Virus record (IMG/VR): IMGVR_UViG_3300011114_000773
Span: 44,298 to 108,297 of that record
DNA: 64,000 bases
Source of the DNA: a virus
Reading direction: 5' to 3' (one strand)
A program made the position numbers and the translations under genes. Under the pieces are notes generated by a model. The model searched no databases, had not been told where the DNA came from, and worked only from the letters and a program-made list of their open reading frames with translations. This document shows, in pieces, positions 1-64,000 of this stretch. Every line of letters begins with the position of its first letter. The first letter of the stretch is position 1.

Positions 1-1
1 T

Positions 2-433
2 ACAATAACTCCAGACGAAGGGGACGGAGCGATGCCTTGGGGAGAGAATGCAAAAACATGGCAGGCCGCGAACGGAGGAGTTGACGCACTGTACCTGTCT
101 TTCTTGAAGAATATATCGGGCAACACCCCATCAAATCTCACTGGTCACTTTCGAGAGGATTCCTCCAGTTCAGCGGCGCATTTTGAAGACAACTCTGTAC
201 ATTTTTGTTTTATAGATGCAAGCCATTTATACGAAAATGTCAAGAGGGACTTGGTCGCTTGGTATCCCAAGATAAAACCCGGTGGCTTCTTGGCTGGACA
301 CGATTTTGGTAATGGGACAAACGGAGTAGGAATAGCTGTGAAAGAATTTTGCTCCGAGAGAAGGCTTGAGTTTAGAAATGACTATTCATTTATCTTTCAG
401 AAGCCATTCTCAGACGCTATAGCTGTCAATTGA
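2..433 (+). CDS. SAM-dependent methyltransferase, class I (5'-partial)
   Basis: Probably a Rossmann-fold methyltransferase that uses S-adenosylmethionine. The reading frame is open to the left edge, so the N-terminus with the glycine-rich SAM loop lies outside the window; the ATG at 32 is probably internal. The visible part has the typical second half of this class (Methyltransf_24-like): FIDASHLYENVKRDL, then WYPKIKPGGFLAGHDF, where the aspartate-x-x-histidine and the PGG turn before a GHD strand are characteristic. It ends three bases before gmd and therefore probably belongs to a sugar or surface-glycan modification cluster. The substrate cannot be told from the sequence. Fold call is fairly sure, specificity unknown. 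Confidence 0.7.
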   Translation, partial: TITPDEGDGAMPWGENAKTWQAANGGVDALYLSFLKNISGNTPSNLTGHFREDSSSSAAHFEDNSVHFCFIDASHLYENVKRDLVAWYPKIKPGGFLAGHDFGNGTNGVGIAVKEFCSERRLEFRNDYSFIFQKPFSDAIAVN

Positions 434-436
434 TAG

Positions 437-1504
437 ATGAAAACCGTCTTTATAACAGGTGTGACTGGTCAAGATGGATATTACCTAGCGGAGTATCTAA
501 CCAAATACTTCCCAGAGCATAAGGTCATAGGATTCACAAGAAGCCGCCTAACTAGTAGCCAGCAGGGGCTTCTACTGGACCAATTCGGCGAGAAATTCAC
601 AGTTCAACATCTCGATATAAGAGACGGTTTGGCTATGAAGTATTTTTTTAAGCACTATCGTCCAGACTATTTTGTTAATTTCGCAGCAAGTACTAACCCA
701 TCAGCTAGTTGGAGGAATGCCTCAGAAGTCTTTGAGTGTAACGTAGATTCTGTCGCTAGAATACTAGAGCGCATTCACTTGTCTCGCCCATCGTGCAGAT
801 TCTTCTCTGCGGGTTCGAGTTTAGAGTTGGGAGACGCTATATCTAATGAAATTAAAACGCCATACGCACTTTCAAAATCTACAGCGGGAAAACTTGTCTC
901 TATGTTCAGAGATGAGTATGGGATTTTTGCCACGCACGGAATTCTTTTTAATCATACGAGTCCTAGGTCAAAAGAGAACTTCTCTGTTTGTAAGATAACG
1001 AAGGGCGCGGCAAGAATATTCTTATCCATGAAGACCTTGTCTGAATTCGAGCCGATAGTATTGGACGGAGACATTTATAATTATATAGACTGGTCTGATA
1101 GCAGGGAAATCGTCCGTGGAGTGTGGGACGCTCTCCAACAAAAAAAGCCGCTAGATTCTCCTCATTTTTGCAGTGGAATTAGGAGACAGCTATCAACTAT
1201 TATTTTTAGCGCGTTCTATTCACTTGGAATCGTCGGTGAATGGCGAGCGGATGGATTGTATCTCCCCGATTCGCTGGTTAAGGGGATGTCGGTTAAGTCT
1301 AACTGCCTAGTAAGGATAAATCCCAGCAACCAGCATACACTAGCCGATAACCCCTATGGGGATGTCAAAAAGATGTCTGACATCGGATGGAAAATCCAGA
1401 TTCCATTTGACACAACCATAAGGAATATGGTAGAGTACTACCTCACTGAAAACAAGAAAGCCATCAATATACGTCCCGATAATAAAGAAGTTCCTATCGG
1501 ATGA
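437..1504 (+). CDS. gmd: GDP-mannose 4,6-dehydratase-like SDR enzyme
   Basis: Extended short-chain dehydrogenase that in this family converts GDP-D-mannose to GDP-4-keto-6-deoxymannose, the first step to GDP-fucose, GDP-rhamnose or GDP-perosamine. The NADP-binding loop is TGVTGQDGYYLAEYL (residues 7-21), the GMD form of GxxGxxG. The catalytic region shows SS-x-E at 127-130 and the Y143-x-x-x-K147 pair (TPYALSKSTAGKLV). The segment GILFNHTSPRS followed by KITKGAARI is a GMD hallmark. At 355 aa the length is normal. It lies three bases after the methyltransferase, so the two are probably co-transcribed. Phages use such genes to alter host surface sugars or to build their own glycans; which one applies here is not visible. 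Confidence 0.85.
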   Translation: MKTVFITGVTGQDGYYLAEYLTKYFPEHKVIGFTRSRLTSSQQGLLLDQFGEKFTVQHLDIRDGLAMKYFFKHYRPDYFVNFAASTNPSASWRNASEVFECNVDSVARILERIHLSRPSCRFFSAGSSLELGDAISNEIKTPYALSKSTAGKLVSMFRDEYGIFATHGILFNHTSPRSKENFSVCKITKGAARIFLSMKTLSEFEPIVLDGDIYNYIDWSDSREIVRGVWDALQQKKPLDSPHFCSGIRRQLSTIIFSAFYSLGIVGEWRADGLYLPDSLVKGMSVKSNCLVRINPSNQHTLADNPYGDVKKMSDIGWKIQIPFDTTIRNMVEYYLTENKKAINIRPDNKEVPIG

Positions 1505-1514
1505 CAAGACGCGC

Positions 1515-1838
1515 TTGTTCTGCGGCGCTGATTGGGGTCGAGAAACCAAAGCGTGCAAAGACATGCTCGCGGAGAATTCTCTTACTCCAGAAGACGCCTT
1601 ATTGATGGCCAAACCGACGTTCTCAATAAATTCTCTTAATTTTTTTAAGACAGCGAACGGTAAAAAATATGTCCTAGAGTGGCGAAGTAAGCAGTCGAAA
1701 AGCGAGCAACTATCGAATCAGTTAGCGTCCCGATGCGTCGAAGAGTATCCGCTTGATGAAGAGCCGGTAAAGACGAACGTCTCTCTTCGACCCAAGACGG
1801 TAATGCAATTCGTTAATTATGGCAAAGAAAACCACTGA
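1515..1838 (+). CDS. hypothetical protein upstream of recA-like gene
   Basis: Not recognised. The 107-aa frame uses a TTG start, but it stays open back to 1434, inside the end of gmd, and the upstream codons (KKFLSDDKTRLFCGADWGRE) read like real protein. The true start may therefore be an earlier non-ATG codon such as CTG at 1446. The C-terminal part is basic and polar, with no signal peptide or membrane segment. It overlaps the recA-like gene by 20 bases, which suggests translational coupling. No function is proposed. Confidence 0.5.
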   Translation: MFCGADWGRETKACKDMLAENSLTPEDALLMAKPTFSINSLNFFKTANGKKYVLEWRSKQSKSEQLSNQLASRCVEEYPLDEEPVKTNVSLRPKTVMQFVNYGKENH

Positions 1839-2919
1839 ACCAGTAGAGCAAATCACCTCGCAAAGTCAAATTGACGCCTTTTTAAAGGACAACTCTGACT
1901 ATCACTTTAATTTTAAACCAGCAGCGAATTACAAGATTCCGGGCGGCTCTTTGAAGTTGAATATAGAAATGGGAGGCGGTCTTCGCCCCGGTGTGACGAG
2001 ATTCTCTGGAATTACAGAAGGCGGAAAAACTAGCTGCGCTCTTAGTTTCGCTAAAAATTTCCAAGAGCTAGTTCCTAACGGACACGTAGTGTATTTTAAA
2101 TCAGAAGGCAGACTCTCGGACGAGATGCTGACAAGAAGCGGGATGAATCTCTCTCCCGAGAAGTTCAGAGTTATTAAGACCAACATCTATGAGGTGGTAG
2201 GCCAATTAATAATTCAACTTATTAATAACAACCCCGGAGATGTCAAATACTTTTTCGTTATCGACTCGATGGATTCTTTGAATCCCCAAGACGACGTTAA
2301 TAAGGTGTTCGGGACGGCTGGAAGAGTGGCTGGAACGTCAGCTTTAACGGCGGACTTCTTAAAGAAAATGTCTCTTCCGATTGCCGAACTAGGACATATT
2401 TGCGTAATGATTTCGCAGATACGAACTAAGCTTCAATTAGATAAATATGCCCCGAAAGAGCATCAAACCACTAATGCGTCTGGTGGACATGCCCCGCTTC
2501 ACTATAGCGACTGGATTCTCGAATTTCAACACCACGACAACAAGGACGATAAGATTTTAGCCTCAGATGCCTCCCAGAAAATAATTGGGCATTGGTGCGG
2601 TATCGTGTTTCGCAAGTCGATGAACGAAAAAACCGGAACTGAGGTTCGTTATCCAATTAAATATGGTAGGACTAATGGTTCTTCAGTATGGGTTGAGCGC
2701 GAAATAGTTGACCTAATGATAATGTTCGAGTTGATTAAGAAGAAATCTTCTTGGCTGTCTGTCGATGAGAGCATCCTGACAGAGCTTAAAACCGCCGGTT
2801 TAGAGTGTGTAGATAAACTCCAAGGTGTTGACAACTTTTATCAATATTTCGAGGACAATCCAGCTTTGACAGAGTATTTTAAACGCAAATTCCAAGAGAC
2901 TCTCCAGAAGACTCTGTAG
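1819..2919 (+). CDS. RecA/UvsX-like recombinase
   Basis: RecA-fold ATPase expected to form filaments on single-stranded DNA and drive strand exchange during phage recombination and replication. Walker A is GITEGGKTS (about residues 64-72), matching the RecA GxxxxGKT pattern. Walker B is YFFVIDSMDSL (about 144-154). A following segment VMISQIRTKLQ resembles the RecA region after loop L1 that ends in a conserved glutamine. At 366 aa it has the length of phage UvsX/RecA proteins. The first gene of the replication block, it starts inside the previous gene and has no Shine-Dalgarno sequence. It could be assigned to RecA, UvsX or another RecA-like phage family; the sequence alone does not decide. 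Confidence 0.8.
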   Translation: MAKKTTEPVEQITSQSQIDAFLKDNSDYHFNFKPAANYKIPGGSLKLNIEMGGGLRPGVTRFSGITEGGKTSCALSFAKNFQELVPNGHVVYFKSEGRLSDEMLTRSGMNLSPEKFRVIKTNIYEVVGQLIIQLINNNPGDVKYFFVIDSMDSLNPQDDVNKVFGTAGRVAGTSALTADFLKKMSLPIAELGHICVMISQIRTKLQLDKYAPKEHQTTNASGGHAPLHYSDWILEFQHHDNKDDKILASDASQKIIGHWCGIVFRKSMNEKTGTEVRYPIKYGRTNGSSVWVEREIVDLMIMFELIKKKSSWLSVDESILTELKTAGLECVDKLQGVDNFYQYFEDNPALTEYFKRKFQETLQKTL

Positions 2920-2925
2920 AATAAG

Positions 2926-3831
2926 CTATTGTATTTTCTTAAGTATCTCTAGTTTCCTAGGTAAAAACATATCGTAAATTTCGTTTTGGGCGTATAAATA
3001 ATCTCTAATTCTTTTTACCTGTTTATTACCATCGCAGGAAATTTCCATATACTTCTTACCGGGCCTTCTGTACGTATAAAAATTAACACCGCACTTGTCT
3101 TCGATTTCTCCTTTTATACCCAATAGGACTGCAACATTTCCTACAAATGAGACTCCTGCCTGATTGTTATGTCTCCTTATCTTAACGCACCCATCGCCCT
3201 CGAAGTATCCCCTGATAAAAAAGCGTACCAGATTGCTTCGTATATTAGGATACAGAGCCAAGAATGTTTTCTTTTCAATACATCCATGCTTTTTTAAGTC
3301 GTTTGCCATTTTTCTACTATTGACGCACACCGAGAATATATCTTTGTGTGAAGTCTGGTATCTTAGCACCTCTCCCTCAAAGTTAATTGCCTTTTTAAAC
3401 TTCGCCAAGACTTCCTCGTCAATCAGAGCCAGTTTAACCCTTCTTCCGCTTATATTTCCGTCAGACATCATCCATCCAAACCAGTAAGCCTTTTCAGCAG
3501 TGTCAATTTCTTCAAAAAAATCGTGATTTACTTTAAACTTTTTTCTAGCTGTACTAAGGCCCATCTCTCGTAAAAAGGCTATCATTGTCGGCAAACTCAC
3601 GCCGTATTCTAAGGCAAGCGTCGAAGAGTTCTTGCAATCAATGTATTTCTTTTTTATTTCGTCCTCAAGCCCTTTTAGGATTTTACCTTTACGGAACCCG
3701 ACTTTCTCCGATATTAGTCTGCTACGAATCGGGCATGGAGATACATCGTGCTTTTCAGCTATCTGTCTTATCGTCAGCCCCGAAAGATAGTCGTTTTTAA
3801 TTTGCTCTATATCAAGTTTAAGAGAATTCAT
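2926..3831 (-). CDS. LAGLIDADG homing endonuclease with N-terminal HTH domains
   Basis: Free-standing double-motif LAGLIDADG endonuclease. The two dodecapeptide helices are YWFGWMMSDGNI (about residues 112-123) and FFIRGYFEGDGCV (about 204-216), each ending in the catalytic aspartate. Two helix-turn-helix-like segments come before them (LTIRQIAEKHDVSP and SSTLALEYGVSLPT), a usual DNA-binding extension in homing enzymes. The ATG at 3831 (MNSLKL) is chosen over an in-frame GTG at 3852. It runs against all neighbours and lies between the recA-like gene (6 bases away) and a nuclease gene, as expected for a mobile intergenic homing gene. No intron or intein is visible around it. Confidence 0.85.
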   Translation of the reverse strand: MNSLKLDIEQIKNDYLSGLTIRQIAEKHDVSPCPIRSRLISEKVGFRKGKILKGLEDEIKKKYIDCKNSSTLALEYGVSLPTMIAFLREMGLSTARKKFKVNHDFFEEIDTAEKAYWFGWMMSDGNISGRRVKLALIDEEVLAKFKKAINFEGEVLRYQTSHKDIFSVCVNSRKMANDLKKHGCIEKKTFLALYPNIRSNLVRFFIRGYFEGDGCVKIRRHNNQAGVSFVGNVAVLLGIKGEIEDKCGVNFYTYRRPGKKYMEISCDGNKQVKRIRDYLYAQNEIYDMFLPRKLEILKKIQ

Positions 3832-3892
3832 ATCGTCTAAAATATGATACACTTCGTCTTATCTTCTCGTAAAACTAAAAGTAATATACTAT

Positions 3893-4306
3893 ATGCGTCT
3901 GTATAACGTCAATGGCAAGTTAGTCAGCAAAAATGTGTCAAAATACCTAATAAAGTGGGACGCGCCCAGCCGGTCAAAGATACAGTTTAGAGTGAAGCAG
4001 TTCTTCAAGCCATATTGGACTGGTCAGATAGTTTATGAGGAGTACCCAGTCTTCGGGAGTTTATTGAAAGTAGATATACTCAACGCTACCCGAAAAATCG
4101 CAATAGAAGTCCACGGGGCACAGCACGAACACCATAACCCATTTTTTCATCCCACAAAGCAGGACTTTTTAAGTTCCGTGGTTAGGGACTTAAAAAAGCA
4201 CGAATGGCTTAGTATGAATAACTTTAAAATTATTGAAATCTACGAGCATGAGATAAAATTGGTGTCTAAAACCTTTATCAAAGAAAAATTCGGACTGGAC
4301 CTCTAA
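3893..4306 (+). CDS. PD-(D/E)XK-type endonuclease (Vsr/DUF559-like)
   Basis: Small restriction-endonuclease-fold protein (137 aa). The metal-binding core is visible as D61 in LLKVDIL, followed by IAIEVHGAQHEHH with E72-x-H74 and Q77-H78, the pattern of the Vsr/DUF559 group. A basic stretch (DLKKHEW) and a final strand IIEIYEHE complete the fold. In phages such proteins act as nicking, mismatch or Holliday-junction nucleases; the exact target is not visible. It sits between the homing gene and a small acidic protein, just ahead of the helicase. A TAATAT box five bases before the ATG may be a leaderless promoter, but its -35 box is weak. Confidence 0.6.
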   Translation: MRLYNVNGKLVSKNVSKYLIKWDAPSRSKIQFRVKQFFKPYWTGQIVYEEYPVFGSLLKVDILNATRKIAIEVHGAQHEHHNPFFHPTKQDFLSSVVRDLKKHEWLSMNNFKIIEIYEHEIKLVSKTFIKEKFGLDL

Positions 4307-4322
4307 TAGTGTATATACCAGC

Positions 4323-4574
4323 ATGGAACAACCTCGACAAATTCCCGAGAGCTTTATATCCACGCTCAATGAGCACACTACTGGAGGATATTTAATTTGC
4401 TATTTCGATTTGAATGGTTGCCCGCGAATGCAGTGCGAATTTGATAATGTCGCGTATTCGCTCGCCGCACAGAAATATCTAAGTAATTGGCTTGAGGCTA
4501 TTTCCGCTTCCCAGCAGAATGTAATGATGGACGCCTTAGATGGCACCATTCAGGAAGACGGGGAAGAAGAATAA
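4323..4574 (+). CDS. small acidic protein of unknown function
   Basis: 83-aa protein, not recognised. It begins with a short polar region, has a strand-rich middle (GGYLICYFDLNGCPRMQCEF) and an amphipathic helix (YLSNWLEAISASQQ), and ends in a strongly acidic tail (DGTIQEDGEEE). Such tails occur on small replication-associated phage proteins, and its position between a nuclease and the helicase fits that, but no function can be claimed. A TATATA box at 4312-4317 ends five bases before the ATG, similar to the leaderless promoters elsewhere in this window. Confidence 0.55.
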   Translation: MEQPRQIPESFISTLNEHTTGGYLICYFDLNGCPRMQCEFDNVAYSLAAQKYLSNWLEAISASQQNVMMDALDGTIQEDGEEE

Positions 4575-4578
4575 TTTC

Positions 4579-4607
4579 TTGACATTTATCCCTTCGTCTG
4601 GTAAAAT
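4579..4607 (+). promoter_or_regulatory. sigma70-like promoter of the helicase gene
   Basis: Consensus TTGACA at 4579-4584 and TAAAAT at 4602-4607, with a 17-base spacer. The ATG of the helicase gene follows only nine bases after the -10 box, so transcription should start about two to four bases before the start codon and give an essentially leaderless mRNA. Confidence 0.75.
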
Positions 4608-4616
4608 TAGCTCGCA

Positions 4617-6122
4617 ATGAGCAAACTTTACTCTATAGAGTCCGAACGAGCACTGCTTGGCGGAATTCTAAATAAACCCATCACTTTCCCCGACATAGAT
4701 GGTTCTCTGAAAGAGACAGACTTCTTCTCCCGCGAGCACGGCACAATCTATGCGTGCATGAGACAGATTCTTTCTGAAAAAAAAGAGCTGACAGTCACTT
4801 CCTTGACAACAAGGGTCAAGAGTCTCGGCCTCAAATTTAATGGTGTCCTCGATATCGAGGAGTATATCGAATCTGTCAGCCTCCACTCCTTAAATGATAA
4901 GGCTATTTTAGAAACTGCTGGAGAGATAGTCAAACTCCGAGCGTTCAGGGGTATGGAGTCATCGGCAAAAGAAATCTGCCGCTTTTTAGAGAAAAATACA
5001 TCAGCGACTCTTAGCCACGCAGTCTCCTCGGTAGATAGCCTAATGGCAGAAACGGTCAATGGGTTTATCGTCGATGACATTCCTGTTAATATTTTTGACG
5101 AGTTAAGCAAGGAAGTAGTTATCCTCGGGAACTCTCCGACAGAAGGAACCGGCCTTAAGACTCCGTATCCTAGTTTCAACAAACTGTTCGGAGAACTGCG
5201 TGGAGGAAACGTATATGGAATAGCATCGCGACCCGGACAAGGAAAGACTACATTCTTATGCGATATGGCCCTCGGAGTCGCTAGGGAAAACAATGTTCCG
5301 ACCCTTTTCCTTGATACAGAAATGACTACGAAGGAAATCCGACTACGAATGGCCGCATCAATCGTCGGGATACCCCTGTGGTACGTGGAGACTGGGAACT
5401 GGAATAAGAACGCAGACCTCCGGGCAAAAATGAATGCTGGACTTGCTAAGATTGATTCGGAGATGAAGTCTCTCAAATTTTTTCATTTTCATGTAGGCAA
5501 TAAGACAATCGTAGAGGTCTTGACCATTATCCGAAGATGGTATTGGAGCGTTGTTGGTCGTGGAAATAAATGCTTGGTAGTCTATGACTATTTGAAACTA
5601 ACTGGCGAAAAGGTCGGGGCAAATTGGGCGGAATATCAAGCGATTGGCGAAAAAACCAATCAGCTTAAAGCGATTTCTGTTGAAATTGATAATCCCGTAT
5701 TTACTGCTATTCAAATTAATCGCTCTGGAGAAAGCTCTGGCCGTCAAGCAAAAGAAGTAACGGATGACTCCAGTGTCATCGCTCAGTCTGACCGCGTATT
5801 GTGGTTCGTTACATTTTTAGCTATTTTTAGAAGAAAAACTTCTGACGAGCTAGCCCTAGACGGAAAAGATTTTGGCTCTCATAAGCTTATTGATTTGAAG
5901 ACGCGCTATCAGGGTAAGGAAGCGGCTGGACATCAGAACCTAGTTGAGAGGCAGCAGCAAGACGGAAGCTCGACGTTCGAGCCAAACTATATCAGTTTTA
6001 ATATCGAAAATTTTAGAGTCACCGAAACTGGAACACTCAAAGACATCATCGCCAAGGGAGGCCCAATGCAGGTGTCCTTTAAGAAAGAAGACGACGAGTC
6101 CGGCGAAGCCCCATTTAAATGA
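4617..6122 (+). CDS. dnaB: DnaB-like replicative DNA helicase
   Basis: Hexameric RecA-fold helicase that unwinds DNA at the fork in the 5'-3' direction. The N-terminal DnaB domain starts with SIESERALLGGILNKP and includes FFSREHGTIYACMRQI. The C-terminal ATPase has Walker A SRPGQGKTT (about residues 204-212), the LFLDTEMTTKEIRLRM motif with the expected catalytic glutamate, Walker B CLVVYDYLKL (about 318-327), and late motifs TAIQINRSGES and VIAQSDRVLWFV. At 501 aa it is slightly longer than bacterial DnaB. It has its own promoter, and its stop overlaps the start of the primase gene by four bases (ATGA), so helicase and primase are probably made together. Confidence 0.9.
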   Translation: MSKLYSIESERALLGGILNKPITFPDIDGSLKETDFFSREHGTIYACMRQILSEKKELTVTSLTTRVKSLGLKFNGVLDIEEYIESVSLHSLNDKAILETAGEIVKLRAFRGMESSAKEICRFLEKNTSATLSHAVSSVDSLMAETVNGFIVDDIPVNIFDELSKEVVILGNSPTEGTGLKTPYPSFNKLFGELRGGNVYGIASRPGQGKTTFLCDMALGVARENNVPTLFLDTEMTTKEIRLRMAASIVGIPLWYVETGNWNKNADLRAKMNAGLAKIDSEMKSLKFFHFHVGNKTIVEVLTIIRRWYWSVVGRGNKCLVVYDYLKLTGEKVGANWAEYQAIGEKTNQLKAISVEIDNPVFTAIQINRSGESSGRQAKEVTDDSSVIAQSDRVLWFVTFLAIFRRKTSDELALDGKDFGSHKLIDLKTRYQGKEAAGHQNLVERQQQDGSSTFEPNYISFNIENFRVTETGTLKDIIAKGGPMQVSFKKEDDESGEAPFK

Positions 6123-7033
6123 GCGCAGAAACCTCTATAAAAGATATCCTAATTGAATTAGGGTTTACCGGAATAACTGATGCCGGAAAGAATTACAGAT
6201 GCCGCCCAATTTATCGTGATTCAAGTTCTGCTACTGTCTGCTCTATACAGAAGCAGAACGGATTGTGGTATGATTTTCGAGAAAATCTTGGTGGAGACTT
6301 AAAGGATTTAGTCGCTTTATGCCTTAAAGTTAATAAAGAAGAAGCTCTTAAGTTCCTAGCTGATAAGAACTACGCCCCCACGGAGGTCGATGAGCGTGAG
6401 GAGCTACTATCCACAGTAAAAAAATATCCTATCGAATGGCTTAGTAACCTAGAGCAGTCAAACACATACTGGTTAGGAAGGGGTATATCAGGAGCTACTA
6501 TAAATAAATTTCGCGGAGGAGTCGCTACGACCGGGAGAATGTATCATAGATATGTATTTCCCATCTTTGACGAACGCGAAACTATCGTTGGATTCGCTGG
6601 AAGAGACTTGCTTAAGCTAGAGAATAGTCAGCGTCCAAAGTGGAAAATACTAGGTGAAAAACGCGAGTTCGCATATCCCTATTATCTGAATAAAGGAGCC
6701 ATCTCTTCTTCTAAGTCGGTTATCCTAGTTGAAAGTATTGGCGACTGCCTTAGTCTTTATGAAAGCGGAATAGAAAATACTTTAGTGACCTTCGGTGTCT
6801 CTATAAGTTCTGGAGTAATTAAAACCTTACTTAAGACTAGGCCCGAACAGATAGTAATTGCTCTAAATAACGATAGCTCAGGGAACTCAGCCGGAAATGA
6901 AGCAGCGCTAGAATTTAAAAAAGAACTCGGAAATTATTTTAACCCAGAAACGGTAAAGGTAAAACTTCCTGCGCAGAAAGATTTTGGTGATATGTCTCGT
7001 GAAGAAATCGCATTATGGAAAAATCAGATTTAA
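6119..7033 (+). CDS. DnaG-type primase with Toprim domain, degenerate zinc finger
   Basis: Expected to make RNA primers at the fork together with the helicase encoded just upstream. The N-terminal part (residues about 1-85) has the CHC2 layout (YRCRPIYRDSSSATVCSI, WYDFRENLGGDLKDLVAL) but retains only scattered cysteines, so it probably does not bind zinc in the usual way. The Toprim domain shows VILVESIGDCLSL (about 201-213, catalytic glutamate) and IALNNDSSGNSAG (about 247-259), where DnaG has DxD and this protein has N-N-D. It is short (304 aa) and lacks the C-terminal helicase-interaction domain of bacterial DnaG. It could also act as a small primase-like Toprim protein; the fold call is firm. 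Confidence 0.75.
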   Translation: MSAETSIKDILIELGFTGITDAGKNYRCRPIYRDSSSATVCSIQKQNGLWYDFRENLGGDLKDLVALCLKVNKEEALKFLADKNYAPTEVDEREELLSTVKKYPIEWLSNLEQSNTYWLGRGISGATINKFRGGVATTGRMYHRYVFPIFDERETIVGFAGRDLLKLENSQRPKWKILGEKREFAYPYYLNKGAISSSKSVILVESIGDCLSLYESGIENTLVTFGVSISSGVIKTLLKTRPEQIVIALNNDSSGNSAGNEAALEFKKELGNYFNPETVKVKLPAQKDFGDMSREEIALWKNQI

Positions 7034-8016
7034 AAAAACTATCAGCTAGCAGGATAAAAACTCTTCAGAGTTGCTCATGGACGTACTGGGCGAACTACGT
7101 CCTCAAGCTTCCTCAGTTGTCTAATTCTGGAGCTATGAGGGGTAGTATATGCCACGATATTTTCGAGTTGCTGCTTATGGACAGCAGGAAGAAGTATCAA
7201 AGAAAAATAGTCAAAAGCAATTCTCTGGACGCCTGTCCTTCTGTGAAAAGGCTCGTCAAGCTGTATCTCAAGAAGCAGAAGCTTAATGACCAATCGGAAT
7301 ACAATCTCGTAGAGAGGATGATTGTCGTCGGGCTTGCTAGCGATTTCTTTGGAAAGAAAGGGACAAAACTGTTCTCTCCAGAGCATCAATTCGATATAGT
7401 AAACTCGGAACCTCTATATCATATCGGCGGATTCATTGATAAGTGGGGGATAGACGAAAAGACGAAAACCATCTATATCTATGATTATAAGTCTAGTAAA
7501 GCTAAATTCGCTGGAGAAGAGCAAACATCTAATATCCAAGCGATGATGTATAGCCTTGTCGCTAAGAAGTTGTATCCAGAATACAAGCCCGTAGTCATTT
7601 TCATATTTCTACGATTTGGTGACTCTCCAGAACAAATAGTTGAGTTTGATGAAAAAACGCTGGCCGGTTTCGAGCACTACCTAGAAGATGTAAATAGTCA
7701 AATTAATAACTTTTCCTACGCTGATGCTATGGCGAACTTCGCCGCCGACCAACAGCAAAAGGGAGATTCCTTTAGTGGAAGGTTGGTCTGTGGTTTTTCA
7801 AAAACGAAGGGCGAACTTAAAAAAGATGGTATGCCAAAATGGAGTTGCCCATATAAATTTGGATTTGATTACTTTGTCGGACTGGACAAGAATCAACAGA
7901 TAGTGTCAACGGCCTTCACTAAAAACGAACTCGTTGACTCAAAGATTGTCTCTATTGAACCTCGGCAATACAACGGCTGCCCAAAATTCAATAAAACAGG
8001 CTTGACTAGTTTTTGA
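7015..8016 (+). CDS. RecB/Cas4-like PD-(D/E)XK exonuclease
   Basis: Member of the PDDEXK_1 nuclease group. The N-terminal helix LSASRIKTLQSCSWTYWANYV is the usual opening, followed by MRGSICHDIFELLL with the conserved histidine. The active site is GGFIDKWGID (about residues 136-145) and IYIYDYKSSK (about 154-163), giving D and DxK. The following SNIQAMMYSLVA is the QxxxY motif of RecB-type nucleases. Cas4-like iron-sulphur cysteines were not clearly found. It overlaps the primase gene by 19 bases and probably processes DNA ends in recombination or replication. No cas genes or CRISPR array lie nearby. Confidence 0.75.
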   Translation: MEKSDLKKLSASRIKTLQSCSWTYWANYVLKLPQLSNSGAMRGSICHDIFELLLMDSRKKYQRKIVKSNSLDACPSVKRLVKLYLKKQKLNDQSEYNLVERMIVVGLASDFFGKKGTKLFSPEHQFDIVNSEPLYHIGGFIDKWGIDEKTKTIYIYDYKSSKAKFAGEEQTSNIQAMMYSLVAKKLYPEYKPVVIFIFLRFGDSPEQIVEFDEKTLAGFEHYLEDVNSQINNFSYADAMANFAADQQQKGDSFSGRLVCGFSKTKGELKKDGMPKWSCPYKFGFDYFVGLDKNQQIVSTAFTKNELVDSKIVSIEPRQYNGCPKFNKTGLTSF

Positions 8017-8025
8017 CGATTGTCC

Positions 8026-8054
8026 TTGACTGAATAGAGTGTGCAGCTTATGAT
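8026..8054 (+). promoter_or_regulatory. sigma70-like promoter of the polymerase operon
   Basis: TTGACT at 8026-8031 and TATGAT at 8049-8054, with a 17-base spacer. The ATG of the PHP-domain gene follows six bases after the -10 box, which again predicts a leaderless transcript. It should drive the four genes up to 12545. Confidence 0.75.
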
Positions 8055-8060
8055 AAGAGT

Positions 8061-8855
8061 ATGACTCAGAAAGTTTTTCCGATGCTAAAATCTCACTTTT
8101 CCGTGGGAAAGTCTATTTTAACTTTAGACGAGCCGGGTACCGAGGTCGTCGGTGGACCGGATTCGATATTCTCCCTTGCTAAAGCTAGGCCGGATGACAG
8201 ATTCTTCGTAGTTGAAGACTCTATCTCTGGAGTTATGCAGGCGCTAACGGTTGCGAGTAAGACTAAAACCAAAATGACATACGGACTTCGCTTTACATAC
8301 CTAGATGATGCTTCCGACAAAAGCGAGGCATCCCTGAAAAAAGAAAGTAAGATAGTTCTCTTGATGAAGAACTCTAATGCCTATACCGACTTAATTAAAC
8401 TCTCTACGCTAGCGTCAAAAGATGGCTTCTATTATCTTCCCCGCCTAGACGCTAAAATGCTAAAAAAAATAGGGACGAGCAACTTGGTTTTAGTAGTTCC
8501 GTTCTACGACTCTTACCTATTCCGTAATAATCTCGAAACAGCGTCTGTCGTCCCTTCATTTTTGGGGGAATTCCCTAATGTTTATTTTTCTATTGAGGAC
8601 AACGACCTTCCTTTCGATTATCTTACTGAATGTCTAGTGCGGGATGCTGTTTTTAACCTCTCCAATGCTCAAGTAATTTATACGCAAAGTATCTTCTACG
8701 CAAAAAAGAAAGACTTCCTATCGTATCTAACTTTTAGATGTATTCATAATAGGACAAGTCTGGAGAAACCAAATCTCGAACACATGAGTAGTGATTCATT
8801 TTGTTACGAGAACTACCTTTTAAAAACTAATGAGCATACCCAATACGCCGTCTAA
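8061..8855 (+). CDS. DNA polymerase III alpha, separate PHP-like domain
   Basis: 264-aa protein that corresponds to the N-terminal PHP domain of bacterial DnaE but is encoded apart from the polymerase core. The match is visible in order: LKSHFSVGKSILTL (DnaE has LHVHS-Y-LLDG), FFVVEDSISGVMQAL (ITDH...G...F), KMTYGLRFTYLDD (KPIIGCE-YV), then IVLLMKNSNAYTDLIKLST and GFYYLPRLD. The metal-binding histidines of active PHP domains are mostly missing (HxH reduced to one H; TDH changed to VED), so a proofreading or phosphatase role is unlikely and a structural role is inferred. The polymerase core follows three genes later in the same operon. The call rests on pattern alignment by eye. Confidence 0.7.
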   Translation: MTQKVFPMLKSHFSVGKSILTLDEPGTEVVGGPDSIFSLAKARPDDRFFVVEDSISGVMQALTVASKTKTKMTYGLRFTYLDDASDKSEASLKKESKIVLLMKNSNAYTDLIKLSTLASKDGFYYLPRLDAKMLKKIGTSNLVLVVPFYDSYLFRNNLETASVVPSFLGEFPNVYFSIEDNDLPFDYLTECLVRDAVFNLSNAQVIYTQSIFYAKKKDFLSYLTFRCIHNRTSLEKPNLEHMSSDSFCYENYLLKTNEHTQYAV

Positions 8856-9342
8856 ACAGAGTCCATCGTCTGAAAAAATATTCGACTTCTCCGAGCAGAT
8901 GAAGTCTGGAGATGCTGGTGAGCGGCTTTTCGTAAAAGCCTATAGCAATCTAAGTCCAGTTAAGTCTCAAGACTTACGGTATGATTTCTCAACAAGTATT
9001 GGCACGGTTGAGTTAAAAACAGACCTATACCCGATGAGTCAGACAAAAAACTTCTTTATGGAAAGGTTCGGCGACATGAACGCAAAGAAGTCTGGCGGCC
9101 CTTGGCGGTCACACGAAGATAAGGTTGATTATTTCGTCTATTTCTACACAAGCGATTTAACTTTCTTTTGGTTTAAAACTCCCGAACTCATTGCTATTAT
9201 CGACGGCTTGACTAATAAGCGAAGAGAAAGATGGGTCAGGAACAAAGCATGGACCACTCTTGGGTATGTAATTCCTAGGTCCGAATTGGCATCTGTGACC
9301 TACCAGACCGACGTTTTTCCTGCTCCGACAGACCCTTTCTGA
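8830..9342 (+). CDS. PD-(D/E)XK endonuclease-like protein in polymerase operon
   Basis: 170-aa restriction-endonuclease-fold protein. The catalytic pattern is clear: E31 in GDAGERLF, D52 in LRYDFST, then E61-x-K63 in GTVELKTDLYPMS, with the later conserved stretch KSGGPWRSHEDKVDYFVYFY. This spacing is typical of small phage nucleases, including junction-resolving enzymes. It overlaps the PHP-domain gene by 26 bases and lies nine bases before the exonuclease gene, so it is made together with the split polymerase. Its substrate is not known; Holliday-junction or flap processing is a reasonable guess. Confidence 0.6.
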   Translation: MSIPNTPSKQSPSSEKIFDFSEQMKSGDAGERLFVKAYSNLSPVKSQDLRYDFSTSIGTVELKTDLYPMSQTKNFFMERFGDMNAKKSGGPWRSHEDKVDYFVYFYTSDLTFFWFKTPELIAIIDGLTNKRRERWVRNKAWTTLGYVIPRSELASVTYQTDVFPAPTDPF

Positions 9343-9351
9343 TATAAAAAT

Positions 9352-9999
9352 ATGGATGGACATTTAATTAGATTTGATAAACAGTCGAAGTTCTGTTTTG
9401 TGGATATAGAGTCATTTAATCTATGCTTATCTCTGGTATATAATAGGCCTTGGCAAATAGGACTTATCTCAGTCGTCGGAGACTCGATAGTCAAAAGCAA
9501 TGACGTGATAATCAACTGGCCGCATGTAAACGGCTTGACTTGCTCGGAAGGCGCAGCTAGAATCAATCACTATAATCAGTTCTCAGTCGCTAGAGATGGA
9601 ATAACCCCACAGGAGGGATTCGTTATGCTCGACAGTTACCTTTCTGATGCGAAATACATAGTGGGTCATAATTTATTTGGGTTCGACCTATATCTTATTC
9701 GAGATATGTATCGGATGTTTGGCAAACCTTGGCAGCATTTAATTCCAAAAGTAATCGACACTAAAGCAATCGCCTTTGGCGTTAAGACAAACGTCCCATT
9801 CGATGCTAGCAAAGAGAGTATAACCATGTACCAATATAGAATGGGAAATACCAGAGCTAAAGGAGTAAAAACATCACTTTCTACGTTAGCAAAAGAATAC
9901 GGTATAAAATTAGACGAGACTCGCTTGCACGAAGCTTTATATGACTTGGAGATAAATATCCAAGTGTGGAACAAATTAAAATTTCAAATAGACCTATGA
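9352..9999 (+). CDS. DnaQ-like DEDDh 3'-5' exonuclease
   Basis: Proofreading-type exonuclease (215 aa). Exo I is FVDIES (about residues 15-20, D-x-E), Exo II is VGHNLFGFDLYLIRD (about 103-117), and Exo III is HEALYDLEI (about 193-201), with the H and D of the DEDDh class. The nucleotide-binding region has the expected IDTKAIAFG. It sits directly before the polymerase core and shares the ATGA overlap with it, so it probably proofreads for the phage polymerase III, as the epsilon subunit does in bacteria. Confidence 0.8.
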   Translation: MDGHLIRFDKQSKFCFVDIESFNLCLSLVYNRPWQIGLISVVGDSIVKSNDVIINWPHVNGLTCSEGAARINHYNQFSVARDGITPQEGFVMLDSYLSDAKYIVGHNLFGFDLYLIRDMYRMFGKPWQHLIPKVIDTKAIAFGVKTNVPFDASKESITMYQYRMGNTRAKGVKTSLSTLAKEYGIKLDETRLHEALYDLEINIQVWNKLKFQIDL

Positions 10000-12545
10000 T
10001 TGATTTTGACAGTAACTTCTCGGAGATTCCATATAGCCCTACTGGCGTCAGATTGCCGGAAATCTCCATTTCAGAAAAGCACCTAACGCTCGTCGGCCTA
10101 AAGATGGGGGATTCTAATTACGATTTCCTTCGTGCTATATGCTTGACTGGTTTCAAATCTCTTAACCTGAAAAAGACAGACGCAAAATATGCGATTTATA
10201 CAGACAGGGTAAAATACGAACTCAGTATTTTCAAAGACTTAGGCTTTGTTGACTATGTCCTCATGGTTTGGGACGTGATTAATTACTGCAAAGAGAACTC
10301 TATTCCCGTGGGTCCGGGAAGAGGAAGCGCGTGCGGCTCTCTAGTTCTCTATTTAATCGGAGTAACGAAAATTGACCCTATTAGATATGACTTATTCTTT
10401 GAGAGATTCGTTTCAAAGACAAGGGCAAAAAAGACAGTCGTCGATGGCGTGACATATCTCGATGGTTCATTGATGTGCGACGTTGACATGGATATCTGTT
10501 ATTATCGGCGTCAAGAGGTATTAGCCTATATAGACCAGAGATACTCTGGAAAGACCGCTAAAATCTTGACCTTTAATACTCTAAGTAGCAAAATCTTAGT
10601 TAAGGAAGTCGGAAAAACTGTCGGTAGCAAGGCAGACTCGGACATGACCAAAGTGACCGCGATGATTCCAAAGACTTTCGGAATTGTGGCGGATTTGCCG
10701 CAGGCATATAAAGAGGTCGCGGAATTCAAGACGTGGTGCGACGAAAATCCATTGATATTTCAGATTAGTCAAAAACTTCACGGCCTGATTAAGAACAAAG
10801 GCGTTCATCCATCTGGTGTACTAGTCTCTTACGAAAAACTCGAAGACTCATGCCCCACGGAATTGACTTCAGACAAGGCGGAAGTCTCGTCTGTCGATAT
10901 GTCATGGGTTTCCGTCGCTAACGTCAAGCTGGACGTTCTGGGACTTAGGAGCGTATCTGTGGTGAATGACGTTTGTAAATCCGTCGGGATAGAGATGAAG
11001 GACATCGACCTAAATGACTCGTTGATATATCTTAGCCTTCAAGATTTGAAAACTCCTCACGGACTTTTCCAAATTGAAGCGGACTTGGCATTTGAAGTGC
11101 TTAAGAAAGTCATGCCTCGAAGTCTTGAACAACTAAGCGACGTGCTAGCACTTGCTAGACCCGGTGCTATGGCGCACATTGACCAATATGCCGCCTATTC
11201 CAATAACGGAGTCTATGATGCGGAAAATCCATTCTTTGACGATATTCTAAAGCCTACAGGTGGAATTTGTCTTTATCAAGAGCAGTTGATGAGGATGGTA
11301 AATAAAATTGGATTCAGCCTTGAGGATTCAGAGCAAGTCCGCCGATGCGTCGGCAAGAAAAAGGTAGAGGAGATGGCCCTTTGGGAAGAGAAGATTAGCA
11401 ACAAGATTACTGAAAAAGGTCTGGACCCTAAGATTGGTAAAACGCTTTGGGATATTGCTAAGGCCTCTGCTAATTACCAGTTCTGCAAAAGCCATAGCGT
11501 AGCTTATGCGGCGCTTTCTGCGCTAACTATTTATCTTAAGTTCAAATATCCCCAGCAGTTCTTTCTGTCTCTTCTTAAAATGACGAAGAATGAACCCGAC
11601 CCAGTTCAAGAAATTTACAAGATTCAAAAGGAGATGTCTTCGTTTGGAATGAGACTTCTTCGTCCCGACCTTCTTAAGTCGGAAATGCAGTTCAGTATAG
11701 TAGGAAAAGACATCAGATTCGGACTCATGTCTGTAAAAGGAATCTCTGAAGGCTCTTTAGACTCACTGCTTAAGTTCCGCACGGAATGCGGCGGGAAGCA
11801 GATGGACAAATTTGAACTATATGAGTGCGCGAATAAGGCTAAGATTAATGTCGGCGTGCTGAGTTCTCTAATTCAAGCCGGTTGCTTTGAAACTAACGGA
11901 ACTAGTCGCAGCTATGCCGTGTATCAGGCGCAGTTGTGGGGGCAGCTTACCGATAGAGAGAAAGTCATCGCAAAAACTATCGGCGAAAAGCACGAATTCA
12001 ATTTAGCGAAGACTCTCGGAGCCATGAAGACAATGAAGACTGCCACCGGCAAAGAGGTTCTTAAAGAAACTCGCGTCGCTACGATTACGAAGGACTGTCG
12101 TAAATACGCAGATATTTTTGAAATAAACAAGAAGAACGAACCGATAGCTAACTGGTGGTACGAGACTAAACTACTAGGCTATTCTTTTTCTAGTTCGCTA
12201 AAGAGTATTTATAGCGAGCAGCTAGAAAACTTTATGACCGTAAAAGAGGCGAAGTCCGCTCGTCAGCGGAGCACAGTTTATTTTGGTGGACTTATTTTTG
12301 AGAAAAGCATTAACGGCCAATCTAAAAAAGGCTCGAAATACATCAAAATGTTTCTCCGGGATGAGACGGAGCAAATCGTAGTAATGGTATTCAATGAGAG
12401 AGCAGAAGCTCTCGTCTCTGTTCCTGCTATTGACGATTTAGTACTGATAAAAGGAACAATACAGGATGGAGGGGTAGTTTTCGCCGACATCGTCGCTCCT
12501 CAGTCAGCTAAGATATACACAAAACTCTGTCAGCTAAAAGGCTAA
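9996..12545 (+). CDS. dnaE: DNA polymerase III alpha, polymerase core (no PHP domain)
   Basis: C-family replicative polymerase, 849 aa from the ATG at 9996, which overlaps the exonuclease stop as ATGA; an in-frame ATG at 9966 is less likely. The palm shows GPGRGSACGSLVLYLIG (about residues 106-122), the GxGRGSAAGS signature, and CDVDMDICYYRR (about 161-172) with the catalytic D-x-D. Fingers motifs such as LFQIEADLA and ICLYQEQLMRM follow, then an HHH-like region and a C-terminal OB fold (STVYFGGLIFEK, KMFLRDETEQIVVMVF). The PHP domain is encoded separately at 8061. No tau-binding tail is apparent. The gene meets the minus-strand gene 12542-16819 tail to tail. Confidence 0.9.
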   Translation: MIDFDSNFSEIPYSPTGVRLPEISISEKHLTLVGLKMGDSNYDFLRAICLTGFKSLNLKKTDAKYAIYTDRVKYELSIFKDLGFVDYVLMVWDVINYCKENSIPVGPGRGSACGSLVLYLIGVTKIDPIRYDLFFERFVSKTRAKKTVVDGVTYLDGSLMCDVDMDICYYRRQEVLAYIDQRYSGKTAKILTFNTLSSKILVKEVGKTVGSKADSDMTKVTAMIPKTFGIVADLPQAYKEVAEFKTWCDENPLIFQISQKLHGLIKNKGVHPSGVLVSYEKLEDSCPTELTSDKAEVSSVDMSWVSVANVKLDVLGLRSVSVVNDVCKSVGIEMKDIDLNDSLIYLSLQDLKTPHGLFQIEADLAFEVLKKVMPRSLEQLSDVLALARPGAMAHIDQYAAYSNNGVYDAENPFFDDILKPTGGICLYQEQLMRMVNKIGFSLEDSEQVRRCVGKKKVEEMALWEEKISNKITEKGLDPKIGKTLWDIAKASANYQFCKSHSVAYAALSALTIYLKFKYPQQFFLSLLKMTKNEPDPVQEIYKIQKEMSSFGMRLLRPDLLKSEMQFSIVGKDIRFGLMSVKGISEGSLDSLLKFRTECGGKQMDKFELYECANKAKINVGVLSSLIQAGCFETNGTSRSYAVYQAQLWGQLTDREKVIAKTIGEKHEFNLAKTLGAMKTMKTATGKEVLKETRVATITKDCRKYADIFEINKKNEPIANWWYETKLLGYSFSSSLKSIYSEQLENFMTVKEAKSARQRSTVYFGGLIFEKSINGQSKKGSKYIKMFLRDETEQIVVMVFNERAEALVSVPAIDDLVLIKGTIQDGGVVFADIVAPQSAKIYTKLCQLKG

Positions 12546-12556
12546 TATAGGCCTTT
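12537..12556. terminator. weak bidirectional hairpin between convergent genes
   Basis: AAAGGC at 12537-12542 pairs with GCCTTT at 12551-12556 across an eight-base loop. It overlaps both converging stop codons. The stem is short and the T-run is poor (TTTT only on the minus strand), so it is at best a weak terminator. Confidence 0.3.
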
Positions 12557-15500
12557 GTTATACTCTGTCCAGGTTATACCTTTGGGTATAAGCGTTCCCA
12601 CGTTCGGTTGCGGGTATCTCCAGACAGGAATAACTGACTCTGAAAACCGTGAGTCTCCAGAAGCGGCTGTGAACTCGGCGTCATAATATTGTTTTTGGGC
12701 GCTAACTTCATATAATTTGCTGATAATCGGATTAACTGTGTTATCTGCTAGAGACTGCCCTTGACATGCGCTATAAAGCATGGTCGTCTCTGGCAGCATT
12801 TTGCCGTCTGGAAGCGTCACTCCGTCATACGATGGCATCACTTTTGCGTTAAGATATGCGTAATCGCTAATCGCGCCGACAATGTATTTATTATAGTTCT
12901 TTTCGTTAGTGTTTACCTCTGCGAAAGACTCGTCTGTCAAATATTTTACGTTTTCTCCAGTTACTTCTAGCTGCCTAGAAGGGGCGTATTGTAACTCGCA
13001 ATTCGCAGGAATGGATACCTGATATCCGTGCTCAATCATAGTATTGGACAGGAATTGAGGATATAGAGAGTTCTCCTTGACGACATCCCCTACCGAGATA
13101 TCTTTCAGGAACAGCCCCTCGGAGAGTACTGGGCGTTCCTTGATATTCTCATATTTTAGAACTCCAGTTATTAAGCAGTTTCCTGTCGGCATCACCAAAT
13201 CTTCAACATCGTATGGAGGATTGCCGTATCCTGACCAATTTATGTTCGACACGATAACTTCTATTTTACACTGCTGTCTCCAGTAGTATATCTCTCCGGT
13301 ATGAGTCGCTTGCCAGCCTGTTACAGAAACTCCCGTTCCCCAATCCGAACCGGACGGAATTTTGTATAAAATTCCAGTCTCCATTGTCCCTGTATATGAG
13401 AATATCTGGTTTTCATAGTTGAACGGTCCCGAAGTCTCTCGGGCAAATCCAGAACGAAAATATCCAGTTTCATCCAAAAATGAAGAAGCCGTTTTCTTTC
13501 CAGAGTATCCTCCGGGAAAATATTCCAAGGCGGCAAAGTGGAATCCGAATCCAGTAGGCTTCATGTCCGCTATAATTATCCGGTTGTCTTTGGCTGGTTC
13601 TCTTTTATGGCCAGCACTGAACATGCTGTCCCAATGGTAATGCCCATATCCATATCGGATAGAGTCAACAGTCTTGTCCCCACTGTAGAACCCCATCCAA
13701 CTGTCCCCTACTAGGCCACTCGGTCCCGTAGGATGCCGAGAACCATTTAGCTGCTCATCGGCAGAGTAGTTATCGGTTATTCCGCTAAAATTTCCGACTC
13801 TCTTTAAGTACAATGGGTCAGAGCCAGCATATCCATATCCGCGTTCTGGATTAGACTGGTTTTCTTCGTATAGATTACGAGAGATTGAAAATGCAGAATA
13901 CACGCTCTCTGCGTCAAACGAAGAAGTCTCCAATCTGTATCCCGGCATCACGTAAGAACCCGTAATAGGAATTGTATATCCGGTATATCGAGAAAACAAG
14001 CCTACTGGATTCTTAGTAGATGTCGCTGCATAATCTGGACCATACCACCCATATCCAACTATATGAGTATGGCCGACTATGAAAGCGCCGGTATCTCTTA
14101 GTCCGAAGTCAGAAGCGACAACCGCGTTCGTGCCCGAATATTTTCCTATTTCGTCAGACAGAAATCCCTGTATGTAGTTAGGAGGACTATCATATATAAA
14201 AGGATTAGAACCCGAGTCGGCCATGACAAAGACATTAGAGTATATCTGATTAATGGGCTGCGAGAAGTTTTCATCTACGGCATGACTCGGCGTAGAAGAA
14301 TTAGCTGTATCGAACAATATCGAATTAGGATTGACTGGATAGTTATAAGTATTTAATCCTCCACCAGCATCATAAGCCTGACGTTTATAGAATTCTCTTT
14401 TGGCATATTGTCTTATCGTCAGATTATATGTAACCTTATGAGGAAATCCTATTTCTTTAGGGAATCCCTTTCCGCTATATTCTTCGATAAGGTCTGCCTT
14501 TCCAAATTTTGTCAGGAATACATTATTACCCTTATTCTCGAAAGAATCAAGACCCTCCGTGTCTGATTTATAAATCTCCCCTCCAAACATCTGTTCTGCT
14601 GCTGGATACAAGAACCTCTTCTTAGCAGTGGCAAATGGTCCTCTAAAGTAGCGCGGAAATGAGTTTTCTCTCTTTTGTGTCTTTATCACGGGATACCAAC
14701 CGGAGGACAGAAGACCAATGGAGTGCGGAGTTTTGGCAAATCCGTCTTCCGGTCCGATAAACGGAAATACTGTATTGCCAGCTATTGATGAAGACAGCCC
14801 ACTGTCAAATCCGCTATATAGGTATTCTCCAGTGCCGTCATAGGCATACAGCAGGCTTATCGGAATCTCGCCATATAGCTCATGCGCCCATCCCACAAGC
14901 ATTCTATCTTCTATTTGTGGCGACCCGATTATAGCTCCAGAAGACGATAGACTTCCATACCCGTCCAGAGCAGCATTACCCCAAACATAATCCGGTATTT
15001 CGGAGTAGCCTTTTGCTATTAGATAGTTTCCTAACTGCGAAGAATTTACGGTAGCGAACGGAATAGCTCCACCCGAAAATAAAAATCCAGAGTGGATATA
15101 CCCATTATTTGATATCCCGTATTCCGATAGAGAAGCCTTTTCCATTCCATTCCCCATGCCCAGACAAAGGCTCTCTATAATCCCAGAATAATCTTCTGAG
15201 CGGATAATCCCGGTTGATGGGATATTATATCCGAACACTACCTCTGGTTGTATAGGTTCGTCTGGTTGATAGAAATTTTGATTTTCAAAAGATTCTGAAG
15301 CGCCGCTGGAAATTCCCATGAAGGTCGTTCTATTCCCTAAGTATCCGAATTCTGTTGCGGAAATTCCAAAGCGTAATCTTAATCCAGCATACCGGCTAGC
15401 AGTTTCGCTCTGGAAGTCCTCCTCCACGACTATATATGGATAATCACATTTTGTACTACGCTGCGGCGGACCAGCAATTCCGCTATTGCTATTGTCCAAA

Positions 15501-16819
15501 TCAATCATGGACAATTTGGAAAAGTTCATGGCCGTCTGGCACATTCTCTCAGAAGGGACTACCGGATTAGAGATTATTGATGATAGCCGTCCAGACCAGT
15601 TATTTATATTTAGCTGGATTGGGACTATTTTAAATCCTGTATGGCCGGTAACTACATTGTATATCTCGTGTGCTACATTAGTAAATGGATATCTTCCGTA
15701 TCCGCTTAGGGAATAACCTACTCTTCCGCTATTGTAATTTCCTACATGCTGCTCGACAATATTTCCCCCGATAGGTTGTTGAAGAATCTCCCGCTGAAAT
15801 GGGGCGACGAACTCTCCCAACGCAGAATCTACGGTAACACCAGCCCCTTCTATTCCGTTCATTTCAATTCCATCAAAACTAGAGAGGACATTAGTATTAC
15901 CAGAGTAGGAGCTTCCTGATAAATGCTGCTTATCCCTGTTATGAAATACATCACCGATAGTAGTCTCAGACCACTCTCCACTAGAGTATGGGCCATCGTT
16001 GAATCTCCTGAAAAATTGCGTTCCTGTAATTGGGTTAATCGCCCTCTCTTTCTCAATACAAGGTAAAACGCGGGGAATTGTGTGAAAATATCTACCAACC
16101 ACGGCTATATGATTCGTGGGATAGATAGGAACATCAATATACTCACAAAATGGGACTCCGTCCCAAGGTTTGGCCGAATAGACGAGTTCTCCGCTAACTG
16201 AATATTCCTGCGATGCCGAATCCTTTGCTTTTACTAGATTCGTCTTTGAACTAAAGCTGTCTGACAAGTCATAATATCTAAAGTATATAGCGGGAGATTC
16301 TATTATTTTTTCAGACTGCTCGTATATAGTGTCAAGGACGGACTGATAGTTGAGTCCAGTGATAGCCTCCACGGCTGCGCGGGAAAAAGGTTCTCCATTC
16401 GGCCCACTGCCAAGAAAATAGTTCAGATGGTCGTATCCTTTGTATAAAAATCCAGTAAAAGACTGGTAGCTTAGGCCAGCGGATAGAGAGCCGAGAGCCA
16501 TCGCCGCCGTCATGGTGGAATAGACGCTCTTGGTAGTAGATGAATATGAATATAAATAGTCAGTAGTTATCTGCTCTTCAATTGCGTGAAAATCTGAACC
16601 ATTTTCAAGGCCGACTATGCTGTTCAATCCAGTATTTCCCGCAAGGTGTAGAGAGTATATTTCGTCTGCCGAGCCGATTTTCCCTAATCCGTTAAGACAC
16701 GCCCTACAAACAGAGAGGTCTAAGCCATCTAGCGACAAACTCTTTTTGCGAAATCTAGCTATCGCTATATTAATAGCAAATGATGCTGCGATTTTTAATT
16801 GTGGGTCAAGTACTGACAT
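12542..16819 (-). CDS. giant putative virion protein, unknown function
   Basis: 1425-aa protein, not recognised. The N-terminus is helical and basic (IAIARFRKKSLSLDGLDLS, VCRACLNGLGKIGS). The rest is rich in Gly, Ser, Tyr, Pro and Asn, with many short strands and SGY or SSG turns, as in other phage receptor-binding, baseplate or appendage proteins in this genome. Scattered histidine motifs occur (VGHTHIVGYGWYG, YGYGHYHWDSMFSAGH). No signal peptide or membrane segment is visible. It is the last gene of the minus-strand series and is preceded by a near-perfect -10 box. A tail-tip or fibre role is inferred from composition and position only. Confidence 0.65.
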   Translation of the reverse strand: MSVLDPQLKIAASFAINIAIARFRKKSLSLDGLDLSVCRACLNGLGKIGSADEIYSLHLAGNTGLNSIVGLENGSDFHAIEEQITTDYLYSYSSTTKSVYSTMTAAMALGSLSAGLSYQSFTGFLYKGYDHLNYFLGSGPNGEPFSRAAVEAITGLNYQSVLDTIYEQSEKIIESPAIYFRYYDLSDSFSSKTNLVKAKDSASQEYSVSGELVYSAKPWDGVPFCEYIDVPIYPTNHIAVVGRYFHTIPRVLPCIEKERAINPITGTQFFRRFNDGPYSSGEWSETTIGDVFHNRDKQHLSGSSYSGNTNVLSSFDGIEMNGIEGAGVTVDSALGEFVAPFQREILQQPIGGNIVEQHVGNYNSGRVGYSLSGYGRYPFTNVAHEIYNVVTGHTGFKIVPIQLNINNWSGRLSSIISNPVVPSERMCQTAMNFSKLSMIDLDNSNSGIAGPPQRSTKCDYPYIVVEEDFQSETASRYAGLRLRFGISATEFGYLGNRTTFMGISSGASESFENQNFYQPDEPIQPEVVFGYNIPSTGIIRSEDYSGIIESLCLGMGNGMEKASLSEYGISNNGYIHSGFLFSGGAIPFATVNSSQLGNYLIAKGYSEIPDYVWGNAALDGYGSLSSSGAIIGSPQIEDRMLVGWAHELYGEIPISLLYAYDGTGEYLYSGFDSGLSSSIAGNTVFPFIGPEDGFAKTPHSIGLLSSGWYPVIKTQKRENSFPRYFRGPFATAKKRFLYPAAEQMFGGEIYKSDTEGLDSFENKGNNVFLTKFGKADLIEEYSGKGFPKEIGFPHKVTYNLTIRQYAKREFYKRQAYDAGGGLNTYNYPVNPNSILFDTANSSTPSHAVDENFSQPINQIYSNVFVMADSGSNPFIYDSPPNYIQGFLSDEIGKYSGTNAVVASDFGLRDTGAFIVGHTHIVGYGWYGPDYAATSTKNPVGLFSRYTGYTIPITGSYVMPGYRLETSSFDAESVYSAFSISRNLYEENQSNPERGYGYAGSDPLYLKRVGNFSGITDNYSADEQLNGSRHPTGPSGLVGDSWMGFYSGDKTVDSIRYGYGHYHWDSMFSAGHKREPAKDNRIIIADMKPTGFGFHFAALEYFPGGYSGKKTASSFLDETGYFRSGFARETSGPFNYENQIFSYTGTMETGILYKIPSGSDWGTGVSVTGWQATHTGEIYYWRQQCKIEVIVSNINWSGYGNPPYDVEDLVMPTGNCLITGVLKYENIKERPVLSEGLFLKDISVGDVVKENSLYPQFLSNTMIEHGYQVSIPANCELQYAPSRQLEVTGENVKYLTDESFAEVNTNEKNYNKYIVGAISDYAYLNAKVMPSYDGVTLPDGKMLPETTMLYSACQGQSLADNTVNPIISKLYEVSAQKQYYDAEFTAASGDSRFSESVIPVWRYPQPNVGTLIPKGITWTEYNKGLY

Positions 16820-16824
16820 TATCT

Positions 16825-16830
16825 ATTATA
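16825..16830 (-). promoter_or_regulatory. TATAAT box just before the 1425-aa gene
   Basis: A perfect TATAAT on the minus strand ends five bases before the ATG at 16819, in the 19-base gap after the upstream gene. The matching -35 region (TTTGCG, 16848-16853) is poor. The spacing is the same as at the leaderless plus-strand promoters. Confidence 0.45.
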
Positions 16831-16838
16831 GTGTTTGG

Positions 16839-19800
16839 CTAAAGAGACGCAAAGACATTGTAGTTAGCTGCGGTTAGCCCATTTATCAATACCGCTGGGG
16901 TAGTATTCCCCCCGACATGGAGCGTCGGTGTATTATAATTACAATGGTCAGCTCCTCCCTGTTCGCATGGACTTATAGAAAAATCAATCCTAGAGGTTCT
17001 TCTCAGAGTGGCTAGTGAATTAAAAGGAGTGGCAAGGTTATTCGCGGCAAATGTTGTATTCTTAAGGGCAGTCGCATAAGGCGTATTTGCTGGGCCACGC
17101 AGAATTGTAACCAGCCCCCCAGCAGCCGTTGACGCTACAAAATCATCATGCTTTCCGTCCTGAGTAAGAATGACTTTGTACTTAGATAAGCCTCCAGCCG
17201 AAGACATAGATGACATATTAGACATATTAGTCAGCTTTTTTCCTCCCGGTAAAAATCCATGACTATATCTCATACTTAGGCAGGGGTCAAAGCACTTGCC
17301 ACCACGAACGCCCTGTTTGGTGCAGTAATATTCTCCCCCATCAAATAAATTAGTAGAGCTGATATCGTAATAAGCGCATCTAGCTATGTATCCATTAGGG
17401 TCAATTCCAGCAGTATTAACTACTCCACCGTTAAATATAGCCCCGACTTGATTGGACACGAATTCACAATTAGCTCTTACGTCTCCATATCCATAAGCTT
17501 CCCCCGGACCCTCTGAGCGGCCCAAATACATTCTTCTAACAGAGCGATGAGGAAAAGCCAAGCCCCTGATTATTTTTATATTATCAATAGTGGCCATGCG
17601 AGTTGCATTCGAGTCGTTCTTGAAATACAAACCGTAAATAGCAGCAGCGTCATACATTAGTGAATATTTTTGACCCCATCCCATTGAATAGAATCCCTGT
17701 GAGATTCCGTTACCTAGCCTATCTCTATTATGGCGCATAACTTTCCATTGGTATGCGTATGGCCCATACATTGATTTCCTTGTCAAGTAAGTATCGCTCG
17801 GCTGACCAATCCATGCGTACTGAAATGGAGCGTCTCCTTGGCGGAGTCCGGGCGCAATAAATCCCTTATTCGGGACGTTATATTTAGCCTTTGCATCGCA
17901 TAGAATATAGAATCTATCGAATGCTTCCACGAAGTACAGCATTTTTCTTCCAAGACTAGGCTCTACATAGCCACAGTTAGGGCCAGCTAGAGTGTCTGGG
18001 CGGACTACAGTATTTTGTACATAATCAAATGCGTAGCGTGCCATCGCCTGATTTGCCGCGCTTATGTCGTTGACAAATACGAAATCACTTCCCCATACGG
18101 AAGAGTTCATAGCCTCATATCTTGTATAAGCCCCAAATCTTCTAACCGGACCTAGGTTTTGATGAAACTGCCAAGAGGTAGAAACACCCATCTTTATTTC
18201 GTGATTGATATTGTATAGTTGACCCACATGGTCAATATTCGGTACGGGATAGGTATACCCCGGCGGCTGCTTCATCGGAGAAGGGGGATTGGTAAGACCT
18301 ATTTCTGCCGGATTAGTTATGCTCTTATGCTTTACCGCTATTCCATTAATTTGGGCTTCTATCCTAACTCCTTTTCTTCCAATGGGCATTTGATAATTTG
18401 AGCACACTGGTAAATGAGAATGACCATATACAGCTCCACCAATTTTATCAGAAAGGTCTAGCTTATATTGCAGCAATTCTCCATAGTCAACAGGTCTGTG
18501 GTTCATCGCCTTTAGCCCGCGAGTGTCTTCTATAGTTTCCGGCTCGTATGAGCGCAAAACCCCACGAAATCCATCAGAACCGTCAAATCCGAATCCTATA
18601 TTTTGCCCTCCCCCATTTCTGATATATTTTTTTCTAACCATCACCTCTTCTGGAATTGTATAGGCGTCCTGAGCTAATCCATGATACGCGGCGAGTATTG
18701 GAGAACCCTGAATAGAAAATGACTGCGAGATAGCCGTCCCATCCTGCAAAAATCCATTTGATACAGTGCTGTCGATTTTCATTGAAAGAGTCGGATTAAG
18801 AACCGTTCCTCCTCCATTAATGAACGCAATGTCTGTAAGTATGAATTTATCAGCCTCTACAGCGAGCAAGTCACTTCCTCGTATCCCATATCTGCCAGAA
18901 GCGATACAAAAATAAAAATACGAACTAGCATCCGCCGACTTAATCCCTTGGATATAGGAATAGTTGTCTCTATTCGGACCATTGTAGCCGACAGTTGTTC
19001 CATTTTCAGCGACGCATTCCGCTGGATGAATAAATGTACAATTCGGTCCGCTATTGTTTTCTAAACATCCCCATGCCGAACTAGCGCCGACTCCCGCATA
19101 ACTTATTTGGCTATGGGAGTAGTCCCCTTTCAGATATTCTCCAGTGTATGAGACATGAACTCTTCCCCAAGTATATTTCATTGGATAGAGATATCGGTTC
19201 GTTTTAGAAAGTAGCTTGAGCTTATGCGCCCAATAGTATATTTCTGGATGACGAACGCCTATTTTATCTTCTGGAATTGTATGATAATCAACGGCGTGCG
19301 CTCGGAAAGTCGGAGACTGTCCTATCTTGCAAAATGTATTTTTAGGCTGCTGTAGAAGTATCGGAGTGAAGCAGGAGAAGTTTCCATCTAGTTTTCCAAT
19401 TTCGTTATAACCCAACGCTCTCCAAGTATTAACGATTGGAGACGCCGCCAATGTCGTCCTGTCAACCATCATTCCGTCCAGCACAGAAATCATAAGGCCT
19501 TTTGGACCCATTTTTCCACAGCTCTCATTACAGAACATCGAACCTAGCGTGAAATTACTACCCGCCGTAGGATTATCGTCAAGAGAGTTAGGATGCGCGA
19601 TTTTATAATTCGCGTATAGCTCCATAAGACCAGTAAGTCCGGCTCGTTTCCCGAATGTCCCCTCGAAATATCTTCTTGGCACCTCTGGTAACTGTAGGCT
19701 ATTCGGGCCAAATGTAGATGCGCTAATAGAGCCTTCTGCCTTTCTTCCCCATAGGGGCGACGCCTCATAGCTCAATCGACTATCAAATGAATAAACGATG

Positions 19801-21890
19801 TGATTTGTAGGAAACAAGTCAATAGGCTGGCCCAATGAGATATTATTCAAATATCTTGTTCGGATACGCTCTTCTTGGCCCGATACGCCGCTGGTATATG
19901 CGCCATAATTAATCGCAGTAGCGCTTGATTTTATAAGAAATCCGAAGTCAGAGAGCAGGCTGTTATAATTCACAAGGCCTAGCGACCCAGTTATTTCTCT
20001 TCTGCAAGTCGCTGAAAAGTCCAGAGATATTCTATCAAGATGCGAAAAGCTAGTTATATTAGAAAGCGAAGAGTTATATTCATTATAGTCTTCTCTAAAG
20101 CTTATCGGGTCAACTTTCACGTCAATATCGCTACCCGAGATATGATGAGATAAAGATTTAAGAATTCCGCTATAGGACCGCTTAAGCGAATAGAAGATAC
20201 TACTAAATCTAGGGCACTCCAAAAGAAGTGCCGAATAGGCTGGACTATTTTCGACCAACTCCCAATTTGCCCATAGATAATATCCCCTATTAGATACTGC
20301 CCATTCTGTATATTTCTGCTCTCGTTGCGCAATAGCTAGCAGATTATCAAAATAAAAATTGGTATTTGACCCTCCTGCGTCCATCGAACCGCGCTCGTAA
20401 ACCAAAGGAGCAGCGAGCGGCGTATCTATTTCATAGACAGGAATGGGGATAACTTCATTATCTACATCATGTGATATATCCCGAATTAATTTGTTACAAG
20501 TCACTAAAAATCTAGTCCCAAAATATCCGAATTTCCGAATTGCACTATAGTAAGGAACTTCAAAATAGTCTCTCGGACAGTCGTAAACCGTAGCGCCGAA
20601 CGTCCAAGGGAGAAAATCTACCGTCTCTGGGCACTGGCGATTTTCCCACCAGTAATCCGAGTCGGCATAAGAAGGGTCGAATAACTCAGTCCCTTTGCTC
20701 GTCGGCCTAGGATTAATTCCCGGAACTACAGACGAGGTTTGGCTATTAAAAAATGGAAGATAGTCGTGATTTTCTTTGTATGTAAAATGCCAGTAATGCC
20801 AAGGATTATGCGAGAAAGTAGGCTCAAGACTACCAGCATTCATTGGGCTGGCCGGGTCATACGCTAGCGAGTCGAGAGTCCCTCCTATGTTTATTCCCGC
20901 CGTCATCGCTCCCTCCATAGCTGGAGCATCACATAGGGCATTATAGGTTAGTTTATTATTGAGTAGTAAGTCGTTATTTAGCCCTTCTTTTCCGATTACG
21001 TATCCCGTTCCGTAGTTGGCCACATTCAGAAAGTCTGAAGTCTCGCCCATGCCAGTTATAACCGCTATTCCATCTGAGTTTCTGGCAATATTATACCTAG
21101 AGGTAAGCTGTAAATCGAGATAGTCTAAAGAAGTCGGAATTGGGTTGTGGTTATAGACATTTCCAGCCACACCACCGGCGAAAGAACCAGCGCCATAAGA
21201 AAACAACAATTCTGAAAAATAGAAATTTTTTGTCAGTGATGGCGGGCATTCTTCATACGGGGCATGAATTGAGCCTATTTTAGTCGCAATTGGGGAAACT
21301 CCCACATTAAATGGCTCAAGACTCTCGCTGCCGAAGATATTTACACTTACAATGCCCCGGAGTTCGTTATACTCCTTTGGAGTCAGGTTAGCGCAACCTC
21401 CATTTGATAGAGCGTCAGATTTATCAATCGAATCGGAGATGGCTTCGGACAAGGTGGTGACTTCTCCATAAGGCGGCGAATAATAGCCCATCGGATGAAA
21501 ACCCTGATAGTAATTATATATGCCGACTTGAAATGGCTTCGCCTGTCCCCGGCAAGTGTCAAAAAGCTTGACATCCTGAGACTGTCTTAGGCTCCCAGTC
21601 GTGTTAGCCGTAAGAAATGCGGTCGCATGTGCTGGATAAACGGCTAGCCCCAACGCCAACATAGGTGCGTTTGAATAGGAGTATGAACTATTTTGTCCTA
21701 GAAATGCGCCCGGAATGACGGCCTGTGGGTCTTTATTCAAATTTGCAGACTGATTTGCCGAATAAATATTATATCCGCGAGTCCAAGTCGAAGATATGCC
21801 AGTAGGAATAGCGCCAGTGAATATAAATGAAGAACTTCCAGCAAAAACTGGGTCAAACCTTACTGATTGTCCTGATGCTAAAAGTCTCAT
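16839..21890 (-). CDS. giant cysteine-containing putative virion protein, unknown function
   Basis: 1683-aa protein, the second largest in the window, not recognised. It is rich in Gly, Ser, Tyr, Asn and Pro and carries about 27 cysteines, some in close pairs (GGKCFDPCLS, FCNESCGK, PCEQGGADHC). That is unusual for a phage tail protein folded in the cytoplasm and may point to metal sites or disulphides formed outside. Like its 1425-aa neighbour it has histidine-containing segments such as YGHSHLPVC, but no catalytic motif is clear. No signal peptide or transmembrane helix is seen. A fibre, baseplate or virion-surface role is inferred from size, composition and its place in the late gene direction. 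Confidence 0.65.
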   Translation of the reverse strand: MRLLASGQSVRFDPVFAGSSSFIFTGAIPTGISSTWTRGYNIYSANQSANLNKDPQAVIPGAFLGQNSSYSYSNAPMLALGLAVYPAHATAFLTANTTGSLRQSQDVKLFDTCRGQAKPFQVGIYNYYQGFHPMGYYSPPYGEVTTLSEAISDSIDKSDALSNGGCANLTPKEYNELRGIVSVNIFGSESLEPFNVGVSPIATKIGSIHAPYEECPPSLTKNFYFSELLFSYGAGSFAGGVAGNVYNHNPIPTSLDYLDLQLTSRYNIARNSDGIAVITGMGETSDFLNVANYGTGYVIGKEGLNNDLLLNNKLTYNALCDAPAMEGAMTAGINIGGTLDSLAYDPASPMNAGSLEPTFSHNPWHYWHFTYKENHDYLPFFNSQTSSVVPGINPRPTSKGTELFDPSYADSDYWWENRQCPETVDFLPWTFGATVYDCPRDYFEVPYYSAIRKFGYFGTRFLVTCNKLIRDISHDVDNEVIPIPVYEIDTPLAAPLVYERGSMDAGGSNTNFYFDNLLAIAQREQKYTEWAVSNRGYYLWANWELVENSPAYSALLLECPRFSSIFYSLKRSYSGILKSLSHHISGSDIDVKVDPISFREDYNEYNSSLSNITSFSHLDRISLDFSATCRREITGSLGLVNYNSLLSDFGFLIKSSATAINYGAYTSGVSGQEERIRTRYLNNISLGQPIDLFPTNHIVYSFDSRLSYEASPLWGRKAEGSISASTFGPNSLQLPEVPRRYFEGTFGKRAGLTGLMELYANYKIAHPNSLDDNPTAGSNFTLGSMFCNESCGKMGPKGLMISVLDGMMVDRTTLAASPIVNTWRALGYNEIGKLDGNFSCFTPILLQQPKNTFCKIGQSPTFRAHAVDYHTIPEDKIGVRHPEIYYWAHKLKLLSKTNRYLYPMKYTWGRVHVSYTGEYLKGDYSHSQISYAGVGASSAWGCLENNSGPNCTFIHPAECVAENGTTVGYNGPNRDNYSYIQGIKSADASSYFYFCIASGRYGIRGSDLLAVEADKFILTDIAFINGGGTVLNPTLSMKIDSTVSNGFLQDGTAISQSFSIQGSPILAAYHGLAQDAYTIPEEVMVRKKYIRNGGGQNIGFGFDGSDGFRGVLRSYEPETIEDTRGLKAMNHRPVDYGELLQYKLDLSDKIGGAVYGHSHLPVCSNYQMPIGRKGVRIEAQINGIAVKHKSITNPAEIGLTNPPSPMKQPPGYTYPVPNIDHVGQLYNINHEIKMGVSTSWQFHQNLGPVRRFGAYTRYEAMNSSVWGSDFVFVNDISAANQAMARYAFDYVQNTVVRPDTLAGPNCGYVEPSLGRKMLYFVEAFDRFYILCDAKAKYNVPNKGFIAPGLRQGDAPFQYAWIGQPSDTYLTRKSMYGPYAYQWKVMRHNRDRLGNGISQGFYSMGWGQKYSLMYDAAAIYGLYFKNDSNATRMATIDNIKIIRGLAFPHRSVRRMYLGRSEGPGEAYGYGDVRANCEFVSNQVGAIFNGGVVNTAGIDPNGYIARCAYYDISSTNLFDGGEYYCTKQGVRGGKCFDPCLSMRYSHGFLPGGKKLTNMSNMSSMSSAGGLSKYKVILTQDGKHDDFVASTAAGGLVTILRGPANTPYATALKNTTFAANNLATPFNSLATLRRTSRIDFSISPCEQGGADHCNYNTPTLHVGGNTTPAVLINGLTAANYNVFASL

Positions 21891-21934
21891 ATCTTCTTGA
21901 CTGTTTCCTAAAATCCCACTAGTATATACACACT
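21891..21934. promoter_or_regulatory. divergent promoter region
   Basis: A 44-base gap between divergent genes. On the plus strand TTGACT (21897-21902) and TAGTAT (21920-21925) are 17 bases apart, with the ATG nine bases after. TATATA and TATACA boxes overlap nearby. The minus strand reads GTGTGTATATAC, so the gap may also serve the 1683-aa gene. Confidence 0.45.
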
Positions 21935-22519
21935 ATGTTACAATTCTATAAGCCCAACCCCAAAATTACCGGTTCAGCCTGTTCTATTTATTATTCTGTC
22001 AGCAAGGGCTGCTTCTTCTTGCAGCTTTTGAAACAGGATGGCTGGAATGGCAAAAACGGAACCTTCGGTAAGAGCCGAGAGGACGTTACCAAGTCGGTGC
22101 TCACTAAGCTCTCAACGATTGAAGCGGCAGGAATCCTTCTTTGCTTGGAGAAGGATATGCCTTTTAAGGCCTACCACCAATTCCCCGGTGCCAGATATGC
22201 CACTGCTATAAATCTTGCGCCGTATTCTGATGCGGCAGGTACCGCTATTGGATATTCTCTTTCTGTTTCTAAGAAAGACAAGCAGGACACCGCCGCACCG
22301 TCCGCCTCGTTCCGTATCGGTCTATATTTTCAAGAAGCGCGTCTATTGAGAGAATATTTGTCTATTGGTCTGAGAGAGATTCTCCTCTATCGACCCGACG
22401 AAGCCAAGGTGGCGGATACTAAAGCTGAAGCTGCCGCCGAGGCAGGCGCTTCCGAGCCTTCTGGAGAAGCTAGCCCTCAAGACGAGGCTGGCGTCACAAA
22501 TGAATCCGCTGTCTTTTAA
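21935..22519 (+). CDS. putative single-stranded DNA-binding-like protein
   Basis: 194-aa protein with two parts. Residues 1-150 form a strand-rich globular region: FYKPNPKITGSACSIYYSV, an aromatic strand FFLQLLKQDGWNG, and a helix-strand end FRIGLYFQEARLLREYL. The last 45 residues are a disordered Ala/Glu/Asp/Ser tail with acidic character (AKVADTKAEAAAEAGASEPS, PQDEAG) that ends in a hydrophobic VF. A compact beta domain plus a flexible acidic tail is the architecture of SSB and related ssDNA-binding proteins, and the neighbouring annealing-like gene fits. The fold itself is not recognised, so this is an inference. It is the first gene of a plus-strand island within the late region. Confidence 0.4.
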   Translation: MLQFYKPNPKITGSACSIYYSVSKGCFFLQLLKQDGWNGKNGTFGKSREDVTKSVLTKLSTIEAAGILLCLEKDMPFKAYHQFPGARYATAINLAPYSDAAGTAIGYSLSVSKKDKQDTAAPSASFRIGLYFQEARLLREYLSIGLREILLYRPDEAKVADTKAEAAAEAGASEPSGEASPQDEAGVTNESAVF

Positions 22520-22542
22520 TCAGTTATATTAAAGAATCTCTA

Positions 22543-24459
22543 ATGAGAAAAAAAAAGATTTTATTCCAGAGCGACTACTCCTGCGCCAAAACAGGATTTG
22601 GGCGCGTATCTAAAACTCTCTTAGAGTATCTTTATAAAACTGGTAAATACGATATAACGCACTACTGCTGTGGAATGCAGTATAGTCATCCCGACTTATC
22701 CAGAACGCCGTGGCGGTCCATCGGCTGTCTTCCTGATGACCCAAGGGAGATTGAGGCATTAAATCGTGACCCGATGCTTGCTAGAGACGCAAGTTATGGG
22801 TCAGTCCTTCTCAACAAGGTCGTTGAAGAAATTCAGCCAGATATCTATCTTGCTGCGCAGGATATTTGGGGAGTTGATTTCGCAATCAATAGGCCGTGGT
22901 TTAATAAGACTAATTCTTTCATCTGGACTACGCTAGACTCACTTCCCATCCTTGACGCCGCAATAGAAGCGGCTAAAAAGACGAAGAACTACTGGATATG
23001 GAGCAGTTTCGCTACCGAGGCTCTGCATAAATTGGGGCAAAATCATGCCAAAACCGTTCATGGCCCAATTGACGCAAAAGATTTCTATAGGCTAGATTCT
23101 GCGAAGAAGGCCGCTCTCAGAGTCTCCGCAGGAATTTCGCCCAACACCTTTGTCGTCGGATTCGTCTTCCGCAACCAGCTAAGAAAGTCTGTACCCAATC
23201 TGCTAGAGGGGTTCAAACTGTTCAAGCAAAGGAAATCTGACGTAATCCCATCAAAACTGCTCCTACATACGCATTTTGGAGAAGGGTGGAAGATTCCAAA
23301 GCTCGCTGCTGAATATGAGATAGATATCGCTGATATCCTAACGACTTATATTTGCCGCGCTTGTTCTCAATATCATGTCTCTAGCTTTTCGGGTATGGAT
23401 GTAGCTTGTCCGCACTGCAAAAATGATAAATCCTGTACCACTACCCAGCCGGGGCTGGGAGTCTCAGAAGAGGCTCTGAATGAGGTTTATAATCTAATGG
23501 ATGTCTATTGCCATCCCTTTACCTCTGGCGGTCAGGAGATTCCTATTCAAGAGGCGAAACTGGCGGAACTTATCACGCTTGTCACTAATTACTCTTGCGG
23601 TTCCGAAATGTGCCAAGAGGCTGCGGCATCTTTTCCGCTAGACTTCGCTGAATATAGAGAGCCTCAGACAGAGTTTATTAAGGCCTCGACCTCCCCAGCC
23701 TCCATAGCGAAGCAACTGCTAAAGGTCTATAAGATGAGCGATGATGGACGAAGGGATATGGGTAAGCGCGCCCGCAAGTGGGCACTGGAAAACTTTTCGG
23801 TTGACGTAGTCGGCAAGTCTATAGAGAAAGTTTTTGACGAACTCCCATTTGTGGACTACTCAGGAGTATCCTTTGATGAGGAGCGTCGTGACCCAAATTG
23901 TGTCGTTCCAGATATCGCTGATAACTGCGAATGGATTACATTCTTATACCACAATATTCTTAAGCGGCCTACTACCGATAGGACCGATGCTGGGCACCAG
24001 TATTGGGCTAAGGAATTAGAGAAAGGGACGCCGCGAGCTTCTGTAGAGGCCTATTTTAGACAAGTGGCTAGCCAAGAGAACGCTAAGACTAAACCTCTTG
24101 ACTTGAAAGAGCTTCTCGGTGAAGAGCCTGCTAGCGAAAGAATGCTGTTCGTAATACCCGAGTCTATCGGCGATGTGTTTATATGCACGTCTCTATTCGA
24201 GAATCTTCGCAAGGCTAACGATAATCGCTTGCTATATGTCGCCACCAAGCCTGAATATTTTTCTATTCTTGAGGGCAATCCTCATGTCCATAAGGTGATT
24301 CCTTATCTGCCGATTATGGATAACCTGCTCGTTTTAGAGGGTCAAGGGTCAAATCCGGGATATTTTGATATCGCATTTTTACCTTATGTGGGAACGCAAA
24401 GAATGCTGGATTATGTTCACAACGGAAAAGATAAAATTACTCTCAACCTGACTTCTTAA
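22543..24459 (+). CDS. GT4 glycosyltransferase-DUF4214-GT9 N-half fusion
   Basis: 638-aa fusion. Residues about 1-450 are a GT-B glycosyltransferase of the GT4 type: KILFQSDYSCAKTGFGRVS, the second Rossmann half from FVVGFVFRNQLRKSVPNLLE, and the donor-site region DVYCHPFTSGGQEIPIQEA with the usual glutamate. A zinc-ribbon insert with two CxxC pairs (CRAC and CPHC, about 271-297) interrupts it. A DUF4214-like module follows (WITFLYHNILKRPTTDRTDA to YFRQVASQ, about 462-512). From about 530 the chain becomes the N-terminal half of a GT9 heptosyltransferase-like enzyme (MLFVIPESIGDVFICTSL) and stops after KITLNLTS. The rest of the GT9 domain is in the next gene. Likely role: building or decorating surface glycan. 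Confidence 0.75.
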   Translation: MRKKKILFQSDYSCAKTGFGRVSKTLLEYLYKTGKYDITHYCCGMQYSHPDLSRTPWRSIGCLPDDPREIEALNRDPMLARDASYGSVLLNKVVEEIQPDIYLAAQDIWGVDFAINRPWFNKTNSFIWTTLDSLPILDAAIEAAKKTKNYWIWSSFATEALHKLGQNHAKTVHGPIDAKDFYRLDSAKKAALRVSAGISPNTFVVGFVFRNQLRKSVPNLLEGFKLFKQRKSDVIPSKLLLHTHFGEGWKIPKLAAEYEIDIADILTTYICRACSQYHVSSFSGMDVACPHCKNDKSCTTTQPGLGVSEEALNEVYNLMDVYCHPFTSGGQEIPIQEAKLAELITLVTNYSCGSEMCQEAAASFPLDFAEYREPQTEFIKASTSPASIAKQLLKVYKMSDDGRRDMGKRARKWALENFSVDVVGKSIEKVFDELPFVDYSGVSFDEERRDPNCVVPDIADNCEWITFLYHNILKRPTTDRTDAGHQYWAKELEKGTPRASVEAYFRQVASQENAKTKPLDLKELLGEEPASERMLFVIPESIGDVFICTSLFENLRKANDNRLLYVATKPEYFSILEGNPHVHKVIPYLPIMDNLLVLEGQGSNPGYFDIAFLPYVGTQRMLDYVHNGKDKITLNLTS

Positions 24460-24464
24460 ACATT

Positions 24465-25655
24465 ATGAATTTGATTGAACGCTATTCGCTTTCTTGCGGA
24501 GTCCCTATTGGACAGCCGTATATTTACGAGAAGTTCTTCCCACTTCCAATCGAGAAATATATAACGATACACCCATTTACTAAGCCCGCTAAGACTTATG
24601 ACTATTGGCAGGACGTGGTAGATGAACTGCTGCCGTTCTTAGAGAAAGAAGGTATCAGAATTGTACAAATCGGGGCAAAGAACGAGCCTAAACTCATTGG
24701 ATGCGTACACTTGCAGGGAACAACTAGTGTCTCTCAGGTAGCGTTTTTATTAAATTACTCCATGCTGCATCTCAGCGCGGATACCTTTTCTGCGCATATC
24801 GCTAGCAGCAAGAATATACCGATGGTTACTCTCTTCTCTTCTAGCTATGTGAGTAACTGTTGTGGATATTGGGGAGAGAGGTCTAAGCAGATTTTTCTAA
24901 GTCCTGCTTTTGTGGACGGTAAAAAACCATCGTTCGCCAATGAAGAAAGTCCCAAAACTATCAATACAATACCTTCCGAAAGAGTCTCTCAGTCAGTCCT
25001 AGACCTTTTATCTATTAAAGAAGTAGTCCCCTATCGTACCGTATATGTAGGCTCAAAATATACAAATGGGATTTATTTTCACAATATCGTTCCTACTGAT
25101 GGGGCTGCGGCTATCGAGCAAGATGGCGTAGAAATAAGAATGGATTTAGGATTTAATGAAGAATTCTTGGTTAGGCAGTTGGCTCAAAGAGTCTGTGCCG
25201 TAATTACAGATAGGCCAATTAATATCAATATCATAAGAGACTATAAACCTAGAATCTCTGTAATGTTCGTCTTCGTTAAAGACGATACCTGCCTTCCTTT
25301 TGTCAAGCAACTAATCTCGATAGGAATTAACACAGAGGTCGTGACCTATGAGAGTAGAGAGGCCGAATTATCTAAATTGCGACTCTCATTTTACGAATAT
25401 AAGAGACTAGGAGTTCTTACAGAGCCAGACTCTAAAAGGGTAGAGGAGCTAGGGCGCAGAGACAATCTATTTTTTAAAAGTAACAAGATTTATACATGCG
25501 CTAACAAGAGATTCTTCAGTCTAGTCAGAGATGATTCGGATAAAAAAATCCGTGGACGGAGTACCGATAGCCCAAATAAGTTTTTGCCTATGCCCAAGGG
25601 ACTTGTGGATTATCGTGACTTAGAATTTTTTAAGATTGTCGAAAAGACAGCTTGA
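24465..25655 (+). CDS. GT9 (heptosyltransferase-like) C-terminal half plus extra domain
   Basis: 396-aa protein. Residues about 30-135 match the C-terminal nucleotide-sugar-binding half of GT9 enzymes: YITIHPFTKPAKTYDYW, IVQIGAKNE, LQGTTSVSQVAFLL, and LSADTFSAHIASSKNIPMVT with the conserved D-(S/T)-x-x-x-H-x-A core. The N-terminal half lies at the end of the preceding gene in a different reading frame, five bases upstream. The remaining 250 residues (from about 170) are not recognised; they hold a mixed alpha/beta region ISVMFVFVKDDTCLPFVKQL and a basic helix-rich end. The two genes may make two chains that associate, or one enzyme broken by a frameshift. Confidence 0.65.
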   Translation: MNLIERYSLSCGVPIGQPYIYEKFFPLPIEKYITIHPFTKPAKTYDYWQDVVDELLPFLEKEGIRIVQIGAKNEPKLIGCVHLQGTTSVSQVAFLLNYSMLHLSADTFSAHIASSKNIPMVTLFSSSYVSNCCGYWGERSKQIFLSPAFVDGKKPSFANEESPKTINTIPSERVSQSVLDLLSIKEVVPYRTVYVGSKYTNGIYFHNIVPTDGAAAIEQDGVEIRMDLGFNEEFLVRQLAQRVCAVITDRPININIIRDYKPRISVMFVFVKDDTCLPFVKQLISIGINTEVVTYESREAELSKLRLSFYEYKRLGVLTEPDSKRVEELGRRDNLFFKSNKIYTCANKRFFSLVRDDSDKKIRGRSTDSPNKFLPMPKGLVDYRDLEFFKIVEKTA

Positions 25656-25680
25656 CCTATCCGACAAATAAGGCTATAGT
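25652..25680 (+). promoter_or_regulatory. sigma70-like promoter of the annealing-protein gene
   Basis: TTGACC at 25652-25657 and TATAGT at 25675-25680, with a 17-base spacer. The ATG at 25687 is six bases after the -10 box, a third clear case of a predicted leaderless mRNA. Confidence 0.7.
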
Positions 25681-25686
25681 CTAGTT

Positions 25687-26439
25687 ATGAACGACACTCC
25701 TATCTTAAACGCAACAGCGACGCCTCCAATTGTTCTCACCAGAAATTCATTTGGACTCATTGCTAATGTACCATCTATCTCCTACTCCTATACGGATGTA
25801 GGTCTTGTCGATTGGCGTAGGATGATTAACCAGAAATTTCTTGTTCCCAATAAGCAAAAAACAAAAGAAACAGACATCTCAAAACTAGAAGATAAAGACA
25901 TTCTCATCCTTTTAGGCGGAGTGAAAGAGCTTGCTCAAATTCGAGGAATCACTTTTGTCAACTATACGGTTACGACATTCTCAACTGATTCTGTCACTGC
26001 TGTCTGTTCTATCGGATTCATTCCTAATTATGAGACAGAGATGCGCGAAGTCGTCTTTTCTGCCATCGGAGACGCTACAGCGTCAAACACCAGCGGCTTT
26101 GGAAGAAACTTTCTCGCCGCAATAGCGGAAAACCGCGCATTCGTGCGCTGTGTCAGAAACTTTTTAAGAATTAACATTGTCGGTAGCGACGAACTGAATT
26201 CTGAAGGAAATGCTGCACCGTCGGAGCAGACTATAGAAAAATCTGCTGCTGATGGCTCTCCAGTAAGCCTTCTATCTGCCGAGATGGAGAAGCGCGGACT
26301 TAAGTTATCTCATATTATAGCAAGACTCCGTGACGAAAATTACCCCGCTACCGACGCCATTAAAGACCTTTCCGACTTACCCGGAATTAAAGTCCTCGAA
26401 CTAATCGGTCGTATCAAAAAGATACCTGTTAAGTCGTAG
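25687..26439 (+). CDS. putative ssDNA-annealing/recombination protein
   Basis: 250-aa protein. The central part resembles phage annealing proteins of the Rad52/Erf/RecT-like groups: GGVKELAQIRGITFVNYTV, a strand with AVCSIGFIPNYE, then FSAIGDATASNTSGFG and AIAENRAFVRCVRNFLRINI. The last recalls the conserved M-A-E-T-R-A-x-x-R-A-L-R helix of those proteins. A linker (about residues 175-200) leads to a C-terminal helical domain (LLSAEMEKRGLKLSHIIARL, LPGIKVLELIGRI) that resembles a small HHH or SAP-like DNA-binding unit. It has its own promoter and is the last gene of the plus-strand island. The family call is tentative; the alternative is an unrelated DNA-binding protein. Confidence 0.4.
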   Translation: MNDTPILNATATPPIVLTRNSFGLIANVPSISYSYTDVGLVDWRRMINQKFLVPNKQKTKETDISKLEDKDILILLGGVKELAQIRGITFVNYTVTTFSTDSVTAVCSIGFIPNYETEMREVVFSAIGDATASNTSGFGRNFLAAIAENRAFVRCVRNFLRINIVGSDELNSEGNAAPSEQTIEKSAADGSPVSLLSAEMEKRGLKLSHIIARLRDENYPATDAIKDLSDLPGIKVLELIGRIKKIPVKS

Positions 26440-27499
26440 TTATGTGGCTATACGTCGGATTGTAAAGGATAGAACCTGCTTGTCTGACTTTAGGGGTAGG
26501 ATATGTCGCTGGGTTTGTCACAATCAGCGGCATACAGTCGTTTACTGGCTCCCTGTTCTTGTTGTCGAAATTCATGTCTTCAAGAAAGCAGCAGTTAAAC
26601 ATCGCTGATGAGTCTGGATATCCTTTCCAGAAGTAGTCTCTTAAGACATTCGCTCGATTTGTATAGGAGTCGAGAAGTATCGAGTCTATTTTTGCTAGTA
26701 AAGCCGGGTCAGACTGCCTCCAAAATACCTCAAAAGTTTCTTTATTGAGTCCAACAGCGAACTGCTTATTTGAGACGAAAGCGGGGACCGGGGCGACGGT
26801 TGGATTGCCTGCGTTATTTTTAATTGCGTAGGTAGGTGCCCATTGAAGCGCAGAAGAGGACGATACTAAATTCCCATTTATTTTGAACGTCCTAGAGGCG
26901 TCATGCGGATAGAGAGGAAGTATCGCGACGTTAGCATATTTGGACGGAGATGCAGATATTGAGGCAGCCCCGGCTGGGTCAGAACTTAAAAAGGAAGTGT
27001 TGTAGGTGTTAGTAGCTGGCACCGCTGTCGAAGACATTTGCGACGAGTCGAATTCAGAGCTAAAAAAGGAATCATAAAAAAAATGAGGAGAACTTAGCTT
27101 TTTTACTTTAATCCTCTCTCCAATAGTATATGGCCTATTAATCTGCGGTATATTATCCCAAGAATATGCTCCGGGAATTCCCTGATTCACATTGCCTAAA
27201 GTATCGACGCGGCGCTGGTCAGCGATATTAATCTGAGGCCCAGAATCGACGCTAATCCACAAATGAGTAGGCCTTTGTACCAAATAGAACATTTGCGACC
27301 AATGGCTTACCGTAGGCATTCTGCTGGAAGGCTCAATCATTACTATTAAAAATCGACTTAATATGTCGAAATAGAATGAGTTGGTAATGCCTACGTCCCC
27401 ATAATTGGCTACGACCCTTGCGGACCAAGTTTCTCCTTCCTTGGACAAATCTTGCGGCTTCTTAAGTCGCTGCGATATTGCTTTAATTGTATTAGCCAT
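26429..27499 (-). CDS. putative tail/baseplate protein
   Basis: 356-aa protein, not recognised. The N-terminus is basic and helical (ANTIKAISQRLKKPQDLSKE), followed by strands and Ser/Pro/Asn-rich loops (SSEFDSSQMSSTAVPATNTY). The final third has a helix-rich segment (QSDPALLAKIDSILLDSYTN) and two adjacent cysteines (FNCCFLED). It is the most downstream member of the structural gene run and overlaps the end of the plus-strand annealing gene by 11 bases tail to tail. It abuts the 630-aa gene, which supports co-expression with baseplate proteins. Confidence 0.55.
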   Translation of the reverse strand: MANTIKAISQRLKKPQDLSKEGETWSARVVANYGDVGITNSFYFDILSRFLIVMIEPSSRMPTVSHWSQMFYLVQRPTHLWISVDSGPQINIADQRRVDTLGNVNQGIPGAYSWDNIPQINRPYTIGERIKVKKLSSPHFFYDSFFSSEFDSSQMSSTAVPATNTYNTSFLSSDPAGAASISASPSKYANVAILPLYPHDASRTFKINGNLVSSSSALQWAPTYAIKNNAGNPTVAPVPAFVSNKQFAVGLNKETFEVFWRQSDPALLAKIDSILLDSYTNRANVLRDYFWKGYPDSSAMFNCCFLEDMNFDNKNREPVNDCMPLIVTNPATYPTPKVRQAGSILYNPTYSHITTT

Positions 27500-27500
27500 A

Positions 27501-29393
27501 TTAATATTGGAAATGATAGCCGCTTACGCCGGTTATATTTAATGATATTACACCTGAGCTAATAAATATCCTATGGTATCCTGTTCCTGTGGAGTAAGTC
27601 GTTAATCCCGAGATGAATGACCCTCCAGAACCCCCAAACGTACCCACCGCAGTAATAGCAATAGACGGACTAATACTAAAAGAAGAAGGAGACAGATGCG
27701 CTGCTATTACAATTCCCCCAGCGCTCGCTGGAAGAGATACCGTCCCATAATAGCCAGTTGTTCCGCCATAATACGGAAGACTTATCGGAGTCAAATTGGC
27801 TCCCAAATGACCAGTCTGAATAGCCCAATTTCCAGTAAAAGAATATGTATTTGCTTGCTTATTAAAGGACGTAGTACCGGAGGCATTAAATCCAGAGTCC
27901 AACGATATTCCAGCATATATATCAGATGGATTTCTCACAATTTTTAGAGAAGGTATGTAACCGATATTGCCACTATCGTATCCAGAACCAGCATTTCCAA
28001 TCCATAATCCTGTATAAGATATTCCAGTAGCGTTTGCCCCACTAATATGCTTCACGGAACTACTAGCCATAAGTTCTCCATGAAAATAACCAGCGTCTAG
28101 CTTCCTAAGCCCAGCGCCAGAGAAAGGGTTATATATGTACTGGCTTCCGCTCTCCAGCGGAACGTCAATACAACCCGCTGGCTTAAGAAGACTTATGCTT
28201 GGATTGTAGTTATATCCAGTCCCCGGAGTGGCAACCGAAAATCCCGTAATGGTATAGAAATTTCTTGAACCATAAAGGGAGATTCTGACAGGCTTCAGTA
28301 GGGCAGAGCCAGAGCCGCTAACTCCAAGTCCATCCAAGGCTAAGAAATTAGCTGGAATCGTATTGCCGCATTGCACCGAAAATAAATTTCCAGCAGCAAA
28401 AGCCGTTCCTGTCACATGACCATAATCTAGGAACTCTGCGGTGGCAGGACGAGAGTAAAACCCCGAATTCTGCATAGAAAAACCCGTCAAGAATTTACCG
28501 GTATAAATAACATTGTCAGATGCCCCATTGGGAGCCACCTGTAGAGAAAAGGTTTTTGACTGAGATTCGGCCTTGCTATCAATTGCTGAATATTGCAACA
28601 CTTGTATAGACAAACCTGATGCCCCCGGATTATAAATAAACTGATTAGGAAGACCCGAGCCTACGAATGGATGAGATATCCCCTGAGAGTCTCCGTTAAA
28701 TATCATGTCGTAATGTTTTCCAGTCAACGATTCCTGACGATTGATTTGGACAGTCCTCTCAATTAATCCAAACGACGTATCTAGCCTAAACTTCACGTCG
28801 AGAACTCCTCCTCTGGAACTCCCATCTATCTTTGGTAGCGAAAAATTCATTGGCGTAGATGCCAGCGTCTTTCCGGTTATGCTCTTATCAAAAGCGATAG
28901 GGCTATTATTTAAAAAAGAGTAGTCTGTAGAAAACACTCGAAGACCAGCGTCTGAGTTGTTCACTATCTGTCCAGTTATAGGTAGATTCGCCGGATAAGA
29001 ACTAGCCAAAAGGACTTCTATAGACTCTCCTGTTATGCCGATGCTTAATTTTGAAGATAGTTCAACTCCGGTAGTCGATATATTAAATTGGCTAATTTGG
29101 GATGGAATTTTATTTGACTGTCTAATCAGTTCATTATTGATAAAATATCTATATTTAAAATTATCTATGTCCCCAGAAATGGAAAATCCTTCGTTGGGGT
29201 TGTATCCATATACTAGTTTCCCATTAGGGTCATATATTTCTCCAGACCGAAAAGTAAAGGCGAAATTTCCATCTACTCCAGAAAATCCAACAGTAGCCAC
29301 GCCAGTAGTATTAGAAAGAGACAATTCGTCTAATAGGAATGACCAACCCGAAACCAGCGGCATCTGTCTAAAATTTGTACCAGAATATTTCAT
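27501..29393 (-). CDS. putative tail fibre/baseplate protein with GxGY repeats
   Basis: 630-aa beta-rich protein. Three segments of the type common in phage fibre proteins are visible in the second half: VATPGTGYNYNPSISLL, IGNAGSGYDSGNIGYIPSLK and TYSTGTGYHRIFI. These G-x-GY-x-x-x-P repeats normally form short beta-hairpin or Ig-like units. The composition (Gly, Ser, Asn, Tyr) matches the neighbouring tail proteins. It overlaps the 1147-aa gene by four bases (ATGA) and is one base from the downstream gene, so it is part of a tightly packed operon. A receptor-facing role is inferred. Confidence 0.55.
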   Translation of the reverse strand: MKYSGTNFRQMPLVSGWSFLLDELSLSNTTGVATVGFSGVDGNFAFTFRSGEIYDPNGKLVYGYNPNEGFSISGDIDNFKYRYFINNELIRQSNKIPSQISQFNISTTGVELSSKLSIGITGESIEVLLASSYPANLPITGQIVNNSDAGLRVFSTDYSFLNNSPIAFDKSITGKTLASTPMNFSLPKIDGSSRGGVLDVKFRLDTSFGLIERTVQINRQESLTGKHYDMIFNGDSQGISHPFVGSGLPNQFIYNPGASGLSIQVLQYSAIDSKAESQSKTFSLQVAPNGASDNVIYTGKFLTGFSMQNSGFYSRPATAEFLDYGHVTGTAFAAGNLFSVQCGNTIPANFLALDGLGVSGSGSALLKPVRISLYGSRNFYTITGFSVATPGTGYNYNPSISLLKPAGCIDVPLESGSQYIYNPFSGAGLRKLDAGYFHGELMASSSVKHISGANATGISYTGLWIGNAGSGYDSGNIGYIPSLKIVRNPSDIYAGISLDSGFNASGTTSFNKQANTYSFTGNWAIQTGHLGANLTPISLPYYGGTTGYYGTVSLPASAGGIVIAAHLSPSSFSISPSIAITAVGTFGGSGGSFISGLTTYSTGTGYHRIFISSGVISLNITGVSGYHFQY

Positions 29394-32300
29394 TTCTTGA
29401 GGCGAGATGTTATTTTATTGAGGATTGTCTCCTGCTTTGCTAGGGTTTTCGGCTTGCTTCTGAACTCTAATTGAGTTGACATTCCGGCCTCGCCCATCGC
29501 CATAGAGAAGCTCGTTAGTCCCATTTTTGGGTCTATGATAGGAGAAATTCTAGCCGTAGGGCCAGTTATCGTCATATTTATAGACTGAGATGCGCCCGTG
29601 CTCTGATAGTTGTTAAGCCCAGAGATTACATCGTGATAAGCCTTGACAGTGATAACAGAGTTCATATTCGCTCCAGTAATCAAAGAAGTATAAACCAAAA
29701 ATTGATTATCCAGACCGTTAAGGAATGGGTCAATGTCTGGATTTATTTCGTTATTTATGACTTTGACTCCAGCCGTAGGATTCCAGTCTAGGGTAGGCTC
29801 GCCATGAATCTCTACAGTTTTTGGGTGTCTAGTCTCAGTAGAGACGGTAGTTTTCATTAATCCGTAGTAGAGCTGGCCGCTTTCGTCATAAGTTCCTCGC
29901 CCACCGATTCCATACTGAGTGTTTATTGGATAGATGATACTAGTAGCCCTTGTCGCCATCGGATAGATAGACAAAGCTTCGATGTCTGTCAAGTCTTCTA
30001 TATAATAATCACCATTTGTATCTGTTGGCACCAATCCAGCGGAGTTTATAAATGGATTTCTGCTGATTGTTATGTCAAGCCTTCTTGAGTTATTTCCGCT
30101 GATATAGGATGGGTGGAACCCAACACGATAATGACCAGTAGGATTTACGTCGCAATAGTATTTGGCCAATATTCCGCTACCTTGCTGAACATCGCAAAGA
30201 TTTTTGGGGTCGAACAATGCGCGGGCAGCAATTCCGCTAGAAGCTAATCCCTTTCTGCACAGTTCGTCACCGATACTAACATCACAAACACTCGGAATTT
30301 TTTCCTTACGTATTCTTTTTTGTTCTTCAATAACGTCCAGATTGTATTTTCTTAACATTTGAGGGTTATTCGTCAAATGACACGCATCGGAAAAGCCGAA
30401 GAACCCATTTGGGTGTCCTGCATACGTATGCGTAGTAGGATAGCATGTGATAGGAACGATAAGAAACTGCATCTTCTTACACATTTGGTGCTTTTGTCCT
30501 TGGAAATCAAAATAACTTGTAGATATCTGGTCTGCCCCAAGTTGGTTATTGATAGACAGCGATTCTAGTATTGGGCGAAAATCATCAAAAAGTTCATTTA
30601 CTGTGTCGCTGATACTTGGCGCAAAAAATGACATATCCCACGTTTGCTTTACGGTGGCATATAGATTCGTTAGGCTTTCATTTACGTTCGGAATATTATT
30701 ATATTGCTGGCAACGCGTATCATCGAATTCAATTTGAGAGTCGAATACCTCTTGAGTCGTCCCCCAAAGATTGTCAACTTCAGTAAAATATGAACCGGTA
30801 TATCTAACGCCTGTATATCTGTTCTCGAAAACCAAGAGGTTTTTGAATGGCGCATCTTGTATCAGCGGATATTGTTTGGCAGATGGCTCATATTCGTGCG
30901 AATAGGTCGTCCTTTTAATTCCCTTTTCTCCATAAGATAGCCCAGCGCTCGGACTTAGGTTATAAAACAGGTCATCAACTGTGTAAGGAGTTTCGATAGT
31001 CGTCCCCTGAGTTAGAAGAGCATACTTATACATCGACTCAGAACAGCCCTTTTCCCAATCGGAAATCGCCTGTCTTTCCTCTGGATAATAGTAGCCGATA
31101 AAAACCTCAAAGTGAGACTGGTCTAGGGTATTGCCTTGAACAGCATTTTTGCTTTTTTCAATTACTAATGATTTCAGCTCGCTATCTATGATTCTGGTAA
31201 GAGGATGGAACCCGAGCGTTTTAAAGTGAGCATCAAGATTATCTTTATATATCTGAAATGAAGGCGTCAGGTTAGAGTAAAGAGCGTCTCTATTAGCGTC
31301 TATTGCTGCTAAAGATTGAATAATTCTTCTTCCAATAAAAATCTCTCTTAGAGTCTGGCTGTATTTAGATAGGGCTATTGATACATCTATATCATCGAAA
31401 TTTCTAGCCGTCCAGTTTACAAATCTGAAATCTAACCTATCTGATACTGCGTCTGCATAAGAGAGCGGAGGTCCAGTAGGACAGTTTATAGTGGTCGTCG
31501 TAATTGTAGCTGGCGAGCAAACCTCCCAGTTATAGACATGAGACGGCCCAAAGAAATCTACTCCATACGCATTCGTCCGAAGCGTGACTTGCCTATTGTC
31601 TAAATTAAATTCAATTGGATGCAGCGGCCTATATCCGACGTGTCTTTGTATAGTCTTAGACTCTGATTTCGTCGTGGCTGGACGGACGTTGTACGTAATT
31701 ACAGACTGCTTATAGCTATTATTTAAGGAGAACTCTTCCTTGTAGTCACTCACTGCTGAGTTTTCTGAGAAATCTAGGTATCCTCCAGTCGTAGTATTCG
31801 GGTCGAGAATTCCAGTAATCTTCAAAATATCCACTGGATTACTAATATCCATACCAATAAAACTCTTCCCAGAGGTATAAAAACTCAAAGCATAGTCGGC
31901 GCACCAGTTCTGAAGAACTTCTCTAAGAGTGCCTATGTAATTTTGTTTGTAATATAGCGAGCGGTTAGAGTATCCAGAAGGAAAATCGCCTTTGTAGTCA
32001 ATTCCTCTTATTTTAGTTGACCAAATCAGCTCTGGAAATGAGTACTTCACTTCCGGCAGTGCTCCGCAGTTCTCTTGACTAATGTCCTCTGTCCCAAGAA
32101 TTAGATATCCACCGTTCAAATTGAAATTATCCGCTGGAGCAGAAAATGTAGATGGCGTGGAAAACGCTTTGCCCGACAGCCCATGCCATAAATCAAATAT
32201 GTTAGCGCCCATTCCGCCGTAAGGCATTGTCGCGACGACTGGAGTAAAGTTATCCATAACTCTGCCATTCGCCCCAATATAAGACGCCGTGTCGATAAAC

Positions 32301-32833
32301 CTAGATAATTCTCCAGAATGGATAAAGGAAGAACCCGTAAATTGACAATCTCCACATTTTATTGGAAGAACTCCCGTAGCACTAGCAGAATAGATTTTTT
32401 TATTTCCTTGTCTATTAGTCAGACCGACATAGATTTTGTCCAAAATGATTGAATAATCTTTGAAAACGACAGACAGTACCTTATCTCTAGCCGGAAGAGT
32501 TTTATCATAGGAGAATAGGACAAAACTTTCAAATTTTTTACCGTCAATCTCGATATCGAATAGGCTCTCAACGCCCGCCCGAGAAGTCAGATAGATGTCA
32601 TTTTTATTAATATCAAACGTACCCGGAGTTGGAGAATAATCTGTTCCTCCATCTCCGAGATTAGCCAGCGAAACTTTTATCGTCAAGGTCGTAGGCTCAT
32701 TACTAAATCCTATAGAGCAGTCTATAGAATAAATCCAACCACCAAAGGCATATCCAGTAGGCCACGGTGTTCCAGCAGCAAATCGGTTGCCATGAGGCGT
32801 TATCTTTATCCCATTAAGTATATGTATGGCCAT
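29390..32833 (-). CDS. putative baseplate hub/tail-tip protein
   Basis: 1147-aa protein. The first 150 residues look like the N-terminal domain of tail hub proteins: IYSIDCSIGFSNEPTTLTIK, then FDINKNDIYLTS and LFDIEIDGKKFESFVLFSYD, a pattern of a strand domain describing a coordinate frame as in gp27/gp44-type hubs. A later segment IGTLREVLQNWCADYALSF recalls the hub helix that precedes a second beta domain. The long C-terminal part has extended Tyr/Asn/Pro-rich regions and several cysteines and is unassigned. A TATAAT box (32839-32844, minus strand) ends five bases before the ATG, within the upstream gene's last codons. The hub assignment is tentative. Confidence 0.5.
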   Translation of the reverse strand: MAIHILNGIKITPHGNRFAAGTPWPTGYAFGGWIYSIDCSIGFSNEPTTLTIKVSLANLGDGGTDYSPTPGTFDINKNDIYLTSRAGVESLFDIEIDGKKFESFVLFSYDKTLPARDKVLSVVFKDYSIILDKIYVGLTNRQGNKKIYSASATGVLPIKCGDCQFTGSSFIHSGELSRFIDTASYIGANGRVMDNFTPVVATMPYGGMGANIFDLWHGLSGKAFSTPSTFSAPADNFNLNGGYLILGTEDISQENCGALPEVKYSFPELIWSTKIRGIDYKGDFPSGYSNRSLYYKQNYIGTLREVLQNWCADYALSFYTSGKSFIGMDISNPVDILKITGILDPNTTTGGYLDFSENSAVSDYKEEFSLNNSYKQSVITYNVRPATTKSESKTIQRHVGYRPLHPIEFNLDNRQVTLRTNAYGVDFFGPSHVYNWEVCSPATITTTTINCPTGPPLSYADAVSDRLDFRFVNWTARNFDDIDVSIALSKYSQTLREIFIGRRIIQSLAAIDANRDALYSNLTPSFQIYKDNLDAHFKTLGFHPLTRIIDSELKSLVIEKSKNAVQGNTLDQSHFEVFIGYYYPEERQAISDWEKGCSESMYKYALLTQGTTIETPYTVDDLFYNLSPSAGLSYGEKGIKRTTYSHEYEPSAKQYPLIQDAPFKNLLVFENRYTGVRYTGSYFTEVDNLWGTTQEVFDSQIEFDDTRCQQYNNIPNVNESLTNLYATVKQTWDMSFFAPSISDTVNELFDDFRPILESLSINNQLGADQISTSYFDFQGQKHQMCKKMQFLIVPITCYPTTHTYAGHPNGFFGFSDACHLTNNPQMLRKYNLDVIEEQKRIRKEKIPSVCDVSIGDELCRKGLASSGIAARALFDPKNLCDVQQGSGILAKYYCDVNPTGHYRVGFHPSYISGNNSRRLDITISRNPFINSAGLVPTDTNGDYYIEDLTDIEALSIYPMATRATSIIYPINTQYGIGGRGTYDESGQLYYGLMKTTVSTETRHPKTVEIHGEPTLDWNPTAGVKVINNEINPDIDPFLNGLDNQFLVYTSLITGANMNSVITVKAYHDVISGLNNYQSTGASQSINMTITGPTARISPIIDPKMGLTSFSMAMGEAGMSTQLEFRSKPKTLAKQETILNKITSRLKK

Positions 32834-32834
32834 G

Positions 32835-34730
32835 CTAGATTATATTGTAGTAAGTCGTCTGGTTATTATAGACAATCAGCCCATTAACGGGATAACTATT
32901 TAGGCCGCTGGACGGACTACATGGATAAGTATTCTGATAACTATAGTTTTTTGCCTGTTTTACGCCGTTAATCCAGACCTCTTCAGAAAACCCTGTAATT
33001 AAATATGACGATAACGGAGCATCATTTAAAAATATATGACGGTGGAACTCGGCAGATGAATCTCTCTCTGAAAATACTAGAAGCGGGACTATACTGTCAA
33101 ATACACCAGTAGGAGGAGAGCCATTCGGCCATCCCATAACATTTAAATTACCAGATAGAGATAAGGACGCGGTAAAATCTGGAAGAATATAGCCAGATAG
33201 TGCGACTACCGAAGAAAGTCCAGATATCACTATGGAATAATCATAGCCCTCTGCTAGCTTTTTTCCATTTAAATATAGGTCGTATCCAGACGGAATAAAT
33301 CCCGAGACTCCTGTTATTAGTACTGCTTCTCCAGAAGACATGTACTGAGGTTCTGGTGGCCAATAACTTATCACGCCGCTTTCCTCCGTATCCCATGTAC
33401 CGCTATTTAAAATTATCCTGCTCCGCTCCCATACTCCGCTATATTCCGTCGATATAACCCTGCCAGTAGTTAGATTATAGGCAAATACATCAGTCTGGTC
33501 ATATCCCTGAATAGCATCACCTACGATACGGACTCCGTCAATAGAGTAGTCTATGTTCTCTATATTAAGTATGCCATTTTGCCATAACAGCACTTCTGGA
33601 TAAGAGGACTTATCAAGATTAAAATTATATACTGGAATATTTAACTGGCTTTGGGGACGAGTATAGGAGTAAATTTCAATCAAATATCCAGATGGTATAG
33701 GTTCTGGGAACAGGATAGTTCTTTCGGCAAAGTCTAGTCTGGCTGGATAATTGTATAAGACCTGAGAGATAGACGAGGAAGAATATCCAGTGGACACGAC
33801 CGCAGACGCCGCTGAGATTTTATCTTGGCTAAATACTATACCGCTGATTCCACTTTCATAAGCGAGCGTCGTTACGCCGCCAGTAGGATGTTGAACAGTC
33901 GTCAATTGCGCCTGATATCCCGTAATTCCCGAGACGTTAGCGGTAGAAAAGACAAACGAGCTAACTCCGTAAATAGGATATGAGCCAGTAGTTTCTAGCC
34001 AGTTCAGGCCAGAGCAGGAAAGACATTCCGTAGGAGATTTATTATCCAGTAAGTCTTGAGAAAATAGCGCGAAATTATGAATAGAACCCTTAAAACCAGT
34101 AGTCAGGGAGAGCGCAGAAAATGACCCGCCGATATGCCAGATATCCGATTCTATATGCTCTTGAGTTTGAAACACGTCGTATTTATAAGATTCAAGCTCA
34201 TAGTCGTAAAATCCAACCAGCATTCGCTTGTCGCTATGGGATAGAAATATTGTGTTTCTTTCTGACAGTTCATAACTTGAGGTATGTCTGCGATACGAGC
34301 CATCCTGAGCGGGATACTGTAGAGATAAGCGATTCCCCTGATTAATAGAAAGGTCAAATCCGCTCACTCCTGTCGTATTTGTAGATAGCAGCGTCCGAGA
34401 GAGGGCAGATAGAGAACTATCGCAAAAATTATTTTCAAAGTCAACAATTGCAGTAAAAGAAGAGAAAGGGACGCCGTTAGATATTCTGACTAAGTCGTTT
34501 CCAAGAAATTTCCCGGTTGAGACTTGTGCTAGAGAAGAGCTTCCTGTCTTGACTATGATTCCGGGATATTTACTGACTAAAGGGAATCCACCAAGAACTT
34601 GTTCGCCGCTACTATAAACAGAATTGAACAGGCAATTCCCGGAACTAGCCAAGAAATCATAAAATACCCTTAAATTTCCAGTAACTAGCCCATTTCCAGA
34701 TAGACATCCTATATAATTTCCGATGTTCAC
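32835..34730 (-). CDS. tail fibre-like protein with LamG/concanavalin-like domain
   Basis: 631-aa protein. Residues about 60-240 read as a LamG-type jelly roll: FSSFTAIVDFENNF, RTLLSTNTTGVSGFDLSI, RNTIFLSHSDKRMLVGFYDY and the closing GFKGSIHNFALFSQDLLD, the classic end strand of such domains. These domains often bind glycans. The remaining 380 residues are repeated strand units with SGY, TGV and YPAR-type turns and several SG-V-x-x-P-SGY segments (FPEPIPSGYLIEIYSY, VSGFIPSGYDLYLNGKKLAE). It lies one base from the next gene. A receptor-binding or tail-tip role is inferred. Confidence 0.55.
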   Translation of the reverse strand: MNIGNYIGCLSGNGLVTGNLRVFYDFLASSGNCLFNSVYSSGEQVLGGFPLVSKYPGIIVKTGSSSLAQVSTGKFLGNDLVRISNGVPFSSFTAIVDFENNFCDSSLSALSRTLLSTNTTGVSGFDLSINQGNRLSLQYPAQDGSYRRHTSSYELSERNTIFLSHSDKRMLVGFYDYELESYKYDVFQTQEHIESDIWHIGGSFSALSLTTGFKGSIHNFALFSQDLLDNKSPTECLSCSGLNWLETTGSYPIYGVSSFVFSTANVSGITGYQAQLTTVQHPTGGVTTLAYESGISGIVFSQDKISAASAVVSTGYSSSSISQVLYNYPARLDFAERTILFPEPIPSGYLIEIYSYTRPQSQLNIPVYNFNLDKSSYPEVLLWQNGILNIENIDYSIDGVRIVGDAIQGYDQTDVFAYNLTTGRVISTEYSGVWERSRIILNSGTWDTEESGVISYWPPEPQYMSSGEAVLITGVSGFIPSGYDLYLNGKKLAEGYDYSIVISGLSSVVALSGYILPDFTASLSLSGNLNVMGWPNGSPPTGVFDSIVPLLVFSERDSSAEFHRHIFLNDAPLSSYLITGFSEEVWINGVKQAKNYSYQNTYPCSPSSGLNSYPVNGLIVYNNQTTYYNII

Positions 34731-34732
34731 GA

Positions 34733-36445
34733 CTAAAATCCGAATTGATATCCTGCCGCACGCCGTACGTATCCATTATCCACAAATAATGCTGTTTTGC
34801 TCAATGTAATTCCACTACAGAGGCTAGACTTTACGTAATAAGAACGGTTTACGTTAAAATTAAATACACCAGACCCTTCGGATGAGTCCGTCAAATAGAA
34901 AGAATTGTTTGCATTGGTCCCAGATAATTCTGAGAGAACCCAGTCTTCCACCGACTTAATTCCAGTATAACTTTTAAACTGGCTGATATATATACCTTGG
35001 TCATAAGAATTGCCTACATGCTCTACGGAAGACTCAAGCTGGAGCCTCTCTCTAGTCCTACATTGCAAATCTTGTACAATAAAATGCCCTTCTATATTGA
35101 CGGCTGGAACTGCTTCAAAAAGCCATATCTCAGGCGTCACAGCAGCCTTCCACGACGCTTTACCTATCGAACTGGCATATCCAGACCCATTAGGCAATAA
35201 ACGCGCTCCTAGAGACTTCCAGTGAGAATCGTCAAACTTAGAAGAGAGCTTCAAAACAAGTGGCCGACCGTTGTTTTCTATACCGAAATCTAAAGGTAAC
35301 GGATTTAGAGGATATGTAGATTTAAATGTCCTATACAGGTCCGTCCCTAAAAGAGAATTATAAGCAAACGCCACGAAATGCCCGTAGTCGGTTATTATTT
35401 GCTGTTTTACGCTATTCATTCGAGAAAGACGGTGTGACTCTGGTCCGACTATTTTAAACTCCGACTCCAATGAGTAAGTGCGGATGTCTCTAATTTCATC
35501 CCAGTCCATAGAAACTCGATGATAAAATAGTCCAGATATCATGGAGGATTCTCCAGAGATAAAGGACATTTTAGCGGAAATCGTTGACGCGGATGGATTT
35601 TCTTCGCTACTGAAGTTCGTTAAAATACAATTTCCAGTATTTATGCCATATTTTGAGAGCTTGTCATAGTAATCATAGTCTCTGGCATGAAATCGGACAT
35701 GCTCGATACCACTTTGCTTGTGTGATAAGAAGTCAACGCCCAATTCGAGCGTGATATACTCAGCAGATATATCGTCGGTGATTCCGAGATTCGATACCGT
35801 AACGTACGGCACAGAGGAGCCGGTTTCGTATTTCCATGTTTCGTTTACGCTATAGCTCGCGTCCAATCGGTTAACCGATTCAGAAACCGATACTAATACT
35901 GGAACACCCTGACTAATAAAAATAGGCGAAACGGCCTGAACCGGATTAGAGCCGGTTAAATGAGAGACGAAGTTTATGGCATTGTCTATAGCGTCTGCGC
36001 TTGTCGTTTTTAGTCCCTTAGCACTAATTTTTCTATTTATCCCTACCGTTCCATCTTTATTATCAGAGTAAGAGTATTCGTTAGATATGTCAATCACGCC
36101 GCTGGGTACGTCGTAAGACTTAAGCGTTACGGTATAGGGAATCCCTTGATTAGTCCCCGTATAAAACGGATTAGAACTAATTGAAATAGTCTCTAAAATA
36201 CAGTTATTTGCGACATAGAAACTGGCATCACCGTCACTCTCTATATTTAAAGTCCTAAACCCTGTCGCAAAAATAGCGCATATACCGCTTATTAAGGCCT
36301 GTCCAGATATTCCAGTTAAGAATCCATGCAGTTCGATATTATGCACGGCTCCCCATCTCCTACCCATATCAATAGGCTCTAAAGACCTACTGACATAAGG
36401 AGGGGGAGAAATCTCTCGGCCATCATATTTAACTACTGTTGACAT
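34733..36445 (-). CDS. tail/baseplate protein, paralogue of the next gene upstream
   Basis: 570-aa beta-rich structural protein. It aligns by eye with the 579-aa gene next to it in several places. Examples are an N-terminal strand HNIELHGFLTG (YDIELTGRRDL in the neighbour), VTLKSYDVPSG (VSIETYKSDQ) and YSDNKDGTVGINRKISAKG (YDQDGFFKIDERIKVAG), followed in both by a helix with a central alanine and a GS turn. This suggests an ancient duplication of a tail tip or baseplate wedge-type component. Start and stop are packed within one or two bases of both neighbours. Confidence 0.55.
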   Translation of the reverse strand: MSTVVKYDGREISPPPYVSRSLEPIDMGRRWGAVHNIELHGFLTGISGQALISGICAIFATGFRTLNIESDGDASFYVANNCILETISISSNPFYTGTNQGIPYTVTLKSYDVPSGVIDISNEYSYSDNKDGTVGINRKISAKGLKTTSADAIDNAINFVSHLTGSNPVQAVSPIFISQGVPVLVSVSESVNRLDASYSVNETWKYETGSSVPYVTVSNLGITDDISAEYITLELGVDFLSHKQSGIEHVRFHARDYDYYDKLSKYGINTGNCILTNFSSEENPSASTISAKMSFISGESSMISGLFYHRVSMDWDEIRDIRTYSLESEFKIVGPESHRLSRMNSVKQQIITDYGHFVAFAYNSLLGTDLYRTFKSTYPLNPLPLDFGIENNGRPLVLKLSSKFDDSHWKSLGARLLPNGSGYASSIGKASWKAAVTPEIWLFEAVPAVNIEGHFIVQDLQCRTRERLQLESSVEHVGNSYDQGIYISQFKSYTGIKSVEDWVLSELSGTNANNSFYLTDSSEGSGVFNFNVNRSYYVKSSLCSGITLSKTALFVDNGYVRRAAGYQFGF

Positions 36446-38184
36446 TATTTTTTAAGAGTATATGAGTATTCTACTGTCACTCCTAGGTCGCCCTCGGAAT
36501 TAAAGTCATATTTTGCACTGGATAAGAAGAAATTAAACATATCAGCGCCGAGTAGAACTTTGTTAAGAAATACGGGCTTGCTATGAGCTACTAGGGCAGC
36601 GACCTCTCCCGTCGGAAGATAAAGCGCGTCAAAATTATTGTTACGCCTAGTCAGGATTCCTTTATAGGACACGGACGCAGTACTTAGCTCCTGCTGATAG
36701 CCATAGCTCAAGATAGTTTGTTTACTTGGCCGATTTATAACCTTGTACTCGTGAATGATGTCCTTTGGTCGGGACTGGTCCACAGAAATCTCCAACTGAG
36801 TAAGTCCAGTTATCGCTGCGGAATTAAAGGGATTCACATAGTTAATATTGTAAATTGGACTATCGGTATATGAGAAGGACGCGTGACAGGCCTTGCCTCT
36901 TTGCGGCGCAGAATATGAAGATTTTACCCTATTAAGTCCAGCGGGAGAAAGCCCTGTTATATTTGCTAGTCCAGAGTAAATAGCCATACAGTACTGGGCC
37001 GAATTTGCGGCGTCGGTAGCTAGGACTCCCATAATCGTGCTTGACCCGCTAACAGGTATGTTGTCTGTCCTACCGACAATATGGGCGTTCAAAGTGTAAT
37101 CTATTGAATGCTCCATCTCTACCGCCCCGTTAGAGAGCTTATGAACAGAGATGTTGGAGTTTCTGGAAAGTCCGGTCTGGAAGTTAGGATTATTCGTGTA
37201 GCTGACCGAACCCTCTATAGATAAAGTCGGTACAACGCAAGTTTTGTTGGAAGAGAGCCTTACAAGATTAGAGACGTTAGAGTTACTGGTATTTGTTTGC
37301 AAATTCGTTAGCGGGAAGTATCCAGTCACTATGCTTTCGCAACGGCTTTCAGAACCAGCCAACACAGAATTAAATCCGCTCACTGCTTGGTTGTAAGTTT
37401 TATTTCCGGCGACTTTGATTCGCTCGTCAATTTTAAAGAATCCATCTTGGTCGTAAGCTACAGAATGAGACAGGTTATATGTATAACCAGAAGAGGAGGA
37501 GCTTAAGATACCCCGCGTTTTGCTAAAAGAGAACGAGTTTCTTAATGCGTCGAACGTCTCCGTGTAGTAAATTTGAGTGGCGTTTCCAGTGGCATATTGC
37601 GCGTAGTCTTGAAAGCCTATTTTAGACAGCCCAGCGGCCCCGTCAGAGTCATAAATATCTGTCGCGATATCCTCGGCGGCGCTTTTTAAACTAGAAAAGT
37701 CTAGGTATCCGTCTCCTGTTTTAAGAGAGAATGACAAGTCGTGTTTGTAGCTTTTGTCTGCCGCCTCTGAGCTATCGAAACTAAAATTTTCATTTAGGTC
37801 TTTTAGTAAGTGGCAGTAGCTCGCAATTACGCCGGATATGCCGGTTAATTTTGTATTGTCGTATCCGTTTTGATATTGGTCTGATTTATAAGTCTCGATA
37901 GACACCGTATGCTTTTGGGAGCGGATAGTATCCTCACCGAGACTATTTCCGTTAGGAACAGAGAATGACGTTATATTTACATCTCCGGTGAAAATCCCCA
38001 AATACTGCGAGAATTGAGATTTAAAATACTGCCGTAAATCTCTTCTGCCAGTGAGTTCTATGTCGTATATCTCGTAGTCATACTTCTCAACGATGCGGAA
38101 AGGCAGTCCCAAGCCAAAATTTTCAAATCGGCGAGAGTATCCCATTAGGCCCGTATAGTTTCCTGAAGGATGAGCGATTGGCAT
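36445..38184 (-). CDS. tail/baseplate protein immediately after tape measure
   Basis: 579-aa structural protein, the first gene downstream of the tape measure. In long-tailed phages this position is usually taken by the distal tail or tail-tip protein. The N-terminal half contains EKYDYEIYDIELTGR and a repeat-like section with DGFFKIDERIKVAGNKTYNQ, and the C-terminal part ends in strands (LGVTVEYSYTLKK). It overlaps the 570-aa paralogue by one base (TAATG). The distal-tail role is inferred from position only; no catalytic motif is visible. Confidence 0.55.
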   Translation of the reverse strand: MPIAHPSGNYTGLMGYSRRFENFGLGLPFRIVEKYDYEIYDIELTGRRDLRQYFKSQFSQYLGIFTGDVNITSFSVPNGNSLGEDTIRSQKHTVSIETYKSDQYQNGYDNTKLTGISGVIASYCHLLKDLNENFSFDSSEAADKSYKHDLSFSLKTGDGYLDFSSLKSAAEDIATDIYDSDGAAGLSKIGFQDYAQYATGNATQIYYTETFDALRNSFSFSKTRGILSSSSSGYTYNLSHSVAYDQDGFFKIDERIKVAGNKTYNQAVSGFNSVLAGSESRCESIVTGYFPLTNLQTNTSNSNVSNLVRLSSNKTCVVPTLSIEGSVSYTNNPNFQTGLSRNSNISVHKLSNGAVEMEHSIDYTLNAHIVGRTDNIPVSGSSTIMGVLATDAANSAQYCMAIYSGLANITGLSPAGLNRVKSSYSAPQRGKACHASFSYTDSPIYNINYVNPFNSAAITGLTQLEISVDQSRPKDIIHEYKVINRPSKQTILSYGYQQELSTASVSYKGILTRRNNNFDALYLPTGEVAALVAHSKPVFLNKVLLGADMFNFFLSSAKYDFNSEGDLGVTVEYSYTLKK

Positions 38185-38188
38185 ATAA

Positions 38189-41100
38189 TTAGCTTACCTT
38201 TTCTTTGACTGGAGGAGGAAGTCCTCTCTGAGAACTGGTTATTTCTACAAGCTTATTTACAGATATCGCTATTGATGCGAGATTAGACGAGTCGGCCTCC
38301 GCGCTCTTAGAGGCCACTGGAATTGCTGGAGTAGCTGGGTTAGCTGGGGCTATCGGCTGGCCCTTTTCATCAAGACCTTTCTTACGGTTCTCTTCTTTAT
38401 TTTTTTCTTTTTCATCAGCTATCTCGTCTTTTTTGTTCTTATCTTCAAGAGCTTTCTTAATCTCCTCACCTATCTTGTTTAGCGTATCGTTAGACTCCTT
38501 TATAGCCGCTGTCAAGACGTTATTCGCCGCAGTTACCTCGCGAGTGTCAAACACAAACGGCGTAGTAGAGAGTCTCGTTATAGCGGCTTCTAACGATTCG
38601 GTAGATTTTGCTAGCGCGGCATTCGAGTTAATGAGAGGACTCATATCCCCCAAGCCCGCGCCCTTGGCAATGCCCTGCGCTGTGACGTTTTTGTCTTCTC
38701 CCTTTAAAACAGTCCTAGCTCTAGCTAAGTCCAATTCTTGCACGTTACTCGCCCCAAAAGCCCCTAGCGTTTTACGAAGGCCGACTGCTGTCGCGTTGTT
38801 CCCAGCAGACACGATTCCGAATTGACGCGACCTATTTATGGCATTTCCCTTTGCTAACTGAGCCTGAATAGGAGCCACAACTTCGTCAGGGAGAGAGTCC
38901 CCGAACATATTAGTTAAGGCCTGTCCGTACCTCTTGGTAGCAAATCTATCGCCGCGCTCATATCCGCGCTTGTCCTTACGTAGTTGCCTTTCCGCGTCGC
39001 GTTCTTCTTTGCGACTGTCAGGAGCGGCACCGAACATCTTACCCTTTCTCTGTTCGTCTAGTATAGCGATTTGTCCTTTATATGCCTGATTTTGAATCGC
39101 GAGTTGAGACACGGCAGCGGCCCCAGCGTTTTCTATGCCGCGAGTCATAGTGGTGTTTAGTTCGTCAATAAGTTGATATAGTTTAGTGTCCTCTGCCCCC
39201 TTTAAAATCTCGTTCTTAAGAGAACCCTCTGGGGTAATCGCTCCAGTAACAGTTTTGAAATATCCCAGTATCTCTTGAGGAGTCATCGGTGCCCCCTGAC
39301 TTTTTCTGGTATTAACACCCTGAGAAACAACCCCCATAATTCGGGAGACTTCCCCCTTGGCCTTCAATACGTCTTCATTTATCCTAACATCTCCTCCTGC
39401 TGTTTTATACTTGCTATCTGATTTAGATAAAATATTGTCTGTGATTGACGATATAGATTTATTCGCAGCCTCTGTGGAAATAGTAGCTTTCTCTTCTCCT
39501 AATTTGGTATAGACTTCTTGGCTTTTTTGTTCATTGCCTAGTCTTAATTGTGTCCCTGCCCCATATCTCATTCCCGCCAACGAGACTGCATCTGTCCCCA
39601 TTTGTAGATTGACCGAGTTTTTGGTTGACTGAAGCTTGTCGGCAAGAGTCGCCGCCTGTAGGAGATTACCGACATAGGCCTTAACAGAGCTATCTACCTT
39701 ATATATAGCCGTGTCTCTCTTTCCCTCTGCAATTTGCTCGGCGTTTTTCGCATTGCGGATAACCTTAATGTCTCCCGTTCGAGCCGCTGTGATTTCCTTT
39801 TCATTTTTGAGACTTCTCTCTTCTAGTTTGTTGCGAGTGAATAGTTCTTTTGTATATTTTTCAGCGACTGCTAGATTTTTTGTATGCTGCTCATATACAT
39901 CTTGGGTGATGGCTTTTTGAGCGAGAAGAGCTGCCATTACTTCTAAGGCGTTACCTCTTATCGCTTGACGAGTTACGGCTCCCGTGTCAGACGCGCCAAA
40001 TCCGCCCTGACCGCCGACAATGACACGCTGCCGCTGCTCGGTGACATCTTCCAGCAAAGGCATTTTTTTGCGCACTGTCGCGACGGCGTCTGTCTCTTTT
40101 TTACCCAAGTTAGCATATTCTCCACCATATAGTTCTTTTTCCTTTTGAGATATGGATTTTTGCTCCTGCTCTCCCGGACGGAACCATCTGGTTCTTTTCA
40201 ATTCGTCCATCTTTTCAAACTCAAGGGCGCGTTCGGAAGTACCTGTTTCTTTTTTGTGCTCTTCTTGGATGGCTCCAGCAACGCGCTGTCTTCCTTCTGT
40301 AGTTGACTGGGCGTTAATCCTTCCTCTTTCCATTGCGGTCAAACTTAATAAACTCTTGGATACTTTATTTTGAGTGTCTATTATTGTTTTAGTAGAGACT
40401 GAGGCGTCACTATACATCTGACTAAGATTTCCGATAGCTTGGCTATACTCAGAAAGAGCTGTTCCTGATATATTGAACTCGCTCTTCATAACGTCTAGCG
40501 CCGCCGCCATCTCTGGTGATTTATTAGACCAAGACTCCCAAGCCTTTATAAAACCTGGGATACTTATGATAGCAGCCGTAGCTATGCCTAACGGACCCGG
40601 AATGACAGACATCACCTGTGCGGCAGTCCCAAATGTTTCTGCCACCATTGACATCGACTTTCCAGCAGCCGTTTCTTGGGGTATAAATCCGGCGATAGTA
40701 CTAATACCAGCAGATGTGGCAAGTGAGTAAGACATTGACTTTCTATTGAAGTCGTCTTTCTTTTGCGCTTTATCCACCGCCAGTTGAGCCTGTTGTATCC
40801 TCATTGAGTGAGGAGTCTCTGCCAACTTAGCTGTCGTTAAAGCTTGCTCGTCAGCGGCTCTGCTGGCAAACCCTGTCCGGTACGTCTGCATTACTGCTGA
40901 ATTTGACATCTGTGTAGCTCGTCTGGACGTATTCCATCCCGGTGCGCCAGAGGCATTAATTTGTGCTTGAAGTCTCTGATTCTGTTGCGTAAGCACTACA
41001 TGCGCCCTCTTAGCTAAATCTCTCTGGACTGCTGGTCCAGTATTGAGAGCAGATAGGCCAGCTCTTTCAATGATAGACCTCTCACTATACCTGTCGGCTA

Positions 41101-44100
41101 TTTTAGATTCGCTTATATGACGTTCAGCAGCTTCTACTCGGCTACTAAATGGTTTCTGCGCCCTTCTTGCGGCTTCTACTGTTTCAGTAGTCGCTTTTAA
41201 AGTACTTCCAAATTTACTCAATTCAGGAATCATAAATGCCAACGTTCCCAAAAACGCTGACATACCAAAGCCGCCGATTGTTCCAGAAGAATCATCAGCA
41301 AAATTCGGCACATGACCCTTCGCCATCCTCGACATACCCTTAGTCATCGGATTAATTCCCGCGCTTCGTGCCTTGCTCATACCGTCCGAAAGACCAGTTT
41401 CCTGAACAGTGTTCCAAACTCCAAGTCCAGAAGGATTATGAGAGCTAACCAAAGACGGATGTCTGTCAACACGAATAGAACTCATAGGCAGTCCAGCCGC
41501 GTGCTCTCTACGAACCGCGTCTTGGATGGCATTAAAGTTCGGCACATGACCCGCCGCGAACTTCGTATTAACTATCAGTCCAGAATGCACGTCTCTCTGA
41601 CTCGCCCGTTTCGCATAAGCCAATACATCTTCCTTAGTCCTCAAGGAAATCTCTTCGCCAGCCATTGTAGAAACGACCGTCTCTTTCCCATGCCGAATTC
41701 TTTCCATCATTTGAGGAAATGGAAATTTGCCCTTCTGCGCAAGAGCCACACCTGAGATGGCCGAATATCCTTTTTCTTTGGCGTTCGCGAACATCGCCGC
41801 ATAAAGTTCTCTGCTATGGCCCTGACCTTGAGATTTTTTCTTGACTAGAACATCAGAGATTTCTATGCTTTTTCTCAGTTTGGAGAGAGTGGCCGTTCCG
41901 TGTTCGCTTTTGAAAATAGTTTCATTAAACTCTGGCTCTTCAGAGATTGATACTCCAGCGAAGTTAGGGACATGGCCACGGGCTAGAGCGCGAGTATTAA
42001 GACGCTCGATAGAGATGTCGCTCATGTCTTCTAATGGAACGCCATTCACTATCTGGCTAAGATGGGCAAGATTTTTGAACTTATGGACGGAATCTCCCTC
42101 CTTACCTTCGCTAAATGTAGAATACTTCAAGACGCCGGTCGTATTGAATTTATCAGGCTGGTCACGATATCTTAGTTGAGGATATGATTTTTTAAAAATT
42201 TCAAAATTCGATGCTTCAGCGCCCAACTCTTTCTTAGAAGAGTTCAGTGACTGCTGCGACGTTAAAGAGCCAGAATATATTGGCACACCAGCCCTCTTAC
42301 TAAGTTTACCAAGGCGATTAAACAGAGCAAAAGCCTCCCCTTTTTTCTTAGATTCCAAGTACCCTATATCCAAAGCCCCATGATATAACGAATACTCTAA
42401 AGAACTTCCTGCGTCAGTTACGAGTTTTCTATCCCTGCTCTGAGAATCTCTGAATCCCTTTTCCAGACGTATTTCTGCGAAATTTGGTACGTGTCCACCA
42501 GACATTAAGGCTACTTCTTTTTCGTTTTGGTTTTGTATAAGACTTCCATTGTGAGACAGGCTCCCTTTGAAATATCTGTTCACTATATCATTTACGTCAA
42601 ACCCAACGAATTTATGCTCTCTTCCTCTGGCAGCGTTTGCTTCAGAAGTGCTATTTAAAATAGCTTTCCCAATACGTTCTTGGCCGAACCTATTAGTGAG
42701 CTTTTGTATTTTGGCGGCATTTAGAATACGGCTAGTAGGGATAGAATACTCCCCAACCTGACCCCCCCTACCGACGAAATCACTAGCGACTTCCTCACTA
42801 TAACTCGCGGATAATAGGCCGCTTCCGTATGCGTCTTCCTGATGCCGAGCTAGATAACGCCCCAGACCAGATGGAGAAAGATATTCGCCGAAGGCTTGGT
42901 CTTTTAAGGCTTGATGACTATCGTCCATGAGCGTAGAGCCGTCGTCATTTTTTCTTTTATCAAATATGATGCGACGTGTCTCTTCTGGCGTCACCTCTCT
43001 CTTTAGAGCGAGTTTCTGCCGTAGTCTCTCGATTCTTGAGCCTCCAACGCCTCTATATAGTTTAGTAGTTGAGAAGTTCGGTACGTGCCCACCGCTGTAA
43101 AGTCCAGCAATCGCCTTGTCGGCGGGAAGTTTGTTCGCCGCCAATCTTTTGTATAGCGCGGCGGAATTGCTGCCCATATATCCAGATATATGCTCCATCA
43201 TTCTAGGGGTGATAAGCGGCGCGGTAAATTTATTTAAGACTCCTGCTGAAGAGTCGTTAGAATGAGCCTGCCCGAATTTAGACCCAATGCTCTGAGCGAA
43301 GGCTTCGTCAACTAAGTCCATTGGAGAACGCACTTGTGATGAGTAACTTGGGCTGATTTTATTTAGCGCTGCAAGTATCGACGGGTCGCTCTTCGCCTGC
43401 TCTAAGAGAGGGCCGAGCCGGCTAGAGAAGCCTTTTGTCTTTGATAGCTTACTGAACATCCCGTGTCCGAATTCTTCGTGGGCAAACGAATTTCCGAATG
43501 ACTTACGGCTATCGGATACCGCGACTCTTCCGTTTCTTGGATTGAAGTAGCCAGCAGAGTCTGCAACAGAGATTTTGCCTTTTGAATCTTTGTAGATTGG
43601 GTCAAACATCTGAACAGAGTCTTCTCTTGCAAAATTAGGGATATAACCCGCTGCGCGATTTTGCCCCGTCTTTCGCGCCTCGGCCTGCATTTCCGCCCAT
43701 TCTTTCTGTCTTTGAGACAACGCTTTAGAAGCAGGCATTCCTGTAGAGTCGGCCAGCACCTTATGAGCCATGCTTCTACGAGCATCTCCGTCAACATGGA
43801 CCTCAGACTTGAAATCTCCAGTCGTTATATCATTAGGACTTACGCCACCCAAATCGAAAAAGCTAAGAATCTTAGGAAGCAATTTCTTATTTATTGCAGG
43901 CACGTCGAAGTCTGCGCCCTCCCTATTCTTTTTGGCTTTAATGCCGAATGCCGCAACGAAGGCGGCATCAAAAATAGCTCCAGCGCCGCTATGAATTTGC
44001 GATTTGAAGCCCTTTGTATTCTCTTTCGCTCCGAGAACGGCTTCTTGAGAGACGTTCGGGTTGAGTTGCTTCGCGAAACCCTCTGTCGCTATTCCGAGGT

Positions 44101-47100
44101 TAGCCTCCACAAGTTTCATCAGGTCTGGATGACCAGCGGCGATTCCCTTTTCTTTGTTGTATCGACCGACGGCGTATTGCACGCGCATCCCGGCATCATT
44201 AAAATCATAGAAATCTTGCCCGACTCTATCGCTATGATATGCTAAAAGAGCATGACTAATTTTAGGCGGATAAGTCAACTTACCAAGCGCCGACTTCTTT
44301 TCGGCAGTCGTCCTCTTGTCTTCGTCAAAGGTGAACCCAGCTTTTCCCAAAAGAGCAAAATCAATACCGCCCTTGTCGCTCATTTTATTTTCTATTCCTC
44401 TCAGGGCTTTGTTGTCAACGTGCATCGGGTTGAGCATCGTCTCCCTGTTTTTACTGAAAAGTCCACTTGAGCCGTATGCACTTCTTACATGAGCGTACGC
44501 TTCTTCTTGACTCATGGACTCTGCCAATTTTTGTCCAGCCCCCTCTGCCGTTTTAGGTACTAGAGAGTGCTTTGCTGCTTCGTTGTAGGTCTGCTTCGGG
44601 AATTCGAGTGAGAAGTCGATTCCTTCGCTCTGACCGATTTTTTCCCATTCGGTAGAGCTTGGGGTTTTGAATTCTTTATCTTTAGCACGAGCCTTCCTTA
44701 AATACTCAGAACGATTCCTTAGCGACGCTAGGTTACTACCATAAGTTAAATCGTGCCATATCGACGGAGGTAGCGACTTTTTAGCTTCTTCGAGGCCAAG
44801 TCCTTCGCTGTCCTGACGTGATAGCGCCGCCCGAATATCGGTAGCTTGAGCGATACGAGAGTTACCTCTGCGAGCAGGCTGTACGTCCCACCCTTCAATG
44901 AGCCTCTGTCTAGCGAATGATGTTCTTTCTTGGTAAGCTGCCTCAGACTCATTTTCGCCCTTCTCAGAGAGTCTATCTGGCCCGAAGATAGCCGTGCTTC
45001 TCGCCAGACCTTCTTTTCTGATACCGAACTCGTAAGCTTTTCCTCCAGCCTCAAAGGCCTTAAATCCGGGCTTTGTATCGCGGATTTCGCTTGTGACCAA
45101 TGCCTCTGGGTGGAGTCTGGAAATTAAATCAATTTTTTCTGATACGGATAGGCCGACATCGCTTCCTCTTTTTTCGCCGCGAGCTACAGAGATAACCGCT
45201 TTACGGAGCATCGCATTAGGATTCTCCGCAGCATCTTGCGCTTGATGCTCTAAAATGGTCTGATATAGTTCGTCGTGTCCGATATGATACGGGGTAAAAG
45301 CACCGTTCATCGCAAGAACTCCTTGTAACTCCTGAAAGTGAATCTTCTCTTCGTCCGTTTTGTCTCTCATGGAGAAACTATTACCAGACCGCTCTATTAC
45401 TTTTACGGTTGTCTGGTTCTTGTCATTCCAATACTTATGCAGGGCCGCTTCAAGGAAAGCGCCACTAGTAGGCCCGTGGGTATAGCCCTTGCGACCAAAA
45501 GCGGTAGGAGAGTTTTCGTCTTCCGCTCTTTTTGTGCGGAACTGTTTGATTATGTCCGAGGAGGCGACGAGATGAGTAATTGAGCGAGCCTTGTCAAATT
45601 CTTTTTCGTTATGCTGCTCGAATGGATTCGCCAAGGCACGAGTAACGATGACTCTATCGTCGTCTTTAGTGAGCCTCAGCGCTTCCGACGTGCTCCCAAT
45701 GAATGAAGCATTAGGATATTTGCCTTTGATATATGTCGTTTTTCCTACACCAGCAGCGCCAGTTACGAGTTCTCCGATTAGGTCTTTGTTCGTGACATAG
45801 TCTATGATTGCATTGAAATCTTTACGATGTCCTTGCTGTGTTAAGAAGTCCCTATCTAAAACGTGGTAGCGATATTTCTTATCTGGCAGATTGCCTCCAG
45901 CGTAATGCGGTATGACTGCCGAGTCTCCATTTCGACCAAAATTAGGAATCTCTGTCTCCTGATTATTCATCACGAAACGCTTGCCGCCGATAGTACCACG
46001 AGAAGTATGTGCGCGGACCCCGCTAGAAGCGCCCAAGGAGCGGGCCTCGGCCTCTTCACGTTGCATTATGTTAAAATTAGGAACCCATCCATGAGCGACA
46101 GTTGCCATTGTCGCCCTAACTTGTGGGAATATCGGCTGACCACCAATGCCTCTTGGCGGAGTCTGGAGTATTTTCGCTAAATCTAGTGAGTTCCTCTTCA
46201 GAACTAATGTAGCCTCGTTTTGGCTTGCTAGCTCGTGAGTGTATCTACGAGCCGCGTCCACAATGGTTAATCGTCCCGCCCTAATTTCTTCTAGTAAGTC
46301 CGGCTGTTTAGACAAGAAGGCGGAGGTGGACTGCTCAATAGCTTGTAGCCTGCTAGCTTCAGTAGTTATTTGGAAGAACTCTCTAGTAGCTACCGTTCCG
46401 AACTGGACCAATCTTCCAAACAATTTCAGAATAGCAAACGTCGCGATTTGTACGCCGGGTCCGCTAAGGATATTTCCGATTCCTTTTAGTAAACCCTCTC
46501 CAATTTTTTCTCCGATTCCATCTCCGTCGATTTGTCCCGAGAGATTCTCTGCCGCCCATTTTCCGAAATCCAGACCCGATTTCATCACTGGAGCAATTGT
46601 TAAACTACCAAATTTAGACGACATCTCCATAAAGGAGTTCATCGTTTGGGTTAATTTACCAGAAACTGTATTGTTGAGTTCTTCGATACGGCGGTTTGCT
46701 TCTCCAGAACTTTGACCAGCAGCTTTCAAAGCTCCGTCAAAAACGGAGGTTCCCTGTCCCAAATCGCGCATTGCTGCTTTTAAAATGTTAATCTGATAAA
46801 CGCCGCCCAGTAACTCAGCCGTCATTGACCTTTGAGATGGGCCTAGCAAGTCATATCTTTGAGCGAGATTCTTTAAAATGTCAACTAGCGGGCGTATTTC
46901 CCCAGCAGCAGTTCTCGTCTGGACCCCAAGACTCTCCAATTGCTGAAGGACTTCTGGACGACCCATTCTCGTGAAAATTGTCTTGAACGCGTTACCGATA
47001 ACAGCACCACCTCGCGCCGTGCTCTGCTGAACACTCGTAATAAGCGCCAACATCTGATTAAAGGTGACATTTGCGTCGGAAGCGCTAGCGCCGACACGCT

Positions 47101-47728
47101 TAATACCCTCTGCCAAATCTGCTGCGGAAACGGCAAAGCGAGCATCGACAGCAGCCATTCTGTTGACAATCTCCTCCGACGTTAAAGCTTCCTTATTGAA
47201 TGAGTTGAGTGCGGCGGTAATATCCGTCACTGCTACGGTGAAGTTCATTCCAGATAAGCGGGCAAGGATTAAGGCCGATGAGGTTCTCTTAATAGTCTCT
47301 TCGGCAGATAAGCCCTGACGAGAAAACTCCATCGCAGCGGCGGCGGCATCCTTGAAAGAGACGCCTGCTTGTGAGGCGGCAAGAAAAAGGTCGCTAGAGA
47401 ATTTGCCTAATTGACTGGTTGTTAGTCCGAGTACGCTATTAATGCCAGCCATGCTAGCTTCTACTTGGACGGTCGAGCCGATAACTCCGTCAAGAGCAGT
47501 CTTTACGAGAGCAATCGCCAAGGCGGACGCTCCGAACGCGATAACACGGGCGTTAGCGGCTTCGAGAGATTTGGAGAACTCGGACGCCTGTCCAGTAATT
47601 TTACCTAGAGGCTGAGAGAAGCCGCGAGTGTTAAGCTGCCCAATATTCCACGGTCGATTAACAGCCGAGTTAATAGACTGTGATAACGACGCCGTATTTC
47701 CGCCAACTGTTAATACGATTTGAGACAT
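38189..47728 (-). CDS. tape measure protein with embedded polyvalent enzyme domains
   Basis: 3179-aa protein from ATG 47728; an in-frame TTG lies six bases earlier. Residues about 60-370 are the conventional TP901-type tape-measure core: VEASMAGINSVLGLTTSQLG, FSRQGLSAEETIKRTSSAL, NRMAAVDARFAVSAADLAEG, GNAFKTIFTRMGRPE. Residues about 545-2140 hold a series of enzyme-like domains separated by PNF-type linkers (listed separately). The remainder is mostly coiled coil with two hydrophobic stretches (about 2150-2170 and 2350-2395) and a charged, proline-rich tail. A tape measure sets tail length and leaves the tail at infection, so domains carried inside it could enter the host. The length is several times the usual 700-1500 aa. 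It is flanked by tail-tube and chaperone-like genes on one side and tail-tip genes on the other. Confidence 0.9.
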   Translation of the reverse strand: MSQIVLTVGGNTASLSQSINSAVNRPWNIGQLNTRGFSQPLGKITGQASEFSKSLEAANARVIAFGASALAIALVKTALDGVIGSTVQVEASMAGINSVLGLTTSQLGKFSSDLFLAASQAGVSFKDAAAAAMEFSRQGLSAEETIKRTSSALILARLSGMNFTVAVTDITAALNSFNKEALTSEEIVNRMAAVDARFAVSAADLAEGIKRVGASASDANVTFNQMLALITSVQQSTARGGAVIGNAFKTIFTRMGRPEVLQQLESLGVQTRTAAGEIRPLVDILKNLAQRYDLLGPSQRSMTAELLGGVYQINILKAAMRDLGQGTSVFDGALKAAGQSSGEANRRIEELNNTVSGKLTQTMNSFMEMSSKFGSLTIAPVMKSGLDFGKWAAENLSGQIDGDGIGEKIGEGLLKGIGNILSGPGVQIATFAILKLFGRLVQFGTVATREFFQITTEASRLQAIEQSTSAFLSKQPDLLEEIRAGRLTIVDAARRYTHELASQNEATLVLKRNSLDLAKILQTPPRGIGGQPIFPQVRATMATVAHGWVPNFNIMQREEAEARSLGASSGVRAHTSRGTIGGKRFVMNNQETEIPNFGRNGDSAVIPHYAGGNLPDKKYRYHVLDRDFLTQQGHRKDFNAIIDYVTNKDLIGELVTGAAGVGKTTYIKGKYPNASFIGSTSEALRLTKDDDRVIVTRALANPFEQHNEKEFDKARSITHLVASSDIIKQFRTKRAEDENSPTAFGRKGYTHGPTSGAFLEAALHKYWNDKNQTTVKVIERSGNSFSMRDKTDEEKIHFQELQGVLAMNGAFTPYHIGHDELYQTILEHQAQDAAENPNAMLRKAVISVARGEKRGSDVGLSVSEKIDLISRLHPEALVTSEIRDTKPGFKAFEAGGKAYEFGIRKEGLARSTAIFGPDRLSEKGENESEAAYQERTSFARQRLIEGWDVQPARRGNSRIAQATDIRAALSRQDSEGLGLEEAKKSLPPSIWHDLTYGSNLASLRNRSEYLRKARAKDKEFKTPSSTEWEKIGQSEGIDFSLEFPKQTYNEAAKHSLVPKTAEGAGQKLAESMSQEEAYAHVRSAYGSSGLFSKNRETMLNPMHVDNKALRGIENKMSDKGGIDFALLGKAGFTFDEDKRTTAEKKSALGKLTYPPKISHALLAYHSDRVGQDFYDFNDAGMRVQYAVGRYNKEKGIAAGHPDLMKLVEANLGIATEGFAKQLNPNVSQEAVLGAKENTKGFKSQIHSGAGAIFDAAFVAAFGIKAKKNREGADFDVPAINKKLLPKILSFFDLGGVSPNDITTGDFKSEVHVDGDARRSMAHKVLADSTGMPASKALSQRQKEWAEMQAEARKTGQNRAAGYIPNFAREDSVQMFDPIYKDSKGKISVADSAGYFNPRNGRVAVSDSRKSFGNSFAHEEFGHGMFSKLSKTKGFSSRLGPLLEQAKSDPSILAALNKISPSYSSQVRSPMDLVDEAFAQSIGSKFGQAHSNDSSAGVLNKFTAPLITPRMMEHISGYMGSNSAALYKRLAANKLPADKAIAGLYSGGHVPNFSTTKLYRGVGGSRIERLRQKLALKREVTPEETRRIIFDKRKNDDGSTLMDDSHQALKDQAFGEYLSPSGLGRYLARHQEDAYGSGLLSASYSEEVASDFVGRGGQVGEYSIPTSRILNAAKIQKLTNRFGQERIGKAILNSTSEANAARGREHKFVGFDVNDIVNRYFKGSLSHNGSLIQNQNEKEVALMSGGHVPNFAEIRLEKGFRDSQSRDRKLVTDAGSSLEYSLYHGALDIGYLESKKKGEAFALFNRLGKLSKRAGVPIYSGSLTSQQSLNSSKKELGAEASNFEIFKKSYPQLRYRDQPDKFNTTGVLKYSTFSEGKEGDSVHKFKNLAHLSQIVNGVPLEDMSDISIERLNTRALARGHVPNFAGVSISEEPEFNETIFKSEHGTATLSKLRKSIEISDVLVKKKSQGQGHSRELYAAMFANAKEKGYSAISGVALAQKGKFPFPQMMERIRHGKETVVSTMAGEEISLRTKEDVLAYAKRASQRDVHSGLIVNTKFAAGHVPNFNAIQDAVRREHAAGLPMSSIRVDRHPSLVSSHNPSGLGVWNTVQETGLSDGMSKARSAGINPMTKGMSRMAKGHVPNFADDSSGTIGGFGMSAFLGTLAFMIPELSKFGSTLKATTETVEAARRAQKPFSSRVEAAERHISESKIADRYSERSIIERAGLSALNTGPAVQRDLAKRAHVVLTQQNQRLQAQINASGAPGWNTSRRATQMSNSAVMQTYRTGFASRAADEQALTTAKLAETPHSMRIQQAQLAVDKAQKKDDFNRKSMSYSLATSAGISTIAGFIPQETAAGKSMSMVAETFGTAAQVMSVIPGPLGIATAAIISIPGFIKAWESWSNKSPEMAAALDVMKSEFNISGTALSEYSQAIGNLSQMYSDASVSTKTIIDTQNKVSKSLLSLTAMERGRINAQSTTEGRQRVAGAIQEEHKKETGTSERALEFEKMDELKRTRWFRPGEQEQKSISQKEKELYGGEYANLGKKETDAVATVRKKMPLLEDVTEQRQRVIVGGQGGFGASDTGAVTRQAIRGNALEVMAALLAQKAITQDVYEQHTKNLAVAEKYTKELFTRNKLEERSLKNEKEITAARTGDIKVIRNAKNAEQIAEGKRDTAIYKVDSSVKAYVGNLLQAATLADKLQSTKNSVNLQMGTDAVSLAGMRYGAGTQLRLGNEQKSQEVYTKLGEEKATISTEAANKSISSITDNILSKSDSKYKTAGGDVRINEDVLKAKGEVSRIMGVVSQGVNTRKSQGAPMTPQEILGYFKTVTGAITPEGSLKNEILKGAEDTKLYQLIDELNTTMTRGIENAGAAAVSQLAIQNQAYKGQIAILDEQRKGKMFGAAPDSRKEERDAERQLRKDKRGYERGDRFATKRYGQALTNMFGDSLPDEVVAPIQAQLAKGNAINRSRQFGIVSAGNNATAVGLRKTLGAFGASNVQELDLARARTVLKGEDKNVTAQGIAKGAGLGDMSPLINSNAALAKSTESLEAAITRLSTTPFVFDTREVTAANNVLTAAIKESNDTLNKIGEEIKKALEDKNKKDEIADEKEKNKEENRKKGLDEKGQPIAPANPATPAIPVASKSAEADSSNLASIAISVNKLVEITSSQRGLPPPVKEKVS
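41321..41530 (-). other. tape measure subdomain: conserved short peptide cassette
   Basis: About 70 residues between the last two GHVPNF linkers. It contains AIQDAVRREHAAGLPMSSIR, HPSLVSSHNPSGLGVWNTVQ and a final ARSAGINPMTKGMS. It is too short for an enzyme and looks like an amphipathic helix plus an extended loop. From memory, similar peptides accompany PNF linkers in other phage tape measures; no function is known to me. Confidence 0.45.
41553..41960 (-). other. tape measure subdomain: GNAT-like acetyltransferase 2
   Basis: Between two GHVPNF linkers. SIEISDVLVKKKSQGQGHSR followed by ELYAAMFANAKEKGYSAI is a convincing GNAT motif A: beta-4 strand, Q-G-Q-G-H pyrophosphate loop, long helix. 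The strand ISGVAL follows. Conserved neighbours such as MMERIRHGKETVV come later. The acceptor is unknown. Confidence 0.55.
41983..42480 (-). other. tape measure subdomain: GNAT-like segment 1
   Basis: Between two GHVPNF linkers. SSLEYSLYHGALDIGYLES, then KKKGEAFALFNRLGKLSKRA and VPIYSGSLTSQQSL follow the strand-loop-helix-strand order of N-acetyltransferases, with a G-x-A turn where acetyl-CoA would bind. The key Q/R-x-x-G-x-G is less complete than in the second copy, so this is tentative. Confidence 0.4.
42503..43072 (-). other. tape measure subdomain: ADP-ribosyltransferase-like
   Basis: Between two GHVPNF linkers. LYRGVGGSRIERL (near 43055) gives the arginine, LLSASYSEEVASDFVG the S-x-S strand-helix, GEYSIPTSRIL a following strand, and REHKFVGFDV the acidic end. 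This follows the R-S-E order of ADP-ribosyltransferases of the type found in phage polyvalent proteins. A long charged insert precedes the S-x-S motif. Homology is inferred by pattern only. Confidence 0.5.
43096..43631 (-). other. tape measure subdomain: HExxH metallopeptidase
   Basis: Lies between the GYIPNF and the first GHVPNF linkers. SFAHEEFGHGMFSKLSK (near 43475) contains the zinc-binding H-E-E-F-G-H motif, and DLVDEAFAQS about 55 residues later could supply the third zinc ligand (glutamate). This fits a gluzincin-like zinc peptidase. It might cleave the tape measure itself, host proteins or peptidoglycan-linked peptides; the target is not visible. Confidence 0.6.
43735..44345 (-). other. 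tape measure subdomain: possible PD-(D/E)XK-like nuclease
   Basis: Approximate limits. GAGAIFDAAFVAAFG, then REGADFDV (near 43908) and GDFKSEV (near 43810) follow the order acidic helix, D, D-x-K seen in restriction-endonuclease-fold domains. The first glutamate is replaced by aspartate and the last motif is unusual, so activity is doubtful. An unclassified domain is the alternative. Confidence 0.35.
44700..45340 (-). other. tape measure subdomain: HIGH-type nucleotidyltransferase
   Basis: Approximate limits. MNGAFTPYHIGHDELYQTIL (near 45280) has the nucleotidylyltransferase signature G-x-F-x-P-x-H-x-G-H. The late motif NSRIAQATDIRAALSR resembles the I-S-x-T-x-I-R-x-x-L element of the same superfamily (cytidylyl-, NMN adenylyl- and pantetheine-phosphate adenylyltransferases). 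Both active-site elements are therefore present. It directly follows the P-loop subdomain, so the two may form a kinase-nucleotidyltransferase pair. Confidence 0.6.
45450..45800 (-). other. tape measure subdomain: P-loop NTPase
   Basis: Approximate limits. The sequence ELVTGAAGVGKTTYIKGKYP (near 45757) is a Walker A loop in the setting of a small kinase or ATPase: strand, GxxGxGKT, helix. About 25 residues later DDDRVIVTRA is a candidate Walker B strand. The arrangement recalls zeta-toxin-like or other small P-loop kinases, but the family is not certain. Confidence 0.6.
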
Positions 47729-47758
47729 AAACAACCAGTTCCTATCGAGTATTTACAC

Positions 47759-48652
47759 TTATTTTTTATTATTTACGTAGTTTTTACTAGTTTTTACCCC
47801 TGTATCTTGGGATGAGGATTGCCTCTTAGAAAGGAGAATTGAGAAATTCAAATCATACCAATCTATAACGTCTTGTAAAACTGTCTCTTCCTCTATCTCA
47901 ATAGGTTCCGATTCAGAGTTCTCTATAACGCTTAAATTACGAAGGGTTCTATTAAGTATATCTTGTTGATAAATCGTGAAGTTCACTATGGGTTTACCCA
48001 AGTAATTATATAAATTCTTTTTACAGGAGGATATCTGATTTAAAACAAAAGGCATACAAGCTAAGGCGCGAAAATTGTATTCGCTATAGTCTTGCACTGC
48101 TAAAGAGTATTCAGAATGTATCTCCACGAGGTCCGAATCGTCCATTTCGTCATACTCTTCTGCGCTAAATCTTGGTATAGAGAGTGCCGCATCCTTGAAC
48201 ATCGACATCTTTGGGAAAAGCGCCGCGTAATGCCTTGTGCCATGCTGCTCTACTGTAGATTGGATAAGTTCCGCTCTCTTTTCGCTCATGGAGGATAGCT
48301 CTAAGCGTTTTTGAGAGATGATGGATTCTATAGGAGCGCGTTGACTTGGAACCATTATGCGCTCAACTAATTTAGTATTGTCGCTAATAACGAGGCGAAG
48401 AGTGCGTAGGTCGTCTTCGTCTTTATCCGTCCATAGACCCTGTTCTTTTAAAGATGAGAGCCTTTCTGCCTCAGATGGGACGCCCTGTCTTTTTAATTCT
48501 TGAATATACTGACGTTTAGAGCGGATTAGCTCTGCATAGTCTAGCTCGGTTAGATGCTTAACGAAACACGAATACTTTTCGCACCGAGAACGCCCAGTAA
48601 TTACGTCAGCGTATATAGTCTTTAGAAACTCATACTGCTGTAGGACTTTCAT
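47759..48652 (-). CDS. putative tail assembly protein upstream of tape measure
   Basis: 297-aa helical protein, not recognised at family level. It has long charged helices (ELDYAELIRSKRQYIQELKR, SQKRLELSSMSEKRAELIQS), an acidic stretch (AEEYDEMDDSDLVEIHSEYS) and a Ser/Gln-rich C-terminus. Position directly before the tape measure, and a 23-base overlap with the preceding gene, match tail assembly chaperone pairs (G/GT type). No typical slippery heptamer is visible in the overlap, so a programmed frameshift is not supported. The chaperone role is inferred from gene order. Confidence 0.5.
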   Translation of the reverse strand: MKVLQQYEFLKTIYADVITGRSRCEKYSCFVKHLTELDYAELIRSKRQYIQELKRQGVPSEAERLSSLKEQGLWTDKDEDDLRTLRLVISDNTKLVERIMVPSQRAPIESIISQKRLELSSMSEKRAELIQSTVEQHGTRHYAALFPKMSMFKDAALSIPRFSAEEYDEMDDSDLVEIHSEYSLAVQDYSEYNFRALACMPFVLNQISSCKKNLYNYLGKPIVNFTIYQQDILNRTLRNLSVIENSESEPIEIEEETVLQDVIDWYDLNFSILLSKRQSSSQDTGVKTSKNYVNNKK

Positions 48653-49475
48653 TATTCGTCAAAGAGTCCCTGAATGGATAATCTGGAAATTCGAGGTCGT
48701 AGTTCTCTAGCGCAGACTTCATAACCTTTTCTGCCGCAGCCACAGACTCAGGTTTATCGTCAACAGCCTTGAAGACGGCTCCGCCAGCCCAACAGCTTAC
48801 GAAGTATGTCAACTTGCGAATGGCCTCACGCATAGCCAAGTCCTTGCCCTCGCTAATTTCAGCAGACTTATCAAGTTGAACTTCAAGTTCTTCGTCTTTG
48901 AAGATATCTTTTCCGGGGAACAGCCTAACCATTTTGCCGGTCGAGTCCTCAATGAGAGAAAGATGAATAAGCCACCAATTCACGGCCTTATTTCGCGCTT
49001 TAAATTCAGCGGTTTGATTGTAAATATTTATATACGGATTTTGTATCGCGTCGATATCTCTTTGAACGCGAGTGATGACACGGAGGGCTTCGTTTTCAGA
49101 AGCGGTGTCATCGTCGGTCTTGACAGTTTTACTCGAAGTCTCCCAGTATCTTCTAATAGCGGCGGTCTTTTGTTCGTTAAGACTCGTGATGACTTTCGAT
49201 TCGGCTTCATTGAATGGCCCGCCGTCGTTATCGTATCGTTTTGCGAGCATGTGCAGGCTAAGAAGGCCGTTCTTCATGTATTCCGCGATAGTCTTCGCAT
49301 AGAAGATTTCCGCGCCCTCTGCCACGCGACGACCGGGCTTCAAAAGACTTAATTTAATCGGCTTGAGCTTTTTTACCTTCTCAATAACCGTTACGCTCTT
49401 TCCTTCAATTTCTTTTTGAGAAGAAACATTTTCCTCGACCTCTTTTAGAACAGAAATGTCAAATAAAGTATCCAT
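48630..49475 (-). CDS. putative tail assembly chaperone-like protein
   Basis: 281-aa helical protein. It opens with an acidic region (ISVLKEVEENVSSQKEIEG), then a basic segment (VIEKVKKLKPIKLSLLKPGR), a long charged middle and a tryptophan-containing helix (NKAVNWWLIHLSLIED). A disordered end SLTNNESPTAV overlaps the next gene. In tailed phages the two genes between tail tube and tape measure usually code for tail assembly chaperones, and this gene fits by position and helical composition. No sequence signature confirms it. Confidence 0.5.
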   Translation of the reverse strand: MDTLFDISVLKEVEENVSSQKEIEGKSVTVIEKVKKLKPIKLSLLKPGRRVAEGAEIFYAKTIAEYMKNGLLSLHMLAKRYDNDGGPFNEAESKVITSLNEQKTAAIRRYWETSSKTVKTDDDTASENEALRVITRVQRDIDAIQNPYINIYNQTAEFKARNKAVNWWLIHLSLIEDSTGKMVRLFPGKDIFKDEELEVQLDKSAEISEGKDLAMREAIRKLTYFVSCWAGGAVFKAVDDKPESVAAAEKVMKSALENYDLEFPDYPFRDSLTNNESPTAV

Positions 49476-49482
49476 AGATATG

Positions 49483-49800
49483 TTATCCTACCGAAGCTAT
49501 GCTGCCAACAACAATCTTTTTTACTGTTTTTCTTGTCTGTTTGACGGCGGCAAGTCGGGATGAGTTTAGATAGAAATCGAACACGTCAATTAGGGCATGA
49601 ATTTCTCTAATCGTGTCGTTACCTGCGTCTAAAGTCTGCTTGCGGATTAGTTCTAAGTCATGCGGCGTGATGACCTTACCTTGGTAGGACTCGAAGATGG
49701 CGAGTTCGGCTTTGAAAAGCCGAGTGATATTTGATTGAATTAGTTGATTAACTAAGTCACGATTATTGATACCCTGAGCCTCTAAAGAAACGTGTTCCAT
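49483..49800 (-). CDS. small helical protein between tail tube and chaperone genes
   Basis: 105-aa protein, not recognised. It is almost entirely helical (NQLIQSNITRLFKAELAIFE, PHDLELIRKQTLDAG, DTIREIHALIDVFDFYLNSS) and ends in a basic segment (VKQTRKTVKKIVVGS). It is the first gene after the terminator of the tail-tube gene and is preceded by a GTGTAAA motif 13 bases before the ATG, so it may open a new transcript. A small tail assembly factor is the simplest guess from position. Confidence 0.5.
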   Translation of the reverse strand: MEHVSLEAQGINNRDLVNQLIQSNITRLFKAELAIFESYQGKVITPHDLELIRKQTLDAGNDTIREIHALIDVFDFYLNSSRLAAVKQTRKTVKKIVVGSIASVG

Positions 49801-49820
49801 ATTCCTACATGGGTTTACAC

Positions 49821-49849
49821 GAAAAAACCCGCGAAGGGAATCGCGGGTT
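49821..49849 (-). terminator. rho-independent terminator after tail-tube gene
   Basis: A nine-base perfect stem (AACCCGCGA with TCGCGGGTT, loop of six) followed on the minus strand by six T residues. It lies 23 bases past the stop codon of the tail-tube gene and separates it from the next gene. Confidence 0.85.
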
Positions 49850-49871
49850 GGCTCCTATGTTAGAGAGCAGA

Positions 49872-50723
49872 CTAGCTGATAACGATATCCGTGCCTTCGA
49901 CGGTGAAGTTGTAGGTCGCGCCGACATTTCCAGCGGCCTGATTGAAAGATTTGGAAGTGACAATGCCGTCGTTGAATACTACTGTAATAACGTCGTTTAC
50001 TTCTCCGAATACGACCTTCCTTACGCTTTCGGCAGAGGTTCCCTCAACGACAATCGTACCCTTGAACGGAGGTTTACCTACTTGAACATGGGCGCTAGCT
50101 ACAGCTACTTGCGAACCGCTAAGAACACCGCCCAAGCAACTAACGACTTCGTTCGGTATGTCCATATTGAACTTTACCGAGTTCGGGCAGCTATTATTAT
50201 AGTTAGAATCTGAGGTCTGAGCGTAAAGACGCACACCCGTCGTAATAGGTGACACGGCGACTGCGGCACCCGGCTGCGTTCCAGCACCACCGATACTAGA
50301 CAACTGGGCATCATAATCAGGCTCACCGACACCAGCGAAACTCAGGTCGAGCATCGCGAAGTTGCCTTTGGACATATCAATACCAATCTTAGACACAATT
50401 CCGCTCATTGTATAGCCGTTTGGAGTGACTTTGACCGTGCTGACTCCACCGGCGAGAGCTTCTCCTGTCAAAAGGCTTAGAAAACTTCCTAATACAGAAT
50501 TAGCGTCTCCACTATCATTTCCTAGATAAATCTTAACGTCAGACTTGCAAGTAGCTACCTCTTTCTGAAATCGTCCGGCTGAACCGAGCTTTCCGAGAAT
50601 CGAGATGTCTTCAATAGGGATAGAAGTCTCGCAGTTAGCGCTTTGAACCGGAAAACTCTTTGTTGTTCCGGCGTTATTCTTAATCGTGCAAAGTTGCGAT
50701 GCGTATAGTGTTCGTGCTGGCAT
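49872..50723 (-). CDS. putative major tail tube protein
   Basis: 283-aa beta-rich protein. It starts with PARTLYASQLCTIKNNAG and shows NCETSIPIEDISILGKLGS, a loop common in tail-tube proteins where the chain describes its offset. Strand pairs follow (FAMLDLSFAGVGEPDY, GTIVVEGTSAESVRKVVFGE, NFTVEGTDIVIS). Tube proteins are made in hundreds of copies, and the strong terminator right behind this gene fits high, separately controlled expression. Position between the neck genes and the tape measure also fits. The sequence resemblance is by eye, so the assignment is likely but not proven. Confidence 0.65.
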   Translation of the reverse strand: MPARTLYASQLCTIKNNAGTTKSFPVQSANCETSIPIEDISILGKLGSAGRFQKEVATCKSDVKIYLGNDSGDANSVLGSFLSLLTGEALAGGVSTVKVTPNGYTMSGIVSKIGIDMSKGNFAMLDLSFAGVGEPDYDAQLSSIGGAGTQPGAAVAVSPITTGVRLYAQTSDSNYNNSCPNSVKFNMDIPNEVVSCLGGVLSGSQVAVASAHVQVGKPPFKGTIVVEGTSAESVRKVVFGEVNDVITVVFNDGIVTSKSFNQAAGNVGATYNFTVEGTDIVIS

Positions 50724-50784
50724 AGGTTTAAAGGGTTATTTTATCTAAAAATATATACAGACAAAGACAGACAATGGGAACTAT

Positions 50785-51627
50785 TTAGTGCGCTCTAACT
50801 TGAGAAATCTCGAAATCTACGACTGTTATCTTTAAATCGTCCAAGGAACTCTCGCTAAAATTCCTAGATAAGCGCGATTCTTGGACTCCCTGAATTAATG
50901 GACCTAAGTACGTGCCAGAGGCGGCTGTCGCTAATCCAGAGTAATTATACGACGTGCCTATATACGCCTGCTCGGCGTCAAATGGTGGAGAAATAAACGA
51001 GAATCTCCTAAAATGGGTGTCTTTTAATATGGAAACCACCCCGTCTCTCAGGTAGTCGTTATCTGTTATAACGAAAGCTCTAATATCCACTACTGCTTCG
51101 TCAACCGCACCCAAAGAGAACGGCTTATTCTCTCCTCCACGTTTTTTGAGAAAAATCGCAGGTAATGTATATGAGTTCGTCGCCAAACCAGTTACCGTCT
51201 GAGGGGTCTGCGGATTCTTCTGAAATTTAGTATAGAAAAGCAGTTTTTCGTCGTTATCAGAGGTTGTATAAATATTAATTTCTTTTACGGAAAATGTGCC
51301 GCTCATTGACGAAGCTGGATAATTCGGATATGATGCGTCGAAATCGACTGTCCCCTGATAATGATTTATGGAAAGTAGGCCGCTCGTCCCTACAGTAACG
51401 GGAATACCCGATATTTGGACCGAAGTCATTACCGTAGCGCCAGATACAGACGCATCATTAACTAATTGCTTAAATGGCAGAGAGTATGTGCGCCGCCCTA
51501 CATATTGACTGGTCGCCGGATAAAATCGAGACTGATAATTAAAAAACGCCTCTCCGCTGGTCAATATCCTATTGTCTAGGAATAATGCCAAACTCGACAA
51601 AACTTGATGGTCATGTTGACGTTTCAT
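50785..51627 (-). CDS. putative neck or tail-completion protein
   Basis: 280-aa beta-rich protein, not recognised. It shows VGRRTYSLPFKQLVNDASVS, ITDNDYLRDGVVSILKDTHF and a C-terminal LDDLKITVVDFEISQV, and has no cysteine. It sits one base overlapped (TAATG) with the preceding connector gene and 61 bases before the tail-tube gene. In this position phages usually code for a tail terminator or another neck part. The 61-base gap downstream contains AT-rich sequence (GTATATATTTTTAGATAAAA on the minus strand) that could hold the tube gene's promoter. Confidence 0.5.
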   Translation of the reverse strand: MKRQHDHQVLSSLALFLDNRILTSGEAFFNYQSRFYPATSQYVGRRTYSLPFKQLVNDASVSGATVMTSVQISGIPVTVGTSGLLSINHYQGTVDFDASYPNYPASSMSGTFSVKEINIYTTSDNDEKLLFYTKFQKNPQTPQTVTGLATNSYTLPAIFLKKRGGENKPFSLGAVDEAVVDIRAFVITDNDYLRDGVVSILKDTHFRRFSFISPPFDAEQAYIGTSYNYSGLATAASGTYLGPLIQGVQESRLSRNFSESSLDDLKITVVDFEISQVRAH

Positions 51628-52217
51628 TATAAGCGTATTCTCTCAAAGTTTACACGGAAACGCTCCAGCATCGGGGTTATATATTGCATTCTTGTGGATT
51701 CAGAGGTTTTTCTGAGCACAGCCTCTACCTCAATACCGCCTCCAGAACGACCGAGTCTTTTAATAGCTAAAAAGTGTCCTAAACCAGATATCCCCTTCTC
51801 CACTTCTATCGCCCAACCCGCGCCCTGTTGCCACTCGAAAGGAGTCGCTGATATAATAGACTTTCTATCTGGAAGCGGTATAACGAAGACCCATTTATTA
51901 TCGACATATTTCGGTTCAATATATGATATAGACTCAAGAAGTTCTCTTAGTCTTTCAGTCGGTTTATCCCCCTCATTAAAACCAATGAATGAAAATAGAT
52001 TACCATACCCTCCTAATGTCCCAGAGATATTGCCAGAACCCGGATTTTCTATTTCCTGAGTTATTAAGTGATTATCGAAAGCCTCCAACAAGTCTCTTTT
52101 TTGAGAAGATAAAGTCCTTTTTACGTATCTTTCGGCTAGCTCAAGGCTTTTCAGCTTATAGTCTCTACTCGCAAATATAGTCTCAGTGATTGAGCCAAAA
52201 TCTATAACAGCACTCAT
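51627..52217 (-). CDS. putative tail-completion/connector protein
   Basis: 196-aa mixed helix-strand protein, not recognised. It contains SAVIDFGSITETIFASRDYK, a glycine-rich loop (PGSGNISGTLGGYGNLFSFI) and a C-terminal strand pair with GRSGGGIEVEAVLRKT. It is linked to both neighbours by one-base TAATG overlaps, forming a translationally coupled set of neck genes between the Ig-domain fibre gene and the tail tube. A tail-terminator or head-closure role is inferred from the location only. Confidence 0.5.
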   Translation of the reverse strand: MSAVIDFGSITETIFASRDYKLKSLELAERYVKRTLSSQKRDLLEAFDNHLITQEIENPGSGNISGTLGGYGNLFSFIGFNEGDKPTERLRELLESISYIEPKYVDNKWVFVIPLPDRKSIISATPFEWQQGAGWAIEVEKGISGLGHFLAIKRLGRSGGGIEVEAVLRKTSESTRMQYITPMLERFRVNFERIRL

Positions 52218-52660
52218 TATTGCACCTGTTCTAAGTCAAAGACGTAGTATTCATCCGTCAGAAAGTAGTTTTTCACTCCTTGCCCTTTTATCTTCCAATC
52301 CGAATCTGCCACTGATATTTTTTCTGTAGTTCCCTCTGTGATGTATTGGTAACAGTCAGAACGCACTTTTATTTGAGTACTCGCGCTAGCGTAATGGACA
52401 TTCAAATTTCGTTCTATTGGTCCATCTGCTAATTTTGGCGTAGAGAACGTACCCGAAAATACGGTATTCACTGGGACATAAGTAAAATCATCTATCGGAT
52501 GACTGTTAGAGTATCCAAAAGTTACATCTCCAGAACCGATAGAACAGGCCAATTTAAGCGGCGTTTTATGCACTGTGATAGGCAAGCAAAAAGTATCGAA
52601 CATACTTCTCATTATGCCAGTACATAGCGCCATCTCTGTATCTGAAAGGAGTAGGCTCAT
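52217..52660 (-). CDS. putative head-closure (stopper-like) protein
   Basis: 147-aa beta-rich protein: a short N-terminal helix (DTEMALCTGIMRSMFDTFCL) followed by strands (PITVHKTPLKLACSIG, TQIKVRSDCYQYI, WKIKGQGVKNYFLTDEYYVF). Size, beta content and its place directly after a helical connector-like gene match head-closure proteins. No family motif is identifiable. Overlaps both neighbours by one base (TAATG). Confidence 0.45.
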   Translation of the reverse strand: MSLLLSDTEMALCTGIMRSMFDTFCLPITVHKTPLKLACSIGSGDVTFGYSNSHPIDDFTYVPVNTVFSGTFSTPKLADGPIERNLNVHYASASTQIKVRSDCYQYITEGTTEKISVADSDWKIKGQGVKNYFLTDEYYVFDLEQVQ

Positions 52661-53148
52661 TAATTATTATTGGTATAGTAAGCAGGAACAGTATCGTCTC
52701 CATGTACAGCCCCCGGCCCTCCGCGCCCGCTATTGCAGTCTTCAATTAGGAAGTTCAATTCAGCTACGTCTTGATTCTTCATATCCTTGAGAACTTTGAT
52801 GACCTCATTTTTATTAACGCGGACGATTGTGCTTCCGTTATCGGTTACTTCGAGCAGCGAGTCCGAGTCTAATGACGTGAGCTTCTGTCTAATTACAGTA
52901 TCCCAACGATATACCTCATACATTTTTTTATATACCGCCCATTGGCAGCCACTTTCAATAGGAACGTCATCTATATTTACAATCTGCTCCCCATTAGAAG
53001 CGCCGCTCACTAATGAAAAATTAGAAAAAGTCTTGGCATTCAGGCCGACTATGTTGGTCCGCACCCAGTACTGCACCGCCGCCTCAGACAAGTCCGTAGG
53101 CGAACCGATATTTGTGTATATCTCTAGGGCTAATCCTGAAGTTGTCAT
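52660..53148 (-). CDS. putative head-tail connector (gp6-like) protein
   Basis: 162-aa mainly helical protein: PTDLSEAAVQYWVRTNIVGL, ESGCQWAVYKKMYEVYRWDT, EVIKVLKDMKNQDVAELNFL. Helical connectors of this length sit next to the portal ring in long-tailed phages and lead the neck gene cluster, as here. The disordered C-terminus has a glycine-rich loop (SGRGGPGAVHGDD). A perfect ten-base palindrome, GTAATATTAC, lies just upstream of the ATG (53151-53160) and may be a regulatory site. Assignment from size and position. Confidence 0.45.
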   Translation of the reverse strand: MTTSGLALEIYTNIGSPTDLSEAAVQYWVRTNIVGLNAKTFSNFSLVSGASNGEQIVNIDDVPIESGCQWAVYKKMYEVYRWDTVIRQKLTSLDSDSLLEVTDNGSTIVRVNKNEVIKVLKDMKNQDVAELNFLIEDCNSGRGGPGAVHGDDTVPAYYTNNN

Positions 53149-53156
53149 ACGTAATA

Positions 53157-57421
<4,265 letters not shown>

Positions 57422-57442
57422 AGTATCCTATATTTACAGTTC

Positions 57443-58447
57443 TTACACTATTATCCATTTGTTAGCCGCATAATCAATAATAAAAAAAGCATCCCATTGA
57501 TTAAGGCTCTGTGAAAATTCGCCGTCGATTGTGTCAGAACCATTTCCAGTGATTGTTGCTATCCCTGAGTTTATATTTTTAAAAATATATCCTTTACCTG
57601 CTCCTGACGCTATCGGCAAAATTCCAGTGATAGAGTTGGTTCTATTAAAAATAATTATCTCGTCTCCCAAAACTGCTGTATAGTTACCAGTTATAGTTCT
57701 TAATGTATGATTCGTCGCAGAACCATATCCACTTGGATTTGAGAGCGGATAAAACGCCTGATAACTCCATCCTGTTGATGCGAAATTGCCAGTCTCTCCG
57801 CGATTCAAAAGAATTCCCGTCTCGGAAGATTTTACGTATCCGCTAGGATTGGTTCTTGGATAGTAATGCGAGTCAGTCCATGCTGTAGAAGCGAAAACTC
57901 CAGTTTGACCTGTCGTAATATAAGTCGAAGAATCTAGTCCTGTTATATATCCACTAGGATTTGACCGCAAATAGTATCTTGATTCAGCGAATCCAGACCC
58001 AATTAAATCGCCAGTCTGCGATGAGGAGATATATCCAGATGGATTAGATTTAAGATAAAATGTTGTAAGATTATACGAGCTTTGGTTAGAGATTAAATTA
58101 TTAAGATAAATCCCTGTGACTCCCAATACGTATTCTGTGGCTACATGAGAGTCGGCTAAAAACAACGAATCGAAAAAACCAGTCCCGTCCACCCTCAGAT
58201 TCTTTCCAGATATATGAAAATCATAAATTGGATTAGTGGTCCCATACCCTATTTTTCCACCATATTCTCCGAAACTGGAACCGTAAAGAAATAGTCCAGA
58301 TTTAAATTGGAACTGCCCATTTAGTCCGTTTACAGCCAGACCGCTGCCTGTGGCAAGAGACAGTAAGGGCGCGACAATCTCTATAACGTAGCCGGAAAAA
58401 TCAGCTTTACGTACTTGTGGAAGCTGTATTAAACTTTGGCTCAACAT
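57443..58447 (-). CDS. tail-fibre-like protein, NPSGY repeat family
   Basis: 334-aa protein. The N-terminal part is a beta domain (FSGYVIEIVAPLLSLATGSG, GGKIGYGTTNPIYDFHISGK, typical of phage fibre-tip trimer folds). Four NPSGY shaft units follow: NPSGYISSSQTGDLIG, NPSGYITGLDS, NPSGYVKSSETGILLNRGE and NPSGYGSATN. The C-terminal TLRTITGNYTAVLGDEIIIF to the FFIIDYAANKWIIV end is a beta domain used by many fibre proteins. A 7-base-stem hairpin abuts its start codon. The GTGTAA motif precedes it. It probably forms a trimer together with the next gene's product. Confidence 0.65.
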   Translation of the reverse strand: MLSQSLIQLPQVRKADFSGYVIEIVAPLLSLATGSGLAVNGLNGQFQFKSGLFLYGSSFGEYGGKIGYGTTNPIYDFHISGKNLRVDGTGFFDSLFLADSHVATEYVLGVTGIYLNNLISNQSSYNLTTFYLKSNPSGYISSSQTGDLIGSGFAESRYYLRSNPSGYITGLDSSTYITTGQTGVFASTAWTDSHYYPRTNPSGYVKSSETGILLNRGETGNFASTGWSYQAFYPLSNPSGYGSATNHTLRTITGNYTAVLGDEIIIFNRTNSITGILPIASGAGKGYIFKNINSGIATITGNGSDTIDGEFSQSLNQWDAFFIIDYAANKWIIV

Positions 58448-58448
58448 A

Positions 58449-58469
58449 AGTTACCCGAAAAAGGTAACT
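58449..58469 (-). promoter_or_regulatory. hairpin abutting the start codon of the NPSGY gene
   Basis: AGTTACC and GGTAACT form a seven-base stem with a seven-base loop on the minus strand; the 3' arm ends one base before the ATG at 58447. Such a hairpin would hinder ribosome access, so it could lower or regulate translation. Confidence 0.5.
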
Positions 58470-58478
58470 CTTATTACA

Positions 58479-58823
58479 CTAGTTCTGCAAAATCTTTCTT
58501 ATATGGTCAGGGATATCTGAGTCGGGAACCTGTTGCTTAACCTGACCAGCGGAATGCTCAGAGAGATATTGCCTAAAAGTTGCAAGTAGTTTTTGTTTTA
58601 GTCCGCCGATGTTATCGTGAGGAGGAAGGCCGATTTTGGTACAATGCTGCCATAACTCTGTCCGACCCATCTCATTTAGCCTGTCCCGATATACAGATTC
58701 ATCTAGGGTTCCATACCTTTCAGAGATATCTTTTCCCCAAACTTGGTCGAGCGTCGTGAAAACCGTTTTCGTATCCTCACGCCCATTAATTTCAATTAAT
58801 GCTGGTTTAAGTTTTTTAGCCAT
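58479..58823 (-). CDS. small protein with SAP-like C-terminal motif
   Basis: 114-aa protein from the ATG at 58823 (MAKKLKP); a longer frame to 58892 runs into the terminator and is unlikely. The first half is basic and beta-like (ALIEINGREDTKTVFTTLD). Residues about 50-88 (MGRTELWQHCTKIGLPPHDN, then LKQKLLATFRQYL) resemble a SAP/helix-extended-loop-helix DNA-binding motif. It lies between the major capsid gene and the fibre genes, after the capsid terminator, and has its own -10 box. A head-associated DNA-binding or packaging-related role is possible but not shown. Confidence 0.55.
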   Translation of the reverse strand: MAKKLKPALIEINGREDTKTVFTTLDQVWGKDISERYGTLDESVYRDRLNEMGRTELWQHCTKIGLPPHDNIGGLKQKLLATFRQYLSEHSAGQVKQQVPDSDIPDHIRKILQN

Positions 58824-58830
58824 ATTATCT

Positions 58831-58859
58831 ATAATACGAGATTCAGTAGTAGATGTTAT
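58831..58859 (-). promoter_or_regulatory. putative promoter after the capsid terminator
   Basis: On the minus strand ATAACA (58854-58859) and TATTAT (58831-58836) are 17 bases apart; the ATG at 58823 follows seven bases after the -10 box. Placed just after a terminator, it should restart transcription of the fibre and neck genes. Confidence 0.55.
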
Positions 58860-58877
58860 ACTTATTATATTTGGGCA

Positions 58878-58902
58878 CAAAAAAGCCCGCATAATGCGGG
58901 CT
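58878..58902 (-). terminator. rho-independent terminator after major capsid gene
   Basis: Perfect eight-base stem (AGCCCGCA with TGCGGGCT, three-base loop) followed on the minus strand by six T residues. It starts 26 bases after the stop codon of the capsid gene. Confidence 0.9.
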
Positions 58903-58927
58903 ATTGAAACCGGAAAGAGCGAAAGTC

Positions 58928-60100
58928 TTATACGATAAGACCGCTTGTAGAACGAGAGTCAAGACAGACGCGGCCTTCTTCGAGACTACCGAAGAACCCA
59001 GCCTTGTCCAAGCGAGCCAAGTTCCATTGGTCGTCAGGAAGGAGAGTGAAGGTCGAGCCACCATTCTCTGTTCCGCGAGCGATAGGTCGGAGATACGCGC
59101 CGCGACTATTATCAATCGCCAAGGCAATCTCAGTCGTCGCACCAGCGAATGCCGCACTGCCGGTGCCAGCACCCGTCGTATAGGTATAAGAACCAAGGTT
59201 AGCGTAGTAATCGAACAGGGTGTTGTACTTCTTACCGAGGCCGAACTCAACCAACTGAACGATATTCACACCGAAGATATTCTGCATACCTGCGTTGCGA
59301 TAAATTTCTTCGCGCATCGCTTCTGGAAGGGCGACTACCGACGACGTATAACCAGCGCCGCTCGTTCCGCTAAGAACGCCCGCACGGGTATTCATCGGAT
59401 TGTAAGCGAATGCGCGAATCTGAGCTTTAATTTCAGGAGAAACGTAGAGGTCAGTAGGTCCGTTCGAGTAAACGCCCTCTGGGGTGTTACCTGAATAAGA
59501 CTCATTTAAGCGCACATGGCGAGTAATCAAACTGCTCAAGTCGTCCACTCCGAAAACACCAGCAGTCGCAGAGCGAATAACGTGCTTAAGCGCCGAGCCA
59601 CCCTTCGGGGTCGTAGAAGCTTCCGCTCCAGCCTTAAGGATAACGCTCCATCCCATTTTCTCCTGACGGATGAGAACTTCGTTAATAATATGCTCAATCG
59701 CTCCACCGACAACGTCGAGACGAGACTTACGAGCGTAACGCTTATTGAAAGACACTGCGCTGTCAAGCGTATAGGTCATAAACTTCATCTCACTGTTACC
59801 AGTAACCTGACTAGATGCCAGACCTCCGTTGCTGCTTTGCGAGTAAACCGTGATGAGTCCATCGGCAGTGCCGTAGTACAAATCAAGCGGGAATGAAGGC
59901 GCATCGTCTTCATTATATGGCATGTCAGTGTAAATCGCCGAAACAGTTCCCTTCGTCAAAAGGAGTTTCTGGATTACCGGACCTGCGGCAGCAGCCAACG
60001 CTTGCTGTGCTTCGATTGAAACCTGAACATTCTTCGAGCCAATTGCGCGAACGAGTTCGTTTTGTTCTGCGGTCCCGTCAAGTGTGAAACGTGTTTTCAT
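58928..60100 (-). CDS. major capsid protein (HK97 fold)
   Basis: 390-aa protein with the features of HK97-type capsid proteins: a short helical N-arm (EQNELVRAIGSKNVQVSIEA), an E-loop region (LDLYYGTADGLITVYSQSSN), a spine-helix region (YARKSRLDVVGGAIEHIINE) and a P-domain/A-domain part ending NAGMQNIFGVNIVQLVEFGL. The tail shows LLPDDQWNLARLDKAGFFGS. It is preceded by the decoration-like and protease-scaffold genes, the standard order, and followed by a strong terminator, which fits the very high expression capsid proteins need. No Shine-Dalgarno is present; the start is preceded by an A/T-rich leader. Confidence 0.85.
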   Translation of the reverse strand: MKTRFTLDGTAEQNELVRAIGSKNVQVSIEAQQALAAAAGPVIQKLLLTKGTVSAIYTDMPYNEDDAPSFPLDLYYGTADGLITVYSQSSNGGLASSQVTGNSEMKFMTYTLDSAVSFNKRYARKSRLDVVGGAIEHIINEVLIRQEKMGWSVILKAGAEASTTPKGGSALKHVIRSATAGVFGVDDLSSLITRHVRLNESYSGNTPEGVYSNGPTDLYVSPEIKAQIRAFAYNPMNTRAGVLSGTSGAGYTSSVVALPEAMREEIYRNAGMQNIFGVNIVQLVEFGLGKKYNTLFDYYANLGSYTYTTGAGTGSAAFAGATTEIALAIDNSRGAYLRPIARGTENGGSTFTLLPDDQWNLARLDKAGFFGSLEEGRVCLDSRSTSGLIV

Positions 60101-60143
60101 TTAGTTATTATTTTAAAGTTTTATTTAAAGTGTTGTTAATGGT

Positions 60144-60686
60144 TTAGGCGATGTCAAGCAGGACAACCGTAAATCCAGAAGCGTCCTTCGCTCCGAGTGC
60201 GATACCGACCTGAGCCGACGCAATCTGCGCGAGACAGTCAATGGTTCCGTTAACTCCGACATACAATTTACCTCCAGCGACGGGAGTCCCGGTAATACCG
60301 CTGTAGTGGAAAGTCCCTCTGCGGACAATCGGAACGGCCTGTCCAGAGACAACCGCTTCGAGTTCGGCAGCTTTACGGGGATTGAACTTAAGCAGTTCGC
60401 CATTCTCGTCTGTCTCCTTGATATCGAGTAGGGTAATGCCGAGCGGGGTTGCACATCCAGTGCCGCAAATCGAGACTTTAGGAGTCACGCCGTAACGCTG
60501 CGAAACCGTGTTCGCGTAAGACGCACCCGGCGAGCCGAGCATTTCCACGGGGTCTTGCGATGGCACGAAACCCGAGCCTTGAATTTGGACCAGCGTACCC
60601 TTGTTGACAGGGAGCGCTCCAGAAAACGCGTAAAGATTAATGACATCTTTTTCGTTGTAGTTACGATATGGGTTAAGGGTAGGCAT
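60144..60686 (-). CDS. putative capsid decoration protein
   Basis: 180-aa beta-rich protein located between the protease-scaffold and major capsid genes, where lambda gpD-like decoration proteins are commonly found. It opens TLNPYRNYNEKDVINLYAFS and continues NKGTLVQIQGSGFVPSQ, a pattern of an extended arm followed by a compact beta barrel. The closing strands (GTIDCLAQIASAQVGIALGA, SGFTVVLLDIA) fit as well. It has three cysteines. The name rests on location and fold-like pattern. Confidence 0.55.
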   Translation of the reverse strand: MPTLNPYRNYNEKDVINLYAFSGALPVNKGTLVQIQGSGFVPSQDPVEMLGSPGASYANTVSQRYGVTPKVSICGTGCATPLGITLLDIKETDENGELLKFNPRKAAELEAVVSGQAVPIVRRGTFHYSGITGTPVAGGKLYVGVNGTIDCLAQIASAQVGIALGAKDASGFTVVLLDIA

Positions 60687-60718
60687 AATTTATTTTTTTT
60701 AAATTGTTATCGGTTTAT

Positions 60719-62314
60719 TTATTTTACACTGAAAGTACCTGCTTTGAGAACTTCTGCCCATTTATTTTTTTTGCCTGAATCGGCTGCGTTAGGGATGCCT
60801 GCTGTAATCTTGGTAGCATTATCGAGAGCATTGTCCACGACGCCTTGTTTTCCAGCGGCAGGGGTATTAGCGACGATTGCGAATGGAACTAAAACGTCGT
60901 GCATCTTAGTCATCCATGCCGCAAAAAGTTCATCGGTATTCGCGGCTTTAATGTCTTCGACAAAAACTTTGCGAGCGCCATCAGTGAGACTGAACTTCTC
61001 GTCTAGTGCAGCCATGTGCTTATTGAACGAGGCCAAGGCAACAGCGTCAGCTTTTTCCTTATCGGCAATTTTGATAGTATTAACTGCCACGGCCAAATCC
61101 GCTTTAATCGTCTCTGCCGAAGCTTTCAACGCATTAATCTCATCCTGCAAAGCCTTAACAGTGGCTTCGTCTTTCGTCTTTGATTCCTGCCATGCCTTGT
61201 CGGCATCGGTCATAAAATCGGTAATGGCGGAAGCGGTAAGCTGCTTCAAACTTTCGTCGGTGATATCGGAAATCTTCGAGATTTTCATGGTGTTAGGTAC
61301 TTCAGTTTTTATTACATGAGATTTGGACGTTTGGGAAATAAAATTTTTAGCTTTACCTTCTTTCCCGCATTTAGCGCACATACGCTTGCCACTCATCATT
61401 TTCATTTTACCATCTTTACAATCAGAGCACGTTTCGTCTTCACTGTTTTTGTCCGCAGTATCCTCAGTGTCTTTCTTCGGTTCATCTGGCTCTGATTTAC
61501 CCGCCTTATCCTTTTCATCACTAGGAGTTACGTCTTTTTTCGTGAAAGGAATAAATCCAGCAGCAATTTCTTTATTTTGATTCGTCTTCGGCGTGGTTAT
61601 GCCACGAACTTCTGCTGCGGGAGAAGCTGTGAGTCCGATTCCTAATGGGACTACCGCGCCGATGGGCATACGATAATAATCAAATTTCCCATCCGAACCT
61701 GTTCCGCCAAGGCCTTTTAGAGTACTCGCAAGCGACGCAATCATATTTATATCGTCAATGATTTCGGCATCTTCAAGATTTTTGTCGCCTGTCGATATTT
61801 TAGCAATCTTATAATTAGTGAAGCCAAGTTCCCAACTAGCAGAGACGGAATTGAAATTAAGAGATGTCGGGTCGCTAGAATCTTCAATAACTCCAGCGAG
61901 TTTGGGGTCCGCTATCTTCCAGAAAACGCCGCCTAATACGATATTATATGGCTCTTTGGCGATAGCTGCCGCAGCCTCATCCATAGGCTCATCCGTGCCA
62001 AACTTGGTAAAGCCAGAAGTCAGTATGACGCCAACGATTTTTTCCCTATCATGCTCGAAATTGATAGGTTTATTAAGAAATCCCTTGTAAGACGCTACAG
62101 CCTGTTCGGAACCGAGAACGTCTCCATTTTTATTTCCTCTATTTACGACACAGGCGTCAAACGCAATAGGAAGAAGGTCAATGGAATTAACCTTTGGGAG
62201 AAACTTAGCTAATGTCGCGCTGGAGGCCACCGCCAGATACTTGTCTTTCTCTGCTGAGACGAGTGGTTTAACAATCGAACTAAATGACATTCTTAGCAAT
62301 TTCTCTAGGTCCAT
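60719..62314 (-). CDS. prohead maturation protease fused to scaffold, with zinc ribbon
   Basis: 531-aa protein. Residues about 45-170 match HK97-type prohead serine proteases: NKNGDVLGSEQAVASYKGFL, KPINFEHDREKIVGVI with catalytic His88, and FNSVSASWELGFTNYKIAKI, whose serines (156-160) include the nucleophile. A charged, disordered linker (about 255-295) leads to a zinc ribbon with two C-x-x-C pairs (CSDC at 296-299, CAKC at 313-316). The last 200 residues are a coiled-coil scaffold (VKALQDEINALKASAETIKA) with a basic C-terminus. Protease-scaffold fusions are known in phages; the zinc ribbon between them is unusual. It is the first gene of the capsid block. MSFSSIVK (residue 9) is an alternative start. 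Confidence 0.8.
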   Translation of the reverse strand: MDLEKLLRMSFSSIVKPLVSAEKDKYLAVASSATLAKFLPKVNSIDLLPIAFDACVVNRGNKNGDVLGSEQAVASYKGFLNKPINFEHDREKIVGVILTSGFTKFGTDEPMDEAAAAIAKEPYNIVLGGVFWKIADPKLAGVIEDSSDPTSLNFNSVSASWELGFTNYKIAKISTGDKNLEDAEIIDDINMIASLASTLKGLGGTGSDGKFDYYRMPIGAVVPLGIGLTASPAAEVRGITTPKTNQNKEIAAGFIPFTKKDVTPSDEKDKAGKSEPDEPKKDTEDTADKNSEDETCSDCKDGKMKMMSGKRMCAKCGKEGKAKNFISQTSKSHVIKTEVPNTMKISKISDITDESLKQLTASAITDFMTDADKAWQESKTKDEATVKALQDEINALKASAETIKADLAVAVNTIKIADKEKADAVALASFNKHMAALDEKFSLTDGARKVFVEDIKAANTDELFAAWMTKMHDVLVPFAIVANTPAAGKQGVVDNALDNATKITAGIPNAADSGKKNKWAEVLKAGTFSVK

Positions 62315-62357
62315 AGAAGTGTTTACATCTAAAGTAGCAATCCGTGAATATTATTCA

Positions 62358-63671
62358 CTATGGGGTATATCCGGGGCATCCAGAAACCGAATCTGGGCAA
62401 TCAGAACCCCAAGAGAGTCTAAAAGATAAACTTAGATTATCAAATGGGTCGATAAAAGCGTAATTACCAGTTAAACTATTGGGGTCATACGTATGATTAT
62501 CTGTATCAACACTATAATTTAGCTCAGAAGCTCCAGAGGTAGAAAAGATTACGTCGCAATATGGATAATGACTTCCGTAAACAGACTGAGACAAGACTAA
62601 AGACTTTATCTTATTCGGATTTCCGCTCACGTCTTCAAAGAGATTTTGCGCATTAGGCCAACTAAATAGCCTTACTAAAGAACGAGTTCTTCCGGTCGCG
62701 ATATAAGAATCCTGTGTGATAGTCGTTAAACTGTTGACTTTCACTTCGGAACTCGAATCTCCTTCTAGGCGGAAATCAGTGTTTAATGGAATTTTAAATG
62801 TTCCTTTCCTGATATCCACTAATCGTGTCTCTAGTCCCCCAGCAATCTCCCTATGATATGAACATAATCCAGTCCCAAACGGAAGTCCCTCTGCGGTATA
62901 AGGCTGGAAAGACGCAGTATCTATAGCGCCGCCCGAATAACTATTTACAATAAATTGTTTATTATCTGTCGATAGATACGCCTTTAATGCGGAAGTTGAC
63001 CTATTAGAAGGCTCTAGCGGTGATTTGAAAGATTCTTCTCGTATCAGTCCGTCCACGCCAATAGTATTAAGCCCATGATGTATAACAGAGTATCGACCAG
63101 AAATTCTATTCCAATATCTGCACACTGGACTATCGGAGGTATTAACCAGAGATGAGTTAATAATCCCATAAAAAGACTTTATCCCTGTAGGAAGGCCGAT
63201 GTTAAGACTGTATGTTATTACTGAATAATCACCCGTGTCGATAACTACATTAGGAAGGACTCTTGAAAACAGATACCCACTAGAACTTACTCCCAAATCA
63301 GTTGGGTGGACACCCAGTTCAGCAATGGATAATGGATAGTCATTAACGACGCTCTCTCCGAAAGGTATCCTCCACGCCCTAAATAGGCTTACTCCAGAGT
63401 TAGTGTTAATAGTTCCGCACGCATCAGAGACGTAATTAACAAGATTCGCATAGTCTATATTGCCAGACTCCATTCCTGTAGTCAAAACCGTGTTAATGCC
63501 GATACCAGAACCAATAGTAAGTTGCTTAAAACACTCTCCGAGAGGAATGGAGTATGGAAACGAAAGGCCTGTCGAGGTTATAAAGTTCGGGATAACCTTC
63601 TTCGACTTTTCAAACCCATCTGGTCCATAAGTTTGAATTGTAAACTGTCCTTTTAGTTTGAGAGCGCTCAT
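62358..63671 (-). CDS. putative fibre/appendage virion protein
   Basis: 437-aa protein from the ATG at 63671, which overlaps the preceding stop as ATGA; longer frames are less likely. It is beta-rich, with ALKLKGQFTIQTYGPDGFEK near the N-terminus and LTIGSGIGINTVLTTGMESG, IVNSYSGGAIDTASFQPYTA and GNYAFIDPFDNLSLSFRLSW later on. It ends in a cysteine-rich tail (GSDCPDSVSGCPGYTP). That tail resembles the C-terminus of the small protein encoded just upstream. It lies outside the usual head-gene order and is probably an accessory head or fibre protein. Confidence 0.5.
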   Translation of the reverse strand: MSALKLKGQFTIQTYGPDGFEKSKKVIPNFITSTGLSFPYSIPLGECFKQLTIGSGIGINTVLTTGMESGNIDYANLVNYVSDACGTINTNSGVSLFRAWRIPFGESVVNDYPLSIAELGVHPTDLGVSSSGYLFSRVLPNVVIDTGDYSVITYSLNIGLPTGIKSFYGIINSSLVNTSDSPVCRYWNRISGRYSVIHHGLNTIGVDGLIREESFKSPLEPSNRSTSALKAYLSTDNKQFIVNSYSGGAIDTASFQPYTAEGLPFGTGLCSYHREIAGGLETRLVDIRKGTFKIPLNTDFRLEGDSSSEVKVNSLTTITQDSYIATGRTRSLVRLFSWPNAQNLFEDVSGNPNKIKSLVLSQSVYGSHYPYCDVIFSTSGASELNYSVDTDNHTYDPNSLTGNYAFIDPFDNLSLSFRLSWGSDCPDSVSGCPGYTP

Positions 63672-63913
63672 AGTGCCGCAGGCTCGGCGCAATCTAAAGC
63701 AGAGCCACATGGAGAAGTCCAAATTAAATCAACAGATAACTCTAATGTATTATCGAAACTTAATGCTGGATATGTTCCGCCAAAGTAAGTGTTCTTTGTA
63801 TCTGTAACGTATAAATCTCCGCTAACTGGAGACTGGGCAGAGCCGTGATTAGGCAACAGTCTAAATGATTCGTTATGAATAAATCGGCCCGTAGGAGGAG
63901 AGAAGCTCGTCAT
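63668..63913 (-). CDS. small virion-like protein, related tail to next gene
   Basis: 81-aa protein. The end (YPALSFDNTLELSVDLIWTS, then PCGSALDCAEPAAL) resembles the C-terminal strand-plus-cysteine tail of the 437-aa gene that follows, so it looks like a shortened duplicate or a truncated paralogue. It begins right after a stop codon of another frame (TAA at 63914) and overlaps the next gene by four bases (ATGA). No function known. Confidence 0.5.
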   Translation of the reverse strand: MTSFSPPTGRFIHNESFRLLPNHGSAQSPVSGDLYVTDTKNTYFGGTYPALSFDNTLELSVDLIWTSPCGSALDCAEPAAL

Positions 63914-64000
63914 TTAGACAGACCAGCTAAGATATGAATGTGCACTCCATTGAAAGGCTGGAGACTCAAGATAATTTCCAGTCATCACTGTGACATATAC
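63914..64000 (-). CDS. 3' end of a virion protein gene (5'-partial, cut by window edge)
   Basis: The minus-strand frame from the right edge to the TAA at 63914 reads VYVTVMTGNYLESPAFQWSA and ends in SYLSWSV. The short Trp/Ser-rich end is similar in style to the closing strands of the two genes that follow. Too little is visible to name it; it directly abuts the 81-aa gene. Confidence 0.5.
   Translation of the reverse strand, partial: VYVTVMTGNYLESPAFQWSAHSYLSWSV

What the first reader, a model, noticed from the sequence alone, without database searches (positions are those of the whole stretch)
41301..46100. Tape measure protein carries a cassette of at least six enzyme-like domains
The sequence shows a normal TP901-type tape-measure core at the N-terminus. 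It is followed by a P-loop domain, HIGH nucleotidyltransferase, PD-(D/E)XK-like segment, HExxH peptidase, ADP-ribosyltransferase-like domain and two GNAT-like domains, all in one open frame, and then a coiled-coil C-terminal half. Tape measures leave the tail with the DNA, so these domains could be delivered into the host as effectors or counter-defence proteins (inference). Multi-enzyme phage proteins called polyvalent proteins are known; carriage inside the tape measure is the notable part.
Basis: partly seen in the sequence, partly recalled or inferred. Interest (0 to 1): 0.92.

Follow-up and report, generated by a model that had tools for sequence, protein, structure and literature searches.

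The report
Phage tape measure with modular cargo
In a large group of uncultured phages, the protein that sets tail length also carries a swappable string of enzyme-like domains separated by a repeated seven-residue tag (consensus G-F-I-P-N-F-A), which suggests that these phages use the tape measure to carry, and possibly inject, a customisable set of host-acting proteins.

Summary
One frame (38189-47734, minus strand, 3181 aa) has a PhageMin_Tail/TP901-type core followed by a ~1600-aa multidomain cassette (aa ~545-2146). It is not an assembly error: an independent contig repeats the junction under purifying selection, and more than 100 other viral contigs share the architecture. P-loop, HIGH nucleotidyltransferase and second GNAT assignments are supported. 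The PD-(D/E)XK and ART assignments rest on residue signatures only. The claimed HExxH is really HEEFGH (HExxxH).

Every module boundary carries a short motif, [A/K][A/S]xG[F/Y/H][I/V]PNF[A/S]. It occurs 481 times in 113 related tape measures (0.5 expected from shuffles) and never in 289,512 residues of neighbouring proteins. It lies in predicted-disordered linkers. Its aromatic positions vary in concert within a protein although its codons do not. Modules recur in other tape measures at other positions.

Best reading: a tape-measure polyprotein with exchangeable cargo, whose delimiter is recognised in trans (processing or docking) and whose modules enter the host with the DNA. Delivery and processing are inferred. 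It is a new variant at the junction of polyvalent proteins and enzyme-bearing, processed tape measures.

The parts
38189..47734 (-). Tape measure protein ORF, 3181 aa; likely start is the ATG at aa 3 (L006 begins MSQIVLTV there)
46115..47734 (-). TP901/PhageMin_Tail-type core, aa 1-540
   Evidence: PF10145 1.6e-28; PHROG tape measures; relatives in viral contigs, most with 41-95% identity
46070..46090 (-). Delimiter motif copy, GWVPNFN, aa 549-555 (core/cassette border)
45875..45895 (-). Degenerate motif position (GNLPDKK, aa 614-620), aligned to GFVPNFA in L240
   Evidence: alignment A8
45365..45871 (-). P-loop module, aa 622-790, Walker A aa 659-667
44705..45364 (-). HIGH-type nucleotidyltransferase-like domain, aa 791-1010
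   Evidence: GxFxPxHxGH and xxATxIR-type motifs in window, L240, L164; further relatives L242-L244
44060..44704 (-). Unassigned segment, aa 1011-1225
   Evidence: no Pfam or significant PHROG match, no relative found
43649..44059 (-). PD-(D/E)XK-like module, aa 1226-1362 (D1256, D1277, D1307, K1309, K1325)
   Evidence: signature conserved in ~105 sequences; fold not confirmed
43628..43648 (-). Delimiter motif copy, GYIPNFA, aa 1363-1369
43091..43627 (-). Metallopeptidase-like module with HEEFGH (HExxxH), aa 1370-1548
   Evidence: sequence; weak similarity to the L025 HExxH module
43070..43090 (-). Delimiter motif copy, GHVPNFS, aa 1549-1555
42497..43069 (-). ADP-ribosyltransferase-like module, aa 1556-1746 (LYRG, SxS)
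   Evidence: relatives in L116, L023, weakly L068; PDB hits not significant
42476..42496 (-). Delimiter motif copy, GHVPNFA, aa 1747-1753
41978..42475 (-). GNAT-like module 1, aa 1754-1919
   Evidence: relatives in L068, L055, L025 and three copies in L023; model pLDDT 76-92
41957..41977 (-). Delimiter motif copy, GHVPNFA, aa 1920-1926
41552..41956 (-). GNAT module 2, aa 1927-2061
   Evidence: Pfam GNAT 3.5e-4, below cut-off; relatives in L080, L226, L222, L152
41531..41551 (-). Delimiter motif copy, GHVPNFN, aa 2062-2068
41318..41530 (-). Conserved terminal 'GLGVYN' module, aa 2069-2139
   Evidence: 109 hits in related tape measures
41297..41317 (-). Delimiter motif copy, GHVPNFA, aa 2140-2146 (cassette/C-terminal border)
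38192..41296 (-). C-terminal half of the tape measure, aa 2147-3181
   Evidence: sequence; coiled coil not tested
47759..48652 (-). Gene adjacent to the tape measure in all 73 loci compared; position suggests a tape-measure chaperone
   Evidence: function inferred from position only
48630..49475 (-). Second gene present in all 73 loci compared, same inferred role
60719..62314 (-). Gene orthologous to a conserved upstream protein; its sequence suggests prohead protease/scaffold (from memory); unproven candidate for processing
   Evidence: no Pfam or PHROG match

Best explanation
This is a cargo-bearing tape measure. Shown: a normal tape-measure core and a long C-terminal part are separated by a cassette of exchangeable modules, each bounded by copies of a short linear motif (consensus [A/K][A/S]xG-F/Y/H-I/V-P-N-F-A/S) that is confined to this protein family and lies in predicted flexible linkers. 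Inferred: the modules are effectors that reach the host cytoplasm with the tape measure and DNA at ejection and act there early, for example by modifying host proteins (GNAT, ART), altering nucleotide or NAD metabolism (P-loop plus nucleotidyltransferase), or cutting nucleic acid (PD-(D/E)XK-like). Inferred: all motif copies in one protein are recognised by the same trans-acting partner, most likely a protease that separates the modules from each other and from the tape-measure rod, as T5 pb2 and lambda gpH tape measures are cut during morphogenesis.
For: Motif enrichment: 481 observed against 0.5 expected by shuffling in 113 tape measures, and 0 in 289,512 residues of neighbouring proteins. 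Placement: copies at the module borders, the first always at aa ~530-646. Flexibility: all four copies in the family model lie in or at pLDDT<50 linkers between better predicted segments. Peptide-level selection: synonymous sites of the copies are nearly as diverged as background (0.54 v 0.62). Concerted variation at the two aromatic positions (0 of 1000 shuffles), with L008 all PNL, L027 all PNY, window mostly GHVPNF. Modularity: window modules recur elsewhere at other positions and copy numbers; GNAT-1 occurs three times in L023; the P-loop/HIGH block begins right after a motif in L240 and L242-L244. Purifying selection on the cassette. Precedent: T5 pb2 and lambda tape measures are proteolysed, in T5 separating the muralytic domain (PMC10038345); the lambda tape measure is labelled by ManZ proximity labelling during injection (PMC13190303); tape-measure-like effectors are loaded in contractile injection systems (PMC13277306).
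Against: No protease was identified, and no cleavage or delivery data exist. The only protease-like gene (prohead type, from sequence inspection) lies in the head module, and the motif occurs in no neighbouring head protein. Folded modules in several copies are hard to fit in a tail lumen, which requires unfolding, removal before assembly, or another location. Most modules match no Pfam family, so enzymatic activity is unproven. The PD-(D/E)XK fold was not recovered by Foldseek. Concerted motif variation could also come from duplication within a lineage.
Confidence: 0.5

Rival explanations
1. The motif is not cut but is a docking tag: each copy binds one partner (a tape-measure chaperone, tail-tube protein or unfoldase) that keeps modules threaded or unfolded in the tail. 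The modules are still delivered, as one chain.
For: Two conserved genes next to the tape measure in 73 of 73 loci could be such partners. The motif is hydrophobic and predicted flexible. Concerted variation within a protein fits any single partner.
Against: No direct evidence separates this from cleavage. Placement at module borders, on both sides of the cassette, is more natural for cleavage.
Confidence: 0.3
2. The modules are cut off before tail completion and act in the producing cell (late host control, assembly or superinfection exclusion), so the tape measure serves only as an expression platform.
For: Resolves the problem of fitting folded domains in the tail lumen. T5 and lambda tape measures are cut during morphogenesis (PMC10038345).
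Against: Early host-takeover activities would gain nothing from late expression; the link to a tape measure would be arbitrary.
Confidence: 0.12
3. The cassette is structural: non-catalytic domains that tune tail length or stiffness, with enzyme resemblance being remote or degenerate.
For: HExxH is interrupted in the window; the first PD-(D/E)XK glutamate is Asp in the window; most modules have no Pfam match.
Against: Active-site signatures are nearly invariant across ~105 sequences for the nuclease-like module; Walker A and both nucleotidyltransferase motifs are kept together; the number of modules varies several-fold among relatives.
Confidence: 0.07
4. Assembly error joining unrelated genes.
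For: None found.
Against: Independent contig L006 spans the junction with dN/dS 0.09; more than 100 contigs share the architecture.
Confidence: 0.01

Closest known systems
Polyvalent proteins of phages and conjugative elements (PMC5512222)
   Same: Many conflict-type domains in one polypeptide, including ART, GNAT, peptidase and nucleic-acid-targeting types; encoded among virion genes; inferred co-injection with DNA; proteolytic processing noted for some (DarA, DdrB).
   Different: Here the backbone is a tape measure and the boundaries bear the same short motif. The word 'tape' does not occur in that paper.
Enzyme-bearing, processed tape measures (T5 pb2, lambda gpH, TM4; PMC10038345, PMC1796659)
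   Same: T5 and TM4 tape measures carry an added enzymatic domain; T5 and lambda tape measures are cut during morphogenesis.
   Different: Known added domains are cell-wall hydrolases, usually one per protein; here there are several diverse modules with a shared delimiter.
Tape-measure-like effectors of contractile injection systems (Sle1, Tme; PMC13277306)
   Same: Tape-measure-related carrier with an exchangeable functional domain loaded in the tail tube.
   Different: One C-terminal domain per protein in bacterial nanomachines; no internal multi-module cassette or delimiter motif reported there.
Polymorphic toxins and MuF toxins (PMC3482391, PMC5576092)
   Same: Constant carrier with swappable effector modules.
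   Different: Variable part is a C-terminal toxin tip, not an internal string between a core and a long C-terminal half.

Membership tests
Tail tape measure protein (PhageMin_Tail/TP901 type) | Profile match of the N-terminal core | tested here: met
   PF10145 1.6e-28; PHROG tape measures to 2.1e-45
Tail tape measure protein (PhageMin_Tail/TP901 type) | Position in the tail gene block, with adjacent conserved genes | tested here: met
   Seven neighbour families in 63-73 of 73 loci; one has a marginal tail PHROG match
Tail tape measure protein (PhageMin_Tail/TP901 type) | Gene length sets tail length | not testable with these tools
   Uncultured phage; tail length unknown
Polyvalent proteins | Several conflict-type catalytic domains in one polypeptide | tested here: met
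   P-loop, nucleotidyltransferase and GNAT-2 supported; ART, PD-(D/E)XK-like and GNAT-1 by signature or family only
Polyvalent proteins | Encoded near virion genes | tested here: met
   It is the tape measure gene itself
Polyvalent proteins | Delivered to the host with the DNA | not testable with these tools
   Needs virion and infected-cell proteomics
Processed tape measure (T5 pb2/lambda gpH type) | Proteolytic cut of the tape measure during morphogenesis | not testable with these tools
   Motif placement and predicted disorder are compatible; no cleavage data
HExxH zinc metallopeptidase (module at aa 1370-1548) | HExxH helix | tested here: not met
   Window reads HEEFGH, one residue too long; L025 has true HExxH three times
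PD-(D/E)XK nuclease superfamily | E...D...(D/E)xK signature | tested here: met
   98-100% conserved in ~105 family members; the first E is D1256 in the window
PD-(D/E)XK nuclease superfamily | Characteristic fold | tested here: inconclusive
   Modest-confidence model (pTM 0.40), no PDB or BFVD match
HIGH-type nucleotidyltransferase | GxFxPxHxGH and C-terminal xxxTxxR motifs | tested here: met
   Both in the window and, with small changes, in L240 and L164; no Pfam match
GNAT acetyltransferase (aa 1754-1919 and 1927-2061) | Profile match or fold | tested here: inconclusive
   aa 1927-2061: Pfam 3.5e-4, below cut-off. The joint model gave a 58-column match to AcrVA5 (GNAT by prior knowledge), prob 1.0, E 0.017; which module it covers is not stated. 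aa 1754-1919: no profile match, confident fold, unassigned.
ADP-ribosyltransferase | R-S-E catalytic pattern and fold | tested here: inconclusive
   LYRG and SxS present; significant only to other tape-measure modules; model of this region has low confidence

The most novel reading that the evidence does not exclude
A widespread class of tape-measure polyproteins: the tail ruler is an injectable, reconfigurable payload carrier, with a universal GxIPNF delimiter that one dedicated phage or host factor reads to release or thread each effector. That would be a phage-borne delivery code with the carrier and the tail rod encoded in one chain.
Probability: 0.4. Interest if true: 0.93.

Novelty: new variant of a known kind. 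Interest (0 to 1): 0.83.

Why it matters
It offers a sequence handle (the delimiter motif) for finding many probable phage effectors and anti-defence proteins, most with no known family. It makes directly testable how proteins travel in a phage tail, whether the cargo counts towards tail length, and how domains are released.

Tried and rejected
Cassette and module searches of cultured phages found nothing; the N-terminal core finds only remote tape measures. A single-sequence scan of the cassette in viral contigs found no relative. Pfam, PHROG, PADLOC and PDB sequence searches of separate modules gave few significant matches. Multi-module alignments for folding collapsed and were discarded. 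Foldseek of the family model gave no match; ribosomal S3 hits of the window model are read as multi-domain noise (rmsd near 19). Poly-ubiquitin hits of the ART-like module come from summing weak repeats and were rejected. The idea that the motif is a DNA-level recombination site was rejected because its codons differ synonymously. A capsid-type protease as cutter is unsupported because the motif is absent from neighbouring head and tail proteins. Literature searches for the motif or for tape measures with such domains found none.
Full report
Observation. The window is bases 44298-108297 of a 108,297-base virus record. One frame on the minus strand, 38189-47734, encodes 3181 aa. PF10145 matches aa 122-309 at 1.6e-28, and tape-measure PHROGs match aa 21-461.

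Real and selected. Contig L006, from another sample, crosses the core/cassette junction. dN/dS is 0.037 in the core (95% identity) and 0.088 in aa 541-787 (85% identity), with synonymous divergence near 0.8-0.9. This excludes an assembly error and shows that at least the P-loop part is under purifying selection.

Family. The core alone recovers 26 contigs. Host assignment is therefore only a hint. Cultured phage records hold no cassette relative.

Delimiter. In 113 non-redundant tape measures with a 5' end, G[x][VIL]PN[FY] occurs 481 times against 0.5 expected by shuffling. The consensus is [A/K][A/S]xG[F/Y/H][I/V]PNF[A/S], and the first copy is mostly at about aa 540 or 630. None was seen in 289,512 residues of neighbouring ORFs; one GFIPNY in window ORF 25687-26439 is taken as chance. 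A scrambled pattern of equal degeneracy gave 39 stretches, none with two matches. Synonymous positions of the copies differ in 54% of pairs at four-fold sites, against 62% background, so the peptide is conserved rather than a recent DNA duplication. The two aromatic positions are more alike within a protein than shuffles allow (0 of 1000), while the V/I position and the residue after the motif are not. L008 uses PNL at all four copies and L027 PNY at all four. A model of a minimal cassette (L190, 33 sequences, mean pLDDT 62, pTM 0.40) puts the four copies in or at pLDDT<50 linkers between better predicted segments.

Architecture. The commonest form is core - motif - ~80-aa linker - motif - nuclease-like module (~250 aa) - motif - ~70-aa GLGVYN module - motif - C-terminal half. 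Others insert further modules, up to a dozen or more motif copies. 149 non-redundant extra modules were scanned: a few match Pfam (GNAT in several; one staphylococcal nuclease, 1.9e-9) and most match nothing.

Window modules. P-loop: Walker A is kept in divergent relatives. P-loop plus HIGH nucleotidyltransferase forms one block shared with L240 and L164 and later found in L242-L244; in L240 and L242-L244 the block begins right after a motif. Nuclease-like: G..FE (98%), FD (99%), D/E-x-K (D 80%, E 20%; K 100%) in about 105 sequences, matching the order of PD-(D/E)XK active sites. The window has D1256 for the first E, and neither PDB nor BFVD gave a structural match, so I call it PD-(D/E)XK-like. 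Peptidase-like: HEEFGH, not HExxH; the closest module, in L025, is aligned with a one-residue gap but at E=0.62. ART-like: relatives in L116 (6e-6) and L023 (8e-4), with non-significant PDB hits including ADP-ribosylating toxin chains. GNAT-1: relatives in L068 (4e-21), L055, L025 and three copies in L023; it folds with pLDDT 76-92, while most of the ART-like and GNAT-2 regions do not. GNAT-2: Pfam 3.5e-4, below the curated cut-off. Foldseek of that model matched AcrVA5 (a GNAT-type anti-CRISPR, by prior knowledge) over 58 columns, prob 1.0, E 0.017; which module is covered was not reported.

Mechanism. Established precedents: T5 pb2 and lambda gpH tape measures are cut during tail morphogenesis, in T5 separating a muralytic domain (PMC10038345). 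The lambda tape measure is labelled by an inner-membrane host protein during injection (PMC13190303). Tape-measure-like effectors are packaged in contractile injection systems and can be re-equipped with another functional domain (PMC13277306). Polyvalent proteins are inferred to be injected (PMC5512222). I infer that the cassette modules are carried for action in the next host. A trans-acting recognition of the delimiter is inferred from its conservation, flexibility, border placement and concerted variation. Cleavage is my first choice and docking the main rival; the data do not separate them. A speculative variant, from memory only, is self-cleavage at Asn-Phe.

Novelty. The ingredients are known separately. 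The combination of a tape-measure backbone, a multi-module cassette and a universal delimiter was not found in the papers searched. I rate it a new variant of a known kind and leave open that the delimiter marks a new delivery code.

Noticed in passing
L025:9914-21460 (+): Extreme case: at least 14 motif copies in a truncated 3849-aa tape measure, with three true HExxH modules and a HipA-like kinase-looking module (by eye).
   Followed up: partly
L243:6836-21058 (+): Very large tape measure ORF of at least 4741 aa with six motif copies and the P-loop/nucleotidyltransferase block.
   Followed up: partly
L019, L130, L007, L085 tape measures: Other modules by eye look like a GHKL ATPase (L019), staphylococcal nuclease (L130; one Pfam SNase hit in the set), HAD phosphatase and ParB-like (L007), and a protein kinase-like domain (L085).
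   Followed up: no
L008:9896-17749 (+): Tape measure with a consistent variant delimiter GGF[V/I]PNLA at four borders.
   Followed up: partly
L023 and L019 tape measures, C-terminal 500 aa: C-terminal elements such as GGAVPRYATGG and GSLPKYASGG after GEYVI-type segments resemble the delimiter and could be its evolutionary source.
   Followed up: partly
window 22543-25655 (+): Two adjacent glycosyltransferase-like genes (Pfam Glycos_transf_1 1.4e-5, Glyco_transf_9 2.1e-4, both just under cut-off).
   Followed up: no
window 53157-55898 (-): 913-aa protein with a collagen-like GATGATG repeat tract and Ig-like looking segments, probably a tail fibre or surface protein.
   Followed up: no
window 12542-16819 and 16839-21890 (-): Two very large ORFs (1425 and 1683 aa); the 1683-aa one has no Pfam match.
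   Followed up: no
window 42900-43050 (-), within the ART-like module: Weak ubiquitin-like similarity (single-ubiquitin E about 0.5); probably chance.
   Followed up: no
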